Of a stretch of 64,000 nucleotides of DNA, positions 1 through 64,000 are shown in pieces. Source of the stretch: Bacteroidales bacterium (lineage in GTDB: Bacteria; Bacteroidota; Bacteroidia; Bacteroidales; UBA932); assembly GCA_015060245.1 (NCBI GenBank), contig SUYU01000001.1:62001-126000 (forward strand), written 5' to 3'. The notes beneath the pieces were generated by a model that was not told the origin of the DNA, made no database searches, and saw nothing but the letters and a program-made list of their open reading frames with translations. The position numbers were made by a program, and so were the translations under genes. Numbering within the stretch: the first letter of the stretch is position 1; the number at the start of each line of letters is the position of its first letter.

Positions 1-1391
1 AACACGCCTGTTGTTCCGCTCATGAACGAAACCGGAATGAAGACTGCCATAAAGACCAATGATGACGATATTACCGCAGTTCCTATCTCCTTCATTGCAT
101 CAACACTGGCCTCCAGCGAATTTTTATACCCTTCTTCAAACTTGGCCTGTACCGCCTCCACAACGACTATGGCATCATCCACCACAGTTCCGATTACCAG
201 AACCAGTGCAAAGAGTGTAATCAGGTTCAAACTGAAACCTATAACCGCAAGGAATGCAAATGTACCGATGAGCGACACAAGAATTCCCACCATAGGAATT
301 ATTGTTGACCTCAAATCCTGAAGGAAAATGAATACAATAAGAATAACCAATATGATAGCCTCGTAAAGGGTCTTTATAACCTCATGCATGGAGGCATCAA
401 GGAAGTCATTTGCACTCATCAGTTGTGCAAGTTCAAGTCCCGGAGGCATATCCCTCTTTGCCTCTTCAAGAACCTTGTTTATGCCGTCGTTAACCTGAGT
501 GGCATTTGACCCCGGAGTCTGGTATACAATACATGTTACACCCGGATGACCCTTTGTGCTGCTCAAGAAACTGTAGGACTCAAGGCCGAGTTCGATATCT
601 GCAACATCCTTCAGGTAGAGTACGGAGCCGTTGTCAAGAGAGCGTATGACCATATCGCCGAACTCCTCAGGAGTAACCATACGGCCCTTATATTTCATCG
701 AATATTTGAATGTCTCGTTAGCATCTTCGCCAAACGAACCGGTTGCAGCCTCAATATTCTGTTCCGCAAGAGCCGCTGTTATGTCTGAAGGATTCAATCC
801 ATACTGCGCCATTACCTCCGGCTTCATCCATATCCTTATACTGTATAATCCCGACAGCGCATTGATCTCACCCACTCCGGTAACGCGCAAGATGCTCGGT
901 TTTATATTGATATCAAGATAGTTGCCAATAAACTCCAAATCATAACTGTCATCTGGGCTGTAGAGGGTGAACACCTGCAGCATACTGGTCTGCCTCTTTG
1001 CGGTGGTAACACCAATCTGGGTAACCTCCGCCGGTAATTTACCCATGGCCTTGGAGACTCTGTTCTGCACATTGACTGCAGCCATGTCGGGATCTGTTCC
1101 CTGCCTGAAATAGATCGTAACGCTCGCTGTACCCGCATTGGTGGCAGATGAGGTCATGTATGTCATGTTCTCTACGCCATTGATTGCCTCCTCAAGCGGG
1201 GCAATGACACTCTTCTGGATTGTCTCCGCACTTGCTCCGATATATGATGTACTCACAACTATGGTTGGAGGTGCTATATCAGGGAATCGCTCAACCGGCA
1301 GGCTGAACATGGAGATGAGTCCCACCACCACTATACAGATGGAGATAACCGAAGAGAGGATGGGACGCTCAATAAAGTTCCTTAAATTCAT
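1..1391 (-). CDS. RND efflux pump inner-membrane subunit, AcrB/HAE1 type (partial)
   Basis: About 463 residues are visible; the rest lies beyond the left edge of the window. The start (MNLRNFIERPILSSVI) carries the first membrane helix typical of HAE1 pumps, followed by the periplasmic porter domain. Near residue 400 comes the fourth-helix motif GTVVDDAIVVVEAV, whose paired Asp residues form the proton relay in AcrB-type pumps. The protein should sit in the inner membrane and export drugs, bile acids or detergents together with an adaptor and an outer-membrane channel. It starts 15 bp downstream of the adaptor gene, so the two are one operon. The outer-membrane channel gene is presumably further left. 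The substrate cannot be read from sequence. Confidence 0.95.
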   Translation of the reverse strand, partial: MNLRNFIERPILSSVISICIVVVGLISMFSLPVERFPDIAPPTIVVSTSYIGASAETIQKSVIAPLEEAINGVENMTYMTSSATNAGTASVTIYFRQGTDPDMAAVNVQNRVSKAMGKLPAEVTQIGVTTAKRQTSMLQVFTLYSPDDSYDLEFIGNYLDINIKPSILRVTGVGEINALSGLYSIRIWMKPEVMAQYGLNPSDITAALAEQNIEAATGSFGEDANETFKYSMKYKGRMVTPEEFGDMVIRSLDNGSVLYLKDVADIELGLESYSFLSSTKGHPGVTCIVYQTPGSNATQVNDGINKVLEEAKRDMPPGLELAQLMSANDFLDASMHEVIKTLYEAIILVILIVFIFLQDLRSTIIPMVGILVSLIGTFAFLAVIGFSLNLITLFALVLVIGTVVDDAIVVVEAVQAKFEEGYKNSLEASVDAMKEIGTAVISSSLVFMAVFIPVSFMSGTTGV

Positions 1392-1406
1392 ATGCCTCGC
1401 CTCCAA

Positions 1407-2561
1407 TTACTCTTGTTCAACAGATTTATTCTCTTGTGCAGGCTCTGCCTGTGCAACAACCCTTGTTCCTTCACGTACAAGGCCTGCACCCTCGGCTATA
1501 ATCTCATCGCCCACATTGAGCCCCTCAACAACAAGATATGACACTCCTCCGTCAACTCTCTCAACCTTCACAGGCGCTGATTTTGCACAGCCGTCAACTA
1601 CCTTGTATACAAATACCTTGTCCTGTATTTCAAAGGTTGCCGACTGAGGAATGACAATCACACTGTCCAATTCATTTTTCCTCAACACAACCCCCGATGC
1701 CCCGCTGTGCAGCAGCCCGTCAGGATTAGGAAATACGGCACGCACGCTTGCAGTTCCCGTTGACTTGTCAAGCACTCCGCTGATTGATGCAATGTTTCCT
1801 GAATGCTCATAAATGGAGCCGTCATTCAACTCAAGAGAGACCTCCGGCATAGCCTCAAGAGCCTTCTCCTTTGAGCCGTACTCACGCACAAGATTAAGCA
1901 GATTATTCTCTGTCATTGAATAATATACATACATCTGCGAGTTGTCGGAGACTGTTGTAAGAGGTTTGGGAAGCGTTGGACCCACCAATGCGCCTGCACG
2001 GTAAGGCAAAATGCCGACAACACCATCGGCAGGACTCTTTACAGTTGTATATGAAAGATTGTTCTGAGCATTAACCAATTGGGCCTTGGCCTGCGCCAAC
2101 TGTGCCTGTGCAGAGAGCAGTGCATTCTCCGCTGTTGCAAGGTCATATTGAGATACAACCCTCTTCTCAAAAAGTACCTTCTTGCTCTTGAATGTAAGTT
2201 CGGAGGTTGCAACAGCCGCTTCCGCTGCCTTAACATTGGCAGAGGCAACAGCAACAGCAGACTGATATGGAACCTGATCTATAACAAAAAGGGTCTGTCC
2301 CTTTTTCACGCGGTCGCCCTCTTCAACAAGCAGCCTTGTTATTGTTCCCGACACTTGGGGATAAATTGCTATATCCTGCTTTCCGCTCACCGACGCAGAG
2401 TAGCGCTGCGTCATTGCACAACTCTGCAAATCCACTCTCATCAAATTATAATTTACCTGCTCAACGGTCTGTGGCTCCTCCTTGCAGGAGAAAAATAACA
2501 GAACCGGAACCGACAGAAGCAGAAACTGTGTTGCCCTTCTAAAAATCTTCATTTTACTCAT
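1407..2561 (-). CDS. RND efflux periplasmic adaptor (membrane fusion protein), lipoprotein
   Basis: 384 residues. The N terminus has a lipoprotein signal peptide ending in a FFSC lipobox (mature Cys near residue 26). The biotinyl-lipoyl-like hairpin follows (IYPQVSGTITRLLVEEGDRVKKGQ), then a long alpha-helical hairpin rich in Ala, Gln and Leu (about 95-170), a second lipoyl half (TTVKSPADGVVGIL) and the beta-barrel domain. This is the AcrA/MexA adaptor family, which bridges the inner-membrane pump to the outer-membrane channel. It is the first gene of the efflux operon and is followed after 15 bp by the pump. No TetR or MarR regulator is encoded beside it in the window. Divergent purN lies 128 bp upstream. 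Confidence 0.95.
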   Translation of the reverse strand: MSKMKIFRRATQFLLLSVPVLLFFSCKEEPQTVEQVNYNLMRVDLQSCAMTQRYSASVSGKQDIAIYPQVSGTITRLLVEEGDRVKKGQTLFVIDQVPYQSAVAVASANVKAAEAAVATSELTFKSKKVLFEKRVVSQYDLATAENALLSAQAQLAQAKAQLVNAQNNLSYTTVKSPADGVVGILPYRAGALVGPTLPKPLTTVSDNSQMYVYYSMTENNLLNLVREYGSKEKALEAMPEVSLELNDGSIYEHSGNIASISGVLDKSTGTASVRAVFPNPDGLLHSGASGVVLRKNELDSVIVIPQSATFEIQDKVFVYKVVDGCAKSAPVKVERVDGGVSYLVVEGLNVGDEIIAEGAGLVREGTRVVAQAEPAQENKSVEQE

Positions 2562-2622
2562 AGTTTTTAAAAATTATCCATTAAGCCTATATAGGAACAA
2601 ATATAATCAAAAATAGATGTTA

Positions 2623-2653
2623 TTGGCAAGCATATATAAAAATTGTATCTTTG
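2623..2653 (+). promoter_or_regulatory. Bacteroidota-type promoter for purN
   Basis: A -33 element TTGG (2623-2626) is followed after 19 nt by a perfect -7 element TATCTTTG (2646-2653). The spacing matches the Bacteroidota TTTG/N19/TAnnTTTG pattern. The predicted transcription start is about 30 nt before the purN ATG. Confidence 0.75.
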
Positions 2654-2689
2654 CATGGATTGATTTTTTACTAATTCACTCATTACAGA

Positions 2690-3298
2690 ATGAACAACAT
2701 TGCAATATTTGCCTCCGGCAACGGCTCCAATGCCCAAAACATAATAGAGTATTTCAACTGCGGCACAGAGAATAAGGGTGGGCAGAAGTCTACCGGCAGT
2801 GCCAAGGTGGCAAGGGTCATCTGCAACAGGGCAAATGCATATGTTCTTGAGCGGGCAGCAAAACTTGGTGTGCCGGCATCATACCTTCCCAAAGAGGATC
2901 TCACATCAAATCCCCAGCCGCTGCTTGACCTTCTGGAGCGCGACGGGATTGATTGTATAGTGCTTGCCGGCTATCTCATTAAAATACCCGAAGAACTTAT
3001 AGCGCGATACCGCGGAAAAATCATAAATATCCACCCCGCACTTCTTCCGGCATATGGTGGAAAAGGAATGTACGGCAACAGGGTCCACGAGGCTGTAATT
3101 GCTGCCGGAGAAAAGGTCTCAGGCATTACAATCCACCTGGTGGATGAGAAATATGACAGTGGAAAGATATTGTTTCAGGCAGAGTGTCCCGTTATGGATA
3201 ACGACACCCCCGATACCCTTGCGGAGAGAATCCACAGCCTTGAGTATACCCACTTTCCGCACATAATTGAAGAGTATATCAAGAATAATCTGCAATAA
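2690..3298 (+). CDS. purN: phosphoribosylglycinamide formyltransferase (GART), folate-dependent
   Basis: 202 residues, the usual length for PurN. It transfers a formyl group from 10-formyl-THF to GAR in step 3 of de novo purine synthesis, in the cytosol. The N-terminal phosphate-binding loop IAIFASGNGSNAQ and the catalytic segment IINIHPALLPAYGGKGMYG, with the family's Asn and His, are both visible. A later HLVDEKYDSGKI segment supplies the catalytic Asp. It is a single-gene transcription unit: it has its own promoter at 2623-2653 and a terminator hairpin about 40 bp after the stop. The neighbouring efflux and dsbD genes are on the other strand, so there is no purine operon here. Confidence 0.97.
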   Translation: MNNIAIFASGNGSNAQNIIEYFNCGTENKGGQKSTGSAKVARVICNRANAYVLERAAKLGVPASYLPKEDLTSNPQPLLDLLERDGIDCIVLAGYLIKIPEELIARYRGKIINIHPALLPAYGGKGMYGNRVHEAVIAAGEKVSGITIHLVDEKYDSGKILFQAECPVMDNDTPDTLAERIHSLEYTHFPHIIEEYIKNNLQ

Positions 3299-3338
3299 TC
3301 GGCAGGCCTCTTCCACAATATACGCAGCATAAACGACA

Positions 3339-3394
3339 GAACCCCAAAAGCCATTCATATGACCCTTGGGGTTCTCATTTTTACCTCTTTTTAT
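3339..3394. terminator. Terminator hairpin between convergent purN and dsbD
   Basis: GAACCCCAA (3339-3347) pairs with TTGGGGTTC (3366-3374), a 9-bp stem. T-rich sequence follows on the plus strand (TCATTTTTACCTCTTTTT). It closes purN and may also serve dsbD. The arm GAACCCCAAAAG recurs in the hairpin at 13157-13196. Confidence 0.7.
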
Positions 3395-3444
3395 TGATGC
3401 CACCAACTGTTTTTGGAGACATTGCCTATTGGTGCCATAACCTT

Positions 3445-5574
3445 TTATTTGGCATAATTCCTTATTCCCTCTTCAAGGAATGCAACAAAGGCATCAGGAT
3501 CAAGATTGTATCCACGAGGCTCCGCCAGCCTCTCCTCCGCGCCATTGAGAAGCAGATAGTATGGCTGGGCATTTGCTCCAAACTTGTTCATTACAAAGTT
3601 GGAATTGATTTTTCCCAACTCCTTTAATACCTTGCCGTTTTCAAGGGTAACCCACTCGCTCTTGTCAAGTCTCTTCTTGTCATCGGCATAGAGGGCCACA
3701 ATCACGTAATTTTCACTCAACAACTTTATAACTCTTGGATCGCTCCATACCCTTGCCTCCATTTCCCGGCAATTTACACAGCCATGGCCTGTAAAATCAA
3801 CAAAAAGCGGCTTATTGACCTTTTGCGCATAGGCAAGAGCCTCATTGTACTCAAAAAATCCGTCGAGGCCATGAGGCAAATGGAGAAAATCTGCATACTT
3901 GCGCTGCCCAAGAGCATCTTCATCCGGCTCCGCAACCTGGAGCGCAGATGATGATGTACCCTGACCAACCACAAAGTCCTGAGTTGTGATTGGAGGCAGA
4001 TAACCGCTCAATGCCTTTAGCGGAGCCCCCCACATTCCAGGAATCATATATACCACAAATGCAAATACAATTATTGACAAAATCAGTCTCTTCACCGACA
4101 GATGCTCCTGGGGTGTATCATGCGCGAACCTTATCTTACCCAAAAGATACATGCCCAATAGGGAGAAGATTACAATCCATAGTGCAAGATATACCTCCCT
4201 GTCGAGGATACCCCAGTGGTATGTCTGGTCAGCCACGCTCAAGAACTTGAGGCCAAGGGCCAACTCAAGGAAGCCGAGTACAACCTTAACGGAGTTGAGC
4301 CATCCGCCCGATTTTGGAAGTTCCTTCAAAAGGCTTGGAGCAAATGCAAACACCGTAAACGGAAGTGCAAATGCAGCCGAGAATGCAACCATTGTTATGA
4401 TTGGCTCCCATATCTCGCCCTGGGTACTCTTGATGAGGATTGAACCTACAATAGGGCCGGTACATGAGAATGAGACCAATACCAATGTAAGCGCCATGAA
4501 AAATACACCTATAATACCGCCCTTGTCTGATTTTGCATCGGCCTTGTTTACCATCCAACTTGGCATTGTAATCTCAAATGCACCAAAGAAAGAGGCTGCA
4601 AAAACCATAAAGATTGCAAAGAATATTATATTTGGAATCCAGTGTGTAGCCAACCAGTTGAAGATATCGGCTGTAACAGCATCTCCACCAACAAAATATG
4701 TAATGAATATAATTACAGCAATGGGAATTGTATAAAGTGCCACAATCGAGATGCCGTATAGGCTTGCCATAAACCTTCCACGCGCTTTGCCGCCGGAATT
4801 CTTGAGAAAGAATGACACAGTCATCGGCACCATAGGGAAGACACAAGGAGTAAGCAGCGCTACAAATCCCCATGCAATTGCCTCAAGAATAACGGCCCAG
4901 ATAGATTTTTCAGACTCCTTTTCTGCACTCTTCTCCACTCCCGGCGCCTGTTGAATGGCCGAACTGCCACTCTCCTGAACCCCTGCCGCAATCTCCCTGT
5001 TACCGGTCTGCTCATCTCCCGTAAGCGCAGCACCACCTTTGGCGGCACCGGGCAACTCAACTGTAAAATCCTCATCAACCGGAGGCATACATGAGCCGTC
5101 ATTGCAGGCCTGCCACTCAATATTGGCGACAACAGTTGCATCTGCATCCGAAACCACCTTTACCTTCTGGGCAAAGATGACGCCCGATGCGCATGTCCCT
5201 ATATCCATTCCAAAAATATCGTCGTAGGCCTTATGCACATTGCCTATTATATATGGGTCACCGACAAGTTCAATGCCCTCTCCTGTAACCTTAAGAGATG
5301 TTGGTGTAGGGCCACCGTCATACGGGCCCAAATCATATATATGCCAACTTCCATCCATCGAGGCCTCTAACCTTATTTCATAGATGCCGTCACCTGCGGC
5401 ACTATGGCTTGCACTCCATGACACAGGTTGTTCAAAATCCTGCGCCAAAGCCTTTTGGGCCGAAGAGAGTGTTATTGAAAGCACCAATGCAACTGCAAAT
5501 GTGCGCAACAGGGCACTCCATCCCTGCATGTTGACACAACCCAATCTCTGCACCATTCTTTTTACTGGAACCAT
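3445..5574 (-). CDS. dsbD: thiol:disulfide interchange protein DsbD-like (cytochrome c biogenesis family)
   Basis: 709 residues in the full DsbD arrangement. There is a signal peptide ending near ALAQ and an N-terminal DsbD-alpha-like domain with a QACNDGSCMPP redox site. A multi-helix membrane domain carries the two redox Cys motifs LLTPCVFPMVPMTVSF and SFSCTGPIVGSI. The C-terminal thioredoxin domain has GCVNCREME near residue 598. DsbD carries electrons from cytosolic thioredoxin across the inner membrane to periplasmic acceptors. A low-complexity linker rich in Gly, Ala and Glu joins the alpha domain to the membrane part. The gene follows a nitroreductase lipoprotein by 38 bp, a likely operon. 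ATG codons at 5556 and 5529 also give workable signal peptides, so the exact start is open. Confidence 0.93.
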   Translation of the reverse strand: MVPVKRMVQRLGCVNMQGWSALLRTFAVALVLSITLSSAQKALAQDFEQPVSWSASHSAAGDGIYEIRLEASMDGSWHIYDLGPYDGGPTPTSLKVTGEGIELVGDPYIIGNVHKAYDDIFGMDIGTCASGVIFAQKVKVVSDADATVVANIEWQACNDGSCMPPVDEDFTVELPGAAKGGAALTGDEQTGNREIAAGVQESGSSAIQQAPGVEKSAEKESEKSIWAVILEAIAWGFVALLTPCVFPMVPMTVSFFLKNSGGKARGRFMASLYGISIVALYTIPIAVIIFITYFVGGDAVTADIFNWLATHWIPNIIFFAIFMVFAASFFGAFEITMPSWMVNKADAKSDKGGIIGVFFMALTLVLVSFSCTGPIVGSILIKSTQGEIWEPIITMVAFSAAFALPFTVFAFAPSLLKELPKSGGWLNSVKVVLGFLELALGLKFLSVADQTYHWGILDREVYLALWIVIFSLLGMYLLGKIRFAHDTPQEHLSVKRLILSIIVFAFVVYMIPGMWGAPLKALSGYLPPITTQDFVVGQGTSSSALQVAEPDEDALGQRKYADFLHLPHGLDGFFEYNEALAYAQKVNKPLFVDFTGHGCVNCREMEARVWSDPRVIKLLSENYVIVALYADDKKRLDKSEWVTLENGKVLKELGKINSNFVMNKFGANAQPYYLLLNGAEERLAEPRGYNLDPDAFVAFLEEGIRNYAK

Positions 5575-5612
5575 TTTCTATGTCTCTATTTTACTTGTTA
5601 CTCTTCAAAACT

Positions 5613-6230
5613 CTACCAAACCTCATAATGTACTTTTGCAGGATCCCATTTCTCTTTAGGCTGATGATCGCCCTTTGGATATCCAACCGGAATAAGTGCC
5701 AATGGTAGCCAAGGATCAGGAATTGCATATACCTCCTTGATTGCGTTTACCCTGTCATCGTATGGGAATGCTGCTGTCCATACCGCACCAAGGCCCATAG
5801 ACTCCGCTGCCAAAAGCACATTCTGCGTACATGCGCTACAATCGTACATCCAAAGTTTTGAAACTTCGGGATTTCCAAGAACCACAATCGCCGCAGCAGC
5901 CTCCTTAAGCATCTTTGCATACGGCAGCCTTGCATTCAAAGAATCCATCTTTACCTTGTCTGTTGAAACAAAGAACTGCCAAGGCTGTCTGTTCATTGCA
6001 CTCGGAGCCGCCATACCTGCCTTTACAAGCAGTTCCAAGGTATCCCTGGAAACGGTTTTATCCTCAAAACTCCTTACACTCTTGCGCTCAAAGATATTGT
6101 CAATAGGGGTCATCACCTTCCCGTCACTTGCTTCTGATGTACCGCAATTGCAAGAAGTGAAAACTGCAGCAAAGATTATCATAACCATTGCGCCAACTGC
6201 AAAAAATCTCTTCATAGATGTATCACTCAT
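5613..6230 (-). CDS. nitroreductase-family lipoprotein
   Basis: 205 residues. The body is a clear FMN-dependent nitroreductase-like fold: IFERKSVRSFEDKTVSRDTL at the start, then AAPSAMNRQPWQFFVSTD, then AAESMGLGAVWTAAFP and a C-terminal IPVGYPKGDHQPKEKWD. Most members are cytosolic, but this one begins with a hydrophobic stretch and a lipobox (VFTSC), so it is predicted to be a lipid-anchored cell-envelope protein. It lies directly upstream of dsbD in the same direction, which fits a role in envelope redox chemistry, although the substrate is unknown. A second ATG at 6215 (MKRFFAVGAMV) would give a tidier signal peptide and may be the real start. Confidence 0.9.
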   Translation of the reverse strand: MSDTSMKRFFAVGAMVMIIFAAVFTSCNCGTSEASDGKVMTPIDNIFERKSVRSFEDKTVSRDTLELLVKAGMAAPSAMNRQPWQFFVSTDKVKMDSLNARLPYAKMLKEAAAAIVVLGNPEVSKLWMYDCSACTQNVLLAAESMGLGAVWTAAFPYDDRVNAIKEVYAIPDPWLPLALIPVGYPKGDHQPKEKWDPAKVHYEVW

Positions 6231-6284
6231 TTAAAATTAACACTCTTTCAACTCACTGCCGCCATAAGCCACACCGCTCCGCAA

Positions 6285-6424
6285 CGCTCCCACATCACTC
6301 CAACACAACTCACTCGCCGCACCTGTAACGCTCCCACATCACTTCAACACCACTCACTCGCCGCACCCGTACCACTCCCACATCACTTCAACACAACTCA
6401 CTCGCCGCACCCGTACCGCTCCGA
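6285..6424. repeat. 44-bp intergenic tandem repeat (three units plus a partial)
   Basis: Three consecutive 44-bp units (6285-6328, 6329-6372, 6373-6416) differ at only a few positions, and a broken fourth follows. Each contains CACATCACTTCAACAC or a close variant and ACTCACTCGCCGCACC. The preceding 6241-6284 resembles a decayed unit. The array fills most of the 346-bp gap between the nitroreductase and tRNA-Leu. There are no spacers, so it is not CRISPR. No gene was seen in it. Confidence 0.8.
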
Positions 6425-6512
6425 CGCGTCAAAAACCACCTCCCCAAAATCGTGTAAATATACACAATTTTTTCCATCGCACCCTCCTCTCTTCCTGCTC
6501 TTTTAATTTTTT

Positions 6513-6543
6513 TTTGTCAGTTGGCAATCTTTCACTACATTTG
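6513..6543 (+). promoter_or_regulatory. Promoter of tRNA-Leu
   Basis: TTTG (6513-6516), 19-nt spacer, TACATTTG (6536-6543): both elements and the spacing match the Bacteroidota consensus. The tRNA begins 33 nt after the -7 element. Confidence 0.8.
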
Positions 6544-6576
6544 CGCACTATTCTGCATGAAGATTACGTTCTTTTG

Positions 6577-6662
6577 GCTCGGATGGTGGAATAGGTAGAC
6601 ACGCAGGACTTAAAATCCTGTGGGCAGAAATGCCCGTACGGGTTCGATTCCCGTTCCGAGCA
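6577..6662 (+). tRNA. tRNA-Leu (anticodon TAA)
   Basis: 86 nt with a type II long variable arm. The acceptor arms GCTCGGA (6577-6583) and TCCGAGC (6655-6661) pair fully, with discriminator A at 6662. The anticodon stem CAGGA/TCCTG encloses the loop CTTAAAA with anticodon TAA at 6611-6613. The T arm contains GGTTCGATTCC. The 3' CCA is not encoded (ACAA follows), so it must be added enzymatically. It reads UUA and possibly UUG codons. Confidence 0.97.
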
Positions 6663-6680
6663 CAATGGAACATAACATAC

Positions 6681-6726
6681 ACGGAGGGCAACCTGCAAGC
6701 ACTGCAAGTTGTCCTCCGTCATTTTT
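6681..6726 (+). terminator. Terminator of tRNA-Leu transcript
   Basis: ACGGAGG (6681-6687) pairs with CCTCCGT (6713-6719), and the stem is extended inward by GCAAC/GTTGT. CATTTTTAC follows. It lies 19 nt after the mature tRNA 3' end. Confidence 0.75.
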
Positions 6727-6761
6727 ACAGGCTACGGCCGGCAATTTATGCATGAATTTTA

Positions 6762-6783
6762 GCGCTCCCCCTACTTTTCGAAT
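6762..6783. repeat. Short motif shared with the region after tRNA-Gly
   Basis: GCGCTCCCC followed by CTACTTTTCGAAT (6771-6783). The same two blocks recur at 12668-12701, slightly further apart, beside the other tRNA gene of the window. The function is unknown. Confidence 0.5.
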
Positions 6784-6807
6784 AGCTTCCAATTCAGTCT
6801 TAAACGT

Positions 6808-8112
6808 TTACTGATGATTTTGGAGACAGAACAGGGTACTTACTACCTCCTTGAAGTTTTCCCGGCCAAAACCTATCCTCAACCAATTGCCGGAGGCTTC
6901 AAACATAGGAGCCGGAACCGTCATGATACCATATTTTTCAACAACTGAATCGCTGAACTCCAAGGCCGTAGCAGGCGTGAAATCAAGCAGATATGCCGCT
7001 TTTGCCGGATCAATTCCCACAAAAGCCACACTTCCGGCAACAGGAGGTATAAAATCGGTCACAAATGGAAGTTTCCCAGCCCCAACAGCCTCCTTGAAGA
7101 AAGCCACATTACTGCGTATCTTCTCTACATTAGGGCCTATGAACTCATCACTATGGTTGAGTGCAATTGCTGTCAGTACCTCCGACGGCGCACTGCAACA
7201 AATTGAAAGATAATCCTTGAATGACTGGATTCTTGCCAGAAGTCCGGTATCCTGCGATACAAACCAGCCTATGCGCAATCCTGCAAGGCCAAAAGATTTG
7301 GCTGTCCCCCAAAGGCTTATGCCCTTTTCATAAATGTCGCACACAGCAGGCAGAGGCTCAACACCATCATTTACAATCAGATCTCTGTACATCTCATCGG
7401 AATAGAGATATGCTCCACACGACCGCGCAATCTCCACTATCTCATCAAGTTGCTTACGTGTAATATATGCGCCGGTAGGGTTATGTGGAAAATTTATCAC
7501 AATCAGACGCGTATCGGGCCTTACAAGTTTTTTGAGTTCCTCTATATCAAATCTCCACTCTCCTCCCGACACTCTTTCTCCACATGCCCTTTCTGCACCG
7601 GACTCTCCACAGGTATCCTCACTGCCAGGAACACATTCTGCACCACACTCAATGCAGGTATCCTCTTTGCCAACAGTCATATCATCTGCCTGTCTGACGC
7701 AAGATGCCCTCCAATAAGAGATGTCGCAATCCAAAGATTTGAGTACCTCATACAACGACTGGTAGGCCGGAGAAACTACTACAGCATGCGGCTTGTCACT
7801 GCCGCAACCGGCACTCCTCTCCATAAGCACATTCATCAATATGAAACTCAACTCCCCGGGTGATGCCACAAGTACATTCTCCGGCTTTGCCTTTTTGTAG
7901 AACCTGCAGACCGACTCCCTGAGGAAACGGCTGCCCATTCCTTCGGTATAGCCAAGAGTGAGGTTTTTCCACATCTCAAGTTCTTTTTCGGTTGCATGCT
8001 CCAAAATATACTCCATAGGAAAGCCGTCGCAATCCGAAGATGAGAGCATATACCTGGCTGTAAATTCATGTTTGGCAAAATACTGTTCAAGAATAAAAGG
8101 AGAGATCTGCAT
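6808..8112 (-). CDS. PLP-dependent aminotransferase (class I/II) with Cys-rich insert
   Basis: 434 residues. Fold type I aminotransferase signatures appear in order: FPHNPTGAY (Asn-Pro-Thr-Gly at 211-214), YLYSDEMYRD (PLP-binding Asp-239), and WGTAKSFGLAGLRIGW with the PLP Lys at 272, then the C-terminal LRIGF Arg. The substrate could be an aromatic, branched or other amino acid and is not fixed by sequence. It is about 45 residues longer than usual. The loop before WRFDIEEL (about 138-184) is expanded by a Cys-rich segment in which EDTCIECGAE and EDTCGESGAE repeat at a 15-residue (45-bp) period. Six Cys fall in that stretch. The gene stands alone on the minus strand between tRNA-Leu and the glycosidase gene. 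Confidence 0.93.
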   Translation of the reverse strand: MQISPFILEQYFAKHEFTARYMLSSSDCDGFPMEYILEHATEKELEMWKNLTLGYTEGMGSRFLRESVCRFYKKAKPENVLVASPGELSFILMNVLMERSAGCGSDKPHAVVVSPAYQSLYEVLKSLDCDISYWRASCVRQADDMTVGKEDTCIECGAECVPGSEDTCGESGAERACGERVSGGEWRFDIEELKKLVRPDTRLIVINFPHNPTGAYITRKQLDEIVEIARSCGAYLYSDEMYRDLIVNDGVEPLPAVCDIYEKGISLWGTAKSFGLAGLRIGWFVSQDTGLLARIQSFKDYLSICCSAPSEVLTAIALNHSDEFIGPNVEKIRSNVAFFKEAVGAGKLPFVTDFIPPVAGSVAFVGIDPAKAAYLLDFTPATALEFSDSVVEKYGIMTVPAPMFEASGNWLRIGFGRENFKEVVSTLFCLQNHQ

Positions 8113-8187
8113 ATCGCTATCATTTAAATTTAAAGTAATATCAGAACGACATCTTCATTTAGGCAACCAGCCTTTCAGACAAATGTA

Positions 8188-9075
8188 CTAATCCTTTATG
8201 AAGAGGATTGAATTCACCACAAAGCGCTCTCCCTCATGGTCAAACTTCTTGTTGTCTGAAGGATGATTTACAATACCGGAGCCATTCTCACCCTCAACAT
8301 AAAGAGTTGTTGAACCGCCTCCGTCGAGATTGATTGCATCCTCCGCACCAATGAAACGCATTATATCGGCAAACTCCCAGAGGGTCATTCCCTGTGCATG
8401 CTCTGCCGAACGGCCGTCAATAGCCACAAGATAGACTTTTTTACCCTTGATGCCCATTGCACTGCGCGGATGGCGCTTGGCGTTGAAAGAGCACTCCTCA
8501 AGATAAGCCTCCTTACCATCAACCAAAAGTATAGGACCGCTTGCTACCACACTCGGTGCCTCTATTCTATCCGGCCAAGCCTGGTTATCCACCACACCAC
8601 CTGGATTTTGGGCATCGGCAGCCTCAATGAAAGGCACACCTTTGGCTGTAATTGCCACTGCGGCATTGTCGCGCTGCTCCATCTTCTCGGAATTCTCATA
8701 GCAAAGGAGTCCATTCTTCTTGAAATAGGTCACGCAATTGTATGGCACACTCATGTTGTAGAATGTTCCGTTCATGGCCACAATGGCTCCGCTGTCCTTT
8801 GCGAACTTGCTTGTTTGGGTAATCTTGCCTGGATCATTTGCCAATGCAAAACGTCCCTTGGCCTTTTTGACGTCAATTTCAACAATTGAAATATACTGGT
8901 GCGAGTCAAAGAGTTTGTGATCGCCTGTAAAATGGAACTGTTTCAATGTTATTCCCTTGCCAATCTTCTTCACACTCCATCCGGCATTCATGAATACAAG
9001 GGAGTCGCTATTCTGTGCAGAGGCGGCAAATGCCAATGCCATTGCTACAACAGTAAGTAAAATGGTCTTTTTCAT
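8188..9075 (-). CDS. secreted phosphodiester glycosidase-family protein (NAGPA-like, DUF2233)
   Basis: 295 residues. A signal peptide (MKKTILLTVVAMALAFAASAQ) directs export to the periplasm or beyond. The remainder matches the NAGPA domain found in the human uncovering enzyme and in many bacterial envelope proteins. Supporting segments are ALANDPGKITQTSKFAKDSG, VAMNGTFYN, HPRSAMGIKG, LVAIDGRSAEHAQGMTLWE and the signature INLDGGGSTTLYV with its conserved Asp and Gly run. The family cleaves phosphodiester-linked sugars, and the bacterial substrate is usually unknown. It is separated by short gaps from the aminotransferase and from the next hypothetical gene. No other carbohydrate enzyme is adjacent. 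Confidence 0.92.
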   Translation of the reverse strand: MKKTILLTVVAMALAFAASAQNSDSLVFMNAGWSVKKIGKGITLKQFHFTGDHKLFDSHQYISIVEIDVKKAKGRFALANDPGKITQTSKFAKDSGAIVAMNGTFYNMSVPYNCVTYFKKNGLLCYENSEKMEQRDNAAVAITAKGVPFIEAADAQNPGGVVDNQAWPDRIEAPSVVASGPILLVDGKEAYLEECSFNAKRHPRSAMGIKGKKVYLVAIDGRSAEHAQGMTLWEFADIMRFIGAEDAINLDGGGSTTLYVEGENGSGIVNHPSDNKKFDHEGERFVVNSILFIKD

Positions 9076-9171
9076 ATGCTTTGTTTGTTATTGTAGGTAA
9101 ATAATCCTGTCAAGAAGAGAATCCCAATGACTCCGGCAGTGCATGGAATGCGTTACCGTCGGGAAGCGGAA

Positions 9172-9741
9172 TCAGTTCATGTCTGCCAGACCTGTGCGCA
9201 TCTTCTCAAACTTGTACCCCATTCTTTTCAATTGGATTGCAGCACCTATCCTGTACATAACTTTTACTGTACGGGAAAGAATATAAAAGGCCTTTGGTGT
9301 TCCCCACTCTATATTCTCCTTGCGGATGGTGGTTATTGCACGCTGGGCACATGAATACATTGTACCGCTCAGGCGCTGTGCCTCAAATGTTCCAAGTTTT
9401 TCGCCCAGTATATTCTCGACAATATGGTCATCCATATTGTCAAAACCCTGTGAACCATATAGTTTCCTATACTCATTGCCGGAGTTGCGTCTCCAGTCAA
9501 CATCCCACCACTTTGCCACTGCCATGCCCATGAAGCCGGCCCATGCAATGGCTACCTCCGGATAACCGTTTATCTGTTCAATGGCATCGGCCATATAGTC
9601 ATTGGCATAATCTGCCCATTTATCATCAATATCATCACTTGCCAACAGCGTATCATCAAGCATGCCTGCACTGCTGCACACCTTGAGCAACTCCTTTGCA
9701 AGAGCCGCCTCATAATTTTCGTAATACTCCAACTCTTCCAT
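9172..9741 (-). CDS. conserved hypothetical protein of Bacteroidales
   Basis: 189 residues, soluble, no signal peptide and no membrane helix. It begins with an acidic helical segment (MEELEYYENYEAALAKELLK) and contains YPEVAIAWAGFMGMAVAKWW, GFDNMDDHIVENILG and a C-terminal VMYRIGAAIQLKRMGYKFEK. I associate this pattern with a family widespread in Bacteroidales that has no assigned function and no named domain. Predicted secondary structure is mostly alpha-helical. The gene lies between the phosphodiester glycosidase and a corC relic, both on the same strand, but the roughly 90-bp gaps give no strong operon signal. I cannot name a function. Confidence 0.85.
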   Translation of the reverse strand: MEELEYYENYEAALAKELLKVCSSAGMLDDTLLASDDIDDKWADYANDYMADAIEQINGYPEVAIAWAGFMGMAVAKWWDVDWRRNSGNEYRKLYGSQGFDNMDDHIVENILGEKLGTFEAQRLSGTMYSCAQRAITTIRKENIEWGTPKAFYILSRTVKVMYRIGAAIQLKRMGYKFEKMRTGLADMN

Positions 9742-9826
9742 ACTGTCCTATATATCTGTTTCACTCATACTCTTGCGTCACACACCCTCTCCCGGCCCAT
9801 GTCCATTATATATGGCATGCAATAGT

Positions 9827-10064
9827 CTACTCCTCCTCATCACCCACAGCGCTCCTGTAAACCAGTATTTTATCGATCCTTGCACCATCCATATCAAGAA
9901 TCTCCATCGTAAACTCATCCCAGTTCACCTTCTGGCCCACATGCGGAATCTCTTTCAACAAATCAATGACCAAGCCGCGACTTGCGCGACGAAACCACAG
10001 ACATCTCAGCCATAGAGAGAAGTCCGTTAAACAAAATCAATCCGAATATTATAACAAATTCCAT
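9827..10064 (-). pseudogene. CorC/HlyC-family (DUF21-CBS-CorC_HlyC) relic with large internal deletion
   Basis: The first 33 codons from 10064 read MEFVIIFGLILFNGLLSMAE then MSVVSSRKSRLGH and stop (9963-9965). That is the start of the DUF21 membrane domain of a hemolysin C/CorC-type protein. In another frame, 9827-9976 reads RGLVIDLLKEIPHVGQ, then KVNWDEFTMEILDMDG and ARIDKILVYR, which is the C-terminal CorC_HlyC transporter-associated domain, ending at its own stop. Intact relatives are over 400 residues, so roughly 1 kb (the rest of DUF21 and both CBS domains) is missing and the ends are joined out of frame near CGCGGCTTGG. The gene is dead. An assembly collapse is an alternative explanation. 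Confidence 0.8.
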
Positions 10065-10090
10065 AAATTACAATTTTTACATTTTTACGT

Positions 10091-11041
10091 TCACAGACAC
10101 GACTTCAACATCCTCTTCTGTCCGAAAAACCAAGGAGAAATGTTCAATTTGTCCATACACCATGTTATGGCCAGACACCCTGCAACAGCAAAGACAAGTG
10201 TGAAGAGTGCAAAACAGATTCCTGTAGGGTCAAACATAAAGTACGGCAAATAGAAACGGGAAGCCATGGTGAAAATTGGCGAAAAGAGCAACAGGCACAA
10301 TGTGTTCCTGCCAATAAAGAGGCTGAATCTTGCAACTGCTGCCGGCAAAAGCGGATATATCCAAAGCAATAGGCTGATCACTGAATAGACTATAACAACT
10401 CCCGGCAGGCTGAAACCGCCAATATTATCGGGATAACAGCAAAGAATTACCGCAACTGCTCCGCTCAATGGTGAAGGAGAAAAGAGTTTGAGAAAATCAA
10501 GTTTGAATAGACTTATCGCCACACCAATGAGAAAAAACATTGAATGGGGCAACCACATAAGCCCCAATCCCTGTGAAACGCCCCAGAAACCGAGCCCTAT
10601 AAGAATCAGCAGGGCCAGGTTTCCGACCCTCTCCTTAAAGAGATTGCCTATGAAGTAATGCACAATCCGGCACAAGAGCAATGTATGCAGATACCAATAG
10701 GGTCCTGCCGGATCAATGAAGATTCTTCTGAAGATGTTGGCTATACTCAAATCACCCATCTGCTCCCTTACGGGCAAGACCGTTCCTGCCAGAACATACC
10801 CCAACTCCATAATGGAATATGGGAAGAAGAGCCACCACAGCGAAACGGAAAATTGCTTCACACTCTTATCTGTTCCCGACAAATAACCGGAAAGGATGAG
10901 GAATATAGGCACATGGAATGTGTATACAACCCTCTTCAAATAAGGGTAAGTGTCACTTATATAGACCAGATGAAACAAAATCATCAGCAATATAAAGAGA
11001 CTTTTCAAATAGTCCAACTGCGGTATATACCTCTTCATCAT
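10091..11041 (-). CDS. acyltransferase-3 family integral membrane protein
   Basis: About 316 residues with roughly ten hydrophobic helices. The start PQLDYLKSLFILLMILFHL corresponds to the first helix of Acyltransferase_3 (OafA/WecH-like) proteins, with a His at the catalytic position of the family. HVPIFLILSGYLSG follows, a hallmark of the second helix. These enzymes move acetyl or other acyl groups onto exported sugars, lipids or peptides at the inner membrane. The protein is at the short end of the family and lacks a SGNH extension. ATG codons exist at 11065, 11041 and 11038; a start just before KRYIPQLDYLK fits the family best. No glycosyltransferase is adjacent, so the acceptor is unknown. 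Confidence 0.88.
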   Translation of the reverse strand: MMKRYIPQLDYLKSLFILLMILFHLVYISDTYPYLKRVVYTFHVPIFLILSGYLSGTDKSVKQFSVSLWWLFFPYSIMELGYVLAGTVLPVREQMGDLSIANIFRRIFIDPAGPYWYLHTLLLCRIVHYFIGNLFKERVGNLALLILIGLGFWGVSQGLGLMWLPHSMFFLIGVAISLFKLDFLKLFSPSPLSGAVAVILCCYPDNIGGFSLPGVVIVYSVISLLLWIYPLLPAAVARFSLFIGRNTLCLLLFSPIFTMASRFYLPYFMFDPTGICFALFTLVFAVAGCLAITWCMDKLNISPWFFGQKRMLKSCL

Positions 11042-11228
11042 ATAATGACTCCTATTCCATTGCAAATTAAAACAAAATAAGTCTCAATTGCAATAATTGG
11101 CATATACCGGCAAATCTGATGCCCTCTCCGCCAAAATGGATATCCTTGCAGCCACAAACGGCAAGACGCATAGGTTGCAAAAGCGCACAAGCGGTAGGCC
11201 AGGCCCTCAAACGCAACTATAATATGCA

Positions 11229-11256
11229 CAAAAAAAGCCCCAGAGAACTCTGAGGC
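11229..11256 (-). terminator. Terminator of the fimbrillin transcript
   Basis: On the minus strand GCCTCAGAG pairs with CTCTGGGGC (one C/A mismatch), followed by seven T. It lies about 40 bp after the fimbrillin stop codon. The same stem sequence is reused after tRNA-Gly. Confidence 0.75.
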
Positions 11257-11294
11257 ATATAAAACTTAAGAGACTTTTGACAAAGGCCGGCAAA

Positions 11295-12221
11295 TTAATT
11301 GAACACAACCTCCCTTGGAGCCATTCTTTTTACTGTATTTCTTAAGAATAAGATATTATTAGACGTAGAGATTGTTGCAGTCTTGCCATTTACATCCTCA
11401 ATTGTAACACTGAATCCCTTGCTTGTTCCACCAGGAATGAGGACAAACCAAAAATCAACAGCATTCTCTTTTGTCTCTCCCAATTTTACTCCGTCAGTAC
11501 CACAATCCAGTTTCACGTTGGAATAAAGCCACTCCGGGATTTCTTTGTTTGCAATCGGGTTCTGGTTATATGCCAATCCTGAATAGAATGCTCCGGTCAT
11601 ATAGCCCTCCCTTTCAGCAAGGCTCTTTATCTCTATACTCTTTACGGTAACGTCCTTGCCATAGAGACGCAACACCAGATAACTTCCAAGATTCTTGAAA
11701 TTCAATTTGAAATCCTCTTTCCCCGATGAAACTGCACCCATTACATTTGATTCTTTATGAAAACTGTTCAGGGCATACTTCTGCACATTGGGAATACTTA
11801 CAATGAATCCGGTATAGCCACGATCCAATTTCCCGGCAGTGGTATATTCCACATCGCTGCTGTAGGGATAGATGGCAAAATTTGATATGAGTGTGCTTGC
11901 ATTCCCGTCGGATGCCGGTTCTGAAACAAATTCAAACTCGCCCAATTTATCGCCCTGTGCGCCCATAAACTTGTACTGCATATTGGTTGGAGTTCCATAG
12001 AATGCCGAGATCTCATCATTCGCATCCCAATGCAGTGCAAGATCACTGTCTACATACACCTTGGTTGCAGGGTCATTGCCCTTATCCTCTTCACTTGCCT
12101 CAAAACTTGCTGTAAATACTGGATAAGCCCTCTTTTCTGCTCCATTGTCAAACTTGTCACAACCGGCCGCAATCACTGCAAAAACCGCCATTGCAAAACA
12201 TGCCTTTATAATACCTTTCAT
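11295..12221 (-). CDS. fimbrillin-family lipoprotein
   Basis: 308 residues. A lipoprotein signal peptide ends with the lipobox IAAGC (Cys near residue 21). The mature part has the pattern of Bacteroidales fimbrillin-like proteins: an early VFTASFEA strand, TKVYVDSDLALHWDANDEIS (the segment seen in fimbrillin and Mfa-type precursors), a middle LNFKNLGSYLVLRLYGKDV, and a terminal KRMAPREVVFN strand. Such proteins are surface-exposed, either pilus subunits or pilus-like lipoproteins. A 41-residue peptide gene lies 37 bp upstream in the same direction, an arrangement common for these loci. No Mfa2/FimB anchor or minor subunits are present, so it may act alone. It ends at a strong terminator. Confidence 0.85.
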   Translation of the reverse strand: MKGIIKACFAMAVFAVIAAGCDKFDNGAEKRAYPVFTASFEASEEDKGNDPATKVYVDSDLALHWDANDEISAFYGTPTNMQYKFMGAQGDKLGEFEFVSEPASDGNASTLISNFAIYPYSSDVEYTTAGKLDRGYTGFIVSIPNVQKYALNSFHKESNVMGAVSSGKEDFKLNFKNLGSYLVLRLYGKDVTVKSIEIKSLAEREGYMTGAFYSGLAYNQNPIANKEIPEWLYSNVKLDCGTDGVKLGETKENAVDFWFVLIPGGTSKGFSVTIEDVNGKTATISTSNNILFLRNTVKRMAPREVVFN

Positions 12222-12258
12222 AATCTTCCAACTTTAAATTAGTGTTTATACCCAAATT

Positions 12259-12384
12259 CTACCACTCTTGATAGCCATCCTCTTCCTTAAGGTCTTCCAA
12301 TATTGTAGATGCTGCAAAGCCCTCTTCAATCTCTACATCCATAACCACAACCTGTGGTCTTTCATAACTTTTATTAATTTTCAT
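12259..12384 (-). CDS. 41-residue peptide gene upstream of the fimbrillin
   Basis: Starting at ATG 12384 the peptide begins MKINKSYERPQVVVMDVEIE, continues EGFAASTILEDL and ends EEDGYQEW. I recognise the pattern (a short basic start, a V-V-x-D/E stretch, then GFAAST and an acidic tail) as a small protein type often found at the head of fimbrillin operons in Bacteroidales. No function is established for it as far as I know. A longer frame opens at 12513, but its extra 43 residues look unlike coding sequence. The gene sits 37 bp before the fimbrillin start and about 100 nt after a candidate promoter, so the two are probably co-transcribed. Confidence 0.65.
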   Translation of the reverse strand: MKINKSYERPQVVVMDVEIEEGFAASTILEDLKEEDGYQEW

Positions 12385-12491
12385 ATAAAAACTGCGTGTT
12401 CCACCTCCAGGAACCATTAAATGTACAGAATTGGAAAGCGGGAGGATAAATACTACACTTTCAACAATATATATATCTAAAAATAAAGGCG

Positions 12492-12520
12492 CGAAGATAG
12501 CAATAAATTGCATTTACAAA
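12492..12520 (-). promoter_or_regulatory. Candidate promoter of the fimbrillin operon
   Basis: On the minus strand a TTTG (12517-12520) is followed by TATCTTCG (12492-12499), a near-consensus -7 element. The spacer is 17 nt, shorter than the usual 19, so confidence is moderate. Confidence 0.45.
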
Positions 12521-12533
12521 ATATAGTGTAGCG

Positions 12534-12590
12534 ATATTCTCTTCATGTAGTAGAATTCTCTTCATGTAGTAGAATTTTCTTCATGCAATA
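12534..12590. repeat. 19-bp tandem repeat, three copies
   Basis: Consecutive copies of GAATTCTCTTCATGTAGTA (12553-12571 exact; the copies at 12534-12552 and 12572-12590 carry a few changes) and a fourth fragment. They lie directly upstream of the candidate fimbrillin promoter. Length change here could alter transcription. Confidence 0.7.
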
Positions 12591-12667
12591 AAATTCTACA
12601 ATACCGAAGCCCATAAAAGCACCATTTATTCCCTTTGATAACCTGATTGCTCCCTATATTTTCATTT

Positions 12668-12701
12668 GCGCTCCCTTTTGACCTCCACCTACTTTTCGAA
12701 T
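12668..12701. repeat. Second copy of the tRNA-associated motif
   Basis: GCGCTCCC (12668-12675) and CTACTTTTCGAAT (12689-12701) repeat the blocks seen at 6762-6783. This copy is about 70 bp past the 3' end of tRNA-Gly. Confidence 0.5.
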
Positions 12702-12738
12702 TGCACCCTTTTGACCTTTTTGGGGATAGAATAATATA

Positions 12739-12772
12739 AAAAGAAAAAGCCCCAGAATTATTCTGAGGCTTT
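12739..12772 (-). terminator. Terminator of tRNA-Gly
   Basis: On the minus strand AAAAGCC-CAGAAT pairs with ATTCTG-GGCTTTT (12745-12773), then TTTTTC and more T. It starts at the end of the encoded CCA. The sequence closely resembles the fimbrillin terminator at 11229-11256. Confidence 0.7.
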
Positions 12773-12848
12773 TGGAGCGGAAAACGAGGCTCGAACTCGC
12801 GACCCCAACCTTGGCAAGGTTGTGCTCTACCAACTGAGCTATTTCCGC
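12773..12848 (-). tRNA. tRNA-Gly (anticodon GCC), CCA encoded
   Basis: 76 nt including CCA. The acceptor GCGGAAA pairs with TTTCCGC (12777-12783), and the discriminator T and CCA follow (12773-12776). The D arm contains AGCTCAGTTGGTAGAGC. The anticodon stem CAACC/GGTTG encloses TTGCCAA with anticodon GCC. The T arm holds GAGTTCGAGCCTC. In contrast to tRNA-Leu in this window, the CCA end is in the genome. Confidence 0.97.
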
Positions 12849-12903
12849 ATTTAAAAGAACTTTTTTGCTTCCCAAGAGGAGTGTTTGTTTCCGTTTGGGA
12901 TTG

Positions 12904-12934
12904 CAAAGGTATGCATTATTTTTTAATCTCCAAA
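12904..12934 (-). promoter_or_regulatory. Promoter of tRNA-Gly
   Basis: On the minus strand TTTG (12931-12934), a 19-nt spacer and TACCTTTG (12904-12911) match the Bacteroidota consensus exactly. The tRNA starts 55 nt after the -7 element. Confidence 0.8.
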
Positions 12935-13156
12935 AAAAACTTAAACTTTTTTCAAAAAATTTTCACTTTTTTTATTTTTTCTGCAAAACAAATCGGGCAC
13001 ACATCGGCATCTATCAAAACAAAATGCTAAAAATCAGCACATTAAAGCCATCTCCTCCCCTTCCCTTAAAAATCTCAAAATTTTAGCCTTTCACTGTTCT
13101 GAAAACTCAAAAAAAAAAACAAAAAATCAAGAACCAAAAAAATCTTCTCCGATATG
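12935..13156. other. AT-rich intergenic stretch without a gene
   Basis: Long A and T runs dominate. A 73-codon open frame crosses it (12865-13086, plus strand), but it overlaps the tRNA promoter and is Lys/Phe-rich low complexity, so I do not call it. Nothing else was recognised. Confidence 0.6.
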
Positions 13157-13196
13157 ATGAACCCCAAAAGTCAGACATAAAACTTTTGGGGTTCAT
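13157..13196. terminator. Perfect 15-bp hairpin downstream of pheS
   Basis: ATGAACCCCAAAAGT (13157-13171) pairs with ACTTTTGGGGTTCAT (13182-13196) around a 10-nt loop. No clean T run follows on either strand, so it may be a terminator, an mRNA-stabilising hairpin or a dispersed repeat. The arm is shared with the hairpin at 3339. Confidence 0.55.
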
Positions 13197-13307
13197 ATTA
13201 TTCTCTACATCTTCTGGAGTTAAATTCGCTTCTTTCAGAACTTGGGGGGCAAGAAATCTACTTTTACCCTTTATCCAAATATTTTTTAAACAAGCGGAAA
13301 GAATTGC

Positions 13308-14339
13308 CTACACTACGGTCTCAAACTCTCTCAAGAATCTCACGTCATTCTCAAAATAGTGGCGCAAGTCCTTTACCTGCCACTTGAGCATTGCAATACG
13401 CTCAACACCCATTCCAAATGCAAAGCCCGAGTACTCTTTGGAATCAATGCCCGAAGCCTCGAGCACATTAGGATCAACCATTCCGCAACCCATAATCTCC
13501 AACCAGCCTGTTCCTTTACAGATGTTGCAACCCTTGCCTTTACAGATATTGCAACTTACATCCACCTCGGCACTTGGTTCTGTGAACGGGAAGTATGATG
13601 GTCTCAAACGTATTTTTGAATCCTCACCGAACATCTCCTTGGCAAAGAGAAGAATTGCCTGTTTCAAATCGGCAAAAGAGACATTCTTGTCGATATAAAG
13701 ACCTTCAACCTGGTGGAAGATACAGTGCGCACGTGCAGAAATTGCTTCATTTCTGAAGACTCTGCCCGGACAGATGATTCTGATAGGAAGAGACATCTTC
13801 TCCATAGACCTCACCTGTACCGAACTAGTATGGGTTCTCAAAAGTATAGGATTGTCGCCATCTCCTTGTGAAATGAAGAATGTATCCTGCATATCACGGG
13901 CAGGATGCTCCGGCGGGAAGTTCAATGCACCGAACACATGCCAGTCATCCTCAATCTCCGGTCCCTCTGCCACGGCATAACCGAATTTTGAGAAGATTGA
14001 AATGATCTCTTCACGTGTAACTGAAATAGGATGTCTGGTACCCAAATCAAAACGGTCACCGGGTTTTGTATAGTCAAATTTTGCAGCACCCTGCTCCGGA
14101 TTCTCCTCAAGTTTCTCCTTAAGTTCCTCAAGTTTTGCCGCAGCCGCCTGCTTCAAGGCATTAAGTTTCTGACCAAACTCCCTCTTCTGCTCCGGAAGTA
14201 TCTCCCTGAAGTCTTCAAACAACTTTGTAACAGAACCCTTCTTGCCCAACAACTTGATTCTGTACTCCTCAATATCCTGCATTTTCTGAGCCGTAAGTTG
14301 CTCAATCTCCTGCAATAATTCTTCTATACGCTCTTTCAT
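13308..14339 (-). CDS. pheS: phenylalanyl-tRNA synthetase alpha subunit
   Basis: 343 residues, normal for bacterial PheS. It charges tRNA-Phe as an alpha2-beta2 enzyme with PheT; pheT is not in this window, which is common in Bacteroidota. The N-terminal coiled coil that binds tRNA (about 1-90) is visible, then motif 2 (HTSSVQVRSME, CPGRVFRNE), a Cys-rich insert CNICKGKGCNICKGTGWLEI seen in many bacterial PheS proteins, and motif 3 GFAFGMGVERIAMLKW. A leader of about 100 nt with an 11-bp closing stem (14356-14431) precedes the ATG and may regulate expression. The gene ends upstream of the 13157 hairpin. Confidence 0.97.
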   Translation of the reverse strand: MKERIEELLQEIEQLTAQKMQDIEEYRIKLLGKKGSVTKLFEDFREILPEQKREFGQKLNALKQAAAAKLEELKEKLEENPEQGAAKFDYTKPGDRFDLGTRHPISVTREEIISIFSKFGYAVAEGPEIEDDWHVFGALNFPPEHPARDMQDTFFISQGDGDNPILLRTHTSSVQVRSMEKMSLPIRIICPGRVFRNEAISARAHCIFHQVEGLYIDKNVSFADLKQAILLFAKEMFGEDSKIRLRPSYFPFTEPSAEVDVSCNICKGKGCNICKGTGWLEIMGCGMVDPNVLEASGIDSKEYSGFAFGMGVERIAMLKWQVKDLRHYFENDVRFLREFETVV

Positions 14340-14355
14340 AAATTTCCTTTGTTTT

Positions 14356-14451
14356 CTTCCCGACAGCCGGATGTCCTACACGGCCTCCACATATATGACT
14401 GCAACAAATGGTGCAGCAGTCTGTCGGGAAGCAGATTAAAGCGCAAATTTA
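14356..14451 (-). promoter_or_regulatory. pheS promoter element and candidate structured leader RNA
   Basis: On the minus strand a -7-like TAAATTTG (14444-14451) precedes a leader that starts almost at CTTCCCGACAG (14421-14431). That arm is fully complementary to CTGTCGGGAAG (14356-14366), just before the pheS start. Between them ACTGC (14416-14420) can pair with GCAGT (14398-14402). The transcript could thus fold into a closed, branched structure ending 17 nt before the ATG. No -33 element was seen. No ORF rich in Phe codons was noticed, so a classical attenuator peptide is not supported. Confidence 0.5.
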
Positions 14452-14479
14452 TAATAAATTTCAATATGGAGTTCCTTTT

Positions 14480-15739
14480 TTAAACAATATTGTCTCTGCT
14501 CACCGGCATTGTCATGCATCGGGCACCGCCTCCACCCCTTGGAAGTTCGCTGCCATCTATGGTAACAACGCATTTTTCATAGTTGTCAATATCACATTTA
14601 CCGTTGATGACATCCCACGCAGAGAGTATTGCAAAGCCGTTTTTGTCAAGTTCGTTCAATGTATGGATGTTACGGGCATATGAAAGGACCTTTCCAGGTG
14701 CCAATGCAAAGAAGTTTGCACCGCTGTGCCACTGCTCGCGCTCCTGGTTCCACACATCAGTACTTCCTCCACATGATACAGGCTGCAGATCCATACCCAA
14801 TTGCTTCAATGCCCAAGGTATATTGCGCACACTCTTTATACTTGAAACTTTTCCACCCTCAAGTTCAATATGTACGGTCTGATACTGGTTGTTGCCCAGA
14901 ACAAGCGGTTCAAAGAGCATGCACCGGTCCTTATCAAGGAGGGTAAATACCATATCAAGATGGATGAATGACTCAGGGGAACTTGGCAACTGCTGCACTA
15001 TCACATGGCGCTTCTTTTCGCTACGGTCCTTCAACAGACGTGAGATGAGCATATCAATACCCTGCGTACTGGTACGCATACCGTTGCCAATGAGCAGAAT
15101 ATCATCACGTGCAATAAGTATGTCTCCACCCTCCATATAGATATTGGCATTGCCCGGATGAAAATCATGCGCATTAATTATGTTGCAGTTGAATGCAGCG
15201 CTCTTGAAAATAGCCTCCATAATGAGCGACTCCCTCATTCTCACCTTATTGGCCATTCTGCATATAAGAGCATTGTTTCCTATTGTAACTGAAGCATCCC
15301 TTGTAAAATAGAAATTATAGAGCGGATAGAGTGCATAATACTCCTCCTTCAGATATGCTGTAAGGCTGTTTATCCTGGCTGGAACACCCTCAATCAGACT
15401 CTTGGCCAGTTGTGCCGACGGAAGTTCCATCAGATAGTCAAAATACTCTGTAACCTCCTCCTCTATACATATCTTTCCAATAAGCCGCTCGCGCTCCCTG
15501 TAGTTTTCAAGCAGGGAGGCAAGAAGTTCCTCAACATAATAGACTTGAGTATACTTGCCAAGCACCCCATTAAGTTGCTCATACTCCTTTTGCGCAATCG
15601 ACAAGTTGAGTATATCACTATACAAGGCCCTCTGGGCCGTCTGCGGTGTCATATTCTCAACCTCCGCCCCAGGTTTGTGCAGAATCACACCACGCAGTTT
15701 TCCAATTTCACTCTGGACATTCAAATCAACAGCAGCCAT
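14480..15739 (-). CDS. arcA: arginine deiminase
   Basis: About 419 residues. It hydrolyses L-arginine to citrulline and ammonia in the cytosol. Guanidino-group hydrolase signatures are all present: GKLRGVILHKPGAEVE at the start, FYFTRDASVTIGN, EGGDILIARDD, FIHLDMVFTLLD (catalytic His and Asp), and the nucleophilic Cys in GGGGARCMTMPVSR at the very end. The ornithine carbamoyltransferase and carbamate kinase of a full arginine dihydrolase pathway are not next to it, so its role could be ammonia production, acid tolerance or nitrogen supply. Upstream on the same strand is the GDP-mannose gene. The start at 15739 (MAAVDLNVQSEIG) is preferred over 15751. Confidence 0.95.
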   Translation of the reverse strand: MAAVDLNVQSEIGKLRGVILHKPGAEVENMTPQTAQRALYSDILNLSIAQKEYEQLNGVLGKYTQVYYVEELLASLLENYRERERLIGKICIEEEVTEYFDYLMELPSAQLAKSLIEGVPARINSLTAYLKEEYYALYPLYNFYFTRDASVTIGNNALICRMANKVRMRESLIMEAIFKSAAFNCNIINAHDFHPGNANIYMEGGDILIARDDILLIGNGMRTSTQGIDMLISRLLKDRSEKKRHVIVQQLPSSPESFIHLDMVFTLLDKDRCMLFEPLVLGNNQYQTVHIELEGGKVSSIKSVRNIPWALKQLGMDLQPVSCGGSTDVWNQEREQWHSGANFFALAPGKVLSYARNIHTLNELDKNGFAILSAWDVINGKCDIDNYEKCVVTIDGSELPRGGGGARCMTMPVSRDNIV

Positions 15740-15789
15740 ACAATAATACAATTATACCGATATATTGGAGCCTACTACAATTAACTTTT

Positions 15790-16887
15790 CTACTGATATT
15801 TATTCATCTCATTCACTGTGAGATCTGTAATCACATTCTTGAACGCAACCTCGTCGCGCGGACATATCATGAGAACATCATCGGTATCAACAACCATATA
15901 GTTGTCAAGACCTTTTATTACAACCAACTTGCCCTGCTTCTGGCTCACCACAATCGACTCCCTTACACCATCCATCATGACCTCCGATGCCTTTACCATA
16001 TTGCCCTGCGCATCCTTTTCGCTCTGGCAATAGAGCGAGTGCCATGTGCCGAGATCGCTCCAGCCAAAAGATGCCTCAAATACCCAGGACTTGTCGGTCT
16101 TCTCCATAACTCCATAATCTATTGATATTCCGTTGCAAGCCTCATAGACACCCTTTATGAATGCCTCCTCTGCCGGGGTATAATATACCTCTGCACCATC
16201 CTTGAAGGAGTTTGCAATCTCCGGCAAATACTTCTCAAGTTCGCCCTTTATGGTCTCGAGATTCCATATGAAGATGCCGGAATTCCACAAGAACTCACCG
16301 CTCTCAACAAGCACTTTTGCCAACTCAGCATTGGGCTTTTCGGTAAATGTCTTTACACCGTAAGCCACATTCCCGTTTATCTCCATCCTCTCATTGCTGT
16401 TGGTCTGGATATATCCATAACCTGTCTCCGGACGGGTAGGTTTTATGCCCAAAGTAAAGAGTTCGTTATGCGACGCAGCATAATCAAGCGCATTTGATAT
16501 GGTATTCAAGAAGAGTTCTTCATTCAATATCAGATGGTCCGACGGAGCCACCACTACAACCGCCTCGGAATCCTTCTTGTAGAGTTTATATGTTGCATAG
16601 GCAATGCATGGGGCCGTATTCCGTCGGTGAGGCTCCAAAAGGATATTCTCATCCTTCATCATCGGCAACTGCTCCTTTACAAGATCTTTATACTGTTCGC
16701 TTGTTACTATGAGTATATTGTCTGCCGGTACAATTTTCTGGAATCTCCTGAATGTCTCCTGCAAAAAGGAACTGCCTGTTCCAAGGATATCCAAAAACTG
16801 CTTGGGCTTTGCATTTCTGCTTACCGGCCAAAAACGGCTTCCTATACCGCCCGCCATAATTATACAATACTTGTTCTCTCTTCCCAT
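15790..16887 (-). CDS. manC: mannose-1-phosphate guanylyltransferase
   Basis: About 365 residues. It makes GDP-mannose from mannose-1-phosphate and GTP for surface polysaccharides. The nucleotide-binding signature IIMAGGIGSRFWPVSRNAKPKQF lies at the N terminus; VVAPSDHLI, TLGIKPTRPETGYGYI and FTEKPNAELAK follow, and FLWNSGIFIWNL is the sugar-phosphate site. There is no C-terminal isomerase domain, so this is the monofunctional form. The frame is open 90 bp further upstream, but that would overlap yraN, and MGRENKYCIIMAGG is the natural family start. yraN precedes it by 19 bp, so the two are probably one transcript. Confidence 0.95.
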   Translation of the reverse strand: MGRENKYCIIMAGGIGSRFWPVSRNAKPKQFLDILGTGSSFLQETFRRFQKIVPADNILIVTSEQYKDLVKEQLPMMKDENILLEPHRRNTAPCIAYATYKLYKKDSEAVVVVAPSDHLILNEELFLNTISNALDYAASHNELFTLGIKPTRPETGYGYIQTNSNERMEINGNVAYGVKTFTEKPNAELAKVLVESGEFLWNSGIFIWNLETIKGELEKYLPEIANSFKDGAEVYYTPAEEAFIKGVYEACNGISIDYGVMEKTDKSWVFEASFGWSDLGTWHSLYCQSEKDAQGNMVKASEVMMDGVRESIVVSQKQGKLVVIKGLDNYMVVDTDDVLMICPRDEVAFKNVITDLTVNEMNKYQ

Positions 16888-16906
16888 ATCTGTTCTTTTT
16901 ATTTTT

Positions 16907-17293
16907 TCATATACAACAAGGAGAAAATGCCTCCTCAAAATACTCCAGTTTATAGTGGTCTCCATTAAAAACCACACTTACTATATCAAACACCACCTCT
17001 TGCCTCACATCATGGTGGAGCACAAAGTGGTTCGCTGCCGCCACCATCCTACGCCTCTTCTTTGTGTCAACCGCCCCAAACGGATCTGTTCCATTTGGAT
17101 AGACCAGACTCTTTACCTCCACAATCCTCAGGAACCTGCCGTCATCCACAATGAGGTCCAACTCCTTATGGCCACTTCTCCAATTGCGTGCCACCAAGCG
17201 CATTCCCCGCTCCTCAAGAAACCTCAAGGCCAGATCTTCACCCATTCTGCCCACTTGGAGCCGCCTCTGCCCACACATCTGCACATCTGCCAT
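16907..17293 (-). CDS. YraN family protein (UPF0102, endonuclease-like fold)
   Basis: About 128 residues from ATG 17293. This start is chosen because a strong Shine-Dalgarno sequence (AGGAGGTGAT) sits immediately before it, although the frame opens at 17347. The body shows the YraN pattern: GRMGEDLALRFLEERGMRLV, then NWRSGHKELDLIV with the Glu and Asp of a restriction-endonuclease-like core, then IVEVKSL. The family is widespread in bacteria; its function is not settled, though a nuclease role is often suggested from the fold. It is followed by manC after 19 bp. Confidence 0.9.
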   Translation of the reverse strand: MADVQMCGQRRLQVGRMGEDLALRFLEERGMRLVARNWRSGHKELDLIVDDGRFLRIVEVKSLVYPNGTDPFGAVDTKKRRRMVAAANHFVLHHDVRQEVVFDIVSVVFNGDHYKLEYFEEAFSPCCI

Positions 17294-17356
17294 ATCACCT
17301 CCTGCCACAATAATAAAAATAATGGCCGCCTTCTTCCCGACAGCCATTACTCTACA

Positions 17357-19336
17357 CTACTCCTCTACAACCACAAATCTTGTAGGTCCAAGAGGAATGA
17401 AATCATACGGAACTCCCTCCCAACCTTTGGTATTGGATTGGGTATTGTCTGTCCTCTGGACATCCCTTTCAAGGAACCTTGCCATGGCCGCCGCTATCTT
17501 CTGCGCCCTTACCTCCTCGGTATCATCATCTGAATATGGTTCAAGTTCCCCTGCCGCCTCAAGAAGTCTCTTCACAATATAGAAACGGCTTGGAGAGTTG
17601 TAGTACATTCTGTTGTCCTCCATACAACTTATCTGCTCAGGACGCCATATACCCTGCGTATAAAGACCGCCGCCCTCAAACATGCCTACATGCGAGTAGC
17701 CCTCAACACCGGCAAAATGAGCCCAGAGACTCTTGCTCTGCTGCGGATATACCGACAAGTTCATGTAGAACGGGCAACTCCAATCGTTCTGATATGAAAG
17801 GATTGCATCTATCCTATCCTGCGGAGCCCTCTCGTTGTAGTTCTTGTACTCGTCTCCCAGACGTCCGAAGCCATGTCCACCCATCTCATGCACAATAACA
17901 TTGGCAAAAGTTGTTGTCTGGCTGGTTGAGCCCCTTAAATATGGAATCATTGATATGCTCATGCCGTCGCTGTAAGAGATGCAGGTTCCGGCATAGACAT
18001 CGGCATTGCTGATCACACCAATAGCACCCTTTCTGAGTACTTCGCTTGTCACCTCCGGGATTTTCTGCACCCATTCAAAAACTATATCATCATTGCAATC
18101 TATGCCTGTAGAGCGTCCGCCTTCCCACTCAAGTTTGAATTTGGTATCCTTTATATCATTGGTTGTTTTGTTGGTTATACCGGTCTGGTTGCTGTAGGCA
18201 GCAATCTTGTAGACTGTAAAATACTCCTTGTAACTCTTGTACGGCTCCATATTGAAGAGAGCATCAATGGCCTCGTTCACATCCTGGTCAAAATTGCCGC
18301 CATATTTATAGTGTTCGGCAAGATAGCCGTCACCGGTAAAGACAAATACAACCGGATTCGGTTTTGAACTCTCCATATACACCATATAATCGCCGTCGGC
18401 ATAGGCATCTTTTTCTGAAGAAACCGTAAAGGTCTGGACATCAGACTCCGTTACACCTTCATTGTGACCATCATCTGCCGACACCTTATAGTAATATCTG
18501 GTATTGTTCTGAAGCACGCCCATTGTTGAAGGAAGCGGTACAGATGTAGATTTGCCTGCCGATATGCGCTTCCAACTCTTTCCGTCGGTTGAAAGATGCA
18601 CATAGTATGTAATTTCGTCACCCTCCACATCAGAAGAGGCCTCCCAACTGAAAAACGGCATCATAGAGACATTGGTGGCATTATCCTCCGGTTTAAGTCC
18701 TGCAGGTTTGGTAGGCGGATTGTTGTACGCTGCATCCTGCTTGATCTCCACCGACTTGCTCAATGAGCCGCCATATGATATTCTCAAAAGGAAGGTATTT
18801 TCCGACAAACGGCTGGTATTCTCATTTACTGTAATCTTTATTTCGCCATTGCCGCTTGTTGCAGTCGGAGTAATGGACTTGATCCAGTTAGGAATGGTTA
18901 TGCCGTTTACATTCCACTCTGTATTGCTGGTTACGGTTATTGACTTTGTACTCTCCTTTGCCTCCATCTGCAATACCTCGGTAGAGAGCGAGAAGGTTAC
19001 AGGCGACTGTGACACACTTACAGCCGCAGTTGCTCCGCCACCCGATACAGTTATGGTTGAAGTGCGTACACTGCCTGTATTGTTTACCGAGTATGCACTC
19101 ACGCTTACCTCTGTTGTTCCCACGTCACCACTCGATGGAGATACCGTAAAGTTAAAATCACCGCTCTGCGAAATGGTCCATTTTACATTTGAGGTTACAG
19201 TAAACTTTGCAGCACCGGATGTAACATCCAAAGATGATGATGAGACATCTATTTTAGGCTCCTCCTCTTTAGTACATGACACCAACAGGAAGAGCGACAT
19301 TGCCAACAACGGCAATATATATTTCAATCTATTCAT
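17357..19336 (-). CDS. surface lipoprotein with BACON domains and M64 (IgA-peptidase-like) metallopeptidase
   Basis: 659 residues. A lipobox (FLLVSC) follows a short signal peptide. Two beta-sandwich repeats of BACON type come next (about 30-110 and 110-200; VTSNVKWTISQSG and VTSNTEWNVNG are the typical start). A fibronectin-III-like domain follows (PTKPAGLKPEDNATNVSMMP, about 205-305). The peptidase domain (about 315-640) has HEMGGHGFGRLGDEY near residue 482, the metal site of M64 peptidases in a spaced form, His-Glu-x3-His. It probably degrades host or dietary proteins at the cell surface. The gene lies downstream of a secreted protein and the SusCD operon A on the same strand, which hints at peptide use by that system. 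Confidence 0.88.
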   Translation of the reverse strand: MNRLKYILPLLAMSLFLLVSCTKEEEPKIDVSSSSLDVTSGAAKFTVTSNVKWTISQSGDFNFTVSPSSGDVGTTEVSVSAYSVNNTGSVRTSTITVSGGGATAAVSVSQSPVTFSLSTEVLQMEAKESTKSITVTSNTEWNVNGITIPNWIKSITPTATSGNGEIKITVNENTSRLSENTFLLRISYGGSLSKSVEIKQDAAYNNPPTKPAGLKPEDNATNVSMMPFFSWEASSDVEGDEITYYVHLSTDGKSWKRISAGKSTSVPLPSTMGVLQNNTRYYYKVSADDGHNEGVTESDVQTFTVSSEKDAYADGDYMVYMESSKPNPVVFVFTGDGYLAEHYKYGGNFDQDVNEAIDALFNMEPYKSYKEYFTVYKIAAYSNQTGITNKTTNDIKDTKFKLEWEGGRSTGIDCNDDIVFEWVQKIPEVTSEVLRKGAIGVISNADVYAGTCISYSDGMSISMIPYLRGSTSQTTTFANVIVHEMGGHGFGRLGDEYKNYNERAPQDRIDAILSYQNDWSCPFYMNLSVYPQQSKSLWAHFAGVEGYSHVGMFEGGGLYTQGIWRPEQISCMEDNRMYYNSPSRFYIVKRLLEAAGELEPYSDDDTEEVRAQKIAAAMARFLERDVQRTDNTQSNTKGWEGVPYDFIPLGPTRFVVVEE

Positions 19337-19415
19337 AGTTCAATCAAATATGGTTACACACAAATTTATATCGGCCCATACAGCATAAGGCAAATGGGCT
19401 TCATCTAATGGCTTA

Positions 19416-20081
19416 TCATTTAAGGATATCAACCAGTTTTATCAAATCCTCCGGTTTGCTCCATCTGATTTTGTTCTTCTTAACAAAATCCTTGAGACTT
19501 TGTTTTTTGTCGACCGGAACAAAATCAGGAAGCAGAGCCTTTTCTGCCGGATAGACACTTCCGCCAACAACTATAAAGTACTCGTTCCTCAACGGGAGTT
19601 CCTTTCCACTCTCCTTGTTGGCCACCTGCATGGCATGGTTTGTAACTGAGCCTATACCCTCTATTGAAGTGAGCGCTTTTGTTGAGAGTGTATTTGATGA
19701 GGCTCCATAGGCGCCACCGGTCTCATTGAGCCTTGTAAAGTCTATATCCTTCAACCTCGCAATGAAGCCACCCTCCTGTTCCGCCACAACCTCCATAAGT
19801 TTGCCGTTTACATTCATAAACCTCTGCTCACCAAATACAACCAACAGTATATCCTTCGACTTGGACTCCTTTACATCATTGCCGTCAATATAATGCAGGG
19901 TACTGTTTCCCAAATGGATATTTGCAGTATATTCAATTTTGCCACCTGCCTTCAAATAGATTGTAGCAGATTGGAAATCGTTGAATATGTATGGCCACGT
20001 TGTTGTAGGCTCCTGTGCCTGCACAGCACCTATTGTTGCGAGAAAACAGATAAATAAAAACAAAAATCTTCTTTTAGCCAT
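19416..20081 (-). CDS. secreted protein of unknown function
   Basis: 221 residues. A clear signal peptide ends near GAVQAQ. The mature protein reads as mixed beta strands early (TIYLKAGGKIEYTANIHL, KDILLVVFGEQRFMNV) and a charged helical C terminus (KQSLKDFVKKNKIRW, KPEDLIKLVDILK). No lipobox, membrane helix or known catalytic motif is visible. It lies between the terminator of SusCD operon A and the M64 peptidase gene, on the same strand, with an 80-bp gap to the peptidase. A supporting role with the peptidase is possible but not shown. I do not recognise the family. Confidence 0.82.
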   Translation of the reverse strand: MAKRRFLFLFICFLATIGAVQAQEPTTTWPYIFNDFQSATIYLKAGGKIEYTANIHLGNSTLHYIDGNDVKESKSKDILLVVFGEQRFMNVNGKLMEVVAEQEGGFIARLKDIDFTRLNETGGAYGASSNTLSTKALTSIEGIGSVTNHAMQVANKESGKELPLRNEYFIVVGGSVYPAEKALLPDFVPVDKKQSLKDFVKKNKIRWSKPEDLIKLVDILK

Positions 20082-20135
20082 AATTCAAAAATTATTGGGT
20101 TAAAACAAATTATCAATCATATTGACAAATCTACG

Positions 20136-20167
20136 AAAAAAAAGCATCCTTTCAAACGAAAGGATGC
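20136..20167 (-). terminator. Terminator of SusCD operon A
   Basis: GCATCCTTTC (20144-20153) and GAAAGGATGC (20158-20167) form a perfect 10-bp stem with a 4-nt loop. On the minus strand it is followed by eight T. It lies 28 bp after the last gene of the operon, a textbook intrinsic terminator. Confidence 0.9.
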
Positions 20168-20194
20168 CAATAGTTAATTGATTTTATATATCAA

Positions 20195-21052
20195 CTATTT
20201 TTTTGTTGCAGTTATACCAGGAAGCACAATAGCAATGTTACCGGTTTCAACAATCTGAACCCAGAAACCGTACTCTTTTCCAAAGTCAAGGTTCTTGCCC
20301 TCATCCTTAATGGTTACAATAACATTACCGCTGTCATAACCATTTAGTTCAGAACTCAATCCCAATAGGATAAGTGGCTTACCATTTGAATAGGTATACT
20401 CTGATGTCTGTCCCAAAGGAATGGTAATGGTTGTCTTGTCAGGACTTACAACACCGTAGAACATGGTGTCATCACCTGCCCAACTTGCATTTCCGAAAAT
20501 GTTGTCAAACCATACTTTAGAATCATCAGCAGGATCTTTCTTCAATGTCATGGTCCAGGTTATAGGGCCATCCCAATATGATACGCCGCTTGCAGTATAC
20601 TCACCCAAAATGAATGATAGAGGGTGATCCAAGTCATTGATAGTAATCTTTGTTGAAGACTGGAATCCCGCATTAACACCGCCAAGGTTGCCGAACTTAA
20701 GTGTAAAGTTCAAGTCACCTGTATACTCACCTGGCCTGTTGATGATATTTACCTCAACATAAGCGGTTCTTGTTGTGGAGTTGAACTGCAATGAAGATGT
20801 TGCAAGATTGTAGTCAACACCCGCTTTGGCAGTACCGTCTACTCCTTCAACTGTAACAGTTGCCTCAAGACCTTTAACAGAAGCCAATGTCACAGGAACC
20901 TTGATAGAAGCGCCATCTTCAGTGATAGCATAATTTGCTCCGCCGAATGCTACAAAAGCATCTTTGTCGTCAAACTCTGCAATCTTGTTAGGATTACAAG
21001 ATGCAAGCAGACATAGAGCAAATACATTAAGTAATAATATTATCTTTTTCAT
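20195..21052 (-). CDS. SusCD-associated lipoprotein with Calx-beta-like domain (operon A)
   Basis: 285 residues, third gene of operon A. The lipobox LLASC is near residue 19. Residues about 30-140 look like a Calx-beta/immunoglobulin-like sandwich (FVAFGGANYAITEDGASIKV, GTAKAGVDYNL, STTRTAYVEVNI, DLNFTLKF). The second half (HPLSFILGEYTASGVSYW, then beta strands) resembles a lipocalin-like or DUF4843-type ligand domain, though I cannot name it firmly. Such proteins sit in the SusE/SusF position and bind the nutrient at the cell surface beside the SusCD complex. It begins 14 bp after susD and ends at a strong terminator. Confidence 0.85.
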   Translation of the reverse strand: MKKIILLLNVFALCLLASCNPNKIAEFDDKDAFVAFGGANYAITEDGASIKVPVTLASVKGLEATVTVEGVDGTAKAGVDYNLATSSLQFNSTTRTAYVEVNIINRPGEYTGDLNFTLKFGNLGGVNAGFQSSTKITINDLDHPLSFILGEYTASGVSYWDGPITWTMTLKKDPADDSKVWFDNIFGNASWAGDDTMFYGVVSPDKTTITIPLGQTSEYTYSNGKPLILLGLSSELNGYDSGNVIVTIKDEGKNLDFGKEYGFWVQIVETGNIAIVLPGITATKK

Positions 21053-21066
21053 TGTATTTCCGTTTT

Positions 21067-22494
21067 TTAATATTCTGGATTCTGTACAAGGTTAGGGTTG
21101 ATGTCTATCTCTCTCTGAGGAATAGGAAGAGCCCATTTGTAACTTGGGAATGGAATATCCTTGAAGTTGTCGGTAGCAGTAAAATCTGTTCTTTGAACAG
21201 GATCGCCCCAACGTGCAAGATCCCATAGATAGTGACCCTCATAGTTCAACTCAAGACGACGCTCAAGTTTCATATCTGCAAAGCCCAGACTCTTCAAAGG
21301 CTCAACACCTCTGTTTGCCCTGATTGCATTCACATCTGCAATTGCAGTTGTGCCGGCAACATTTGCACCGTTAAGGATAGCCTCGGCTCTGTTCAAGTAC
21401 ATCTCAGAAAGACGTAGAACAATGATATTGTTACAATCAGGGGTACCGTCACCTTTACCTGCATATTTGGTTGTGTAAAGTTGAGTAGTCTTCTCTTCAG
21501 CATCTTTTGAAGTGCGGAACAATGAAGCCCTCACGTCACCCTCAGCAAACAAGTCAGTCAAATCTGCACTTGCACCACCATCTTTGTAACCGTCAGGATT
21601 TGTTACGTATGAAATGTCATCCCAAGAGTTGTAGTAGTCGTTGGACTTTTTGCCGTAGAACTCAAAGATAACCTCACCGCCCTCGTCTGCAACCTCTTTA
21701 GTCCATACAGTAGGATACTCCTCTGCAGTCCAAAGTGAGAACTGTGCGTTGTCAATAACTTTGGTAGCATAGTCTGCAGCATTCTGCCAGTCGCCCATGT
21801 ACAAGTAGACTCTTGATAGAAGTGCCTGGATTGCAGGTTTTGAAACAACTGATTTTGCATCAACAACACCTGCTCTCTCATAATCCTCAGCAATGATTGA
21901 CTCAGCCTCTTTAAGGTCTGCTACAATCTGGGTGTAAACCTCTTTGACCGTATTTCTTGCAGGAGTGCTGATCTCTGTTACCAACATGATTGGAACACCA
22001 GGGCCATCAGGCTGATAAGTGTACGGCTGTGCATAGTAAAGCAATAGAGTGTGGTAGTTCAATGCTCTGATGAACAAGCACTCAGCCTTAAGGTTATTCA
22101 AATCCTGTGCAGTAACACCGCTCTCGCTGTCTTTGCCCTCAAGGTTATTGATAACGTTGTTCGCTGCAGATATAACGTAGTATGCATTACCCCACATTCC
22201 TGAAGTAACATCAGCAGAATAGTTCCAGATATACTCTGTATAGAAACGTCCGGTTGTCCAGTTAGGATCCCTACGTCCATTACCTGAACGCATCTCACAG
22301 GTAACTATGTATGAACCGCTGTACCAACTGTACATTGGACTGTATGCGCCATATGTAGACTTGTCAAGACCTGCAAAGTTGCTTAGAGTTACCTCTGTAC
22401 TTTGAGATGTTGTAGGTGCTTTCTCAAGGAAGTCTGAGCAACTTGCAAGAGAAATGGCGACAATTAGTGATAATAATATTTTAATCTTTTTCAT
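21067..22494 (-). CDS. SusD/RagB-family nutrient-binding outer-membrane lipoprotein (operon A)
   Basis: 475 residues. The lipobox is in ISLASCSDFLEKAPT. The body is rich in helices of the TPR-like SusD core (LKAECLFIRALNYHTLLLYY, KPAIQALLSRVYLYMGDWQNAADYA). The C-terminal family signature is present (IIVLRLSEMYLNRAEAI, ERRLELNYEGHYLWDLARWG, LPIPQREIDINPNLVQNPEY). SusD-type proteins form the lid on the SusC barrel and hold the ligand. It starts 11 bp after susC and is followed by the Calx-beta lipoprotein. No glycoside hydrolase accompanies the operon, so a peptide or another non-starch substrate is plausible. Confidence 0.96.
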   Translation of the reverse strand: MKKIKILLSLIVAISLASCSDFLEKAPTTSQSTEVTLSNFAGLDKSTYGAYSPMYSWYSGSYIVTCEMRSGNGRRDPNWTTGRFYTEYIWNYSADVTSGMWGNAYYVISAANNVINNLEGKDSESGVTAQDLNNLKAECLFIRALNYHTLLLYYAQPYTYQPDGPGVPIMLVTEISTPARNTVKEVYTQIVADLKEAESIIAEDYERAGVVDAKSVVSKPAIQALLSRVYLYMGDWQNAADYATKVIDNAQFSLWTAEEYPTVWTKEVADEGGEVIFEFYGKKSNDYYNSWDDISYVTNPDGYKDGGASADLTDLFAEGDVRASLFRTSKDAEEKTTQLYTTKYAGKGDGTPDCNNIIVLRLSEMYLNRAEAILNGANVAGTTAIADVNAIRANRGVEPLKSLGFADMKLERRLELNYEGHYLWDLARWGDPVQRTDFTATDNFKDIPFPSYKWALPIPQREIDINPNLVQNPEY

Positions 22495-22505
22495 CTTCGT
22501 AATTT

Positions 22506-25496
22506 TTAGAAAGTAATCTCCAAACCGCCAATAAATGATTTAACCATTGAGTATCCACCACCATAATCATATCCTAATGAACCCAACTCAGGATCAAATA
22601 CGCCGTCAACATCGTGGAATGTATAAGGGTTAATTGCACTTACGTACACCTTAACATTGTTCATGCCCGCTTTCTTTGTAATATTCTGAGGAAGTGTATA
22701 CGATAGAGTTACATCTTTAATTCTCAAATAACTGCCATCCTGAATGAAACGGGTTGAATAACCTGCATAATAAACGCTTGATGAACCGTAAACAGGTTTT
22801 GGATATGTAGCGTTGTCACCTGGTTTCTTCCAGTAATCCAATGCAAGGTTGTTTACAGGTACATTGATATCATCATCGTACCATCCGTAGATGTTGGTAT
22901 TCATCACTTTATTTCCAATTGTGTACTCAAAGAATGCGCTCAATGACAAGCCTTTCCAAGAGAATTGGGTATTGAATCCGCCAAGAGCCTTAGGCTCTGG
23001 AGAACCTGCGTAAATATATCTTGCCTTGTTTCTGTCATTTGTAAGCGAACCATCCTCTGCATAGAACAAACCTTCACCGTTTGATGGGTTTACACCATAC
23101 CAGTCACGTACATAGAATGTATACATGCTCTTTCCAGGAACGATTCTTACAGGAGAACTTTCAGTACTTCTTGGGTCAGTTGCTGTCAAGAACTCAGAAT
23201 CTGCTAGGTCAACAACTTTTGATCTGTTGAATGAAATGTTGAATCCTGCTGTCCAGGTAATATCCTCTGTTCTCATGATGTCACCCTCCAACATAATCTC
23301 AACACCCTTGTTCTCAATAGCACCAATGTTCATTAGATTTGAACTGAAACCTGAAGTCTGAGGGATCTGTTTATTCAACAACATATCCTCGGTATTTCTC
23401 TTGTAGAAGTCAATGCTACCATTGAATCTGTCGAAGAATGCAAAGTCAATACCTACGTTCCAAGTCTTGTTCTTCTCCCATGAAAGTTTAGGGTTGGCAC
23501 TTGATGAAGGAAGCATACCTGTAATACCGTTGTATGGAGATGTTGCATAAAGACCGTAAGCCCTGTATCTACCAATATTGTTGTTACCGTTTACACCATA
23601 TGATGCTCTCACTTTCAAGGTGTTCAACCAGTCTACACTCTTAAGCCAGTTCTCATTGTGCAAGTTCCATGATGCAGATGCACTCCAGAAGAGACCCCAT
23701 TTGGTATCTGCACCAAATAGTGATGAACCATCATAACGTACAGATGCCTGTGCGTAGTATTTTGACTCATAGTTGTAGTCTGCTGTTCCGAAGAATGAAA
23801 GCAAAGTCTCCTCGCTCTCGCCATAGTAAACCTCGTCTGTTGCTGCAGAACCTGTGTTAGGGTATGGAATAGCAGGGTCAACTTGAGGAGATTTTCCACC
23901 CAAGTAGTTGTAGCCGTCATACTGTGCCTCCTGACCAACCATAACTCTTACAGAGTGTTTGTCAGCAAAGATATCATCGTAAGAAACAGTGTTTGATGTC
24001 AAAAGTCTGTACTCCTCGCTTCTGTACATCCAAAGTGTTGTTTCACCCTGGTTTGTCTCCGGTGCCCAGTATTGTCTTGAGTTTACAAGGCTCATCTCAG
24101 CACTGTTGTTGGTCTTGATTGTGATCTGTTTGATAGGCTTGTACTCCAAGAACATCTGACCCTGGAAACGGTATGATTTGTCGTTGTACTCATCATACTC
24201 GGCATTTGCTCTCGGGTTGGTATCTGAGTTGTTAGGAAGATCTACATTATGGTTACCATCCTCATCATAAGGTTTCTCCCATGGAAGAAGGTTCCACATT
24301 GCATACGCACCGTTTGAATAGAACAAACGACCCATCTGACCTGAATTCTGGTCTGAATAACCTGCATTTACGCTAACACCGGCCTTCAAGTTCTTCAAAA
24401 GTTTGTAGTCAGCATTGATACGAGCAGTAAATCTCTTGTAATCTACACCGTAGTAAATACCTGTCTCATCATGGTATGCCAATGATGTATAGAAAGTACC
24501 TTTATCATTACCACCCATTGCATTCACCTCATACTCCTGCATGCGGCCAATTCTTGTAAAGTGGTCCATCCAGTCAGTCATCTCCAAATCAAGCATAGAT
24601 AGAGGACGAAGTTCATCAGGATTGTAACCGGCATTGGTCAACATGTCACGGTGGAAGTTTATTGTCTGCTCAGGAGTTGCAGGTCTGAAATTCTTGTCAT
24701 TTGACAACTGTGTAACACCCACTTTCGCACGTGCAGTGAATGAAGCCTTACCCTGTTTACCACTCTTTGTTGTTACAAGGATTACACCATTGGCAGCACG
24801 TGAACCGTAGATTGAAGCAGCAGCAGCATCTTTCAATACTGTAATGCTCTCAATATCGTTAGGGTTGATAGAAGACATTGTTGTACCGCTACCAGCACCT
24901 ACGTTTGACATCACGTTCTGGTCATTGGTCATGATTGGAACACCGTCAACAACCCATAGAGGGTCGCTGCCTGCACCAATTGAAGAGATACCACGAATGC
25001 GGACTGTAGTTGGAGCACCAGGTTGTCCGGAGTAAGAAGAAATCTGTACACCGGCCATCTTACCTGCCAACATCTTTTCCACAGAAGCGACTGGAGCATC
25101 TCCTATAGACTCTGTCCTTACAGTTGTCACAGAACCGGTCTTTGCCTCTTTGCTGACTGTTCCGTACGCAACTACAAGTACATCATCCAACTGCTCTGAA
25201 TCCTGCTCCATTGCTATATTTACAATCGAGCGTCCGTTTACAGGAACTTCGGCATTTGCATATCCAACGAAAGAAACTATCAAAGTAGCGTCTGCAGGAA
25301 CTGTAATGGTATATGCACCATCCAAATCAGTTGTGACAACCTTTGTTGTTCCTTTTACCTGAATGGAAGCAAATGGAATTGTCTCACCGGTTGTTGCGTC
25401 TGACACAACACCCTTCACTTGTATATCCTGAGCATAGCCTGTTACAGCCGCCAACAACACTACAAGTGATGTGAAAAATAGTTTGACACTTTTCAT
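22506..25496 (-). CDS. SusC/RagA-family TonB-dependent outer-membrane transporter (operon A)
   Basis: 996 residues, normal for SusC. The signal peptide ends at GYAQ. A carboxypeptidase-regulatory-like domain (about 23-105) is followed by the TonB box region LDDVLVVAYGT, the plug domain (RIRGISSIGAGSDPLWVVDG, ITVLKDAAAASIYGSRAANG) and a 22-strand beta barrel ending in an aromatic C terminus (GGLEITF). It imports ligands delivered by SusD using TonB energy. The first 7 codons and the entire 5' leader are nearly identical to those of the divergent susC at 31967, in inverted orientation, while the rest of the two proteins is clearly different. A -7 element lies 133 bp upstream. Confidence 0.97.
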   Translation of the reverse strand: MKSVKLFFTSLVVLLAAVTGYAQDIQVKGVVSDATTGETIPFASIQVKGTTKVVTTDLDGAYTITVPADATLIVSFVGYANAEVPVNGRSIVNIAMEQDSEQLDDVLVVAYGTVSKEAKTGSVTTVRTESIGDAPVASVEKMLAGKMAGVQISSYSGQPGAPTTVRIRGISSIGAGSDPLWVVDGVPIMTNDQNVMSNVGAGSGTTMSSINPNDIESITVLKDAAAASIYGSRAANGVILVTTKSGKQGKASFTARAKVGVTQLSNDKNFRPATPEQTINFHRDMLTNAGYNPDELRPLSMLDLEMTDWMDHFTRIGRMQEYEVNAMGGNDKGTFYTSLAYHDETGIYYGVDYKRFTARINADYKLLKNLKAGVSVNAGYSDQNSGQMGRLFYSNGAYAMWNLLPWEKPYDEDGNHNVDLPNNSDTNPRANAEYDEYNDKSYRFQGQMFLEYKPIKQITIKTNNSAEMSLVNSRQYWAPETNQGETTLWMYRSEEYRLLTSNTVSYDDIFADKHSVRVMVGQEAQYDGYNYLGGKSPQVDPAIPYPNTGSAATDEVYYGESEETLLSFFGTADYNYESKYYAQASVRYDGSSLFGADTKWGLFWSASASWNLHNENWLKSVDWLNTLKVRASYGVNGNNNIGRYRAYGLYATSPYNGITGMLPSSSANPKLSWEKNKTWNVGIDFAFFDRFNGSIDFYKRNTEDMLLNKQIPQTSGFSSNLMNIGAIENKGVEIMLEGDIMRTEDITWTAGFNISFNRSKVVDLADSEFLTATDPRSTESSPVRIVPGKSMYTFYVRDWYGVNPSNGEGLFYAEDGSLTNDRNKARYIYAGSPEPKALGGFNTQFSWKGLSLSAFFEYTIGNKVMNTNIYGWYDDDINVPVNNLALDYWKKPGDNATYPKPVYGSSSVYYAGYSTRFIQDGSYLRIKDVTLSYTLPQNITKKAGMNNVKVYVSAINPYTFHDVDGVFDPELGSLGYDYGGGYSMVKSFIGGLEITF

Positions 25497-25610
25497 TTGT
25501 TAAAAATTAAGTTAATATTAAAGTTATTTTAGGTTTTACTACTAGTTCTTGTAAATTCAAACACACCCCGTTGCCGGGAATCTATCTGTTCCTGTACAGA
25601 AATAACGGGC
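25474..25610 (-). repeat. Inverted repeat copy A: shared susC leader
   Basis: Read on the minus strand, this holds two blocks identical to copy B at 31855-31989: 57 bp (25547-25603 against 31862-31918) and 59 bp (25474-25532 against 31931-31989). The 12-14 nt between them is diverged. GCCCGT at the outer edge (25605-25610) is also shared. The 57-bp block can form two small RNA hairpins, TCTGT/ACAGA and CCCG-GCAA-CGGG. The second block covers the susC start codon and the first codons. Confidence 0.93.
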
Positions 25611-25628
25611 ATTTTTTCCGTACAAACG

Positions 25629-25636
25629 CAAATATA
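25629..25636 (-). promoter_or_regulatory. -7 promoter element of susC operon A
   Basis: TATATTTG on the minus strand matches the Bacteroidota -7 consensus exactly. The -33 region is weak (a TTTA near the expected place). It lies 19 bp beyond the end of the shared leader repeat, inside the segment bounded by the two inverted repeats. Predicted transcripts would carry the whole leader as a 5' UTR of about 125 nt. Confidence 0.6.
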
Positions 25637-26012
25637 ATACTATTTTTTAACGTCTGCTAAATTCACAAGCCTAATTTACAGGCTACTAATATAGATATTT
25701 TTTGTGAAAATCCAAAAAATAATCACAAGCATATTAAAATTTATAATAATTCAGCCTGTTTTAGTTACAATTTTTAGAAAATAATTCATTTTTTCAGGGA
25801 AAAAAATTTTTTAAAATTTTTTAAAAATACTGAATTTTAGGTCTCAGCCATGTTTAAATGGCATTCTCATCCCGCACATTCCTGCTTTCAATCTGAATGA
25901 TTATAATGCCCGTTTTGTCTGAATGTCTCGGCACAGGCTTTTTTGAAAGGAGAGCAACGTTCATATTGGCCAAAAAGGAGAGGCTGCCCAAATGATTCAT
26001 CATTAAACAGCA
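25637..26012. other. AT-rich intergenic DNA between susC operon A and the carboxylase genes
   Basis: No convincing gene. The stretch around 25800-25830 is a run of A and T tracts with near-palindromic order. A 66-codon minus-strand frame at 25854-26054 has no family features and I leave it out. Upstream activator sites for the susC promoter could lie here but none is recognisable. Confidence 0.5.
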
Positions 26013-26044
26013 AATCCCTGCCAGATATATTTCTGACAGGGATT
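26013..26044 (-). terminator. Weak hairpin after the biotin carrier gene
   Basis: AATCCCTG (26013-26020) pairs with CAGGGATT (26037-26044), partly extended inside. No strong T run follows on the minus strand, so this is a tentative terminator about 55 bp after the gene end. Confidence 0.4.
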
Positions 26045-26098
26045 GATTAGCCATTAATAAAGACGATTCGGGTCAGCCTCGTGCAAATTGCCGGTTTG

Positions 26099-26485
26099 TT
26101 ACTCCATGACCATCAGTATCGCACCTTTTGGAAGGTTTGTCCCCTCCTGCACGGCAATACTCCTGATTGTTCCGTCAAACGGAGCAGTGATGATGTTCTT
26201 CATCTTCATAGCCTCATAGATCATGAGTTTCTCTCCTTTCTTGACCTTCTGTCCCTCCTTTACATATATTGCAGCAACAACTCCGGGTATATGGGAAACT
26301 ATTTCATTAGGGTCCGGCGCCACCCATTTTTTCCTCTCTGCGAACTTCCTGGTAAGCATTGTCCTGTACCTCCTTCCCTCTGTAAAGACCTGGATATGGT
26401 CTGTGAAGAGATTTGGGTCGTCCGACATCAGGACTGCATCATTAACCTCATGCAGCGATACTATTTCTTTGTTATTCTCTTCCAT
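26099..26485 (-). CDS. biotin carboxyl carrier subunit of an acyl-CoA carboxylase or decarboxylase
   Basis: 128 residues. The C-terminal biotinyl domain has the biotin-lysine motif IYEAMKMKN with flanking SHIPGVVAAIYVKEGQKVKKGE and APFDGTIRSIAV. The N-terminal 55 residues are an acidic then basic extension (HIQVFTEGRRYRTMLTRKFA). The biotin group shuttles carboxyl between partner subunits. It follows the carboxyltransferase gene by 48 bp in the same direction. No biotin carboxylase gene is in the window, and neither is the membrane beta subunit of a sodium-pumping decarboxylase. Whether this complex carboxylates propionyl-CoA or decarboxylates methylmalonyl-CoA cannot be decided here. Confidence 0.93.
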   Translation of the reverse strand: MEENNKEIVSLHEVNDAVLMSDDPNLFTDHIQVFTEGRRYRTMLTRKFAERKKWVAPDPNEIVSHIPGVVAAIYVKEGQKVKKGEKLMIYEAMKMKNIITAPFDGTIRSIAVQEGTNLPKGAILMVME

Positions 26486-26533
26486 TTTTCTCCTTTCCTT
26501 ATATTAATTAAACATGAATATTGTGATGGAGCA

Positions 26534-28081
26534 TTAAAATGGTGGAACTCCATGCTTCTTCACTGGACGCTTGAGCACCTTGTTGGTAGAGATCTCCAAT
26601 GCATGAAGTATGAATTTTCTTGTATCGGCAGGCGGAATGACAGTATCTATATATCCTTTTGCCGCCGCAACGTAAGGGTTGGCAAATTTGTCTTTGTACT
26701 CCTGAACTTTCTGCTTTCTCATCTCGTTAGGGTCTGCCGCCTCCATGATCTCTTTTCTGAAGATGATGTTTGCCGCACCCTCAGGTCCCATTACGGCAAT
26801 TTCAGCAGTAGGCCATGCAAATACAAAGTCGGCACGCAAGTGGCGTGAGTTCATTGCAATGTATCCACCGCCGTAAGCCTTTCTCAATATGATGGTAACC
26901 TTTGGAACAGTGGCTTCCGAGTATGCGTAGAGCAGTTTTGCACCATGGCGTATTACACCGGCATGCTCCTGGTCCACACCAGGCAGATAACCCGGCATAT
27001 CCTCAAGGGTTACTATAGGAATCTCAAAGGCGTCGCAGTAGCGGATGAATCTTGCTGCCTTATCTGACGAATCGCAGTCAAGCACTCCTGCAAGCACCAT
27101 AGGTTGGTTTGCAACAAAACCTACTGTTCTGCCTCCAACCCTTCCGTATCCTATCACTATGTTTGGAGCCCACATCTCCTGAATTTCAATAAACTCAGAA
27201 TTGTCGGTAATGGATTTGATTACGTCCCTTACATCATATGGTGCAGTAGGATCTGCAGGAACAATCTTGTCAATCTTGTATTTTTTCAAAGGCTCCTTTG
27301 TTTTCAAAGGCTCCTGTTTCTCCTGGTTGTGGGCAGGAATATATGAAAGAAGTTCTTTGATCTGATCAAAACACTGTTCCTCGCTCTCAGCAAAGAAATG
27401 GGCGTTTCCTGTTGTTTCGCAATGGACCCTTGCACCGCCCAAAGACTCCATATCTATCTCCTCTCCCAAAACAGATTTGATAACCTCAGGGCCTGTAATG
27501 AACATTTTTGAGATTTTGTCAACCACAAATACATAATCGGTCAATGCCGGTGAATACACAGCACCTCCTGCGCATGGTCCAAGGATTACCGAGATTTGTG
27601 GAATGACACCGCTGGCAAGGGTGTTTCTGAAGAAGATTTCTCCATAGCCTGCGAGTGAGTTGACACCCTCCTGAATACGCGCTCCGCCTGAATCGTTGAT
27701 TCCAATAAGAGGAATGCGCATCCTCAAGGAGTAATCCATTATTTTGGTTATCTTTCTTGCATGCATTGATCCCAAAGAGCCGCCTGCAACTGTAAAGTCC
27801 TGCGCATAGATTGCCACCGGTTTGCCGTTGATTGTTCCGGTACCGATAACAACTCCGTCTCCGGCCAAACTCTTGTTCTCCATACCGAATTCTCTTGCAT
27901 CATGCTCTATGAAGAGGTCATACTCATAAAAAGAACCCGGATCCAGCAACTTGTTTATTCTCTCCCTGGCAGGAAGTTTTCCCATTGCAATCTGTTTTGC
28001 AATGGCTTTGTCGCCTCCACCCTGAACAGCCTTTGCCGTTCTCTCCTGGAGTTCGGAAATTTTCTTGCTAAATAAACTCAT
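26534..28081 (-). CDS. acyl-CoA carboxylase carboxyltransferase subunit (propionyl-CoA carboxylase beta / MmdA type)
   Basis: About 515 residues from MSLFSKKISELQERT, the usual length. Crotonase-fold carboxyltransferase signatures are clear: FTVAGGSLGSMHARKI, GINDSGGARIQEGVNSLAGYGEIF (acyl-CoA site) and ILGPCAGGAVYSPALTD. The C-terminal half has LEDMPGYLPGVDQEHAGVIRHG and KAYGGGYIAMNSRHL (biotin site). The enzyme transfers carboxyl between carrier-bound biotin and propionyl-CoA/methylmalonyl-CoA, central to the succinate-propionate pathway of Bacteroidales. The frame opens at 28105, but the -7 element at 28103-28110 would overlap that start, so 28081 is preferred. The biotin carrier gene follows. 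Confidence 0.94.
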   Translation of the reverse strand: MSLFSKKISELQERTAKAVQGGGDKAIAKQIAMGKLPARERINKLLDPGSFYEYDLFIEHDAREFGMENKSLAGDGVVIGTGTINGKPVAIYAQDFTVAGGSLGSMHARKITKIMDYSLRMRIPLIGINDSGGARIQEGVNSLAGYGEIFFRNTLASGVIPQISVILGPCAGGAVYSPALTDYVFVVDKISKMFITGPEVIKSVLGEEIDMESLGGARVHCETTGNAHFFAESEEQCFDQIKELLSYIPAHNQEKQEPLKTKEPLKKYKIDKIVPADPTAPYDVRDVIKSITDNSEFIEIQEMWAPNIVIGYGRVGGRTVGFVANQPMVLAGVLDCDSSDKAARFIRYCDAFEIPIVTLEDMPGYLPGVDQEHAGVIRHGAKLLYAYSEATVPKVTIILRKAYGGGYIAMNSRHLRADFVFAWPTAEIAVMGPEGAANIIFRKEIMEAADPNEMRKQKVQEYKDKFANPYVAAAKGYIDTVIPPADTRKFILHALEISTNKVLKRPVKKHGVPPF

Positions 28082-28102
28082 AATTGTAGGTTTTTGTTTT
28101 CG

Positions 28103-28157
28103 CAAAAATAAGATATTTTTTTAATTACAAAAATATTCGGGATTTTAACTATATTTG
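28103..28157. promoter_or_regulatory. Divergent -7 elements for the carboxylase operon and gcvP
   Basis: TATTTTTG on the minus strand (28103-28110) with TTTG 17 nt upstream (28128-28131) would drive the carboxylase genes. TATATTTG on the plus strand (28150-28157) would drive gcvP; no good -33 was seen for it. The predicted gcvP start of transcription leaves room for an ATG at 28206 rather than 28173. Confidence 0.55.
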
Positions 28158-28205
28158 CTTAATTAACCATAAATGGAAATCAAACAAATAAAACAAATAA
28201 CAAAT

Positions 28206-31043
28206 ATGGCTTTTACATTTACAGACAGACACATTGGTCCCAGAGAAAAGGACATTCAGAAGATGTTGGAAGTTTTGAATGTTTCATCATTGGATGAACT
28301 TACAAAACAGGTTGTTCCTTCAGATATTTTGCTGGACAAGGATTTGGATCTTACTCCAGCCGTTTCGGAAAATGCCTATTTGGCAAACCTCAAGGCTATG
28401 GTTGCCAAGAACAAGAATTTCCGCACCTTGATTGGAGGCGGTTACTTTGGAACAGGCGTTCTTCCAGTAATTACCCGCAATATTTTTGAGAATCCTTGCT
28501 GGTATACATCATACACTCCTTACCAGGCAGAGATTTCACAAGGCCGTCTTGAGGCACTGCTCATTTTCCAGACAATGATCAGCAGCCTTACCGGCTTCCC
28601 TCTTTCGAACTGCAGCATGCTTGATGATGCCCAGGCTGCAGGCGAGGCAATGAGAATGATGTTTGAGTTGAGAAGCAGAGATGCTGTAAAGGCGGGCAAG
28701 AATGTGGTATTTGTCGATGAGCAGATATATCCTCAGGTATTGTCGGTACTCAAGACAAGATCAAAAGGTTTGGGAATTGAGATTGAGGTTGGAAACTATA
28801 AGGATTTTGAGTTCGGCGGCAAATGCTACGGTGCAATTGTACAGTACCCTGCTGCAAACGGTGAGGTAAGGGATTATGCGGAGTTCTGCAACAAGGCCCA
28901 TGAGAGCGGTGCTTTGGTAACAGCATATTGCGACCTTATGGCTTTGGCACTGCTTAAAGAGCCGGCAGCATGGGGAGCAGATATTGCAGTGGGCAGTTCG
29001 CAACGCTTTGGTTTGCCTATGGGCTTCGGTGGTCCTGTGGCAGGCTTCATGGCAACAAAAGATACCTACAAGAGGCAGATTCCCGGCCGTATAATAGGTG
29101 TATCTGTTGACAGATTGGGCAATCAGGCACTAAGACTTGCCCTTCAGACCCGTGAGCAGCATATCAAGAGGGAGAAGGCCACTTCAAACGTCTGTACAGC
29201 CACAGCCCTTATGGCAACAATGAGCGGCATGTACGCAGTATATCATGGTCCTCAAGGCGTCAAGGATATTGCAGCAAAGATGAGCCACTACGCACACGCC
29301 GTTGCATCATTCCTTAAAGAGGCAGGTTATGAGTTGGCTTCCGACAACTTCTTTGACACAATTGAGATTACAGGCAAATCAGGTGCAGCCTTGGACATTG
29401 CCCAAATCAAGGAGAATGCACTTGCTGCCGGATACAACTTCCAGTACACTGCGAAGAGCGTAAGAATCAGTTTTGACGAACTTACAGACTGCAATGAGGC
29501 AAAAGCAGTGCTTGCAATCTTTGGAACACAGCCTGGCGGCTGCAGTTGCGGCAATTCAGACAACGGCTTCATGCAGAGAGAAACCCCAATCCTTACAGAG
29601 AAGGTCTTCAACTCATACCATTCAGAGACTGAAATGATGCGTTTCATCAAGAAACTTGAGAGAAAGGATATCTCTTTGGCTCACTCAATGATTCCTCTTG
29701 GCTCTTGTACCATGAAATTGAATGCGGCTGTAGAGATGTTGCCTCTAAGTTGGAGCGAATTGGGCAATGTGCATCCGTTTGCACCAAAAGACCAGGTTGA
29801 GGGCTACATGCAACTTGTGAAGGAACTTGAGCATGACTTGGCTGTAATCACCGGATTTGACGCATGTTCTTTGCAGCCTAACTCCGGCGCTGCAGGCGAG
29901 TATGCGGGTCTTATGACAATCAGAGGCTACCATATGGCAAATGGCGGCGAGAACAGGAATATTATGATTATCCCTACCTCTGCACACGGAACAAATCCTG
30001 CAAGTGCCGCTATGGCCGGCTTCTCGATTGTTCTTGTAGGTTGTGACGAGAACGGAAATATCAACGTTGACGAGTTGAGGGAGAAGGCTGTTGCGAACAA
30101 GGAAAACTTGGCAGGCCTTATGATCACTTACCCTTCTACACATGGTGTATTTGAGGTCAAGATCAAGGAGATTATGGACATTATCCATGAAAATGGCGGT
30201 TTGGTATACATGGACGGTGCAAACATGAACGCACAGGTAGGCCTGACAAATCCTGGTCATATTGGAGCGGATGTATGCCACTTGAACCTGCACAAATCAT
30301 TTGCAATGCCTCACGGCGGCGGTGGCCCTGGCGTTGGCCCTATCTGCTGTACTTCGGCCCTTGCGCCATATCTTCCTGGTCATCCGGAAGATGCAGAGTG
30401 CGGCGGCAAAGGTGTTGAGGCTGTATCTGCGGCTCCTTACGGAAACCCTCTTCTATTGCCTATCACACACGCATACATCAAATTGTTGGGTGCGCAAGGC
30501 TTGAAAAAATCTTCTCAAATTGCCATCCTCAATGCAAACTACATGGCTGTTAAATTTGCACCTGAATTCAAGACCCTATATTGTGGCGCGACAGGCAGAG
30601 TTGCCCATGAGTGCATCGTTGATTGCCAGCACTTCAAGGCTGAGTATGGCGTGGATGCAACTGATTTGGCAAAACGTCTTATGGATTACGGATTCCACGC
30701 TCCTACACTCTCATTCCCGGTACATGAGACATTGATGGTTGAGCCTACAGAGAGCGAGCCTCTTGCAGAACTTGACAGATTTGTAGATACAATGAAACAG
30801 ATCAAAGCCGAGTGCGAGAAGATCAAAAGCGGTGAGTATGATGCAAATGACAACCCTGTGAAAAACTCGCCTCATACAGCAGAAGAGGTTTGTTCAGATG
30901 AGTGGAACCACAAATATTCAAGAACAGTTGCAGCATATCCGTTTGACTGGATCAGGGAGAATAAGTTCTGGCCAGCCGTTGCACGCGTTGACAACGGTTA
31001 CGGCGACAGAAACCTTGTTGCAACCTGCGGCGACAGATGCTAA
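28206..31043 (+). CDS. gcvP: glycine dehydrogenase (decarboxylating), P protein of the glycine cleavage system
   Basis: About 945 residues from MAFTFTDRHIGPREKDIQKM, the conserved start of single-chain GcvP. It decarboxylates glycine with PLP and passes the aminomethyl group to lipoyl-GcvH. Both homologous halves are present. The N-terminal half has YTPYQAEISQGRLEALLIFQ and SMLDDAQAAGEAM, and the C-terminal half has SMIPLGSCTMKLNAA, SAHGTNPASAAMAG and the PLP-lysine motif NLHKSFAMPHGGGGPG. gcvT and gcvH are not in the window, so the pathway genes are scattered. An in-frame ATG at 28173 gives 11 more residues but sits too close to the promoter. It lies within the segment bounded by the inverted susC leaders. 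Confidence 0.97.
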   Translation: MAFTFTDRHIGPREKDIQKMLEVLNVSSLDELTKQVVPSDILLDKDLDLTPAVSENAYLANLKAMVAKNKNFRTLIGGGYFGTGVLPVITRNIFENPCWYTSYTPYQAEISQGRLEALLIFQTMISSLTGFPLSNCSMLDDAQAAGEAMRMMFELRSRDAVKAGKNVVFVDEQIYPQVLSVLKTRSKGLGIEIEVGNYKDFEFGGKCYGAIVQYPAANGEVRDYAEFCNKAHESGALVTAYCDLMALALLKEPAAWGADIAVGSSQRFGLPMGFGGPVAGFMATKDTYKRQIPGRIIGVSVDRLGNQALRLALQTREQHIKREKATSNVCTATALMATMSGMYAVYHGPQGVKDIAAKMSHYAHAVASFLKEAGYELASDNFFDTIEITGKSGAALDIAQIKENALAAGYNFQYTAKSVRISFDELTDCNEAKAVLAIFGTQPGGCSCGNSDNGFMQRETPILTEKVFNSYHSETEMMRFIKKLERKDISLAHSMIPLGSCTMKLNAAVEMLPLSWSELGNVHPFAPKDQVEGYMQLVKELEHDLAVITGFDACSLQPNSGAAGEYAGLMTIRGYHMANGGENRNIMIIPTSAHGTNPASAAMAGFSIVLVGCDENGNINVDELREKAVANKENLAGLMITYPSTHGVFEVKIKEIMDIIHENGGLVYMDGANMNAQVGLTNPGHIGADVCHLNLHKSFAMPHGGGGPGVGPICCTSALAPYLPGHPEDAECGGKGVEAVSAAPYGNPLLLPITHAYIKLLGAQGLKKSSQIAILNANYMAVKFAPEFKTLYCGATGRVAHECIVDCQHFKAEYGVDATDLAKRLMDYGFHAPTLSFPVHETLMVEPTESEPLAELDRFVDTMKQIKAECEKIKSGEYDANDNPVKNSPHTAEEVCSDEWNHKYSRTVAAYPFDWIRENKFWPAVARVDNGYGDRNLVATCGDRC

Positions 31044-31089
31044 ACAGAGCAAATAATATGTGCAGATTGAACAATCTGCCTTAAACATG

Positions 31090-31120
31090 GGAGGGCGACC
31101 ACGAGGTTGCCCTCCTTTTA
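31090..31120 (+). terminator. Terminator of gcvP
   Basis: GGAGGGCGACC (31090-31100) pairs with GGTTGCCCTCC (31105-31115) with one mismatch, and then TTTTA follows. It lies 47 bp after the gcvP stop, preceded by a small GCAGATT/AATCTGC hairpin. Confidence 0.8.
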
Positions 31121-31193
31121 TGTTTCGGCAAGGCCGGCATGTGCAGGTTGGGGGCTGCATGCTTTTTTGCACAGGCCCGCATTACACTGCCCG

Positions 31194-31805
31194 CTATTGC
31201 TCCAGCATGACCGAATTGCTCAAAAAGTAGTACAGAGTTGATCTTGACACCTTGAGGCTCTTTGCAATCTGAACCTTTGGTGTTCCGTTTGAGATGTGCT
31301 GCAAAATAATCTCCCTCTTTGGCGTCAATTTGAGTTTGCTGTTCTTACTCCCCTTGGGCCTGCCCAATTTTACACCTTCGGCCCTTTTTCGGGCCAGGGC
31401 CTCTTTGGTCCTCTGACTTATGAGACTTCTCTCAATCTCTGCGGAGAGGCCGAAAGCAAATGCCAGCACCTTGCTCTGTATATCATCCCCGAGCCGGTAA
31501 TTGTCCTTGATTGTCCAGACCCTGCACTCCTTTGTCATGCAGATATTGAGAATCTCCATAATCATGAAGAGGTTCCTTCCCAATCTCGAAAGTTCCGCAC
31601 ATATTATCAGGTCATTCTTCCTGACCCTCTTGAGCAGTTTTCCAAGTGCCCTTTTGTTGTAACTCTTTGTTCCGCTGATTGTCTCCTCTATCCAACCATC
31701 TATCTGAATGGAGTGTACCTTACAAAAGTTATTGATTTCAAACCTTTGGTTTTCAACAGTCTGCTTATCGCTGCTTACCCTTATATATCCGTATATCATT
31801 ATCAT
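31194..31805 (-). CDS. Mpi-family serine recombinase (DNA invertase)
   Basis: 203 residues, the size of Hin/Pin/Mpi invertases. The catalytic domain starts IYGYIRVSSDKQTVENQRFE with the nucleophilic Ser. The active-site Arg residues lie in CAELSRLGRNLFMIMEIL, and the dimer-forming helix E is FGLSAEIERSLISQRTKEAL. A linker (GVKLGRPKGSKN) leads to a C-terminal helix-turn-helix, KVQIAKSLKVSRSTLYYF. The sequence WIEETISGTKSYNKR and KDNYRLGDDIQSKVLAF is, from memory, close to the Mpi master invertase that flips capsule promoters in Bacteroides fragilis. All key residues are intact. Its start lies 49 bp from inverted repeat copy B in front of susC operon B, and it converges on gcvP. Action on that repeat is an inference. 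Confidence 0.93.
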   Translation of the reverse strand: MIMIYGYIRVSSDKQTVENQRFEINNFCKVHSIQIDGWIEETISGTKSYNKRALGKLLKRVRKNDLIICAELSRLGRNLFMIMEILNICMTKECRVWTIKDNYRLGDDIQSKVLAFAFGLSAEIERSLISQRTKEALARKRAEGVKLGRPKGSKNSKLKLTPKREIILQHISNGTPKVQIAKSLKVSRSTLYYFLSNSVMLEQ

Positions 31806-31854
31806 TTAAGTTTAAATTGCCTAACAGGAATTTGATCTGCTGTAAAAATTTAAC

Positions 31855-31989
31855 GCCCGTCATTTCTGTACAGGAACAGATAGATTCCCGGCAACGGGGT
31901 GTGTTTGAATTTACAAGATCAGCAGTAAGACTAAAATAACTTTAATATTAACTTAATTTTTAACAAATGAAAAGTGTCAAACTATTTTT
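31855..31989 (+). repeat. Inverted repeat copy B: shared susC leader
   Basis: Contains the same 57-bp (31862-31918) and 59-bp (31931-31989) blocks as copy A at 25474-25610, in opposite orientation, plus the GCCCGT edge at 31855-31860. The centre (31919-31930) differs. Upstream, at 31801-31854, no TAnnTTTG element was found at a useful distance, unlike on the copy A side. Confidence 0.93.
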
Positions 31990-34900
31990 AGCATCGCTAC
32001 TCATGCTCTTGATAGTGAACACCAGTTTCGCACAAGACATTAGAGTATCGGGTACCGTTAAGGATGCCACTACAGGAGAACCTGTAGCCTTTGCGTTCGT
32101 ACTAGTAAAAGGTACCACCACCGGTTACAGCACTGGCCAAATGGGAGAATTCACCATCAATGCACCAGCAAATGGTACTCTTGTTATTTCTCTTGTGGGC
32201 TATCAAGAAACAGAGGTCCCTATCGATGGTAAATCCACTATGGATATATTGATTAATCCAGATGTGGAAAATTTGGATGATGTCATTATTGTTGCATATG
32301 GTACAGCCAAAAAAGGCTCTTTCACAGGCTCTGCAGCTACCGTTAAAAAGGATGACATTGTCAAAAGAGGTGTTACCAATGTCACAAAGGCCCTTGACGG
32401 CCTTGCTCCAGGCGTTATGACCACATCTGGAGGCGGACAACCAGGCTCATCAGCATCTATACAAATCCGCGGATATGGTTCCATCAATGCTTCCCAAACT
32501 CCTCTTTATGTAGTTGACGGTGTCCCTTTTGATGGTGCTATAAGCTCAATCAATCCTGCTGATATTGAATCTATGTCAGTTCTTAAAGATGCATCTGCCG
32601 GAGCACTATATGGTGCACGCGGTGCCAATGGTGTAATTATGATTACAACAAAACGTGGATCATCAGACAGAACATCTGTTACTTACCGCGGCACAGTAGG
32701 TATATCTTCCCGCTCAATTGCAGAGTATGATTTGGTTAGCCAGGATGAGTTCGTAGAACTTACTTGGGAAGCTTTGAAAAACGGTTACCAATACAGAAGC
32801 GGGATGTCTGAAGCCCAAGCTAAGGCACTTGCTTCCGCAAATATGAGCAAAAACCTTGGTGGTGAAATTTACAATCCATACAAGAACTACACTTGGGAAA
32901 CTTTAATTGATCCTGAAACAGGAAAGTTGAAAACAGATGCAAAATCTGCATGGAATGAGAGCTGGATGGATGAAATTACAGACAATGCGGCAATCCGTAC
33001 AGAACATCAGTTCTCAATTTCAGGAGGTAACGCCAAAACAAAATACATGGCATCATTCGGATACTTGTATGAGGATGGTGTTCTTAAGACCACTCACTTT
33101 GACAGATACTCAGGTAGAGTAAATGTTGATCATCAGGCAAAATATTGGTTGAAAGCTGGTTTGAATGCAAACTTGTCATATACAGAGTCAAACTCTCAGC
33201 AGTTAGGTGAAGGCACTTACACATCAAATGCATGGTACACTGCTCAGTTTATGGCACCTATCTACCCTATGTATTTGAAAGATGCTGAAGGTAAGGACAT
33301 TCTAGATGAGAATGGTAACAGACAATATGACTACGGTGAGGAATACGGGCGTCCTAAAGCCGAGAAGTTCAATACTCTTGGAAACCTTAATGACAACAAA
33401 TACGAGGACAAGAGAGATAACGTATCATTCCGCGCAAACATTGATTTTGGTGGTGATGATGAGAAGATGGGCGTTCTTAAAGGGTTGAAACTATCATTGA
33501 ATATGGGTGGTGATATGGTTAGCCAGAATATCATGAACTACTACAATATGTATCATGGTGACGGTGCTGCATCAAAAGGTGATATCACCAAATATAATGT
33601 AAGAACATTCTCATACACAATTAACCAGTTGCTTACTTACAACAGAAAATTTGGAAAACACTCCATTGATTTTCTTGCAGGTCACGAGTTCTATGCATAC
33701 AAATACAACTATTTGATGGCCAATAAGACTGGTTTGGTTGACGGTATTTTTGATCTTGCTCCTGGTACAACTCTAGCAGGTGGTAACTCTTATACAGATA
33801 ACTACAGAGTAGAGTCATTCCTTGGTAGAATCAACTATAACTTTGCAGACAAATACTATATCTCTGCATCATACAGAACAGACGGTTCATCACGTTTCCA
33901 TAAAGATTTCCGTTGGGGTGATTTCTGGTCAGTAGGTGCAAGCTGGAGATTGTCTGAGGAAAGCTTCATGCAAAACACAAAAGATTGGTTGAGCAACCTT
34001 TCTGTAAAGGTAAGTTACGGTTCACAAGGTAATGATGATCTCCGTACATACTATGCTTGGCAATCATTCTATGATGTAACATATCCTAATGCTAACAATT
34101 CAGGTGCAATTGTAACTTCATTGGAGAACAAAGAGGTTACCTGGGAGAAAAAAGCTACCCTAAATACAGGTATTGAGGCATCACTATTCAACTCAAGATT
34201 GAGTATCGCAGCTGAGTATTACCATACTAAAACCACAGACTTGTTGTTATCTTACCCAATGGCAATGTCAACGGGTTTCACCGGTTACAATGATAATGTT
34301 GGCAGTATGCAAAACCAAGGTGTTGAGTTTATGGTAAGAGGAACCATTTTCAACAATCCTAACTTTATGTGGGATATGTCAGTAATGGGTTCATTCAACA
34401 AAAATAAAGTTACCGCTCTTACGGCTGAGAGTGATGAGATTACAGGCACTTACTTAATTAAGGTGGGTATGCCTATCTATACATATTATATGGCTAAATC
34501 GGCAGGTGTTGATCCTGTAACAGGTAAACAACTTTACTACGCTTATGAGAAGATGGAAGATGATGGCAGCGTTGTTGGCGAATATATTACATCAGACTAT
34601 TCCAAAGCTTCATCAAGCAGATACTACCACGGTAGCAGGGCTCCAAAATTGAGCGGATCAATTGGTGCTAACTTCAGAATCTTCAAAGATATTGACCTTT
34701 CAATTTTGACAACCTACTCTATTGGCGGTAAGATTTTGGAAAGTTCATACGCTTCTTCAATGAATGCTACCTACGTTGGTGATACTTGGAACAGAGCCGT
34801 TCTAAGAAGATGGCAAAAACCGGGAGATGTAACAGATGTTCCTATGATTGAAATTGGAGGTTCATATACTACAACTGACAGATTCTTGATTGATGCATCA

Positions 34901-35119
34901 TACTTTGCTATCAAGAATATAACATTAGGATACTCACTACCTAAGAGAGTTGCTGAGAAGATCAACGCTTCAAACCTAAGAATTTTTGTAAACTTGGATA
35001 ACTTGGCACTATTTAATCACTTGGATGGTATGGATCCTCAGCAGACTTTTGCAGGAGACACAGACTATACCTATGCACCAATTAAGACCACATCATTTGG
35101 TATTGAGTTAAACTTCTAA
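31967..35119 (+). CDS. SusC/RagA-family TonB-dependent outer-membrane transporter (operon B)
   Basis: 1050 residues. The signal peptide ends at SFAQ. The carboxypeptidase-like domain (about 24-105), TonB-box segment LDDVIIVAYGTAKKGSF, plug (IQIRGYGSINASQTPLYVVDG, MSVLKDASAGALYGARGANG) and barrel ending in TTSFGIELNF are in the expected order. It shares only the leader and the first residues (MKSVKLF) at DNA level with susC A; the mature proteins differ throughout, so the ligands probably differ. The operon appears richer in A/T-ending codons than its neighbours, which may reflect transfer or weaker codon selection. susD follows after 13 bp. A local promoter is not obvious. Confidence 0.97.
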   Translation: MKSVKLFLASLLMLLIVNTSFAQDIRVSGTVKDATTGEPVAFAFVLVKGTTTGYSTGQMGEFTINAPANGTLVISLVGYQETEVPIDGKSTMDILINPDVENLDDVIIVAYGTAKKGSFTGSAATVKKDDIVKRGVTNVTKALDGLAPGVMTTSGGGQPGSSASIQIRGYGSINASQTPLYVVDGVPFDGAISSINPADIESMSVLKDASAGALYGARGANGVIMITTKRGSSDRTSVTYRGTVGISSRSIAEYDLVSQDEFVELTWEALKNGYQYRSGMSEAQAKALASANMSKNLGGEIYNPYKNYTWETLIDPETGKLKTDAKSAWNESWMDEITDNAAIRTEHQFSISGGNAKTKYMASFGYLYEDGVLKTTHFDRYSGRVNVDHQAKYWLKAGLNANLSYTESNSQQLGEGTYTSNAWYTAQFMAPIYPMYLKDAEGKDILDENGNRQYDYGEEYGRPKAEKFNTLGNLNDNKYEDKRDNVSFRANIDFGGDDEKMGVLKGLKLSLNMGGDMVSQNIMNYYNMYHGDGAASKGDITKYNVRTFSYTINQLLTYNRKFGKHSIDFLAGHEFYAYKYNYLMANKTGLVDGIFDLAPGTTLAGGNSYTDNYRVESFLGRINYNFADKYYISASYRTDGSSRFHKDFRWGDFWSVGASWRLSEESFMQNTKDWLSNLSVKVSYGSQGNDDLRTYYAWQSFYDVTYPNANNSGAIVTSLENKEVTWEKKATLNTGIEASLFNSRLSIAAEYYHTKTTDLLLSYPMAMSTGFTGYNDNVGSMQNQGVEFMVRGTIFNNPNFMWDMSVMGSFNKNKVTALTAESDEITGTYLIKVGMPIYTYYMAKSAGVDPVTGKQLYYAYEKMEDDGSVVGEYITSDYSKASSSRYYHGSRAPKLSGSIGANFRIFKDIDLSILTTYSIGGKILESSYASSMNATYVGDTWNRAVLRRWQKPGDVTDVPMIEIGGSYTTTDRFLIDASYFAIKNITLGYSLPKRVAEKINASNLRIFVNLDNLALFNHLDGMDPQQTFAGDTDYTYAPIKTTSFGIELNF

Positions 35120-35132
35120 AGACTAAAGAGAT

Positions 35133-36692
35133 ATGAAAAAAATATTAATCATATTTGCATTATTTGCAACAGTTTTAGCATCTTGTTCTAAAGATGCCCT
35201 TGAGACCAAGCCTACCGAGCAGGTATCGGGCGACGGTGTCATGGAAAAGACAACTACTGCCCTAATGGCTCTGGACGGAACATACAGATTGATGTTTGAA
35301 TGGGGCTGGCCAGTACTTGCAAACTACCACCAGGAGGTGGGAATTATGGGTTATGCCCTAATGGCAGACCTTATGGGTGAAGATATGGTAATGGCACAAC
35401 AGGGAAACGGTTGGTTCTGGTTTGACTATAGATATCAAGTAAAGAGCAGATATACATCAACAAGCTGGAGACCGTACGGTTTGTGGAATTACTACTACAC
35501 AATTATTGCTAACGTAAACTACATCATTGCAGCTGAAGAGACAATGGAAGGTCCTACGGCAGATAAAAACAGCATCATAGGACAAGCATACGCTATAAGA
35601 GCCTATTGCTACCACAACCTTGCTGTTATGTTTGCTAGGACATACATAGGTCACGAGAATGAAAAATGTGTTCCTATTTACACAGAGCCTACGTCCGCCG
35701 GCACTCAGGGACAACCACGCTCAACCAATGAGGAGGTTTACACAAGAGTTCTTGAAGATATAGACAAAGCTATTACACTATTGGCTGAGGCAACTCCTGC
35801 AAGAGACAAATCACATATCAGTTCTAACGTAGCAAAAGCTCTAAAGGCAAGATTCCTCTCTTACACAGCAAAAACACAACAGGACTGGAAAGTTGTTGCA
35901 ACTCTTGCAAAAGAGGCTCAAGCTGCTGGAACAATCTGTTCATTTGATAACGTTAGTAATGGTTTCAATAGTGCAGAAGAGAAATTTGTAATGTGGGGAT
36001 TCCTAACCATTCAAGAGCAAACAACTACCAACCCGCAATTCATGGCTCATATGGATTACTATTATGGTGGATACGGAAAAGCAGCCCCTAAATGCTGCAG
36101 CGCATGGTTATATGACAAGATTGCTGAAACTGATGCAAGAAAAGCTTGGTTCAATGCTACTCATGAGTATCCTCTTCTACAAGAAAAATTCTTGTTCAAC
36201 ACAAATAAGGATGCTAATGATGCAAAATATGTTAATGCCATTTGTGATAGAATATACATGAGGGTTGAAGAAATGCACCTTTTGGAGGCTGAGGCACTAT
36301 GCCGCGCAGGTGAAGATGCAAGTGCACAAGCAGTCCTCAACAATTTCATGAGTAACCGTGACAAGAGCTATAACTGCACAAAAACAGGTACTGCTCTAGG
36401 TGCATTAACTACAGATTTGACAGGCTCACTACTTGAGGAGATTCTTATCCAGAGAAGAATTGAACTTTGGGGAGAGTATGGTAGAGTGTATGATATCAAA
36501 CGTTTAAAACAGGGATTTGTAAGAACTGCAGAAATGGGACACCCTGCTGATGGCATAGCCGCCCTAAATTCTCTCAGATGTGATAATCCTGAAACTTGGG
36601 ACTGGGTTATGACTATTCCTCAGAAAGAGTTTGACGCTAACAAGAATATGGATATTACAACAGACCAAAATCCTGTTGGAAGTGGTATCTAA
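35133..36692 (+). CDS. SusD/RagB-family nutrient-binding outer-membrane lipoprotein (operon B)
   Basis: 519 residues. Lipoprotein signal with lipobox LASCSKDALETKPT. SusD features include IIGQAYAIRAYCYHNLAVMFAR in the N-terminal helical core, SNVAKALKARFLSYTAKTQQ, RIYMRVEEMHLLEAEALCRAG, QRRIELWGEYGRVYDIKRLKQG and the C-terminal IPQKEFDANKNMDITTDQNP. It should bind nutrient at the cell surface as the lid of the operon B SusC barrel. It is clearly divergent from the operon A SusD. It is followed after 20 bp by a third lipoprotein gene. Confidence 0.95.
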   Translation: MKKILIIFALFATVLASCSKDALETKPTEQVSGDGVMEKTTTALMALDGTYRLMFEWGWPVLANYHQEVGIMGYALMADLMGEDMVMAQQGNGWFWFDYRYQVKSRYTSTSWRPYGLWNYYYTIIANVNYIIAAEETMEGPTADKNSIIGQAYAIRAYCYHNLAVMFARTYIGHENEKCVPIYTEPTSAGTQGQPRSTNEEVYTRVLEDIDKAITLLAEATPARDKSHISSNVAKALKARFLSYTAKTQQDWKVVATLAKEAQAAGTICSFDNVSNGFNSAEEKFVMWGFLTIQEQTTTNPQFMAHMDYYYGGYGKAAPKCCSAWLYDKIAETDARKAWFNATHEYPLLQEKFLFNTNKDANDAKYVNAICDRIYMRVEEMHLLEAEALCRAGEDASAQAVLNNFMSNRDKSYNCTKTGTALGALTTDLTGSLLEEILIQRRIELWGEYGRVYDIKRLKQGFVRTAEMGHPADGIAALNSLRCDNPETWDWVMTIPQKEFDANKNMDITTDQNPVGSGI

Positions 36693-36712
36693 AATATTAA
36701 AATTGAAAAATT

Positions 36713-38665
36713 ATGAAGAGAATATTAAATATAGTCTTACTTGCAGTCTTTGCCTTGGCAACTATTGCCTGCGATAAAGACAATATAAGTGCCACTTATA
36801 CTCCGGAGAGTGCAAACACCATGAGTCTTAGTGGAGCAAGTGCCCTTTCTTTCCAATTGGGACTTGAGGAGTCTTCTGCAACCTATCAATTGGATCAGGT
36901 ACAAATCAACAGAGCTAACGGACAGGGTGATATTACTATTAACCTACTTACTGCTGTCACAGGAAATGCCACAGTAACTGTTGACCCTGTTACTTTTACC
37001 AACGGTCAGACACAGGCAACTACCAAAATGTCAATTGCTGATGTTGAATTAGGTTCTACCGTAACTATTAAGGTTTCCATTCCTGAAGCAAATGCCAACC
37101 CTATAGAGGGAAGCGCATCTCACTTCACTGTTACTGTAAAACGCTCAAAACCTGCATCATGGGTCCCTGTAACAACAAAATCAATTTTCAAGAATGGTTT
37201 GATTGGTATGTTTACAATTGATCCGGACGGACAATATGCTCCATATTGTACATATCCCGTATATGTTGAGAAGAGATCTGATGCTAATATCTTTAGGGTA
37301 AAGAATGTTGCAAAATCTGAAAACTTTGCATTATCTGAGCCTGGTGATGATATTGAGGGTGACAGTTGGATGGTTATTGATGCTACTGACCCTAACAATG
37401 TATCCGTAGAAAGATTCCCTCTACAAATTGATTGGGGATACGGTAACATGTACGCTGGAACATTTGACTCATACGGTTACCCAGATGATCCAAGAGGTAA
37501 ATTTGATGCTTCAAATGGAATAATCACATTCCCTGCCCAAACATTGGGTTGCGATATGCCTGCCTATGGAACAACCATATGGTACTGCTTTGAAACCATT
37601 TTGTACCTCGATGAAAACACAATGGGTATTGATTATAATCGTGATTATAGTTTTATGGAACTTGCAGGCACAGTCTCACTAATGGATATGACAAGAGACA
37701 GAGGCACCAAATCCATTTATGTTGGAGTTCCTAATGATGAAAGTAAAACTCAAGAACTAATCAAGAAACACGGTTATGTTTTTGCTATTCCAAACTATAT
37801 GGCAAGGGACTATAATGTATATTTTGCAGTTGATGAAAAAGGCAATTTTGCAATCCCCGCAGAGTATGAAAGTCAGGAGTTGGGAGTTGAACTTCTAAAT
37901 GGAGTTGACCTATATATGAATATTACCAAGGCTTCATCATTTGATATGGAGAAGGGTATTCTGACTTTAGTTTATGATATAGTAACAGGTGATGGTGTTA
38001 AAATAAAGACCTACTCTGATATCTACTACATAAAGGGTGAAGATGTTACAGCAGAAGACTACGTAGGAGATTATGTAACTGAATCTGATGGAACTGCTGT
38101 TTCCATTTCCAATGCTTCTGAGTTGGAAATGCTGATGATTAAAGGTGTAACTAAAGAGATGGACCTTCCATTCAAATACAATTCATATACAGCAGAAGAC
38201 GCTGGTGGTAACAGTATTACATTACCACTTGCTTATCCTGCACTCTTCTCTGGCTTATATGGAGATATTTTCTGCGGCATATTTGATCCTGCATCAGAAA
38301 AATACTATCTTCTCTCCCCAGATGAGACATTTGACTTGATTATGACCGCAACAGGTGTTGTAGCTGTAGTTCCTACTGAAATAGCATACTCAATGCAACT
38401 TCAAATCTGTTTTGCAAAACTTACAGAAGAAGGTTCTTTGTCAAATCCTGTTTATTATGATTACAAGCCAATGATGTTCATTCCTCAAGACAGTGAAGAA
38501 CTTAATCTCTCAGACGTTAAGGCCAGCTCTAATGTCAATATAAAAGATGACAATAGTGCACCTCTAATAAACAATGCACAAATAAATGGACAAGCATTAA
38601 TTGTTAAACAAAAAGATGCTTCTGATAAAAACAGCATAAACAAGAATAGAGTTATCAACAGATAA
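36713..38665 (+). CDS. SusCD-associated large lipoprotein (operon B)
   Basis: 650 residues. The lipobox ATIAC is near residue 20. Residues about 30-145 look like an immunoglobulin-type or Calx-beta-type sandwich (ALSFQLGLEESSATYQLDQV, ATVTVDPVTFTNGQTQATT). The remainder is a series of beta-rich repeats with aromatic residues (YAPYCTYPVYVEK, GNMYAGTFDSYGYPDDP, GDIFCGIFDPASEKYYLLSP), and the last 50 residues are a polar Asn/Ser/Lys tail. It is the third gene of operon B, in the SusE/SusF-like place, and is probably a surface ligand-binding protein. It has no recognised enzyme motif. I cannot assign a named family. Confidence 0.82.
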   Translation: MKRILNIVLLAVFALATIACDKDNISATYTPESANTMSLSGASALSFQLGLEESSATYQLDQVQINRANGQGDITINLLTAVTGNATVTVDPVTFTNGQTQATTKMSIADVELGSTVTIKVSIPEANANPIEGSASHFTVTVKRSKPASWVPVTTKSIFKNGLIGMFTIDPDGQYAPYCTYPVYVEKRSDANIFRVKNVAKSENFALSEPGDDIEGDSWMVIDATDPNNVSVERFPLQIDWGYGNMYAGTFDSYGYPDDPRGKFDASNGIITFPAQTLGCDMPAYGTTIWYCFETILYLDENTMGIDYNRDYSFMELAGTVSLMDMTRDRGTKSIYVGVPNDESKTQELIKKHGYVFAIPNYMARDYNVYFAVDEKGNFAIPAEYESQELGVELLNGVDLYMNITKASSFDMEKGILTLVYDIVTGDGVKIKTYSDIYYIKGEDVTAEDYVGDYVTESDGTAVSISNASELEMLMIKGVTKEMDLPFKYNSYTAEDAGGNSITLPLAYPALFSGLYGDIFCGIFDPASEKYYLLSPDETFDLIMTATGVVAVVPTEIAYSMQLQICFAKLTEEGSLSNPVYYDYKPMMFIPQDSEELNLSDVKASSNVNIKDDNSAPLINNAQINGQALIVKQKDASDKNSINKNRVINR

Positions 38666-38687
38666 TATCAATTTAAAGTGAATGCCA

Positions 38688-38718
38688 AAAGAGCCCGATC
38701 ATTTGATTCGGGCTCTTT
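38688..38718. terminator. Bidirectional terminator between operon B and the deacylase gene
   Basis: AAAGAGCCCGA (38688-38698) pairs with TCGGGCTCTTT (38708-38718), an 11-bp stem with a 9-nt loop, with T-rich ends on both strands. It sits between two convergent genes. Confidence 0.8.
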
Positions 38719-38735
38719 CAATTTATGCTTAATCT

Positions 38736-39275
38736 CTAATACAACTCCAGGAACTCCCACTCTCCACCCCAGAGTTCAAGATAGCGCATCAGATCCTCAT
38801 TCTTTACAACAAGGCTTGCTGTGTTGTCGTTGGGGTGGAAACTCAATAATGGAGCATCCTTGAGATTCTTGTCAAGGAAGAGTTTAACCTCCCTGTTTGT
38901 ATCATTGATGAGTCCGAACGGAGATACAGAGCCCGGTCTCAAACCAAGATACTTCTCCATCCTCTGTTCAGATGCAAAACTCAGTTTGCCCTGATGCAGC
39001 ATCTTCTCAATATCGTGTATGGCCATCTGCTGGTGGCACTCAAAAACCACAAGATAGTGCTTGTTGCCCTTATGGTTCCTGAAGAAGAGATTTTTGCAGT
39101 GGGTAGCATCTATATCCTTCCAATACTCCAAAGCCATCTCAATTGTGGGGAGCGGCGGATGCTCATACATGGTAAAGGGAATCCCCCACTCGTTCAATTT
39201 GTCAAGAACAATCTGTCTGCGTGGAAGATTTTCATTCACTCCCGCCAACTCCGTATCATTCATATTATTTTCCAT
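38736..39275 (-). CDS. YbaK/ProX-type prolyl-tRNA editing deacylase
   Basis: 179 residues. It matches the ProX/PrdX branch of trans-editing proteins, which hydrolyse Ala (or another wrong amino acid) from mischarged tRNA-Pro. Visible segments are WGIPFTMYEHPPLPTIEMA, HCKNLFFRNHKGNKHYLVV with the catalytic Lys region, LSFASEQRMEKYLGLRPGSV, SPFGLINDTN, and a C-terminal LLSFHPNDNTASLVVKNEDL, which is typical of the ProX tail. It is cytosolic. A second ATG at 39263 is equally plausible as a start. It stands alone, converging on SusCD operon B across a shared terminator. Confidence 0.93.
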   Translation of the reverse strand: MENNMNDTELAGVNENLPRRQIVLDKLNEWGIPFTMYEHPPLPTIEMALEYWKDIDATHCKNLFFRNHKGNKHYLVVFECHQQMAIHDIEKMLHQGKLSFASEQRMEKYLGLRPGSVSPFGLINDTNREVKLFLDKNLKDAPLLSFHPNDNTASLVVKNEDLMRYLELWGGEWEFLELY

Positions 39276-39292
39276 AATTTAGTATCACAATT

Positions 39293-39388
39293 AATTTCCG
39301 GTTAAACTCTCCATTAAATTCCAATCAAACTTTCAGTTAATTCCCTATCAAACTCTTAATTAAATTCCAGACAAACTCCCCAGATTCC
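39293..39388. repeat. Degenerate 23-bp tandem repeat upstream of the deacylase gene
   Basis: Four successive units (39293-39315, 39316-39338, 39339-39361, 39362-39383) and a start of a fifth, with the shared pattern AATTCCnATCAAACT. Individual units differ at several positions, which suggests an old minisatellite. It fills the gap between two minus-strand genes. Confidence 0.65.
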
Positions 39389-39412
39389 AATTTATATTCC
39401 CCTTCACACCAA

Positions 39413-40648
39413 CTATTTCAACCATTTCATAAAGAACTCCGCAACTCTGGCAAAGCCCATATCAGTAAAGTGTATGCCATCTACACACGCCTCATAATCG
39501 GGGCCTATTGGAGATTTCTTCTTGTCCGGTGCTATAAAAGCATCTATATATATGACATTTTTGTAGCCCTCTTTGCGGAACTTTTCACAAAATCCCCTCC
39601 ACAACTCATTCTCCTTCATTGCATCGGCTTTCCACTGGTTGTCGAGGTACATTGCCGGCAAAAAATAGTTTGACACCATATAGATTGGAGTGTCAGGATG
39701 TGCCTGGGCAAGGGTTCTGATAAAGTAATCAGTGCTGTCCTTTACAATATCATAAGTACAGTTTGCTATACAATCTATCACATAGGCAGAAGCGGGGATT
39801 GAAGCAATTTTGTCGGCCATGATCCGGTCCAGACGGCCATTGCCGCTAAAGCCGAGGTTTATGGTCTCCTTGTGGAGTTTGCGCTCAATTATGGCAGGGA
39901 ATGCCATGCCCGGACGTGTTGCACAACCGCCCTGTGTTATACTTGTACCGTAAAATACAATCGGAAGATCCTCTTTTGCAGCGGTTGCCGGATCTGCAGG
40001 AAGAAGGTCGTTCACTTGCGGCATCTCAATTACCGCACTGCTGTCTACGCCAATCTTCAAACTCTTTATACCATCATACAAAGGCAGGTAAAGAAGATAC
40101 TCACGTGTCTGGCCATCCATCTTCTTTACAATCATATTGCGTGACTTCTTGCCGTTTGGCTGCGCGATTCCTGCAAACTGCCACTCTCCGTCTATAAGCG
40201 CATAAAGGTCAAGACCCTTTACACCTGTTGGAGTCATGTGTGACATGCCAAAATTGTTCAGCGGCTCCCATTGGGCACCAATTGCCCTTGAGTTTGTCCT
40301 GAAGCGGATTGCAATACCTGCAGAGTTCTGGCCAAGATCCCACAACGCCTCCCTTCCATTCTGCATATCGGCCGGCAGACGGGTATAGAAACCGTCACTG
40401 ACTGTATCATTGGGCCTTACACAATCAGCAAAGCCGCGTCCAATCACCGGAAGATTCAAATTCCTCGGGTCATAATACTTCAATTGGGACGATTTGAGCG
40501 CCCACGAACCAACAGCAGAGTTTATGACTGTATCATGCTGTTTTAACTTTGAGATTTTTTGTGCCCACACGCCTGATGCCGAGCAGAGGAACAATCCCAC
40601 ACACAAAACCGCTTTAACAAAATTCATAGTTTTCATATATTTTTCCAT
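39413..40648 (-). CDS. secreted SGNH/GDSL hydrolase (two-domain esterase)
   Basis: 411 residues. The signal peptide ends near VWAQ, with ATG codons also at 40636 and 40630. The N-terminal beta-sandwich domain (about 40-215) holds GLDLYALIDGEWQFAGIA, the GxDLY motif of SGNH-hydrolase N-terminal domains. The catalytic domain begins VFYGTSITQGGCATRPG with the nucleophilic Ser. Gly and Asn blocks lie in NLGFSGNGRLD and CIANCTYD, and the C-terminal Asp-His pair in CVDGIHFTDMG. It probably removes acyl or acetyl groups from polysaccharide or glycan in the periplasm or outside. It lies alone, with no glycan-degrading genes adjacent. Confidence 0.92.
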   Translation of the reverse strand: MEKYMKTMNFVKAVLCVGLFLCSASGVWAQKISKLKQHDTVINSAVGSWALKSSQLKYYDPRNLNLPVIGRGFADCVRPNDTVSDGFYTRLPADMQNGREALWDLGQNSAGIAIRFRTNSRAIGAQWEPLNNFGMSHMTPTGVKGLDLYALIDGEWQFAGIAQPNGKKSRNMIVKKMDGQTREYLLYLPLYDGIKSLKIGVDSSAVIEMPQVNDLLPADPATAAKEDLPIVFYGTSITQGGCATRPGMAFPAIIERKLHKETINLGFSGNGRLDRIMADKIASIPASAYVIDCIANCTYDIVKDSTDYFIRTLAQAHPDTPIYMVSNYFLPAMYLDNQWKADAMKENELWRGFCEKFRKEGYKNVIYIDAFIAPDKKKSPIGPDYEACVDGIHFTDMGFARVAEFFMKWLK

Positions 40649-40704
40649 TAAATCCTAATCCCGACAAATCCAACTCCACAAACTTCCGCCACAACTCCAC
40701 ACAA

Positions 40705-41682
40705 CTACACCTTTACCCAGTTTATCTGAACACCCTTTCTCTCCATGCCCCTGAACCAGGTCATCTGCCTCTTTGCAAACTGATGGATTGCAATTCCCAG
40801 TTTTTCAACCATCTCGTCATATCCGAGTTCGCCAATGATATACTGGGTTACAAACTTATACTCCAACCCGTAATAGATAAGGTCTTCTGCCGCTATGCCA
40901 CTGTCCAGCAGCCCTTTTACCTCTTCTACCATTCCCTCCTCGAGCCTCGCTTTCAGACGTGCATCAATCTTGGCATTGCGCAGGTCGCGGTCAATATCCA
41001 CACCAATGTAGTAAACATTCTGTGGCAAAAGCGGCATATCCTGCTCCGGCATACCGTTTTCAAGGGCAAACTGTTCAATCTCAATGGCCCTTATAGCCCT
41101 CTTCTTTGTATCAAAATCTGTATTGTTATGGACCTTCTGCCCTCTCTTTTCCTTGAGTTCAACAAGCATCTGCGCCAACTCTTCGAGGCTCTTCTGCTCC
41201 AGTTCATCCCTCAACTGGGGATTTGGTTTTACATCCTGCAGTGCATATCCGCGCGTTGCCGCCTCAATGTAAAGGCCCGATCCGCCACATATTATTGCAG
41301 TGCGGCCTCTCTCCCTGACACTCCTGTATGCCCGTGAAAAATCCCTCTGGTACTGGAATATATTGTACTTCTGCCCTGCATCAACTATATCCATAAGGTG
41401 GTACGGCACACTTACCCCAACGCCTCCAACCTCAACGGTATACTCGCAGAGATCCTTGCCGGTTCCTATATCCATGCCTCTATAGACCTGTCGGGAGTCT
41501 GCAGATATAATCTCTGCAGCATGAACAAACCCGCCCCCCTCAAAGTGGCCCAGTGCCAATGCCATTTCCATTGCAAAACGGGTCTTTCCGCTTGCAGTAG
41601 GGCCAAGCACACATATTGCATCATACTCTGCAGCAATTGCCGGCAACTCCTTTTTTAATATGTCAAGTGTTATATTTGCCAT
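40705..41682 (-). CDS. miaA: tRNA dimethylallyltransferase
   Basis: About 325 residues. It adds a dimethylallyl group to A37 of tRNAs reading UNN codons; the product is then thiomethylated. The P-loop VLGPTASGKTRFAMEMALAL, the EIISADSRQVYRGMDIGTGK segment, PYHLMDIVDAG, GGSGLYIEAATRGY and the DFDTKKRAIRAIEIEQF block are all in order. The frame is open for 42 more codons upstream (to 41808), but that would overlap smpB and the divergent promoter. MANITLDILKKELP at 41682 is the likely start. The tRNA-Leu(UAA) in this window is an expected substrate. Confidence 0.95.
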   Translation of the reverse strand: MANITLDILKKELPAIAAEYDAICVLGPTASGKTRFAMEMALALGHFEGGGFVHAAEIISADSRQVYRGMDIGTGKDLCEYTVEVGGVGVSVPYHLMDIVDAGQKYNIFQYQRDFSRAYRSVRERGRTAIICGGSGLYIEAATRGYALQDVKPNPQLRDELEQKSLEELAQMLVELKEKRGQKVHNNTDFDTKKRAIRAIEIEQFALENGMPEQDMPLLPQNVYYIGVDIDRDLRNAKIDARLKARLEEGMVEEVKGLLDSGIAAEDLIYYGLEYKFVTQYIIGELGYDEMVEKLGIAIHQFAKRQMTWFRGMERKGVQINWVKV

Positions 41683-41699
41683 CTTTCCAAAAATGCAAA

Positions 41700-41728
41700 C
41701 AAATATAGCCCAAATTTCGTTACATTTG
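41700..41728. promoter_or_regulatory. Divergent miaA / smpB -7 elements
   Basis: TATATTTG on the minus strand (41700-41707) faces miaA, and TACATTTG on the plus strand (41721-41728) faces smpB. They are 13 bp apart back to back, so the two -33 regions must overlap the opposite -7, and polymerase binding may be mutually exclusive. Neither -33 is a good match. Confidence 0.6.
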
Positions 41729-41788
41729 CAGAGTGAACAGGCCTCTGTGCAAGAAAATATCAACAGCAACCAAAAGTAAAGAGAGATT

Positions 41789-42238
41789 ATGCCCAAAGCA
41801 AAGAGCAAAGTAGAGATAAAAAACAGGAGAGCGGGATTTGACTACGAGTTTCTCGACAACTACACCGCAGGCATTGTGCTTACAGGAACTGAAATCAAAT
41901 CAATAAGGGCAGGCAAAGCCTCGCTCGTTGACAGTTATTGCTATTTTGCCCGTAATGAACTCTATGTAAAGAATATGCATGTGGCTGAATATTGGTGGGG
42001 CAATCTCAACAACCACGACCCCAGACGTGACCGCAAACTGCTGCTCAACCGCAAGGAACTTCGCAAACTCCAGCGCGCAACCAAAGAGAAGGGCCTTACT
42101 ATAGTGGCAACACGCCTTTACATTGCAGAGAACGGCTACGCAAAACTCAACATCTCCCTCGCCAAAGGCAAGAAAGAGTATGACAAGCGCGAAACAATAA
42201 AGGAGAAGGATATGCGCCGCTCAATGGAGAGAATGTAA
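41789..42238 (+). CDS. smpB: SsrA-binding protein
   Basis: 149 residues, normal for SmpB. It binds tmRNA and brings it to stalled ribosomes. The N-terminal [20 protein letters not shown], the signature [20 protein letters not shown], the middle [20 protein letters not shown] and the basic C-terminal tail [20 protein letters not shown], which enters the mRNA channel, are all present. Its own promoter element lies 60 bp upstream. The tmRNA gene (ssrA) was not seen in the window. Confidence 0.97.
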
Positions 42239-42335
42239 AATTCCCTTTCAAAAAAATTTTAGCAGTCATAAACATTTACCTTAATTTTATAATTGGATTT
42301 TTAGACAAAATTTATCGCATCAGTAGTAAATTGCT

Positions 42336-43252
42336 ATGAAAAACATTAACCAATTAAGTACAAACAAGTTTGCCATATACTTGACTGTTGTGCTTACATT
42401 GTTTGCCACAGGTTGTACCCGACAGGGTAATGTAAACGGAAACATAATATCAATAGAGGAAGCCCTTGGAAATATTGAGGAGGTCAGTTTGAGCAAATAT
42501 GCCTCAAAAATAGAGTATGTAGTGCTTGACAATTCTGACAGCGTTATGCTTCCCGGCGTAAAGGATCTTCAGATCAAGGGAGCCGGAGAGGATATTTTTA
42601 TCAGTCATGGAGTCTTCTCGTTGGAGAAAGAGGCTTGCTTCAGATTTACTTCAGACGGCAAGTTCTGCAATACCATAGGAATAAGAGGCAGAGGGCCCGG
42701 GGAGTTTTCACGTCTGAGAAAAGTATATGTTGACCCGGCCCAACGTACTTTTACAATCAGTGATCCGCACAAATTGATAACATACAGTTTTGAAGGTCAA
42801 TTCATTTCAGAAAAAGCAATCTCTGATTTTACTCCAGAAGAGTCTGCAAGGTACAATGTCGGAGCAAAAGAGTACCTCTACCTCGATTACAAGGAACCTG
42901 ATATGTGGAGACCGACCGTTTTGTAAAGTTCAATGCACTTCGCACCGCTTTTGCCTTTCCAAATCTGGATGAGCACGACAAGGTGGCTGAGGTTATTTAT
43001 GACAAGCAGACAAAGAGAGCCTGCTCAATGAAAGTAGATTATAACCAACCGTTTGAAGGCTTCACGAATGACCTGGATGGCGGTATCCCATTCTGGCCGG
43101 TTTATGCAAGCGAAGGAAAGATGTATCAGATGCTGGATGCTACAGACTTTATCTCATACGCAGAAAAGAGCAACTCTCCCAAAATGAAGGAGGCAGCCGC
43201 AAAACTCACAGAAGAGAGCAATCCGGTACTTATAGTGGTGACGCTTAAATAG
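42336..43252 (+). pseudogene. 6-bladed beta-propeller lipoprotein, broken by an internal deletion and frameshift
   Basis: The first frame (42336-42926, 196 codons) starts with a lipoprotein signal (LFATGC) and runs to LYLDYKEPDMW before a short out-of-frame end. A second frame beginning around 42905 (ETDRFVKFNALR) continues to the paralogues' shared C terminus ESNPVLIVVTLK. Against the intact paralogue at 46686-47735, about 43 codons between YYKIPS and ETDRF are missing, and the reading frame changes there. The gene is therefore probably inactive, unless the two halves are made separately. Its last 70 bp remain very similar to those of both intact paralogues. A sequencing or assembly error at 42895-42910 could explain the frameshift but not the missing codons. 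Confidence 0.8.
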
Positions 43253-43270
43253 GGATTTCAGTTTTTTGTA

Positions 43271-43301
43271 AAAAATCAGGGTGACCATAAAGGCCACCCT
43301 G
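43271..43301 (-). terminator. Terminator of lgt
   Basis: CAGGGTGACC (43277-43286) and GGCCACCCTG (43292-43301) pair with one mismatch. Read on the minus strand a T-rich tail (ATTTTTTAC) follows. It lies just past the lgt stop and may also serve the converging pseudogene. Confidence 0.75.
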
Positions 43302-43307
43302 TTCTGT

Positions 43308-44153
43308 TTATTGGACTCTTCCTCTTTTCTGCGGTTCTATACGTTTTGCCGGCTCTTTTTTTATTGCTCCCCAAACCAGCAGGCCTATACCCATCAGCAC
43401 AAAAGGGATACTCAACAACTGGCCCATATTTAATGTCATACCCTGCTCGAATGCCACTTGAGGCTCTTTTATGAACTCTATAAGGAATCTCGTTCCAAAG
43501 ATGCCAATGAAGAATATTCCAAGGAACCACCCCTTCTTCATCTTGTCAAGGGCATAGTGGTAAAGTCCTTTTAGTAAAATACCTGTACCAAGATAACACA
43601 ACGCCTCATACAATTGGGTAGGGTGTTTTGGGACAACCTCTCCTCTTTGGGCAAAGATAAAGCCCCAAGGGAGATCGGTTTCGTTGCCATAAATCTCCGA
43701 GTTCATAAGGTTGCCCAGGCGGATGAACATTGCTGCAAAACAGACCGCAATGGCCAGGTGGTCAAGTAGCCAGATATAGTCAAAATTGTACTTCTTGCCA
43801 TACTTCTTTATATACCATGCCATACCAATCATAATTCCGATGGTTCCACCATGGCTGGCAAGACCCCCTTCCCAGACCTTGAGAATCTCCACAGGATTTG
43901 CCAGATAGTAATCCGGTTGATAGAACAGCACGTGGCCAAGACGCGATCCCACAAGGGTACAACCGATAAGAAGCCAGAAGAGAGGATCGAGCAGCGTTAC
44001 CGGCAGCCCCTCCCTCTGGTAGAATTTTATGAACATATAGTAGCCAAGCGCAAAGCCGGTCATAAAGAGTATTCCGTAATATCTGAAATGGAATGGCCCT
44101 ATTGCAAAGAGTTCGGGATCAACATTCCAGGTAATTGCCAAAAAGTCAAACAT
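43308..44153 (-). CDS. lgt: prolipoprotein diacylglyceryl transferase
   Basis: 281 residues, about seven membrane helices. It moves diacylglycerol from phosphatidylglycerol to the lipobox Cys of prelipoproteins, the first step in making the many lipoproteins of this window. HFRYYGILFMTGFALGYY, LVGSRLGHVLFYQP, WEGGLASHGGTIGIM with the key His, and the Lgt signature RLGNLMNSEIYGNETDLPWG, with the essential Arg and Asn, are visible. HPTQLYEALCY follows. The C terminus is a basic tail. The leader carries the CTGTCGGGAAA motif (44167-44176) 14 nt before the ATG. The rRNA methyltransferase gene lies 80 bp upstream. Confidence 0.96.
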   Translation of the reverse strand: MFDFLAITWNVDPELFAIGPFHFRYYGILFMTGFALGYYMFIKFYQREGLPVTLLDPLFWLLIGCTLVGSRLGHVLFYQPDYYLANPVEILKVWEGGLASHGGTIGIMIGMAWYIKKYGKKYNFDYIWLLDHLAIAVCFAAMFIRLGNLMNSEIYGNETDLPWGFIFAQRGEVVPKHPTQLYEALCYLGTGILLKGLYHYALDKMKKGWFLGIFFIGIFGTRFLIEFIKEPQVAFEQGMTLNMGQLLSIPFVLMGIGLLVWGAIKKEPAKRIEPQKRGRVQ

Positions 44154-44233
44154 ATCTCTCCATTTTTTCCCGACAGATCTTTTCCAATCATATCTGCCTT
44201 TTTATAAAACAATCCATTATGCAGCCATAAAGG

Positions 44234-45205
44234 CTATCTTACAAGTCTTGAAAAGACACTCAACGGAATTGCCTTTCCAAACTTGTCCCTCAACACCAAC
44301 TCTCCAAATCCCAAATGGGTCTCTCCCGGCGCAACACTCTCCGGCCCGAGCGGGTCATCCATAACCTTAACCTCCTTGAACCCGAAAGCGCTCCTTACAG
44401 CGGTGTCTGCCAAAAGTGCGGAGTAGCCGTTTGAATAGAGATTGAGTACCATGAAGGCATCTTCAGGGGCAACTATTTTTGCGCAGTTCTGCAGGAGTTC
44501 AAAAAGTAGTTCGTCAAGTTTCCACTTCTCTCCGTCGGGACCATGGCCATAGGCTGGCGGATCAAGGATAAGGCCATTATACTGTTTGCCGCGCTTGACC
44601 TCGCGCTTTACAAACTTGAGGGCATCCTCAACCACCCATCTTATATTGTCGAGGCCGCTGCTCTCCATATTTCCTTTTGCCCAGGTAACTACTTGGCGTA
44701 CAGAATCAAGATGTGTTGTGTCCGCCCCTGCGCAGCGTGCTGCCAACGATGCTGCACCTGTATAGGCAAAGAGATTGAGCACCTTTGGAAGTTCCTGTTT
44801 GCCGTTCTCTTTGAATTTTTTCACAAGCCGGCTGCTCTGCGAGTGTATGAAGTTCCAGTTTGGAGCCTGCTCGGGAAATACACCCACATGCTTGAAAGAT
44901 GTAAGTCCAAGTCTCAACTTGAAGTCAAGGTCTTTGGCACCATACCTTATATACCATTGGTCAGGCATCTTCTTGAGCATCTTCCATGTGCCGCTATCCT
45001 CCTTGCCTGATTTGCCAAAACCGGCTCCTGTAACAAAACGGGTATGGGCCATGCGGTCCCACTCACCGGCCGACAAACTTTTGTCCCATAAAGCCTTTGG
45101 CTCGGGACGGGCAAGCACAAACTGGCCAAAACGCTCCAGTTTCTCAAAGTTTCCCGAGTCAATCAACTCATAATCTTTCCAATTTTGCGGAGATTGCAAC
45201 AACAT
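44234..45205 (-). CDS. class I SAM-dependent rRNA methyltransferase (RlmI/RlmK-like)
   Basis: About 323 residues from MLLQSPQNWKDYELIDSG. An N-terminal beta-rich part (about 1-115) precedes a Rossmann methyltransferase domain. That domain has LNLFAYTGAASLAARCAGA as the SAM loop, THLDSVRQVVTWAKGN as motif II, and LILDPPAYGHG as the catalytic (N/D)PPx motif used by base methyltransferases. This fits the RlmK/RlmI family that methylates a 23S rRNA base, although the exact position is unknown. The frame opens 36 nt earlier, but a -7 element (45250-45257) puts the transcript start almost on that codon, so 45205 is preferred. It is divergent from pgk. Confidence 0.9.
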   Translation of the reverse strand: MLLQSPQNWKDYELIDSGNFEKLERFGQFVLARPEPKALWDKSLSAGEWDRMAHTRFVTGAGFGKSGKEDSGTWKMLKKMPDQWYIRYGAKDLDFKLRLGLTSFKHVGVFPEQAPNWNFIHSQSSRLVKKFKENGKQELPKVLNLFAYTGAASLAARCAGADTTHLDSVRQVVTWAKGNMESSGLDNIRWVVEDALKFVKREVKRGKQYNGLILDPPAYGHGPDGEKWKLDELLFELLQNCAKIVAPEDAFMVLNLYSNGYSALLADTAVRSAFGFKEVKVMDDPLGPESVAPGETHLGFGELVLRDKFGKAIPLSVFSRLVR

Positions 45206-45249
45206 ACGCCAAGATTTTTTGTTTTTAAATGGTATAAGCAATAAAACTT

Positions 45250-45279
45250 CAAAGATAGTTTAAAAAATTATTACTTTTG
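45250..45279. promoter_or_regulatory. Divergent -7 elements for the methyltransferase and pgk
   Basis: TATCTTTG on the minus strand (45250-45257) and TACTTTTG on the plus strand (45272-45279) lie 14 bp apart back to back, as at miaA/smpB. No convincing -33 elements were seen. Confidence 0.6.
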
Positions 45280-45311
45280 CATCCGAATTTAGAATTATAA
45301 AATTTGTGGTT

Positions 45312-46568
45312 ATGCAACAAAGTATTGACACTTACAATTTCAAGGGCAAAAAGGCAATCGCACGTGTTGACTTTAATGTTCCTCTAAACGAGCAGTTCCA
45401 AATTACAGATGACACCAGAATCAGGGCTGCTGTCCCAACAATGAAGAAAGTATTGGCAGAGGGTGGTTCACTTATCCTTATGTCTCACCTCGGCAGACCA
45501 AAAGGAGTAACAGAGAAATACTCTCTAAAACATATCATCTACAGAATTGAAGAACTTTTGGGCGTAAAGGTAAAATTTGCAAATGACTGTATGGCTGCCG
45601 ACGAGGAGGTCAAGAACCTTCAGCCTGGCGAGGTCCTTCTGCTTGAGAACTTGCGTTTCTATGCAGAGGAGGAGGGCAAACCACGCGGTTTGGCAGAGGA
45701 TGCTACAGACGAGGAGAAGAAAGAGGCTAAAGCAAAAGTAAAAGAGAGCCAGAAAGAGTTTGTGAAAAAACTTGCTTCTTACGCAGATTGCTATATCAAC
45801 GACGCATTCGGTACAGCACACCGCGCTCACGCTTCAACAGCACTTATTGCAAAATATTTCCCTAATGACAAGATGTTCGGTTACATCATGGAGGGCGAGA
45901 TCAAGGCTATTGACAAAGTGCTTCACAATGGCGAACATCCTGTAACTGCAATTGTGGGTGGTGCAAAAGTATCATCAAAGATCGGTATCATAGAGCATCT
46001 TTTTGATGTTGTAGACAACATGATCATTGGTGGCGGTATGGTCTACACATTTGTAAAGGCTCAAGGCGGAAAGATTGGCAACTCACTATGCGAGGATGAC
46101 CAGATGGAACTTGCTTTGAACATTATGAAAAAAGCAGAAGAGAAGGGCGTAAAACTATACTTCTCTAAAGAGGTTGTTATTGCAGATGCATTCTCCAATG
46201 ATGCCAATACCCAAATAGTAAGCAACTTTGAGATTCCTGACGGTTGGGAGGGAATGGATGCCGCCCCTTCTACTCTAAAAGAGTGGGAAGAGGTTCTTAT
46301 GAACTCAAAAACCATTCTTTGGAATGGCCCTGTAGGCGTATTTGAGATGCCGGCATTTGCAAAAGGTACAAACTACATTGCCGAGATTCTTGCAAAAGTT
46401 ACCCAGGAGAAGGGCGCATTTACCCTTGTTGGTGGCGGTGACTCTGTTGCTGCTGTAACCCAAATGGGCTATGCAGACAAAGTAAGTTACGTTTCAACCG
46501 GCGGTGGCGCAATGCTTGAGTACCTTGAGGGTATTGAACTTCCTGGTATCAAAGCAATCAGAGAGTAA
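45312..46568 (+). CDS. pgk: phosphoglycerate kinase
   Basis: 418 residues from ATG 45312 ([20 protein letters not shown]). It makes ATP from 1,3-bisphosphoglycerate in glycolysis. The substrate-binding N domain shows [50 protein letters not shown] and [17 protein letters not shown]. The nucleotide domain shows [54 protein letters not shown] and [13 protein letters not shown]. An alternative GTG start two codons upstream exists. A Lys/Glu-rich insert (about 130-150) is typical of Bacteroidales Pgk. It is a monocistronic unit with its own promoter element and terminator. Confidence 0.98.
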
Positions 46569-46603
46569 ACGTATATCAGGGGAATAACACCCTACAGATA
46601 AAC

Positions 46604-46644
46604 AAGGAGGAAGATCCACAGATTGCGGCTCTTCCTCCTTTTAC
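46604..46644 (+). terminator. Terminator of pgk
   Basis: AAGGAGGAAGA (46604-46614) pairs with TCTTCCTCCTT (46630-46640), an 11-bp stem with a 15-nt loop and a T-rich tail. It separates pgk from the convergent beta-propeller gene. Confidence 0.8.
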
Positions 46645-46685
46645 TTTTCATTCAAGTTCCCTGCTGCAAACAACTGCCGATGGAA

Positions 46686-47735
46686 CTATTTCAACGTCAC
46701 CACTATAAGCACAGGATTGCTCTCTTCTGTGAGTTGTGCGGCAACGGCTTTCATTTTTGGAGAGTTGAATTGCCCGGCCCAATCTATAAATGTTATTGCA
46801 TCTACAAGTTGGTACATCTTGTTTTGAGTAGTGAGTGAGGGCCAAAATGGGACTCCGTTATCAAGGTCATTAGTAAAACCATCCAATGGAAGCGACTCCT
46901 CTGTTTTTATGGCTGTCGTCTTGCCGGTAATTTTATCATAGACCATCTCACAAACCATCTGACGTTTAGATAGATTCGGAAATGCTTTAAAGAAATAGAG
47001 AGTTTCAAACAGAATAAATCTATCTGTTTCTGCATAGGTACTTGCTCTTAACATAACTTTTCTATCTTTTGGCAAGGTCGCACTGTAGTTACCAAAATCA
47101 AAGATGTATCTTACTTCACCATTAATGCTTCTAACAGTGTCTGAACCTACATTGGTAATAGATGGTATCTTGTAATAAGAATAAATATTAGGTTTATTCT
47201 TGCCAATTGTATAGATTTCACGTTCTTCATCAGTAAACTCACTTTTTCTCTTTTCTGATATACAATTGCCTTCCAAATCAAAAGTTATCAATTTACCTCC
47301 ATCAAATACATCTATCTGCTCTTTCTGATGTACACTCAATGAGATGTCATTCATTAATCTTGCATACTCTCCAGGTCCATTGCCAGTAGTGCCGATTCCA
47401 TTAAGGAAAACGCCATCACTCGAGAACCTGAAACAAGCAGGACTTTTTGAACTCATCATTTCACGGCATAAAAGGATATCATCTCCTACAGCCCTCAGTT
47501 TTAATGATTCCGGACCTGGCAACATTACAGAACTATCAGCAGCAAGTGCTATATAATCTATTTCTGAGGCATATTTACTCAATAATATCTCCTCACTGTT
47601 TGATAACTCTAATGCATCTTTCAACGGAATTACATTAATGGCATCGGCATTTTTATCCTGACATCCGCAGAAAATAAATAAAAAAAGGATATACGTACAG
47701 CACTTAACTATCTTTTCAAAATTTGGTTTACACAT
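46686..47735 (-). CDS. 6-bladed beta-propeller lipoprotein, paralogue 2
   Basis: 349 residues. Lipoprotein signal with lipobox FIFCGC. The body is a Bacteroidales 6-bladed beta-propeller lipoprotein (NHL/DUF4934-like): ILLSKYASEIDYIALAADSS, MLPGPESLKLRAVGDDI, the blade signature SSDGVFLNGIGTTGNGPGEY, and a C-terminal FTNDLDNGVPFWPS and NSPKMKAVAAQLTEESNPVL. No catalytic residues are expected; the family is thought to bind ligands or partners at the surface. It has two relatives in the window, at 47837-49006 and the broken copy at 42336-43252. The two intact ones are in tandem with a 101-bp gap, so they may be co-transcribed. The 3' 75 bp are almost identical among copies. Confidence 0.88.
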   Translation of the reverse strand: MCKPNFEKIVKCCTYILFLFIFCGCQDKNADAINVIPLKDALELSNSEEILLSKYASEIDYIALAADSSVMLPGPESLKLRAVGDDILLCREMMSSKSPACFRFSSDGVFLNGIGTTGNGPGEYARLMNDISLSVHQKEQIDVFDGGKLITFDLEGNCISEKRKSEFTDEEREIYTIGKNKPNIYSYYKIPSITNVGSDTVRSINGEVRYIFDFGNYSATLPKDRKVMLRASTYAETDRFILFETLYFFKAFPNLSKRQMVCEMVYDKITGKTTAIKTEESLPLDGFTNDLDNGVPFWPSLTTQNKMYQLVDAITFIDWAGQFNSPKMKAVAAQLTEESNPVLIVVTLK

Positions 47736-47836
47736 AATAAATTACGTTTAATAATCAAATGATAGAGTTACAAAAAAATAAGAATCCTCCATAAAATATT
47801 TCACTGACATTAGTGGAGACTAAAATTCTTGGACAT

Positions 47837-49006
47837 TTATTTCAACGTCACCACTATAAGCACCGGATTGCTCTCTTCTGTGAGTTGTGCGGCAACGGTT
47901 TTCATCTTTGGAGAGTTGCCCAGATTTGCCACCTCCTTGAAATGGGCCGCCTGCACTATCTGATACATCTTCTTGCCATCTGAATATGAGGGGAGAAAAG
48001 GTGCGCCATCATCAATATCATTCTTGAATCCATACATCAGCCTGTACTTGGAATCATGCAACAGGGGTGTGGCCCTTTTTTCTCTCTTGTCAAATACAAT
48101 TTTGGCTGAAGATGATTTTTCAGGAACAACTATATTTTTGAAATAATCTGCGAACAGCGATGTGGGGAATGATACAGGAATCATAATAAACCTCTCTGTT
48201 TCAAATATGAAATTTCCATTAGGCAAATTCCCCTTCCAATTGTCCCAGCATAAAGACAACAGCGGTTTCTTAACATTTTCCTGAACAGCAAACAGAGTAT
48301 CCACCGCTGCATTTACAAGACGCAAGGAATCACCAAATGAATATATAAAGTTCCGCTGTCTCGTTTGAATACTTCTACCACCCATATCCAAAGAGGTTAC
48401 AGATGTATTTCCTGCTTCAATCTCATGCAATTCACGCCCCAAAGAGTCTGTAACTACAATTTTCTGCAACACCTCATTATTTTCTCCAATATATCCCAAA
48501 AGAAAAGCATACCTGTTGTCATTGAGGCACTCAAGATCGTCTATCCTTGATTCTGATATAATTTCTCCCACTGCCCCATTACCATCATATATAACCGTTT
48601 TATTATGACCTGCTACAAAAATTCTGTTTCTACCGCCAACTCCTTTTACGTCACGCACAATGCCATAATGCTCCAGAAAAGTGTACTCTCCAGGGCCCCT
48701 TCCCCTCTTGCCAATTCTTCCAATATACTTTCCGTCGGCACTGAATCTGGCAACATCATTTGAATGACCAATGGCCGACACATAGAAATTCAATCCGTCT
48801 GATTTGACACTGTTTGCCATAATAACAGATTCCGCATTGGTTTCCAGCGGTATATACTCAATATCAGACGCATACTTGCTCAGATTAATGGTTTCGCCCG
48901 ATTTCAGGAGTTCATTCACCGAGATTACCGGCAACACCTCCCTGCAATCCCTTTGGCTGCAGGCAACCAGCAAAAACAGGATTGCCGCTATAAAAACTTT
49001 CTTCAT
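47837..49006 (-). CDS. 6-bladed beta-propeller lipoprotein, paralogue 3
   Basis: About 389 residues from MKKVFIAAILFLLVACSQRD (lipobox LVAC). The longer open frame from 49057 would place a non-signal segment first and is not preferred. Propeller segments include INLSKYASDIEYIPLETNAE, FSADGKYIGRIGKRGRGPGE, a phenylalanine/asparagine-rich middle, GFKNDIDDGAPFLPS and the family C terminus NSPKMKTVAAQLTEESNPVL. It is the longest and most complete of the three paralogues and lies first in the tandem pair. It is probably surface-attached; the ligand is unknown. The frr gene follows downstream in the other orientation of reading, about 100 bp beyond its start. Confidence 0.88.
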   Translation of the reverse strand: MKKVFIAAILFLLVACSQRDCREVLPVISVNELLKSGETINLSKYASDIEYIPLETNAESVIMANSVKSDGLNFYVSAIGHSNDVARFSADGKYIGRIGKRGRGPGEYTFLEHYGIVRDVKGVGGRNRIFVAGHNKTVIYDGNGAVGEIISESRIDDLECLNDNRYAFLLGYIGENNEVLQKIVVTDSLGRELHEIEAGNTSVTSLDMGGRSIQTRQRNFIYSFGDSLRLVNAAVDTLFAVQENVKKPLLSLCWDNWKGNLPNGNFIFETERFIMIPVSFPTSLFADYFKNIVVPEKSSSAKIVFDKREKRATPLLHDSKYRLMYGFKNDIDDGAPFLPSYSDGKKMYQIVQAAHFKEVANLGNSPKMKTVAAQLTEESNPVLIVVTLK

Positions 49007-49110
49007 GACATTATAAAAAAGGAGAAAGGGTGCAGGTTGAATATACACAATACACAACTCACACCCTCTTAATAAATTCTTTCAAAAAGAAATCAACATA
49101 CAACCACGCA

Positions 49111-49677
49111 CTATACGGTCATAATCTCTTTCTCTTTTGCTGCAATGATCTCATCAATCTTCTTGTTGAAACCGTCAGTCTCTTTCTGGATTGTAACCTC
49201 AGCATCTTTGCAAACATCCTCAGGAAGACCCTCCTTCTGGAATTTCTTGTGTGCATCAACAACATCCCTGCGGGCATTCCTTACGCTTACTTTAGCGGTC
49301 TCGCCTGCAGCCTTTGCCTGTTTTACAAGTTCTTTTCTTCTATCCTCTGTAAGTGCAGGAATATTGATTCTTATCTGCTCACCGTTGTTTTGAGGTGTGA
49401 AGCCCAAGTTCGCATCCATAATCGCCTTCTCAATTGCAGGTATCATCTTTTTCTCCCAAGGCTGGATAATGATGGTCTTTGCATCTGGGGTATTTACACT
49501 TGCAACTTGAGGTACAGGTGTTGGAGAACCATAGTAATCTACCATAACCTGATTGAAAACTGCAGGGTTTGCCTTACCTGCCCTGAAATTTCTCAACTCC
49601 TCCTCCAAATGGGCAATAGCCTTGTTCATTTTCTCTTTTGCCTGAGCAATACAATCTTTTGAAACGCTTAATTCCAT
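49111..49677 (-). CDS. frr: ribosome recycling factor
   Basis: 188 residues, normal for RRF. With EF-G it splits post-termination ribosomes. The N-terminal helix [20 protein letters not shown], the hinge region [40 protein letters not shown], and [20 protein letters not shown] in the long helix are all recognisable. It lies downstream of pyrH on the same strand (75-bp gap), the usual pyrH-frr arrangement. A 19-nt palindrome sits in the gap. The protein is essential in bacteria. Confidence 0.97.
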
Positions 49678-49716
49678 AGTATAAATATTTTTAATTATTG
49701 ATTTCCTCTTTTTGCC

Positions 49717-49735
49717 TCCCGACAGCCTGTCGGGA
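49717..49735. promoter_or_regulatory. Palindrome in the pyrH-frr gap
   Basis: TCCCGACAG and CTGTCGGGA form a perfect 9-bp inverted repeat around one C. It could be an operator-like dyad or, as RNA, a 6-bp hairpin between the two cistrons. Both halves belong to the over-represented TCCCGACA motif family in this window. Confidence 0.5.
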
Positions 49736-49752
49736 TTAAAACCATTACCTTC

Positions 49753-50460
49753 CTACAAAGTTACAAGGGTTCCTATCTGCTCACCCTCCATTACCTTAAG
49801 CAGGTTGCCGGGTGTATCCATATCAAATACCATAATAGGACACCTGTTCTCCTTGCAAAGGGTAAATGCAGTAAGATCCATAATCTTGAGACCGCGCGAA
49901 TATACCTCATCAAATGTAATGGTATCAAATTTTACTGCTGTAGGATCCTTCTCAGGATCTGCTGTGTAGATGCCGTCTACGCGGGTTCCTTTAAGCAGAA
50001 GGTCAGCCTCAATCTCACAGGCACGCAATGCAGCGGCCGAATCGGTTGTAAAGTAAGGGTTTCCTGTACCTCCGGCAATGATTGCCACGCCACCCTTCTC
50101 CATTACCTCAACTGCCTTCTCCTTGGCATAGTAACGTGCCACCGGCTCCATCTGGATTGATGTGAAAACCTCTGCATCAACACCTGCAGATTTGATATGC
50201 ATTGAAAGTCCTATACTGTTTATTACTGTTGCAAGCATACCCATCTGGTCACCCTTCACGCGGCTTACACCTTTGCCTACACCGCTCATGCCTCTGAATA
50301 TGTTGCCGCCTCCAATTACAATGGCCACCTGCACACCTTTTGAGGCCACTGCGGCAATCTCCTTTGCATATTGCTGCATCATCTGGGGATCAAGACCCAC
50401 TCCGGCCTCACCTCCCAAACTTTCGCCGCTAAGTTTCAATAAAACTCTCCTGTATTTCAT
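49753..50460 (-). CDS. pyrH: UMP kinase
   Basis: 235 residues from MKYRRVLLKLSGESLGGEAG. It phosphorylates UMP to UDP as a hexamer. The amino-acid-kinase fold shows KLSGESLGG, QVAIVIGGGNIFRGMSG, DQMGMLATVINSIGL, IIAGGTGNPYFTTDSAAALR, LLLKGTRVDGIYTADPEKDP and the closing VFDMDTPGNLLKVMEGEQIG. The frame is open upstream to 50514, but a promoter element at 50512-50519 rules that out. frr follows after 75 bp. The divergent sdhC gene shares the upstream region. Confidence 0.97.
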   Translation of the reverse strand: MKYRRVLLKLSGESLGGEAGVGLDPQMMQQYAKEIAAVASKGVQVAIVIGGGNIFRGMSGVGKGVSRVKGDQMGMLATVINSIGLSMHIKSAGVDAEVFTSIQMEPVARYYAKEKAVEVMEKGGVAIIAGGTGNPYFTTDSAAALRACEIEADLLLKGTRVDGIYTADPEKDPTAVKFDTITFDEVYSRGLKIMDLTAFTLCKENRCPIMVFDMDTPGNLLKVMEGEQIGTLVTL

Positions 50461-50511
50461 TTTTCGAAAAATTTCAACTAATTTTGACATGTTTTGCTTG
50501 TTAAAGCCAAA

Positions 50512-50559
50512 CAAAAGTAGCCAAATATTATGATAATTGCAACTAAGAGTATATCTTTG
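50512..50559. promoter_or_regulatory. Divergent promoters for pyrH and sdhC
   Basis: On the minus strand TTG (50540-50542), 20-nt spacer, TACTTTTG (50512-50519) for pyrH. On the plus strand TATCTTTG (50552-50559) for sdhC, which would place the transcript start about 40 nt before its ATG. The two promoters overlap. Confidence 0.65.
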
Positions 50560-50603
50560 CGTAACTATTTTGAAATATAATAATAAATAACTTAAATAAC
50601 GAT

Positions 50604-51275
50604 ATGGCTAATATCTTTACATCATCCATTGGAAAGAAACTTATAATGAGTATAAGTGGTCTGTTCCTGATTCTATTCTTGTTCATTCACGCATTTGTAA
50701 ACGCATTGTCTCTAATCAGCGACGAGGCTTTCCAGGCCGGTTGCGAGTTCATGAGTTTGCCAATTGTAACCGTTATGGTTCCTGTACTTGCTGCAGGTTT
50801 CATCATTCACATTGTTTATGCGTTCATTCTTAACGCAATGAACCTTAAGGCACGCGGTCCTCAAAGATATGCTGTTCCAAACAAGGCTAAAACAGACGAT
50901 TGGGCTTCAAAGAACATGTTGGTACTTGGTATCATTGTTCTTGGCGCCTTGGCATTCCACCTTACTCACTTCTGGGCAAAGATGCAGTTGCCTGAGATGA
51001 TGGGCGGTCATGCAGAGCCGGGTCATGTTCTAATGGACCAGACATTCAAACCTCTTTGGGTTGTTATCGTTTACCTTGTATGGTTTGTTGCTTTGTGGCT
51101 ACACATCAACCATGGTTTCTGGAGCGCACTTCACACTCTTGGTTTGAACAACAGCATCTGGATGAAACGCTGGAAAGTTGTAAGTTTGGTAGTTTCTACA
51201 CTTCTTGTTGTAGTATTCATTGCTGTAGCACTTAAAGCATACTTTGTAGCAAACGGTTTCTGCGGTTGTTGCTAA
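50604..51275 (+). CDS. sdhC: succinate dehydrogenase/fumarate reductase cytochrome b subunit (orphan)
   Basis: 223 residues, five membrane helices. It matches the Bacteroidota di-heme b558-type SdhC/FrdC: GKKLIMSISGLFLILFLFIH, HAFVNALSLI, ILVGL-like helices, ALAFHLTHFWAKMQLP and ALWLHINHGFWSALHTLG, with the haem-ligand His residues. It anchors the flavoprotein and iron-sulphur subunits and passes electrons from menaquinol to fumarate, needed for succinate production. In most Bacteroidales frdA and frdB follow directly. Here a strong terminator comes 27 bp after the stop and then a convergent hemW gene, so frdA/frdB must be elsewhere or the operon is split. Its own promoter element lies at 50552. 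Confidence 0.93.
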   Translation: MANIFTSSIGKKLIMSISGLFLILFLFIHAFVNALSLISDEAFQAGCEFMSLPIVTVMVPVLAAGFIIHIVYAFILNAMNLKARGPQRYAVPNKAKTDDWASKNMLVLGIIVLGALAFHLTHFWAKMQLPEMMGGHAEPGHVLMDQTFKPLWVVIVYLVWFVALWLHINHGFWSALHTLGLNNSIWMKRWKVVSLVVSTLLVVVFIAVALKAYFVANGFCGCC

Positions 51276-51301
51276 TAAAGAGAATAATAATAAGTTATGG
51301 A

Positions 51302-51329
51302 GAGCAGCCTTTGGCTGCTCTTTTTTTTT
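51302..51329 (+). terminator. Terminator of sdhC
   Basis: GAGCAGCC (51302-51309) pairs with GGCTGCTC (51313-51320) with a TTT loop, then nine T. It is one of the strongest intrinsic terminators in the window. Confidence 0.92.
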
Positions 51330-51338
51330 AATTTCCAC

Positions 51339-52775
51339 TTACAGGAAGAGTTCCCTTATAATGGAATCGGAGACAAAGAGTTTGTCTGACGGAATACGTA
51401 TATTGTTACCCTCCCTCACAAGAAGCCCCCTTCTTGCAAGACGGGCAATATCTGACTCAATATGCCCCAGCATGGCAGCATCAAGCAACTCCAAAGAGAA
51501 GCCTGCACACTTGCGCAGTCCCAGCATTATGGTTTCGTTAAAAATATCTGTAGCAGTGAGTTCTTCATACCCATTAACATTTTTGCATTTCACTTCTCCA
51601 CCCTGTTCTCCGCTCCTCCTGCCATTTGCACTACCGTTATAATAATCACAATACCCTTTCACCGACGGATTGTTCCATATTCTCCTCGCCTGCACAGTAG
51701 TGTCCGAAGGGCCGGAGCCACGCACCCCCCCGTATTCACAGGCTGCCGATACACACTCTTCCGAAGCCAAAATACCTGTATATGAGTGGGCAGCAGGACC
51801 AAGGCCAAGATAGGGCACCCCCTCCCAATATGAACTGTTGTGCTTTGACCTGTAGCGGCCATCCTCCGAATGGAGGGCAAAGTTTGAGATTTCATACTGG
51901 TCATACCCTGCCTCTGCAAGCAGAGACTGCAACCTCCGGTACTGGGCCTCACACTCTTCATCCGACAAGCCTGCATACTCCCCTCTTTTGTACATTGCAC
52001 CAAGAGCACTGCCAGGTTCAATGCTCATCTGATACGCAGAAATGTGCTGTGGTTTCAGTGATATGGCCTCCCTTATATTATGCTCCCAATCCTCTTCAGA
52101 GAGCATTGCGTAGCCAAAAATAAGGTCAATGCTTATATTGCTGATTCCCGCTTCCCGCAATATGCCTACCGCCCTTTTACCCTCTGCCGCATTGTGTCTG
52201 CGGTTCATCCACGCAAGGTGCTCATCCTTGAACGACTGCACACCCATACTTACGCGGTTCACACCAAGGGCCACGAGTCCGGCGGCATACTCGGGTGTTA
52301 CATCATTGGGATTGACCTCTATTGTAAACTCCTCAATTTTATTGGTATACGCAATACCAGCCGCGTGCAGTGACTTGTCACTCAATTTATCCCGGGAAGC
52401 ACTATGTGAAGCATCGCCCAAGACATCATGTGAAACACTTTGTGGAGCATCATACACGCCACTTTCCGGCAGAACCAGTCCGAAACTCTCCTTTACAGCC
52501 CCGACAACGGTGGCCAACTGCTCCAGAGACAAAACGGAAGGAGTTCCGCCACCAATATACAGTGTGGTTACGGAACTCCCTTTATCTCCTGACAATTCTC
52601 CTCTGGCAAAGTTTCTCCCGCCAGTGGCAGCATTGAAGAAATCTCTTCTGGCAAAGACTTCATTGCAAAGCGCATCGACAAACTTGTCACGCAAGCCAAG
52701 TTGCTTTACAGAGTAGAAATTGCAATATGTGCAGTATTGCGAACAGAATGGAATATGTATGTAGATTCCTGCCAC
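51339..52775 (-). CDS. hemW: radical SAM haem chaperone / coproporphyrinogen III oxidase-like protein HemW
   Basis: 478 residues, about 100 more than usual. The radical SAM cluster motif lies at IPFCSQYCTYCNFYS (CX3CX2C), then TLYIGGGTPSVLS, EFTIEVNPNDVT, GVNRVSMGVQSFKDEHLAWM, NISIDLIFGYAMLSEEDWEH and YEISNFALHSEDGRYRSKHN. The HemW C-terminal domain follows (NETIMLGLRKCAGFSLELL). HemW inserts or transfers haem rather than oxidising coproporphyrinogen in many species. Extra residues are spread over loops; the clearest insert, about residues 103-146, is Ser/His/Asp-rich (SVSHDVLGDASHSASRDKLS). A second one lies near VRGSGPSDTTVQARR. The core motifs are intact, so it is probably functional. Confidence 0.93.
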   Translation of the reverse strand: MAGIYIHIPFCSQYCTYCNFYSVKQLGLRDKFVDALCNEVFARRDFFNAATGGRNFARGELSGDKGSSVTTLYIGGGTPSVLSLEQLATVVGAVKESFGLVLPESGVYDAPQSVSHDVLGDASHSASRDKLSDKSLHAAGIAYTNKIEEFTIEVNPNDVTPEYAAGLVALGVNRVSMGVQSFKDEHLAWMNRRHNAAEGKRAVGILREAGISNISIDLIFGYAMLSEEDWEHNIREAISLKPQHISAYQMSIEPGSALGAMYKRGEYAGLSDEECEAQYRRLQSLLAEAGYDQYEISNFALHSEDGRYRSKHNSSYWEGVPYLGLGPAAHSYTGILASEECVSAACEYGGVRGSGPSDTTVQARRIWNNPSVKGYCDYYNGSANGRRSGEQGGEVKCKNVNGYEELTATDIFNETIMLGLRKCAGFSLELLDAAMLGHIESDIARLARRGLLVREGNNIRIPSDKLFVSDSIIRELFL

Positions 52776-52817
52776 AACTCTCTGCTCCGGAAGTTAATGC
52801 CGACTCTTACAAAAAAA

Positions 52818-53678
52818 CTATTTCAAAAGAAGGTCTGCTGATCCCAACTTGCCCTCGGTTGTGTAGGCATCAACTGTGTAGACACCTTTTGTATAACCTG
52901 AACCGGAATCAAAGAATACACAAACCTCAACCTCGGCTCCCTGGTAGTCAACCTGTCGGGAAGCGGAGTAGATCATCTGCTCGCCTGCAGAGGTAAAGAG
53001 TTGCTGCTGGCCGCTTGTCATAAGAATTCCATCGGGACCTTTAACCCTTATGTACACAGTTCTTGGACCCTTCTTGGCCAAAGCATTCTCCACAAGGTTA
53101 AGACAAGCCTTAAGTTTTGCTGTACGGCTGCTGCGCTCGGTCTCCTTGCCGGTCTCGGTCACTGCTACCATGTTCACACCCCTACCCTTTACAATAGATC
53201 CAAGTTCTACCTGCTTGCCGAGATCCTCAGTTGTTGATTTGAGATTCTCATATTTGTTCCTGCTCTCACGTGCCTCTTTCTTGGCAACCGCAGCCTCTTT
53301 TCTCAATGTGGTGTTCAATGTGTTCAAAGAGTCAATCTGCTTGATATATCCACGCATGATGCTCCTCAAAGTACCCAACTCCTTCTCATACTTGCGCAGT
53401 CTTGCCCTGTTGTTGGCCTCGGTCTGCTTGACTTTCTCCAACAATTGAGCAACCTTCTCACGCTCAAGCATAAGTTCATTGTTCAAAGTATCATTTGTAC
53501 TTGAAAGGTTTGAATAATCCTCCTGCAACTGTACCATCTCTGCAGTAAGGGTCTCCTTGTCAACTGTAAGGTCATTGATCATTGAGTTTCTGTCCACCCA
53601 AACATAAATGAGAACACCAACAAGCACAACTATTACACCTGCAAGCGCTCCAATCAAAACTTTAAAATTCTTTTCCAT
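52818..53678 (-). CDS. membrane-anchored coiled-coil protein of unknown function
   Basis: 286 residues. An N-terminal signal-anchor helix (LIGALAGVIVVLVGVLIYVW) is followed by a coiled coil from about 32 to 155 with heptads rich in Leu, Asn, Glu and Lys (SSTNDTLNNELMLEREKVAQ, DSLNTLNTTLRKEAAVAKKE). The C-terminal globular part (about 160-286) has beta character and includes ACLNLVENALAKKGPRTVYI, RVKGPDGILM, and EVEVCVFFDSGSGYTKGVY. Proteins of this shape are common in Bacteroidales and sit in the periplasm. The function is unknown. The leader carries the TTGTCGGGAAG motif at 53716-53726. It is separated by 42 bp from hemW on the same strand. Confidence 0.85.
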   Translation of the reverse strand: MEKNFKVLIGALAGVIVVLVGVLIYVWVDRNSMINDLTVDKETLTAEMVQLQEDYSNLSSTNDTLNNELMLEREKVAQLLEKVKQTEANNRARLRKYEKELGTLRSIMRGYIKQIDSLNTLNTTLRKEAAVAKKEARESRNKYENLKSTTEDLGKQVELGSIVKGRGVNMVAVTETGKETERSSRTAKLKACLNLVENALAKKGPRTVYIRVKGPDGILMTSGQQQLFTSAGEQMIYSASRQVDYQGAEVEVCVFFDSGSGYTKGVYTVDAYTTEGKLGSADLLLK

Positions 53679-53883
53679 ATCTTTTTACCCTTTTAATTTC
53701 CAAAACTCTATTCCTCTTCCCGACAATCTCTTCCACAATCTGCAAAAATAGCAAATTTATTGCCAAAAATCCACCATTTGGGGGCTATTGATCTTTTTTT
53801 GCTCTCTTTGTTTGCATTTTGCACAATTTTTGATAACTTGCTGCCTGCTTCCAATGTTTTTAAACCATAAAAATCAAAAAAAG

Positions 53884-54354
53884 ATGAAAAGATACATCAT
53901 TAGAGCCGTAAAATATTTCTTTTATATAGGCATTATCTTTACACTTCTTGTTACCATCATGTTCTACACTTCCGATGTTCCTGAAGGAACTACAGTACTT
54001 GACCTTTTCAAAGAGGGCGCATGGTGGAAAATACTCCTCTTCTTTGTTGTGTTTTCTGCTGTTTATCCGGCTATCGGATATCAGAAAAAGGAGATTTACT
54101 CCAACGGCAACTGGGATGAGAAAAAGAGGGAGATCAAAGCAATTTTTGAGAATGCGAACTTTATATTGAAGGAGGAGACCCCTACCTCAATGACATTCAT
54201 TTTAAGGAACAAGTTCATGCGCTTCATGAGATATTACGAAGACACCATTGTGCTTGACTACAGCAATGAGCCTGCAACAATCTCCGGATTGCGCAAAGAT
54301 ACGCTCCGCTTCTCAAGATCAATTGAGCGTCTTATGAGAATGGATGCAGAATAG
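53884..54354 (+). CDS. small membrane protein of unknown function
   Basis: About 156 residues from MKRYIIRAVKYFFYIGIIFT; the open frame starts further up, at 53788, but the upstream part lacks coding character. Two membrane helices (FYIGIIFTLLVTIMFYTS and WWKILLFFVVFSAVYPAIGY) are followed by a cytosolic domain of about 95 residues with a KEIYSNGNWDEKKREIKAIF helix, MTFILRNKFMRFMRYYEDTI and DTLRFSRSIERLMRMDAE. I recognise no named family. It lies 33 bp upstream of a DUF2007 gene in the same direction, so the two may form a transcript. The gene on the other side is divergent. Confidence 0.8.
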   Translation: MKRYIIRAVKYFFYIGIIFTLLVTIMFYTSDVPEGTTVLDLFKEGAWWKILLFFVVFSAVYPAIGYQKKEIYSNGNWDEKKREIKAIFENANFILKEETPTSMTFILRNKFMRFMRYYEDTIVLDYSNEPATISGLRKDTLRFSRSIERLMRMDAE

Positions 54355-54387
54355 GCTTGCCTTGCTTGACCACTAAAACATAAAATC

Positions 54388-54603
54388 ATGAAAGTAGTTG
54401 GAAAATACCCCAATGCCTTCTCTGCCAATGTTGCCAAAGGCATGTTGGAGAGTGAAGGGATTCCTGCCCAGGTATTGAACGAGTACCTCCCGCTGGTGGC
54501 AGGAGTTGTAAACAGCGACCTGCTCAGTATAGAACTGGCAGTAAGGGATGAGGATTATTCAGAGGCCAAAAGATTGTTGGCCGCCTGCTCCAATGCAGAG
54601 TAG
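54388..54603 (+). CDS. DUF2007-family small protein
   Basis: 71 residues. It follows the DUF2007 pattern: KVVGKYPNAFSANVAKGMLE at the start, SEGIPAQVLNEYLPLVAGVV, then IELAVRDEDYSEAKRLLAAC. The family is described as putative signal-transducing with a small alpha-beta fold, and its role is unknown. It is cytosolic. Its 3' end overlaps the 3' end of the convergent DUF3109 gene by 49 bp. A hairpin with a T-rich tail lies 30 bp past its stop, within that other gene. Confidence 0.85.
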   Translation: MKVVGKYPNAFSANVAKGMLESEGIPAQVLNEYLPLVAGVVNSDLLSIELAVRDEDYSEAKRLLAACSNAE

Positions 54604-55154
54604 AACTCCTCTCCAAAGGCATCTATAAGAGGTTCCCGTAAGAATTTATATACGGGAATCTTTTCTTTTTTACCCTTGGCAAAGGCATCTGAACAGATTC
54701 TCCATCTGTGAAGATTGAGTGCAGTCATTCCGTTGGAGAACTTTGAAACCCTTATTGGATAGAGCCTGCAGGAGATAGGTTTCTTGAATTTGGATGTTCC
54801 TGCATACCAGGCCTTCTCAACCGCGCAGAAGCAGTTGTTCTCTTTGTCAAAACAGGTATACGCACACTCTTCATCATTGACGAGCGGAGTTACAAGGTCA
54901 CCATCCCGGTCTGTTACGGCAAAGCCCTGCGCCTGCAATGCCTCAAGGCCCTCCGGTGTAAGCAGATGCTTATACCCCTCAAAATTCTCCTTGAAGAGTT
55001 GCTCCTCCTCCTTCTCCATAGGAGCGCCACTGTCGCCAATTATGCAGCAACAGCCGTGACATACCGGATAGTCACATGCAAAATACTCTGTAATAACCTC
55101 TGATGAAACGAGATAATCGCCTATCTCAACTATATATGCCCTATGGTTTTTCAT
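54555..55154 (-). CDS. DUF3109-family Cys-rich protein
   Basis: About 199 residues from MKNHRAYIVEIGDYLVSSEV, chosen because AGGAGG lies 9 nt upstream. It matches DUF3109: DYPVCHGCCCIIGDSGAPM, CAYTCFDKENNCFCAVEKAW, KPISCRLYPIRVSKF and LNLHRWRICSDAFAKGKK, with a set of conserved Cys that probably binds a metal or iron-sulphur centre. It resembles the YkgJ-type Cys-rich zinc/iron-chelating proteins. The function is unknown. It follows the M16 gene by 24 bp on the same strand, a likely operon. Its final 49 bp overlap the convergent DUF2007 gene. Confidence 0.9.
   Translation of the reverse strand: MKNHRAYIVEIGDYLVSSEVITEYFACDYPVCHGCCCIIGDSGAPMEKEEEQLFKENFEGYKHLLTPEGLEALQAQGFAVTDRDGDLVTPLVNDEECAYTCFDKENNCFCAVEKAWYAGTSKFKKPISCRLYPIRVSKFSNGMTALNLHRWRICSDAFAKGKKEKIPVYKFLREPLIDAFGEEFYSALEQAANNLLASE
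54633..54671 (+). terminator. Terminator embedded in the DUF3109 coding sequence
   Basis: TTCCCGTA (54633-54640) pairs with TACGGGAA (54651-54658); TCTTTTCTTTTTT follows on the plus strand. It is placed 30 bp after the DUF2007 stop, as expected for its terminator, yet codes for VYKFLREP in the opposite gene. Confidence 0.55.
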
Positions 55155-55178
55155 GCCCTGTAGCCTCCTGTGCAAATT

Positions 55179-58061
55179 TTACCAACTGATGTCAAAATAC
55201 TCCTTTATGAACTCATTCTCCTTGAAGAGGTTTTCGGTACTTACATCCTTTGTTGTACCTTCCATGGTTATTGCAACCATATTCCCCTCATTGAGCAACC
55301 TTGATGCAAAATCCTTCAACTGACCTGGAGTTATGGCATCAAGGCTCTGCATATAGTTGCTGAAAAAGTCCTTGCCCATCATATATCTGTGCTCAAACAC
55401 ATCAAGCCAATAACGGTTGGTTGCATTTGCGGCAAGAAAATCATCCTTCAACTGCTGCTTCAATGCGGCAAGTCCGCTCTCCTGCACAGCGCCTGCAGCC
55501 ACGGCCTCAATTGCACCGCCTACAATACCCTTTACCACATCGGCATTTGCACTGTCGGTCTCAAACTCCACACCCATGGCAAAAATCTGCTCCGGATAGT
55601 TGAGCAGCGAACTCTTTACCCCATGACACATCATGTAACGTCTGCTGCTGCGCTGTGCCAGGATACCCTCAACATACTCATCAAGAAGCCTGCCCATAAT
55701 ATTGTTGCTCAAATTGTAATCCATTCCGCACGAATATGTGAGGTTTGTAAATGTGCGCGGATTTATCATTCTGTAGAGGAAACGCCTCTCTACGCTGCCT
55801 TTAGTAAGATAGTTGGGCACAGTCATCCACTCCTCCTTGGCTGCAGGATTACCCTTTATTGAACCTATATATTTGAGTACCAACTCCCTGTATGCCTCAA
55901 CATCAATATCTCCCACAAATATGAAGACAAAATCTGCTGCATTGGCAAAGCGTTCTCTTGTACTGTTGAGCATTGAGGCATAATCCATGCCTGCAATCTC
56001 CTCATTATCCATCCTCCTTATGTAGTTTTTGTTGCTGTAGTTGTAGTGGAGTATTGAATCCTTGAAGACCACTGATGGTGCCAGATCCCTGTACGATGAC
56101 TCAAAGAGTTTTCCCTGCTTGTACAGGTCAAAGGCTGCCTGGTCGGCCCTGCGGCCTGTCATGTTCATGTGTATTGCATGGAAAAGTTTTTCAACATTGT
56201 TTTTCTGCGCATAGCCCTCCAGAACTTCTGTATTCTGACGTATTGCAGCCTTCATGTCGAGGTTGTGATAAGCATAGAGTCTCTCAAGTTCCGGTTGCGA
56301 CATCTTCTCAAGTCCACCCATATTGAGCACATCATTCAAATATTGCTCAGAACCGTAATTTGCACCTTTCACAAGAGAGTAGCCGCCCTTGCTTACCGCC
56401 CTGAACGAAACGGTATCCGAAGCATTTCTCTTTAGCACCACAGTTGCACCATTGGAGAGAATGAATATATCGGCATTGGTAACGACATCCGAAACGGAAG
56501 ATACAACCGTTGCCTCCGCTCCTTTTTCGGCGAACTCCGGCCATTTCACAATCGGCGCCTCCTTCCGGATTGACGGAGTACGCAAACCGGCATTTGTATA
56601 GGCAGCAAGGATACGCTCCGGAGTAATTCCCTCCATACCCTCATATTCAGGCATCCTGCATGATATAACCACGTTGTCTGACTGTCCGAGCATGGCCCCT
56701 GCATACTGGTTGAGTTGGTTGAGCGAGATTGTAAAGAGTATCTCCTTCATTATCTCAAACTTGAGTTCTATACTTGCCAATGTGCCGTCGTTGTAGAAGT
56801 AGTCAAGAGCCCTCTGGAGATATATGTCATTGCCCAAAGCGGCCCTGTTGTCATAAATCTGCTCCAATTCCCTGAAGTAAATCTCCTTTGACCTTGCGCA
56901 CTCCTGTCCGTTGAAACCATATTTGGCCATCTTTCCAATCTCGGCATTCACAAATGAAATGGCCGAATAAATCATGTTTGGAAGCGTTTCAAATGTGATT
57001 GAAAAACTCTCCTGATTGCGGATGTTCATGAATTTGCCCTTCTTGATCTGAAGGTTTGTAATTGGAAGGGTATTGTTTATGATTCCGTCGCGCAACCTTG
57101 CAAAAAGGAGTTTTGAGATTGCATGGTCCATATACTCCTGTATGAACGGGACAGAGGTATTCTTGTACTTCTTCACAAGAGGCTCCTTCAATATGTCTAT
57201 GGAAATCTTTGTCCTGTTATACTCCTTGTCCTTGAGGATATATACCTTTACTCCATCAAAAGGCTCAGGGGTAAAGTAACTTCTCGACTGCTTGTCAAGA
57301 GGTTTCTGTATTGTTGAAAAGACCGATTTCACCTTTGTTTCAATCAAATTTAGATCAATGTCGCCAACCACAATGACCGACTGGAAATCGGGGCGGAACC
57401 ATTTGTAGTAGAAATTCCTCAACTCCTTTGATGAAAAGTCATCGATTCCCGACAGATGTTCAGGCTTGAGGTTGGTTGCATAATTGCTCTGGGGATAGAG
57501 CGCATTCAGCAGTTTGTCATCAAGCCTCCTTGACGCATCCCACTCATATACAAGCGCATTCTTCACAAAAGGTGCCTCATCCTTTATATCCTCCTCATCT
57601 ATATTTATGGAGTTGAGCCAGTTGTACAAAATCAACAATGATGAGTCAATGGTGTTCTGATTTGAGGCAGGCACATCTTTGATAAGATAAGTAACATCAT
57701 CCTCACGTGTGGTGAAGGAGACGCCATCGGGCTTCACACCAATGGATTTGAGATATGTGATGATTGTTGAATCTGTAAAATTTCTTGTTCCCTTTACGGT
57801 AAGTGCCTCAAGCATCTTGAACATTCCGGTCTCACCATCCTCCTCAAGTGTTGAGCCCACCCTCTGCGCCACTCCAAAATGGGCATAACCTTTTTGTGCA
57901 GTGTTCTTTATAAGTATATATGAAAGGCCGTTTGCCAAAGAGCCCCGCCTGACTCTGGGATCATCCGGCAATTTCTCTACATCTTGTGCCAGCAACATAG
58001 TACAATTTAGACAGGCTGTCAAAATTAAAAGTGCTGTAAGCAGTCTGAAAATGTTCCTCAT
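55179..58061 (-). CDS. M16-family peptidase homologue lacking the zinc ligands
   Basis: 960 residues, two M16 repeats. A signal peptide (lipobox-like LLAQ end, about 25 residues) suggests periplasmic location. The N-terminal repeat shows DPRVRRGSLANGLSYILIKN and HFGVAQRVGSTLEEDGETGM. At the place where active M16 enzymes have His-x-x-Glu-His, this one reads KMLEA (residues 82-86), so both zinc His are lost while the Glu remains. The second M16 domain shows FRPDFQSVIVVGDIDLNLIE, typical of the family, and DFVFIFVGDIDVEAYRELVL repeats it later. It is most likely a non-catalytic subunit or scaffold. A DUF3109 gene follows after 24 bp. Confidence 0.9.
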   Translation of the reverse strand: MRNIFRLLTALLILTACLNCTMLLAQDVEKLPDDPRVRRGSLANGLSYILIKNTAQKGYAHFGVAQRVGSTLEEDGETGMFKMLEALTVKGTRNFTDSTIITYLKSIGVKPDGVSFTTREDDVTYLIKDVPASNQNTIDSSLLILYNWLNSINIDEEDIKDEAPFVKNALVYEWDASRRLDDKLLNALYPQSNYATNLKPEHLSGIDDFSSKELRNFYYKWFRPDFQSVIVVGDIDLNLIETKVKSVFSTIQKPLDKQSRSYFTPEPFDGVKVYILKDKEYNRTKISIDILKEPLVKKYKNTSVPFIQEYMDHAISKLLFARLRDGIINNTLPITNLQIKKGKFMNIRNQESFSITFETLPNMIYSAISFVNAEIGKMAKYGFNGQECARSKEIYFRELEQIYDNRAALGNDIYLQRALDYFYNDGTLASIELKFEIMKEILFTISLNQLNQYAGAMLGQSDNVVISCRMPEYEGMEGITPERILAAYTNAGLRTPSIRKEAPIVKWPEFAEKGAEATVVSSVSDVVTNADIFILSNGATVVLKRNASDTVSFRAVSKGGYSLVKGANYGSEQYLNDVLNMGGLEKMSQPELERLYAYHNLDMKAAIRQNTEVLEGYAQKNNVEKLFHAIHMNMTGRRADQAAFDLYKQGKLFESSYRDLAPSVVFKDSILHYNYSNKNYIRRMDNEEIAGMDYASMLNSTRERFANAADFVFIFVGDIDVEAYRELVLKYIGSIKGNPAAKEEWMTVPNYLTKGSVERRFLYRMINPRTFTNLTYSCGMDYNLSNNIMGRLLDEYVEGILAQRSSRRYMMCHGVKSSLLNYPEQIFAMGVEFETDSANADVVKGIVGGAIEAVAAGAVQESGLAALKQQLKDDFLAANATNRYWLDVFEHRYMMGKDFFSNYMQSLDAITPGQLKDFASRLLNEGNMVAITMEGTTKDVSTENLFKENEFIKEYFDISW

Positions 58062-58103
58062 GTCAATTCAAATTTATGCAAAAATACAAATTTCAGGCGG
58101 TTT

Positions 58104-58135
58104 TTTGCTTCTATTCCCTTTTTTTTTTACATTTG
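58104..58135 (+). promoter_or_regulatory. Promoter of the TPR protein gene
   Basis: TTTG (58104-58107), 20-nt spacer, TACATTTG (58128-58135). The predicted transcript has a leader of about 70 nt. On the other strand a TATTTTTG (58079-58086) probably serves the M16 gene. Confidence 0.7.
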
Positions 58136-58212
58136 CGTTTGTGTCTTTTTAAATTGGAACATTTTTTGAAGATAAAACAATCAATAATAATCACTAAAAA
58201 TCTTAAAATCAA

Positions 58213-59136
58213 ATGAAAAAGTTTGGTAAATTTTTTATCATGGCATTGGTTTCCATGTTTGTTTTGGGCAATGCATACGCTCAAGATTTAGGCGAGGCTA
58301 CTGAAATTTACAACAACGCTGCAACAGCATTGAACGAAGACAGGGCTGCTGAGGCTCTTGAGGGCTTCCAGAAAGCACTTTCAATTGCAGAGGCTGCAGG
58401 TGAGGAGGGTGCCCAATTGGTATCTGACTGCAAAGGCATCATCCCTAAAATCCTTTTGAAATTGGGTAAAGATGCTGCTGCTGCAAAAGATATGGACGGA
58501 GCGATTGCCAAATTGAATGAGGCTATTGCAAAGGCTAACGAATACGGCAATGCTGAAACTGCTGCTGATGCAAAAGAGTTTATCACAATGGTATATATCA
58601 CCGACGGCAACTCTCTTTTGAACGAGAAGAAGTTCCCTGAGGCAATCGCAGAGTATGAGAAGGCTCTTGCAGTTGACCCTGAGAGCGGTATGGCACACTT
58701 GAGAATAGGTATGTGCAAGGCTCAATTGAATGACGTGGCTGGTGCTGTTGCATCTTATGAGAAGGCCATGACTTTGGGTCAGGAGGCCAATGCAAAGAAA
58801 CAACTTGGCAATATCTACGTTAAACAGATGGTTGCTGACTACAAGGCTAAAAACAGCGCAGGCGCATTGGATAACGCAATGAAAGCCCTTGAGTATGGCG
58901 AGAACCCTAACGCTTACAAGATTGGCGGTATGGCTGCTGTTGGTCTAAAGAAATATGACCAGGGTATTGAGTTGCTTTCAAAAGCCAAAGCAGATGCTTC
59001 TGTAAACTACAACTTGGCAAAAGCATACGAGGCTAAAGGCAATGGCGCAAAAGCATGTGAGTATTACAAACTTATCACTGCAGACAAAAACTACGGTGAG
59101 TACGCTAAATCAAAGGTTACAGCACTATGCAAATAA
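58213..59136 (+). CDS. secreted TPR-repeat protein
   Basis: 307 residues. A signal peptide (MKKFGKFFIMALVSMFVLGN, ending at AYAQ) is followed by about six tetratricopeptide-like helix pairs with many Ala, Glu and Lys residues (AATALNEDRAAEALEGFQKA, NSLLNEKKFPEAIAEYEKAL, SGMAHLRIGMCKAQLNDVAG, AVASYEKAM). It has no enzyme motif. It is probably a periplasmic scaffold. Its high Ala/Lys content and clear consensus promoter suggest strong expression. The U32 peptidase gene begins at or just after its stop, so the two are translationally linked. Confidence 0.9.
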   Translation: MKKFGKFFIMALVSMFVLGNAYAQDLGEATEIYNNAATALNEDRAAEALEGFQKALSIAEAAGEEGAQLVSDCKGIIPKILLKLGKDAAAAKDMDGAIAKLNEAIAKANEYGNAETAADAKEFITMVYITDGNSLLNEKKFPEAIAEYEKALAVDPESGMAHLRIGMCKAQLNDVAGAVASYEKAMTLGQEANAKKQLGNIYVKQMVADYKAKNSAGALDNAMKALEYGENPNAYKIGGMAAVGLKKYDQGIELLSKAKADASVNYNLAKAYEAKGNGAKACEYYKLITADKNYGEYAKSKVTALCK

Positions 59137-59162
59137 AACTCACGCCTGATGGCGTGCAGGAT

Positions 59163-61109
59163 ATGCAAAAGAAGATTACAGAACTGGAGTTGCTTGCTCC
59201 AGCCAAAAATAGGGACATCGGCATTGCGGCAATAGACTGTGGTGCCGATGCCGTATATATTGCAGGCCCCCAATTTGGAGCCCGCGAAGGGGCCGGCAAC
59301 CCTGTTTCCGAGATTGCGGAACTGGCTGCCTACGCCCATAAATTTGGTGCAAAGGTCTATATGACAGTAAACACCATCCTGTATGACCACGAACTACAGG
59401 AGGCCGCCGACATTATCCGCCAGGCATATGAGGCAAAGTGTGATGCCATTATTGTACAGGACCTTGGAGTTCTTGCTCTTGACCTGCCTCCTATTCCCCT
59501 TTATGCCTCTACACAGACAAACCTGAGAACCCCGGAACAGGCCAGATTCCTTGAGAGCCTCGGATTTGAGCGTCTTATTCTTGCCCGCGAATTGAGTCTT
59601 GACCAGATTGCAGCAATAAAGGGTGCTGTAAATACAGATATAGAGACATTCGTTCACGGTGCCTTGTGTGTAAGTTACAGCGGTCAGTGCTATCTGAGCC
59701 AGAAAGTTGCAGGCAGAAGTGCCAACAGGGGCACTTGTGCCCAGGCCTGCCGGTCGCTCTATACCTTGGCCGACAGCAACGGCAAGGTGCTGCAGAGGGA
59801 AATGCCGTTGCTCTCATTGAAAGACTTCAACCTGAGCAACCGCATAGCAGATCTTGTAAAGGCGGGTGTAACTTCCTTCAAAATTGAGGGAAGATTGAAG
59901 AATGTTTCTTACATAAAGAACATTGTAAAACTCTACCGTGAGAGAATTGATGAGTTCCTTGCCTTGAATCCCGGATATGCGAGGGCCTCACTTGGTGATG
60001 TAAAGGGAGGGTTTGCACCAAACGCAGACGTTACATTCAACAGGGGCTACACACAATTTTTCATTGACGGGGAGCGCGGGAGATGGAGGAGTACCGACGG
60101 CGCCAAATATCTTGGCGAGTACATTGGAACAGTTACCTCCAGTGGCAAGGAGAAGAGCGGCAACCTCATCTTTGAGTACAAAACCGACAACGCCAAAGCC
60201 TCTCCCATAACAAATGGAGACGGTCTCTGCTTTGTGTCGCCCGACGGCCAGATAAGCGGAACAAGGGCCAACAGTTGCAACGGCAGAAGCGTATCGGCTG
60301 CAGAGAGAGTACAGGTGGCTGTCAGGTCAAAGATATTCAGGAACTTCAATATCTCATTTGAGAGGGAGTTGGAGAAGAACCCGCCCAAAAGGCTCATACC
60401 TGTAAGACTTGCAATGATGGAGCACAACGGTGAGCCTCTTATCAGGGCCACTTGGGGCAGGAGGGGCGATGAGCAGACCAATATTGTAGAACTTCCGCTC
60501 GGCAAGGGTTTGGAGAGCGCCTCAAACAGGGAACTTGCAATCAGGAACCTCTACACACAACTTGGCAAGAGCGCAGGAGTTTTCCAGTTTACGCTTGAAA
60601 GCATCGGTGAGCCGATGCAGATTCCGTTCCTGCCGGTAGGAAGGATAAACCAGATCAGAAGGGATATTGCCGGACTTGTGGAGAAGCGGATAGCAGAGAT
60701 TTACGAGTCGGGGCGTGAAGAGTATGGGCACAAGCATAAGGCCTTGGCAAAAGGGAGGGTCAATGAGGGAAATCTTCTGCCTACACCACTTGGTGCAACA
60801 CCCGACTACAGGGCAAACTGCTCAAACAAATTGTCGGGAAGAGTGTATAGAATGAGGGGAGCCACAAGTGTTGCTCCGGCATATGAACTTCAGGAGGTGG
60901 CCGGTGCAGAACTGATGCGCTCAAAATATTGCATCAAGTATGAATTGGGGCTGTGTCCCAACTACAAATTGCGGGCACGCCACGACAAAGGTTATGTGAA
61001 CAGATTGGACAAGACAGACTTCAAGGAACCGCTCTTGTTGCTCAACGGCAAAAACAGGCTCGAACTGAAATTTGACTGCAATAAGTGCGAAATGGTAGTT
61101 ATTGGCTAA
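59163..61109 (+). CDS. U32-family peptidase / hydroxylation protein (YegQ/RlhA-like)
   Basis: About 648 residues from MQKKITELELLAPAKNRDIG; an ATG at 59127 overlapping the previous stop is the alternative. U32 features appear in order: ELLAPAKNRDIGIAAIDCGA, DAVYIAGPQFGAREGAG, KVYMTVNTILYDHEL, the signature THGALCVSYSGQCYLS-type segment (ETFVHGALCVSYSGQCYLS), and the RGTCAQACR Cys cluster, plus FKIEGRLKNVSYIKNIVKLY. Extra Cys lie in the C terminus (KYCIKYELGLCPNYK). Members handle tRNA/rRNA hydroxylation or degrade collagen-like proteins. RlhA-type modification enzymes have this Cys set, so RNA modification is plausible. It precedes holB by 20 bp. Confidence 0.92.
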   Translation: MQKKITELELLAPAKNRDIGIAAIDCGADAVYIAGPQFGAREGAGNPVSEIAELAAYAHKFGAKVYMTVNTILYDHELQEAADIIRQAYEAKCDAIIVQDLGVLALDLPPIPLYASTQTNLRTPEQARFLESLGFERLILARELSLDQIAAIKGAVNTDIETFVHGALCVSYSGQCYLSQKVAGRSANRGTCAQACRSLYTLADSNGKVLQREMPLLSLKDFNLSNRIADLVKAGVTSFKIEGRLKNVSYIKNIVKLYRERIDEFLALNPGYARASLGDVKGGFAPNADVTFNRGYTQFFIDGERGRWRSTDGAKYLGEYIGTVTSSGKEKSGNLIFEYKTDNAKASPITNGDGLCFVSPDGQISGTRANSCNGRSVSAAERVQVAVRSKIFRNFNISFERELEKNPPKRLIPVRLAMMEHNGEPLIRATWGRRGDEQTNIVELPLGKGLESASNRELAIRNLYTQLGKSAGVFQFTLESIGEPMQIPFLPVGRINQIRRDIAGLVEKRIAEIYESGREEYGHKHKALAKGRVNEGNLLPTPLGATPDYRANCSNKLSGRVYRMRGATSVAPAYELQEVAGAELMRSKYCIKYELGLCPNYKLRARHDKGYVNRLDKTDFKEPLLLLNGKNRLELKFDCNKCEMVVIG

Positions 61110-61129
61110 AAAATATGTAATTTTACGCC

Positions 61130-62257
61130 ATGCAATTTTCTGATGTTTTAGGACATAGTGAGATTATTGGGAATCTCCGCAATATGGTGGACAGCAACAT
61201 GGTCCCGCATGCCATCCTGTTTACGGAGAGGGAGGGTTTTGGAGCCCTGCACCTTGCATTGGCTACAATATCCTACATGTTCTGCCGGCAGAGGCACAAT
61301 GGAGACTCCTGCGGAGCATGCAACCAGTGCAGCAAAACTGGCAAACTGGTGCATCCCGACCTCCATTTCACATTCCCTATAAATGTCTCTACGCTTGTGG
61401 GCAAGGAGAAAAGGGCAGAGATTGAGGAGTTCTACCCGTTATGGCGTACTCTTGTAAAGGAGAATCCCTGGTTTGGAGAACAGGACCTCTACAGGGCAAT
61501 AGGCATAGAGAACAAATTTGGAAACATAAGCGTGAATGAGGCCAATTCCATCATGCGCAAACTTGCATTAAGTTCGTTTGAAGGCGGCATAAAGGTGATG
61601 CTCATAATGTTTCCGGAGAGAATGAACCAGGAGGCCGCAAACAAACTGCTCAAATCTTTGGAGGAGCCACAACCGGATACCTACTATTTTCTGATATCCC
61701 ACAACCCTGCAAAGATAATCGCAACAGTACTGAGCAGATGCAGGATAATTGAGGTCCCTCCTATCGGACATGAGAGACTTGCAGAGGCTCTTGAGCGTGA
61801 TTTCGGCATCGACGCAGAGCAGGCAATGTTCTGGGCAAGATGCTCCGGCGGAAGTTACGGCAAGGCTGCCGGAATGATTTCCGGAATGAATGAGGAGAAT
61901 GAGAACAATACCCTCTTCATGAAACTTCTCGAACTTGGAATAGCCAAAGATCATGTTGCAATGTTCGAGATATGGGAATCACTCTCTGCAAAGGGCAAGG
62001 AGGCACAGAAGAATTTCTGCACTGAGAGCCTTGAAGTTTTAAGAAAAATATATGTGGTCAGCCTTGGGCTCGACAGCATCTCCTATACCCACAGCAGGGA
62101 GAGGGAGACTCTGAAAGCATTGTCGGGAAGAATAAAGGCAGATTTTTATGAAAAGGGATACAACTTCCTCAACCAGGCTGTTGACGCCATTGAGAGGAAT
62201 GTGAACCCAAAATTTATTTTCTGCGATTTATGTAATCGCATCTATTATAATATATGA
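61130..62257 (+). CDS. holB: DNA polymerase III delta-prime subunit
   Basis: 375 residues. A clamp-loader AAA+ subunit: FSDVLGHSEIIGNLRNMVDS, then HAILFTEREGFGALHLALAT where the P-loop would be. The usual GKT/GKS is missing, as is normal for delta-prime, which does not bind ATP. The four-Cys zinc module is CRQRHNGDSCGACNQCSK, then KLVHPDLHFTFPIN. MRKLALSSFEGGIKVMLIMF and NQEAANKLLKSLEEPQPDTY are the sensor region, and ATVLSRCRIIEV contains the SRC arginine finger motif. It helps load the sliding clamp. It overlaps ricT by 4 bp. Confidence 0.95.
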   Translation: MQFSDVLGHSEIIGNLRNMVDSNMVPHAILFTEREGFGALHLALATISYMFCRQRHNGDSCGACNQCSKTGKLVHPDLHFTFPINVSTLVGKEKRAEIEEFYPLWRTLVKENPWFGEQDLYRAIGIENKFGNISVNEANSIMRKLALSSFEGGIKVMLIMFPERMNQEAANKLLKSLEEPQPDTYYFLISHNPAKIIATVLSRCRIIEVPPIGHERLAEALERDFGIDAEQAMFWARCSGGSYGKAAGMISGMNEENENNTLFMKLLELGIAKDHVAMFEIWESLSAKGKEAQKNFCTESLEVLRKIYVVSLGLDSISYTHSRERETLKALSGRIKADFYEKGYNFLNQAVDAIERNVNPKFIFCDLCNRIYYNI

Positions 62258-63402
62258 TTATGGAGAAGAGTAGAGTTTACGATTGCCAGAGAGGTTGTGA
62301 GATAACCCATAATGAGAACGGCGAGACAAACTGTTCATACAATCCCAATTGCTGCAAATTGAGCGTTTTCAATTGGCTCGACGGTATTGTGCAGGAGGAC
62401 GTGGCACACCTTTTTGAGGTCAGGTTCAAGAATACAAGAAAGGGAATATATAAAAATGAGTCGGGACAAAACCTCAGGATAGGGGAGTTTGTTGTTGTTG
62501 AGGCACAGAACGGATATGACCTTGGTATAATAACTTTGGCCGGTCCCATCATTGCACGCCAGTTGAAGAGGGACAGGATTGACCCCGAGACCTACGAGTT
62601 CAAGAAGATCTACCGCAAGGCGCGTCCGGCCGACATAGAGAAGTGGCAGGAGGCCATTGCACGCGAACACCGCACAATGATACGTTCTCGTCAAATGGCT
62701 GCAGATCTTGAACTTAATATGAAGATTGGCGATGTTGAGTTCCAGGGCGACGGCACAAAAGCCATTTTCTACTATATCGCCGATGAGAGGGTTGACTTCA
62801 GGCAACTCATCAAGAACTTTGCTGAGGAGTTCAGGATAAGAATCGAGATGAAGCAGATTGGAGCCCGACAGGAGGCCGGTCTTATTGGAGGTTTGGGTGT
62901 ATGTGGGCAGGCGCTCTGCTGCTCAAGATACATGAATGACTTCCAGTCAATCACAACACAGGCAGCAAGGTGTCAGGATCTCTCGTTGAACCCCCAGAAA
63001 CTTGCAGGACAATGCGGCAAATTGAAGTGCTGCATCAACTATGAGGCTTCGGCCTACATTGATGCACAGAACCATATGCCTCGTGTACATGAACCGCTCC
63101 AACTTGAGGACGGCGAAGCATTCCTGTTGAAGACAGACATCCTCCGCGGCATCATGTGGTTCTCCTACGACGCCCACAACATGGCCAATATGGTTCCGTT
63201 AAAGGCAGAGCAGGTTACCGCCATCATTGATATGAACAAAAAGGGCAAGAAGGCTCCGTCGCTGCTCGAGAGCAAGGGTAAAGAGAAATCACCTGAATTC
63301 TTCAGCGCAGCAGGCGAGGAGAGCATCTCCCGTTTTGATGAGACCAAATCACCACGCAAGAAAAACAACCGCAACAGGAAGAACAAGCGTAAACAACAAT
63401 GA
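62254..63402 (+). CDS. ricT: PSP1-domain protein, RicT-like
   Basis: 382 residues. It contains the PSP1 domain (about 50-300): VRFKNTRKGIYKNESGQNLR, GEFVVVEAQNGYDLGIITLA, DFRQLIKNFAEEFRIRIEMK, QIGARQEAGLIGGLGVCGQA, LCCSRYMNDF, and the Cys-rich CGKLKCCINYE. This is the conserved core of RicT, which in Bacillus joins RicA and RicF in an iron-sulphur complex affecting mRNA decay and development. An N-terminal Cys-rich segment (DCQRGCEITHNENGETNCSY, NPNCCKL) and a C-terminal Lys/Asn-rich tail (KKNNRNRKNKRKQQ) are added. No ricA or ricF was seen. It overlaps holB and gldH by 4 bp each (ATGA). Confidence 0.9.
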   Translation: MIMEKSRVYDCQRGCEITHNENGETNCSYNPNCCKLSVFNWLDGIVQEDVAHLFEVRFKNTRKGIYKNESGQNLRIGEFVVVEAQNGYDLGIITLAGPIIARQLKRDRIDPETYEFKKIYRKARPADIEKWQEAIAREHRTMIRSRQMAADLELNMKIGDVEFQGDGTKAIFYYIADERVDFRQLIKNFAEEFRIRIEMKQIGARQEAGLIGGLGVCGQALCCSRYMNDFQSITTQAARCQDLSLNPQKLAGQCGKLKCCINYEASAYIDAQNHMPRVHEPLQLEDGEAFLLKTDILRGIMWFSYDAHNMANMVPLKAEQVTAIIDMNKKGKKAPSLLESKGKEKSPEFFSAAGEESISRFDETKSPRKKNNRNRKNKRKQQ

Positions 63403-63893
63403 TCCTGCGCCTGACCGCATATCTTCTGCTTATGACGGCAACCCTCCTGTCCTGTACAAGGAGGCCGCTTCAACTCTCTGATTTCAAGGAACTTGACATT
63501 TCCCAAGGATGGAGAGAGGGTGTGGAACTTGCCATTGATATGGAAGATACTGTAAACACCTGCATGCTGGAGATCTGCATGCAGATAAAGAACAGCCAGC
63601 GGGTTAACAATGTTGATACCTTTGCCGTAACAATTGATATCGTTTCACCTGAGCAGTTGCATTACAGCGAAAGGATTGCCCTCCCAACCTCCACCACCAG
63701 AAACAACACCCCTTATACTCTTACAAACGGCATAAGGAATTACAGATGGACATATAGAAGAGGCATAAACAACAGGATTAGCGGACGATGGATGTTTACA
63801 TTGACTCCGTCGGGCACAAATGTTCAGCAAAAGGAAATATATAAAGAGATTATTGGAGTGGGAATCTCCTGCAAAAAAGAGAATAGCCAATGA
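63399..63893 (+). CDS. gldH: GldH-type lipoprotein
   Basis: 164 residues. The lipobox lies in LLLMTATLLSC (Cys-19). The mature part has the GldH pattern: an early SDFKELDISQGWREGVELAID strand region, ITNSQRVNN-like core (QIKNSQRVNNVDTFAVTIDI), and a C-terminal WMFTLTPSGTNVQQKEIYKE, followed by IGVGISCKKE. In Flavobacterium GldH is needed for gliding, but gldH homologues are widespread in non-gliding Bacteroidales, where the role is unknown. No other gliding genes are here. It overlaps ricT and the following gene by 4 bp each, so all are one operon. Confidence 0.88.
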   Translation: MILRLTAYLLLMTATLLSCTRRPLQLSDFKELDISQGWREGVELAIDMEDTVNTCMLEICMQIKNSQRVNNVDTFAVTIDIVSPEQLHYSERIALPTSTTRNNTPYTLTNGIRNYRWTYRRGINNRISGRWMFTLTPSGTNVQQKEIYKEIIGVGISCKKENSQ

Positions 63894-64000
63894 GTTCAAA
63901 GGACAAACTTAGAAAATTCAGAGAAAATGAGACATTTGCCTGCCTCTTCCAGCCAAAGACTGAGGAGGTTCTGGGCAAGCCATACAGCCTGCGCGGCAAA
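63890..64000 (+). CDS. trmB: tRNA (guanine-N7)-methyltransferase, partial
   Basis: Only 37 codons are visible before the window ends. The sequence MSSKDKLRKFRENETFACLF and then KPYSLRGK resembles the start of Bacteroidales TrmB, where a short basic start is followed by a PFxLKGKW segment. TrmB methylates G46 of tRNA. The position directly after holB-ricT-gldH is also what I expect for this gene in Bacteroidales. The start overlaps the gldH stop (ATGA). The SAM-binding domain is outside the window, so identity rests on the start only. Confidence 0.7.
   Translation, partial: MSSKDKLRKFRENETFACLFQPKTEEVLGKPYSLRGK

Follow-up and report, generated by a model that had tools for sequence, protein, structure and literature searches.

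Phase switches have mostly been described as small promoter cassettes or as shuffles of surface genes. In the Hin switch of Salmonella the serine invertase and the promoter both lie inside the inverted segment, as they putatively do at the locus that we are discussing; unlike our locus, the Hin segment is about 1 kb, has no core genes and serves one operon plus a repressor. Tsr0667 is a tyrosine enzyme, and a shufflon of its type would be expected to have a tyrosine recombinase at the locus, whereas no PF00589 protein was found on the contig with our locus. The SusC/SusD shufflons of B. fragilis are, in the excerpted source, the product of multiple shufflon-type inversions by Tsr0667, whereas here it is core genes that would move.

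The Mpi-controlled promoters of B. fragilis and the invertible promoters of B. intestinalis are like our locus in having an Mpi-family serine invertase in the genome and TAnnTTTG between inverted repeats and, in the part of the published account used here, in having a related candidate site core and surface genes as putative targets (PMC8375218). The Mpi site is given in that part as ARACGTTCGTN (PMC8375218), and the centre of our candidate site is GG as against TT in the published core. The B. intestinalis segments are there under 200 bp (PMC8375218), whereas ours is about 6.2 kb, lies between two operons and encloses core metabolic genes together with the gene of the invertase; with four genes it falls outside the class of small gene-free invertible promoters. 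The large inversions of TonB/SusD clusters in B. intestinalis are likewise sizeable, in many cases with a recombinase gene at the flank, but in the same excerpt it is the nutrient-uptake clusters that invert, whereas here the clusters would stay and the core-gene block between them would invert (PMC8375218).

The sequence analysed, referred to as the window, is 64,000 nt of the forward strand of a Bacteroidales bacterium of lineage UBA932 (GCA_015060245.1, contig SUYU01000001.1, positions 62,001-126,000). The assembly is 2.21 Mb and 92% complete, is labelled G000 among the genus genomes, and was compared with genomes of the same genus (G012, G015, G021, G026 etc.). We lean, at a little better than even confidence, to the view that the window carries an invertible, promoter-bearing segment of core genes that chooses between two susC operons, possibly by means of an Mpi-type invertase.

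The locus and its inverted leaders

The features of the locus, by window position, are as follows.

17357-22494, minus strand: remainder of the left operon, a susD-like gene (21067-22494), then genes of 285, 221 and 659 aa, ending at 17357
22506..25496, minus strand: SusC_L, susC-family TonB-linked transporter, first gene of the left operon (TIGR04056, 840 bits)
25474..25610, minus strand: left leader, the left copy of the inverted repeat (137 bp, 95.6% identity)
25604..25612, plus strand: Mpi-like core AACGGGCAT, differing from RACGnnCGT at 1 position, with its GG centre at 25608-25609 (a hint only)
25629..25636, minus strand: putative -7 box TATATTTG (TAnnTTTG)
26013..26044, minus strand: terminator-like hairpin 3' of BCCP (weak, near the chance count)
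26099..26485, minus strand: biotin carboxyl carrier protein, BCCP (PF00364)
26534..28105, minus strand: acyl-CoA carboxylase carboxyltransferase subunit (PF01039)
28173..31043, plus strand: gcvP, glycine dehydrogenase (TIGR00461)
31089..31116, plus strand: terminator-like hairpin 3' of gcvP (weak, near the chance count)
31194..31805, minus strand: Mpi-family serine recombinase, 203 aa (NF009949, PF00239, PF02796)
31852..31860, plus strand: Mpi-like core AACGCCCGT, 0 mismatch to RACGnnCGT, centre CC at 31856-31857 (a hint only)
31855..31989, plus strand: right leader, the right copy of the inverted repeat, pairing with 25474-25610 at 95.6%
31967..35119, plus strand: SusC_R, susC-family transporter, first gene of the right operon (TIGR04056, 777 bits)
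35133-38665: remainder of the right operon, a susD-like gene (35133-36692) and a 650-aa gene (36713-38665)

The genes are those that an earlier note had read from the letters: acyl-CoA carboxylase subunits, gcvP and a serine recombinase between divergent susC operons. In the case of the carboxyltransferase the best NCBIfam model, mmdA, scores below its own cut-off. The two hairpins are given as weak because the region has 9 terminator-like hairpins against 6.2 +- 2.7 expected.

The same note had described the leaders of the two susC operons as near-identical in inverted orientation, and they are. The repeat search of the window gave arms at 25547-25613/31852-31918 (67 nt, 97% identity) and 25452-25532/31931-32011 (81 nt, 89%), which join via short gaps into a single repeat of 137 bp at 95.6% (E 1e-56). 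The inner block of 57 bp (25547-25603/31862-31918) and the outer block of 59 bp (25474-25532/31931-31989) match base for base as it had said. The whole lies within the putative 5' UTR and contains a small hairpin; no Rfam RNA was found in the leader at gathering thresholds, two tRNAs being all the Rfam matches in the window.

With regard to further copies, the repeat occurs twice in the assembly at E<=0.001, and an 18-base piece of the inner block, allowed up to 3 mismatches, was found in 2 copies at 0 and in 4 places at 3, with 0 for the control. The assembly-wide search for the 57-bp block that the note had called for thus gave no close copy beyond the two leaders, and the idea of many close copies around the genome was rejected. 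The idea that the leader is carried by phages or plasmids was also rejected: with a 138-base leader query two phage records match in part, at bases 63-117, and the plasmid search gave no match.

The outer block is similar to the leaders that precede further susC genes in several species of the genus, whereas the inner block searched alone across 61 genomes had E 0.016 for the best among the matches listed. The inner block matches inside each species and differs between species, and in the window and G021 a diverged spacer parts it from the outer block. It could be argued that both leaders are copies of one 5' UTR, duplicated and then kept similar for regulation or by gene conversion, at a locus that does not invert. 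The susC leaders of several species that resemble the outer block would fit this, as would the position in a putative 5' UTR and the hairpin, but the 57-bp block is closely matched nowhere else within the assembly, varies between species while matching inside each, and in G021 the segment between the leaders is reversed; we regard this explanation as quite improbable.

Orientation of the block in related genomes

A gcvP scan of genome contigs kept 80 loci, the nearest of them 70% identical, and a second strain was therefore not obtained in this way. Comparison was between species, and the opposite orientation, which the earlier note had proposed looking for in related genomes, was found in G021. 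There the orthologous block of BCCP, carboxyltransferase and gcvP is reversed between two susC operons: its gcvP end faces a SusC_L of 82% identity and its BCCP end a SusC_R-like gene of 49%. The flanks are largely collinear on both sides, window gene order being kept outward to 6.8 kb and 51 kb with a few window genes missing. The claim that the whole segment inverts between the leaders is supported across species by this reversal within largely collinear flanks.

For a wider tally we used 32 other genomes with a close carboxyltransferase ortholog, plus the window, and scored the side of the block on which an SGNH gene (43-95% identity) lies. It lies at the gcvP end in the window and in 20 of these 32 genomes; G021 is the one genome with it at the BCCP end, and 11 of the 32 could not be scored. 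Thus 21 of 22 scorable loci are as in the window with G021 alone opposite, and both orientations are known across species (G000 and G012 versus G021).

Leaders match inside a genome and not between genomes. The G021 pair is 100% identical over 69 and 29 bp, and the G015 pair is identical over its terminal 141 bp, where contig breaks show only the reach of the repeat and were not counted for flipping. Between the window and G012 the SusC_L leaders are 74% identical over 247 bp and the proteins 97%. G015 also has a second core-gene block (lpxK, PFK, rplM, rpsI, rpsB and tsf) with inverted sites at both susC leaders.

The reversal in G021 might instead be due to occasional RecA-type homologous recombination between long paralogous susC leaders in one lineage, a rearrangement between species with no programmed switch and with the recombinase as bystander. 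The G021 locus is without the recombinase, G015 has long repeats and a pair of susC proteins that share 93.8% identity over 1013 residues, and the outer block resembles other susC leaders. Against recombination of this kind stand an inner block that is identical over 57 bp and was not found in other leaders among the matches listed, the diverged spacer between the blocks in the window and G021, and the inverted sites of the second G015 block. Together with the putative one-sided promoter described below, which a switch would require, these points lead us to consider it unlikely, though less so than the duplicated 5' UTR.

Asymmetry of the putative promoter and the proposed switch

The putative -7 box at 25629..25636 reads toward SusC_L, at -141, and lies within the putative invertible segment. 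It is the sole TAnnTTTG in the two window leaders, and the 450 nt that precede SusC_R contain none. The orthologous leader of G012 has the same box, and in all three loci around the block (window, G021 and G015) TAnnTTTG is on the BCCP side only, just inward of the repeat. Five of six inverted-leader pairs have it in exactly one leader and the sixth, in G015 C6, in both; the chance of the motif in a single leader is 0.16-0.38 by shuffling. With the box on one side only, inversion would pass one promoter to the other susC and so would act as a switch.

In the invertible-segment reading the block would run from about 25609 to 31856 (about 6.2 kb, 4 genes), and a single promoter at its BCCP end would read outward across the recombination site into whichever operon adjoins, through its 5' leader and susC, the leader on the gcvP side having no recognisable promoter. 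Recombination between the inverted leaders would reverse the block and give the promoter to the opposite operon, so that SusC_L would be on in the sequenced arrangement and SusC_R in the flipped one. The core genes read away from the centre of the block and finish before the leaders, and would therefore be intact in either orientation. The repeats, the one-sided box and the opposite orientation in a related species are seen in the sequences; promoter activity, present-day switching and the identity of the enzyme are inferred. If the reading is true, core genes would ride within a switch and swap strand at each flip, and their orientation would be coupled to surface variation; it predicts that some of the breaks in synteny among metagenome-derived species represent switches frozen in one state.

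Candidate recombination site and enzyme

The recombinase is of the Mpi type as the earlier note had it (NF009949, 336.1 bits against a cut-off of 272, over residues 3-199 of 203), with resolvase catalytic (PF00239) and HTH (PF02796) domains, and it does start 49 bp from the long repeat. We think this local serine invertase the most likely enzyme for the inversion. Its proposed role is opposed by the absence of such a gene from the G021 segment and, as far as assembled, from the G015 segment.

Both Mpi-like cores in the window fall at the inner boundary of the repeat, and the CC centre of the right core is GG on the opposite strand, the same as in the left site. The window, G021 and G015 all have a RACGnnCGT core with the same centre, inverted, at this boundary of their repeats, and in G026 the core also occurs in the methylase repeat that adjoins a close Mpi relative. 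Paired copies of it were found at 4 of 76 loci (L122, a whole-contig palindrome, being excluded), and of control cores at 4, 5, 2 and 2, which weakens it as evidence. Among 64 dyad cores, five occur at all three loci; ACG ranks second of these and the other four are A/T only. The window half-sites agree with those of the relatives at 7+6 and 8+7 of 12+12 positions, the core alone being common, and an ungapped search for a site common to the repeats of the window, G026, G017, G015 and G021 stayed at chance level. The window-site pattern gave its 2 window copies at 0 mismatches and 7 places at 2, and with up to 3 mismatches 59 matches against 109 for the control, and we therefore propose no additional site of the window type. 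The core at the repeat edges is thus a modest hint of an Mpi-type site, and a site that agrees only in its core, with control cores about equal, would also suit RecA-type recombination. In G030 a repeat of 15 bp close to the invertase falls inside a truA-like gene and was taken as chance.

It is also quite possible, if somewhat short of even, that the local enzyme serves other genomic sites and that another enzyme or none acts here, which would be compatible with an invertible block. Other Mpi relatives in the genus adjoin methylase genes that have repeats of their own, or lie among unrelated genes, and G012 has the gene yet lacks a second susC and the repeat; the equal showing of control cores points the same way. 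Against this, the recombinase is the sole PF00239 protein found in the assembly, none of the three PF00589 proteins (contigs C8, C10 and C12) is on the window contig, C17, and of the 22 genomes with a match, 7 have Mpi-type genes or fragments next to susC/susD operons.

For the genus as a whole we suggest, more tentatively still, that Mpi-type invertases may use core-gene blocks as the moving arm, with one promoter per susC pair and central dinucleotides (GT, TT) separating neighbouring switches. The moving arms would then be acyl-CoA carboxylase and gcvP in the window and lpxK, phosphofructokinase, rplM, rpsI, rpsB and tsf in G015.

Proposed inversion of the core-gene block

The earlier note had placed nearly identical leaders in inverted orientation ahead of two divergent susC operons, with core genes between them, and both parts are borne out. 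There are two inverted arm pairs, which align as one 137-bp repeat (95.6%), and the gene content is confirmed as two divergent susC operons with four genes between the leaders:

22506-25496, minus strand: SusC_L, first gene of the left operon
25474-25610: left leader
26013-26044: terminator-like hairpin
26099-26485, minus strand: BCCP
26534-28105, minus strand: carboxyltransferase
28173-31043, plus strand: gcvP
31089-31116: terminator-like hairpin
31194-31805, minus strand: Mpi-type recombinase
31855-31989: right leader, inverted copy
31967-35119, plus strand: SusC_R, first gene of the right operon

The genes inside the block point outward from its middle, and terminator-like hairpins are in no clear excess in the region. 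A search of the 2.21-Mb assembly gave two copies of the leader repeat at E<=0.001, and an 18-base piece of its inner exact part (25547-25603 and 31862-31918) has, beyond these two copies, no place in the assembly with fewer than 3 mismatches. The reading that we prefer, at somewhat better than even confidence, is that the block inverts and would thereby pass a putative promoter from one susC operon to the other.

A close carboxyltransferase ortholog (84-100% identity) is present in 33 of the 39 genus genomes, window genome counted, and window genes were mapped onto the stretches around it in the 32 others, with orientation scored by a neighbouring gene (43-95% identity to the window copy) that we take to be of the SGNH family. 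Of the 32, 20 have this marker past the gcvP end, like the window, and G021 alone has it past the BCCP end; the other 11 were unscorable, among them G013, in which gcvP and carboxyltransferase share one strand. The opposite orientation that the earlier note proposed to look for in related genomes is thus found in G021, where the block is reversed between the susC operons: its gcvP end adjoins an ortholog of SusC_L (82%) and its BCCP end a SusC_R-like gene (49%). The flanks keep window gene order between 6.8 kb and the left operon on one side and between 38.7 and 51 kb on the other, with a few genes missing. Given swapped susC ends and ordered flanks, one inversion between the two leaders explains the arrangement.

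Genes for susC lie directly at both block ends in at least three of the 33 genomes (window, G021, G015) and at the BCCP end only in at least G012 and G030, these counts being lower bounds because several contigs are short; G019 probably has susC at the BCCP end, judging by a leader-like stretch interrupted by the contig end. The leader repeats of G021 are its own, 69 and 29 bp long and perfect, and contig C13 of G015 has the same 141 bases at both ends. The SusC_L leaders of the window and G012 are 74% alike over 247 bp, for proteins 97% identical. Leaders alike within a genome and unlike between window and G012 suggest exchange between leaders within each genome. G015 contigs C23 and C12 each end in a susC body that lacks the first 40 residues.

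The putative promoter box

We looked for TAnnTTTG, the consensus given for the Bacteroides -7 box in PMC4747536 and PMC3090145, in the 310-450 nt or so that precede each susC. It is in one leader and absent from its partner in the window (-141), G021 (-142), G015 C13 (-123), G007 (-91) and G024 (-117 and -91, same side), and is on the BCCP side in all three loci around this block. In a sixth pair, on G015 contig C6, both leaders have it (-148 and -141), the -148 box being enclosed by its own two inverted sites 125 bp apart. Of three divergent susC pairs whose leaders are not repeated, one has a box on each side, one on a single side and one on neither. A shuffled leader carries the box with probability 0.16-0.38, so the count of one-sided boxes alone has modest weight; the similar position of the box and its presence in the G012 leader add to it.

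Candidate recombination sites and Mpi-type recombinases

The core RACGnnCGT was taken from the Mpi repeat ARACGTTCGTN, as given in PMC8375218. Inverted pairs (at most one mismatch, same centre, 24 of 33 positions alike) were counted in 76 loci (1.16 Mb), excluding palindromic contig L122, and occur in four: window, G021, G015 and a G026 methylase repeat. Four control cores gave pairs in 4, 5, 2 and 2 loci, and this count proves nothing, as any motif within a long repeat gets counted. The Mpi-like core is at all three core-gene loci, always at the inner repeat edge, as is none of the controls. Among 64 dyad cores scanned, five are present at all three, ACG, the only one containing G/C, ranking second behind TAA.

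A longer site, GCAATCARACGGTCKTTA, is common to G015 and G026, and the window sites agree with it in the core only. It gave 11 matches in 8 of 39 genomes (up to 2 mismatches) against 4 in the reversed control, and revealed a further inverted pair on G015 C6, with one mismatch per site. A half-site scan of 1.22 Mb found 12 sites against one in reversed sequence, and zero in the window: eight upstream of susC genes in G015 and G030, one at a broken susC edge, and one each in loci L108, L111 and L086. The motif was built from L084 and L108, and the new finds are therefore L240 and L241. At 19491 in L240 (G015 C6) an Mpi-like site lies where a susC body, a possible silent cassette lacking its first part, has its broken edge.

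The window recombinase is of the Mpi family, and no other PF00239 protein was found in its assembly. Of the 22 genomes with a match, at least 7 have Mpi-type genes or fragments next to susC/susD operons (neighbours mapped for part of the matches):

G000 (window genome), G007, G022, G024: gene or fragment
G005: cut
G006: broken
G016: one internal stop

The G012 gene lies between gcvP and YbaK without an adjoining susC, and as assembled one such gene in G021 and two in G015 are outside their putative switch loci. Relatives in G026 and G017 adjoin methylase genes that have inverted repeats of 57-63 bp, an Eco57I domain being confirmed for the G026 methylase. In the restriction-modification-like loci L108 (7351-9641) and L111 (7453-9832) inverted repeats of 63 and 57 bp sit at the methylase NPPY motif, with close relatives of the window recombinase next to them, and are likely a specificity switch. 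Contig L122 (G022 C52) reads as a perfect palindrome over its full 10.5 kb and carries two Mpi-type genes; it is either an artefact of assembly or a genuine inverted duplication.

Further loci and repeats

G015 C6 holds a second candidate core-gene block between susC leaders (L240, 4034-19344), in the order susC (minus), site 7633, lpxK, PFK, rplM, rpsI, rpsB, tsf, TATATTTG box, site 13854, susC (plus). The two Mpi-like sites, named by their centres, are inverted with the same centre, GT; that of the small promoter pair is AA/TT. Inverted Mpi-like sites 125 bp apart lie upstream of susC in two species (L240 7339-7464, L241 5361-5486), enclosing a TATATTTG box in L240, and resemble the small invertible promoters of classical type. 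In L120 (9657-10569) and L121 (4106-5134) the genes of a divergent susC pair are separated by about 740 bp and have inverted leaders, a one-sided promoter box and an Mpi-type gene at the operon end.

Elsewhere in the window, three repeats of about 81 bp (43171-43252, 46686-46767, 47838-47919), of which two are direct and 96% alike and the third is inverted, look like 3' ends of related genes, and G012 (L077) has a similar set. A 48-bp direct repeat (94%) at 6287-6422 lies immediately ahead of a tRNA.
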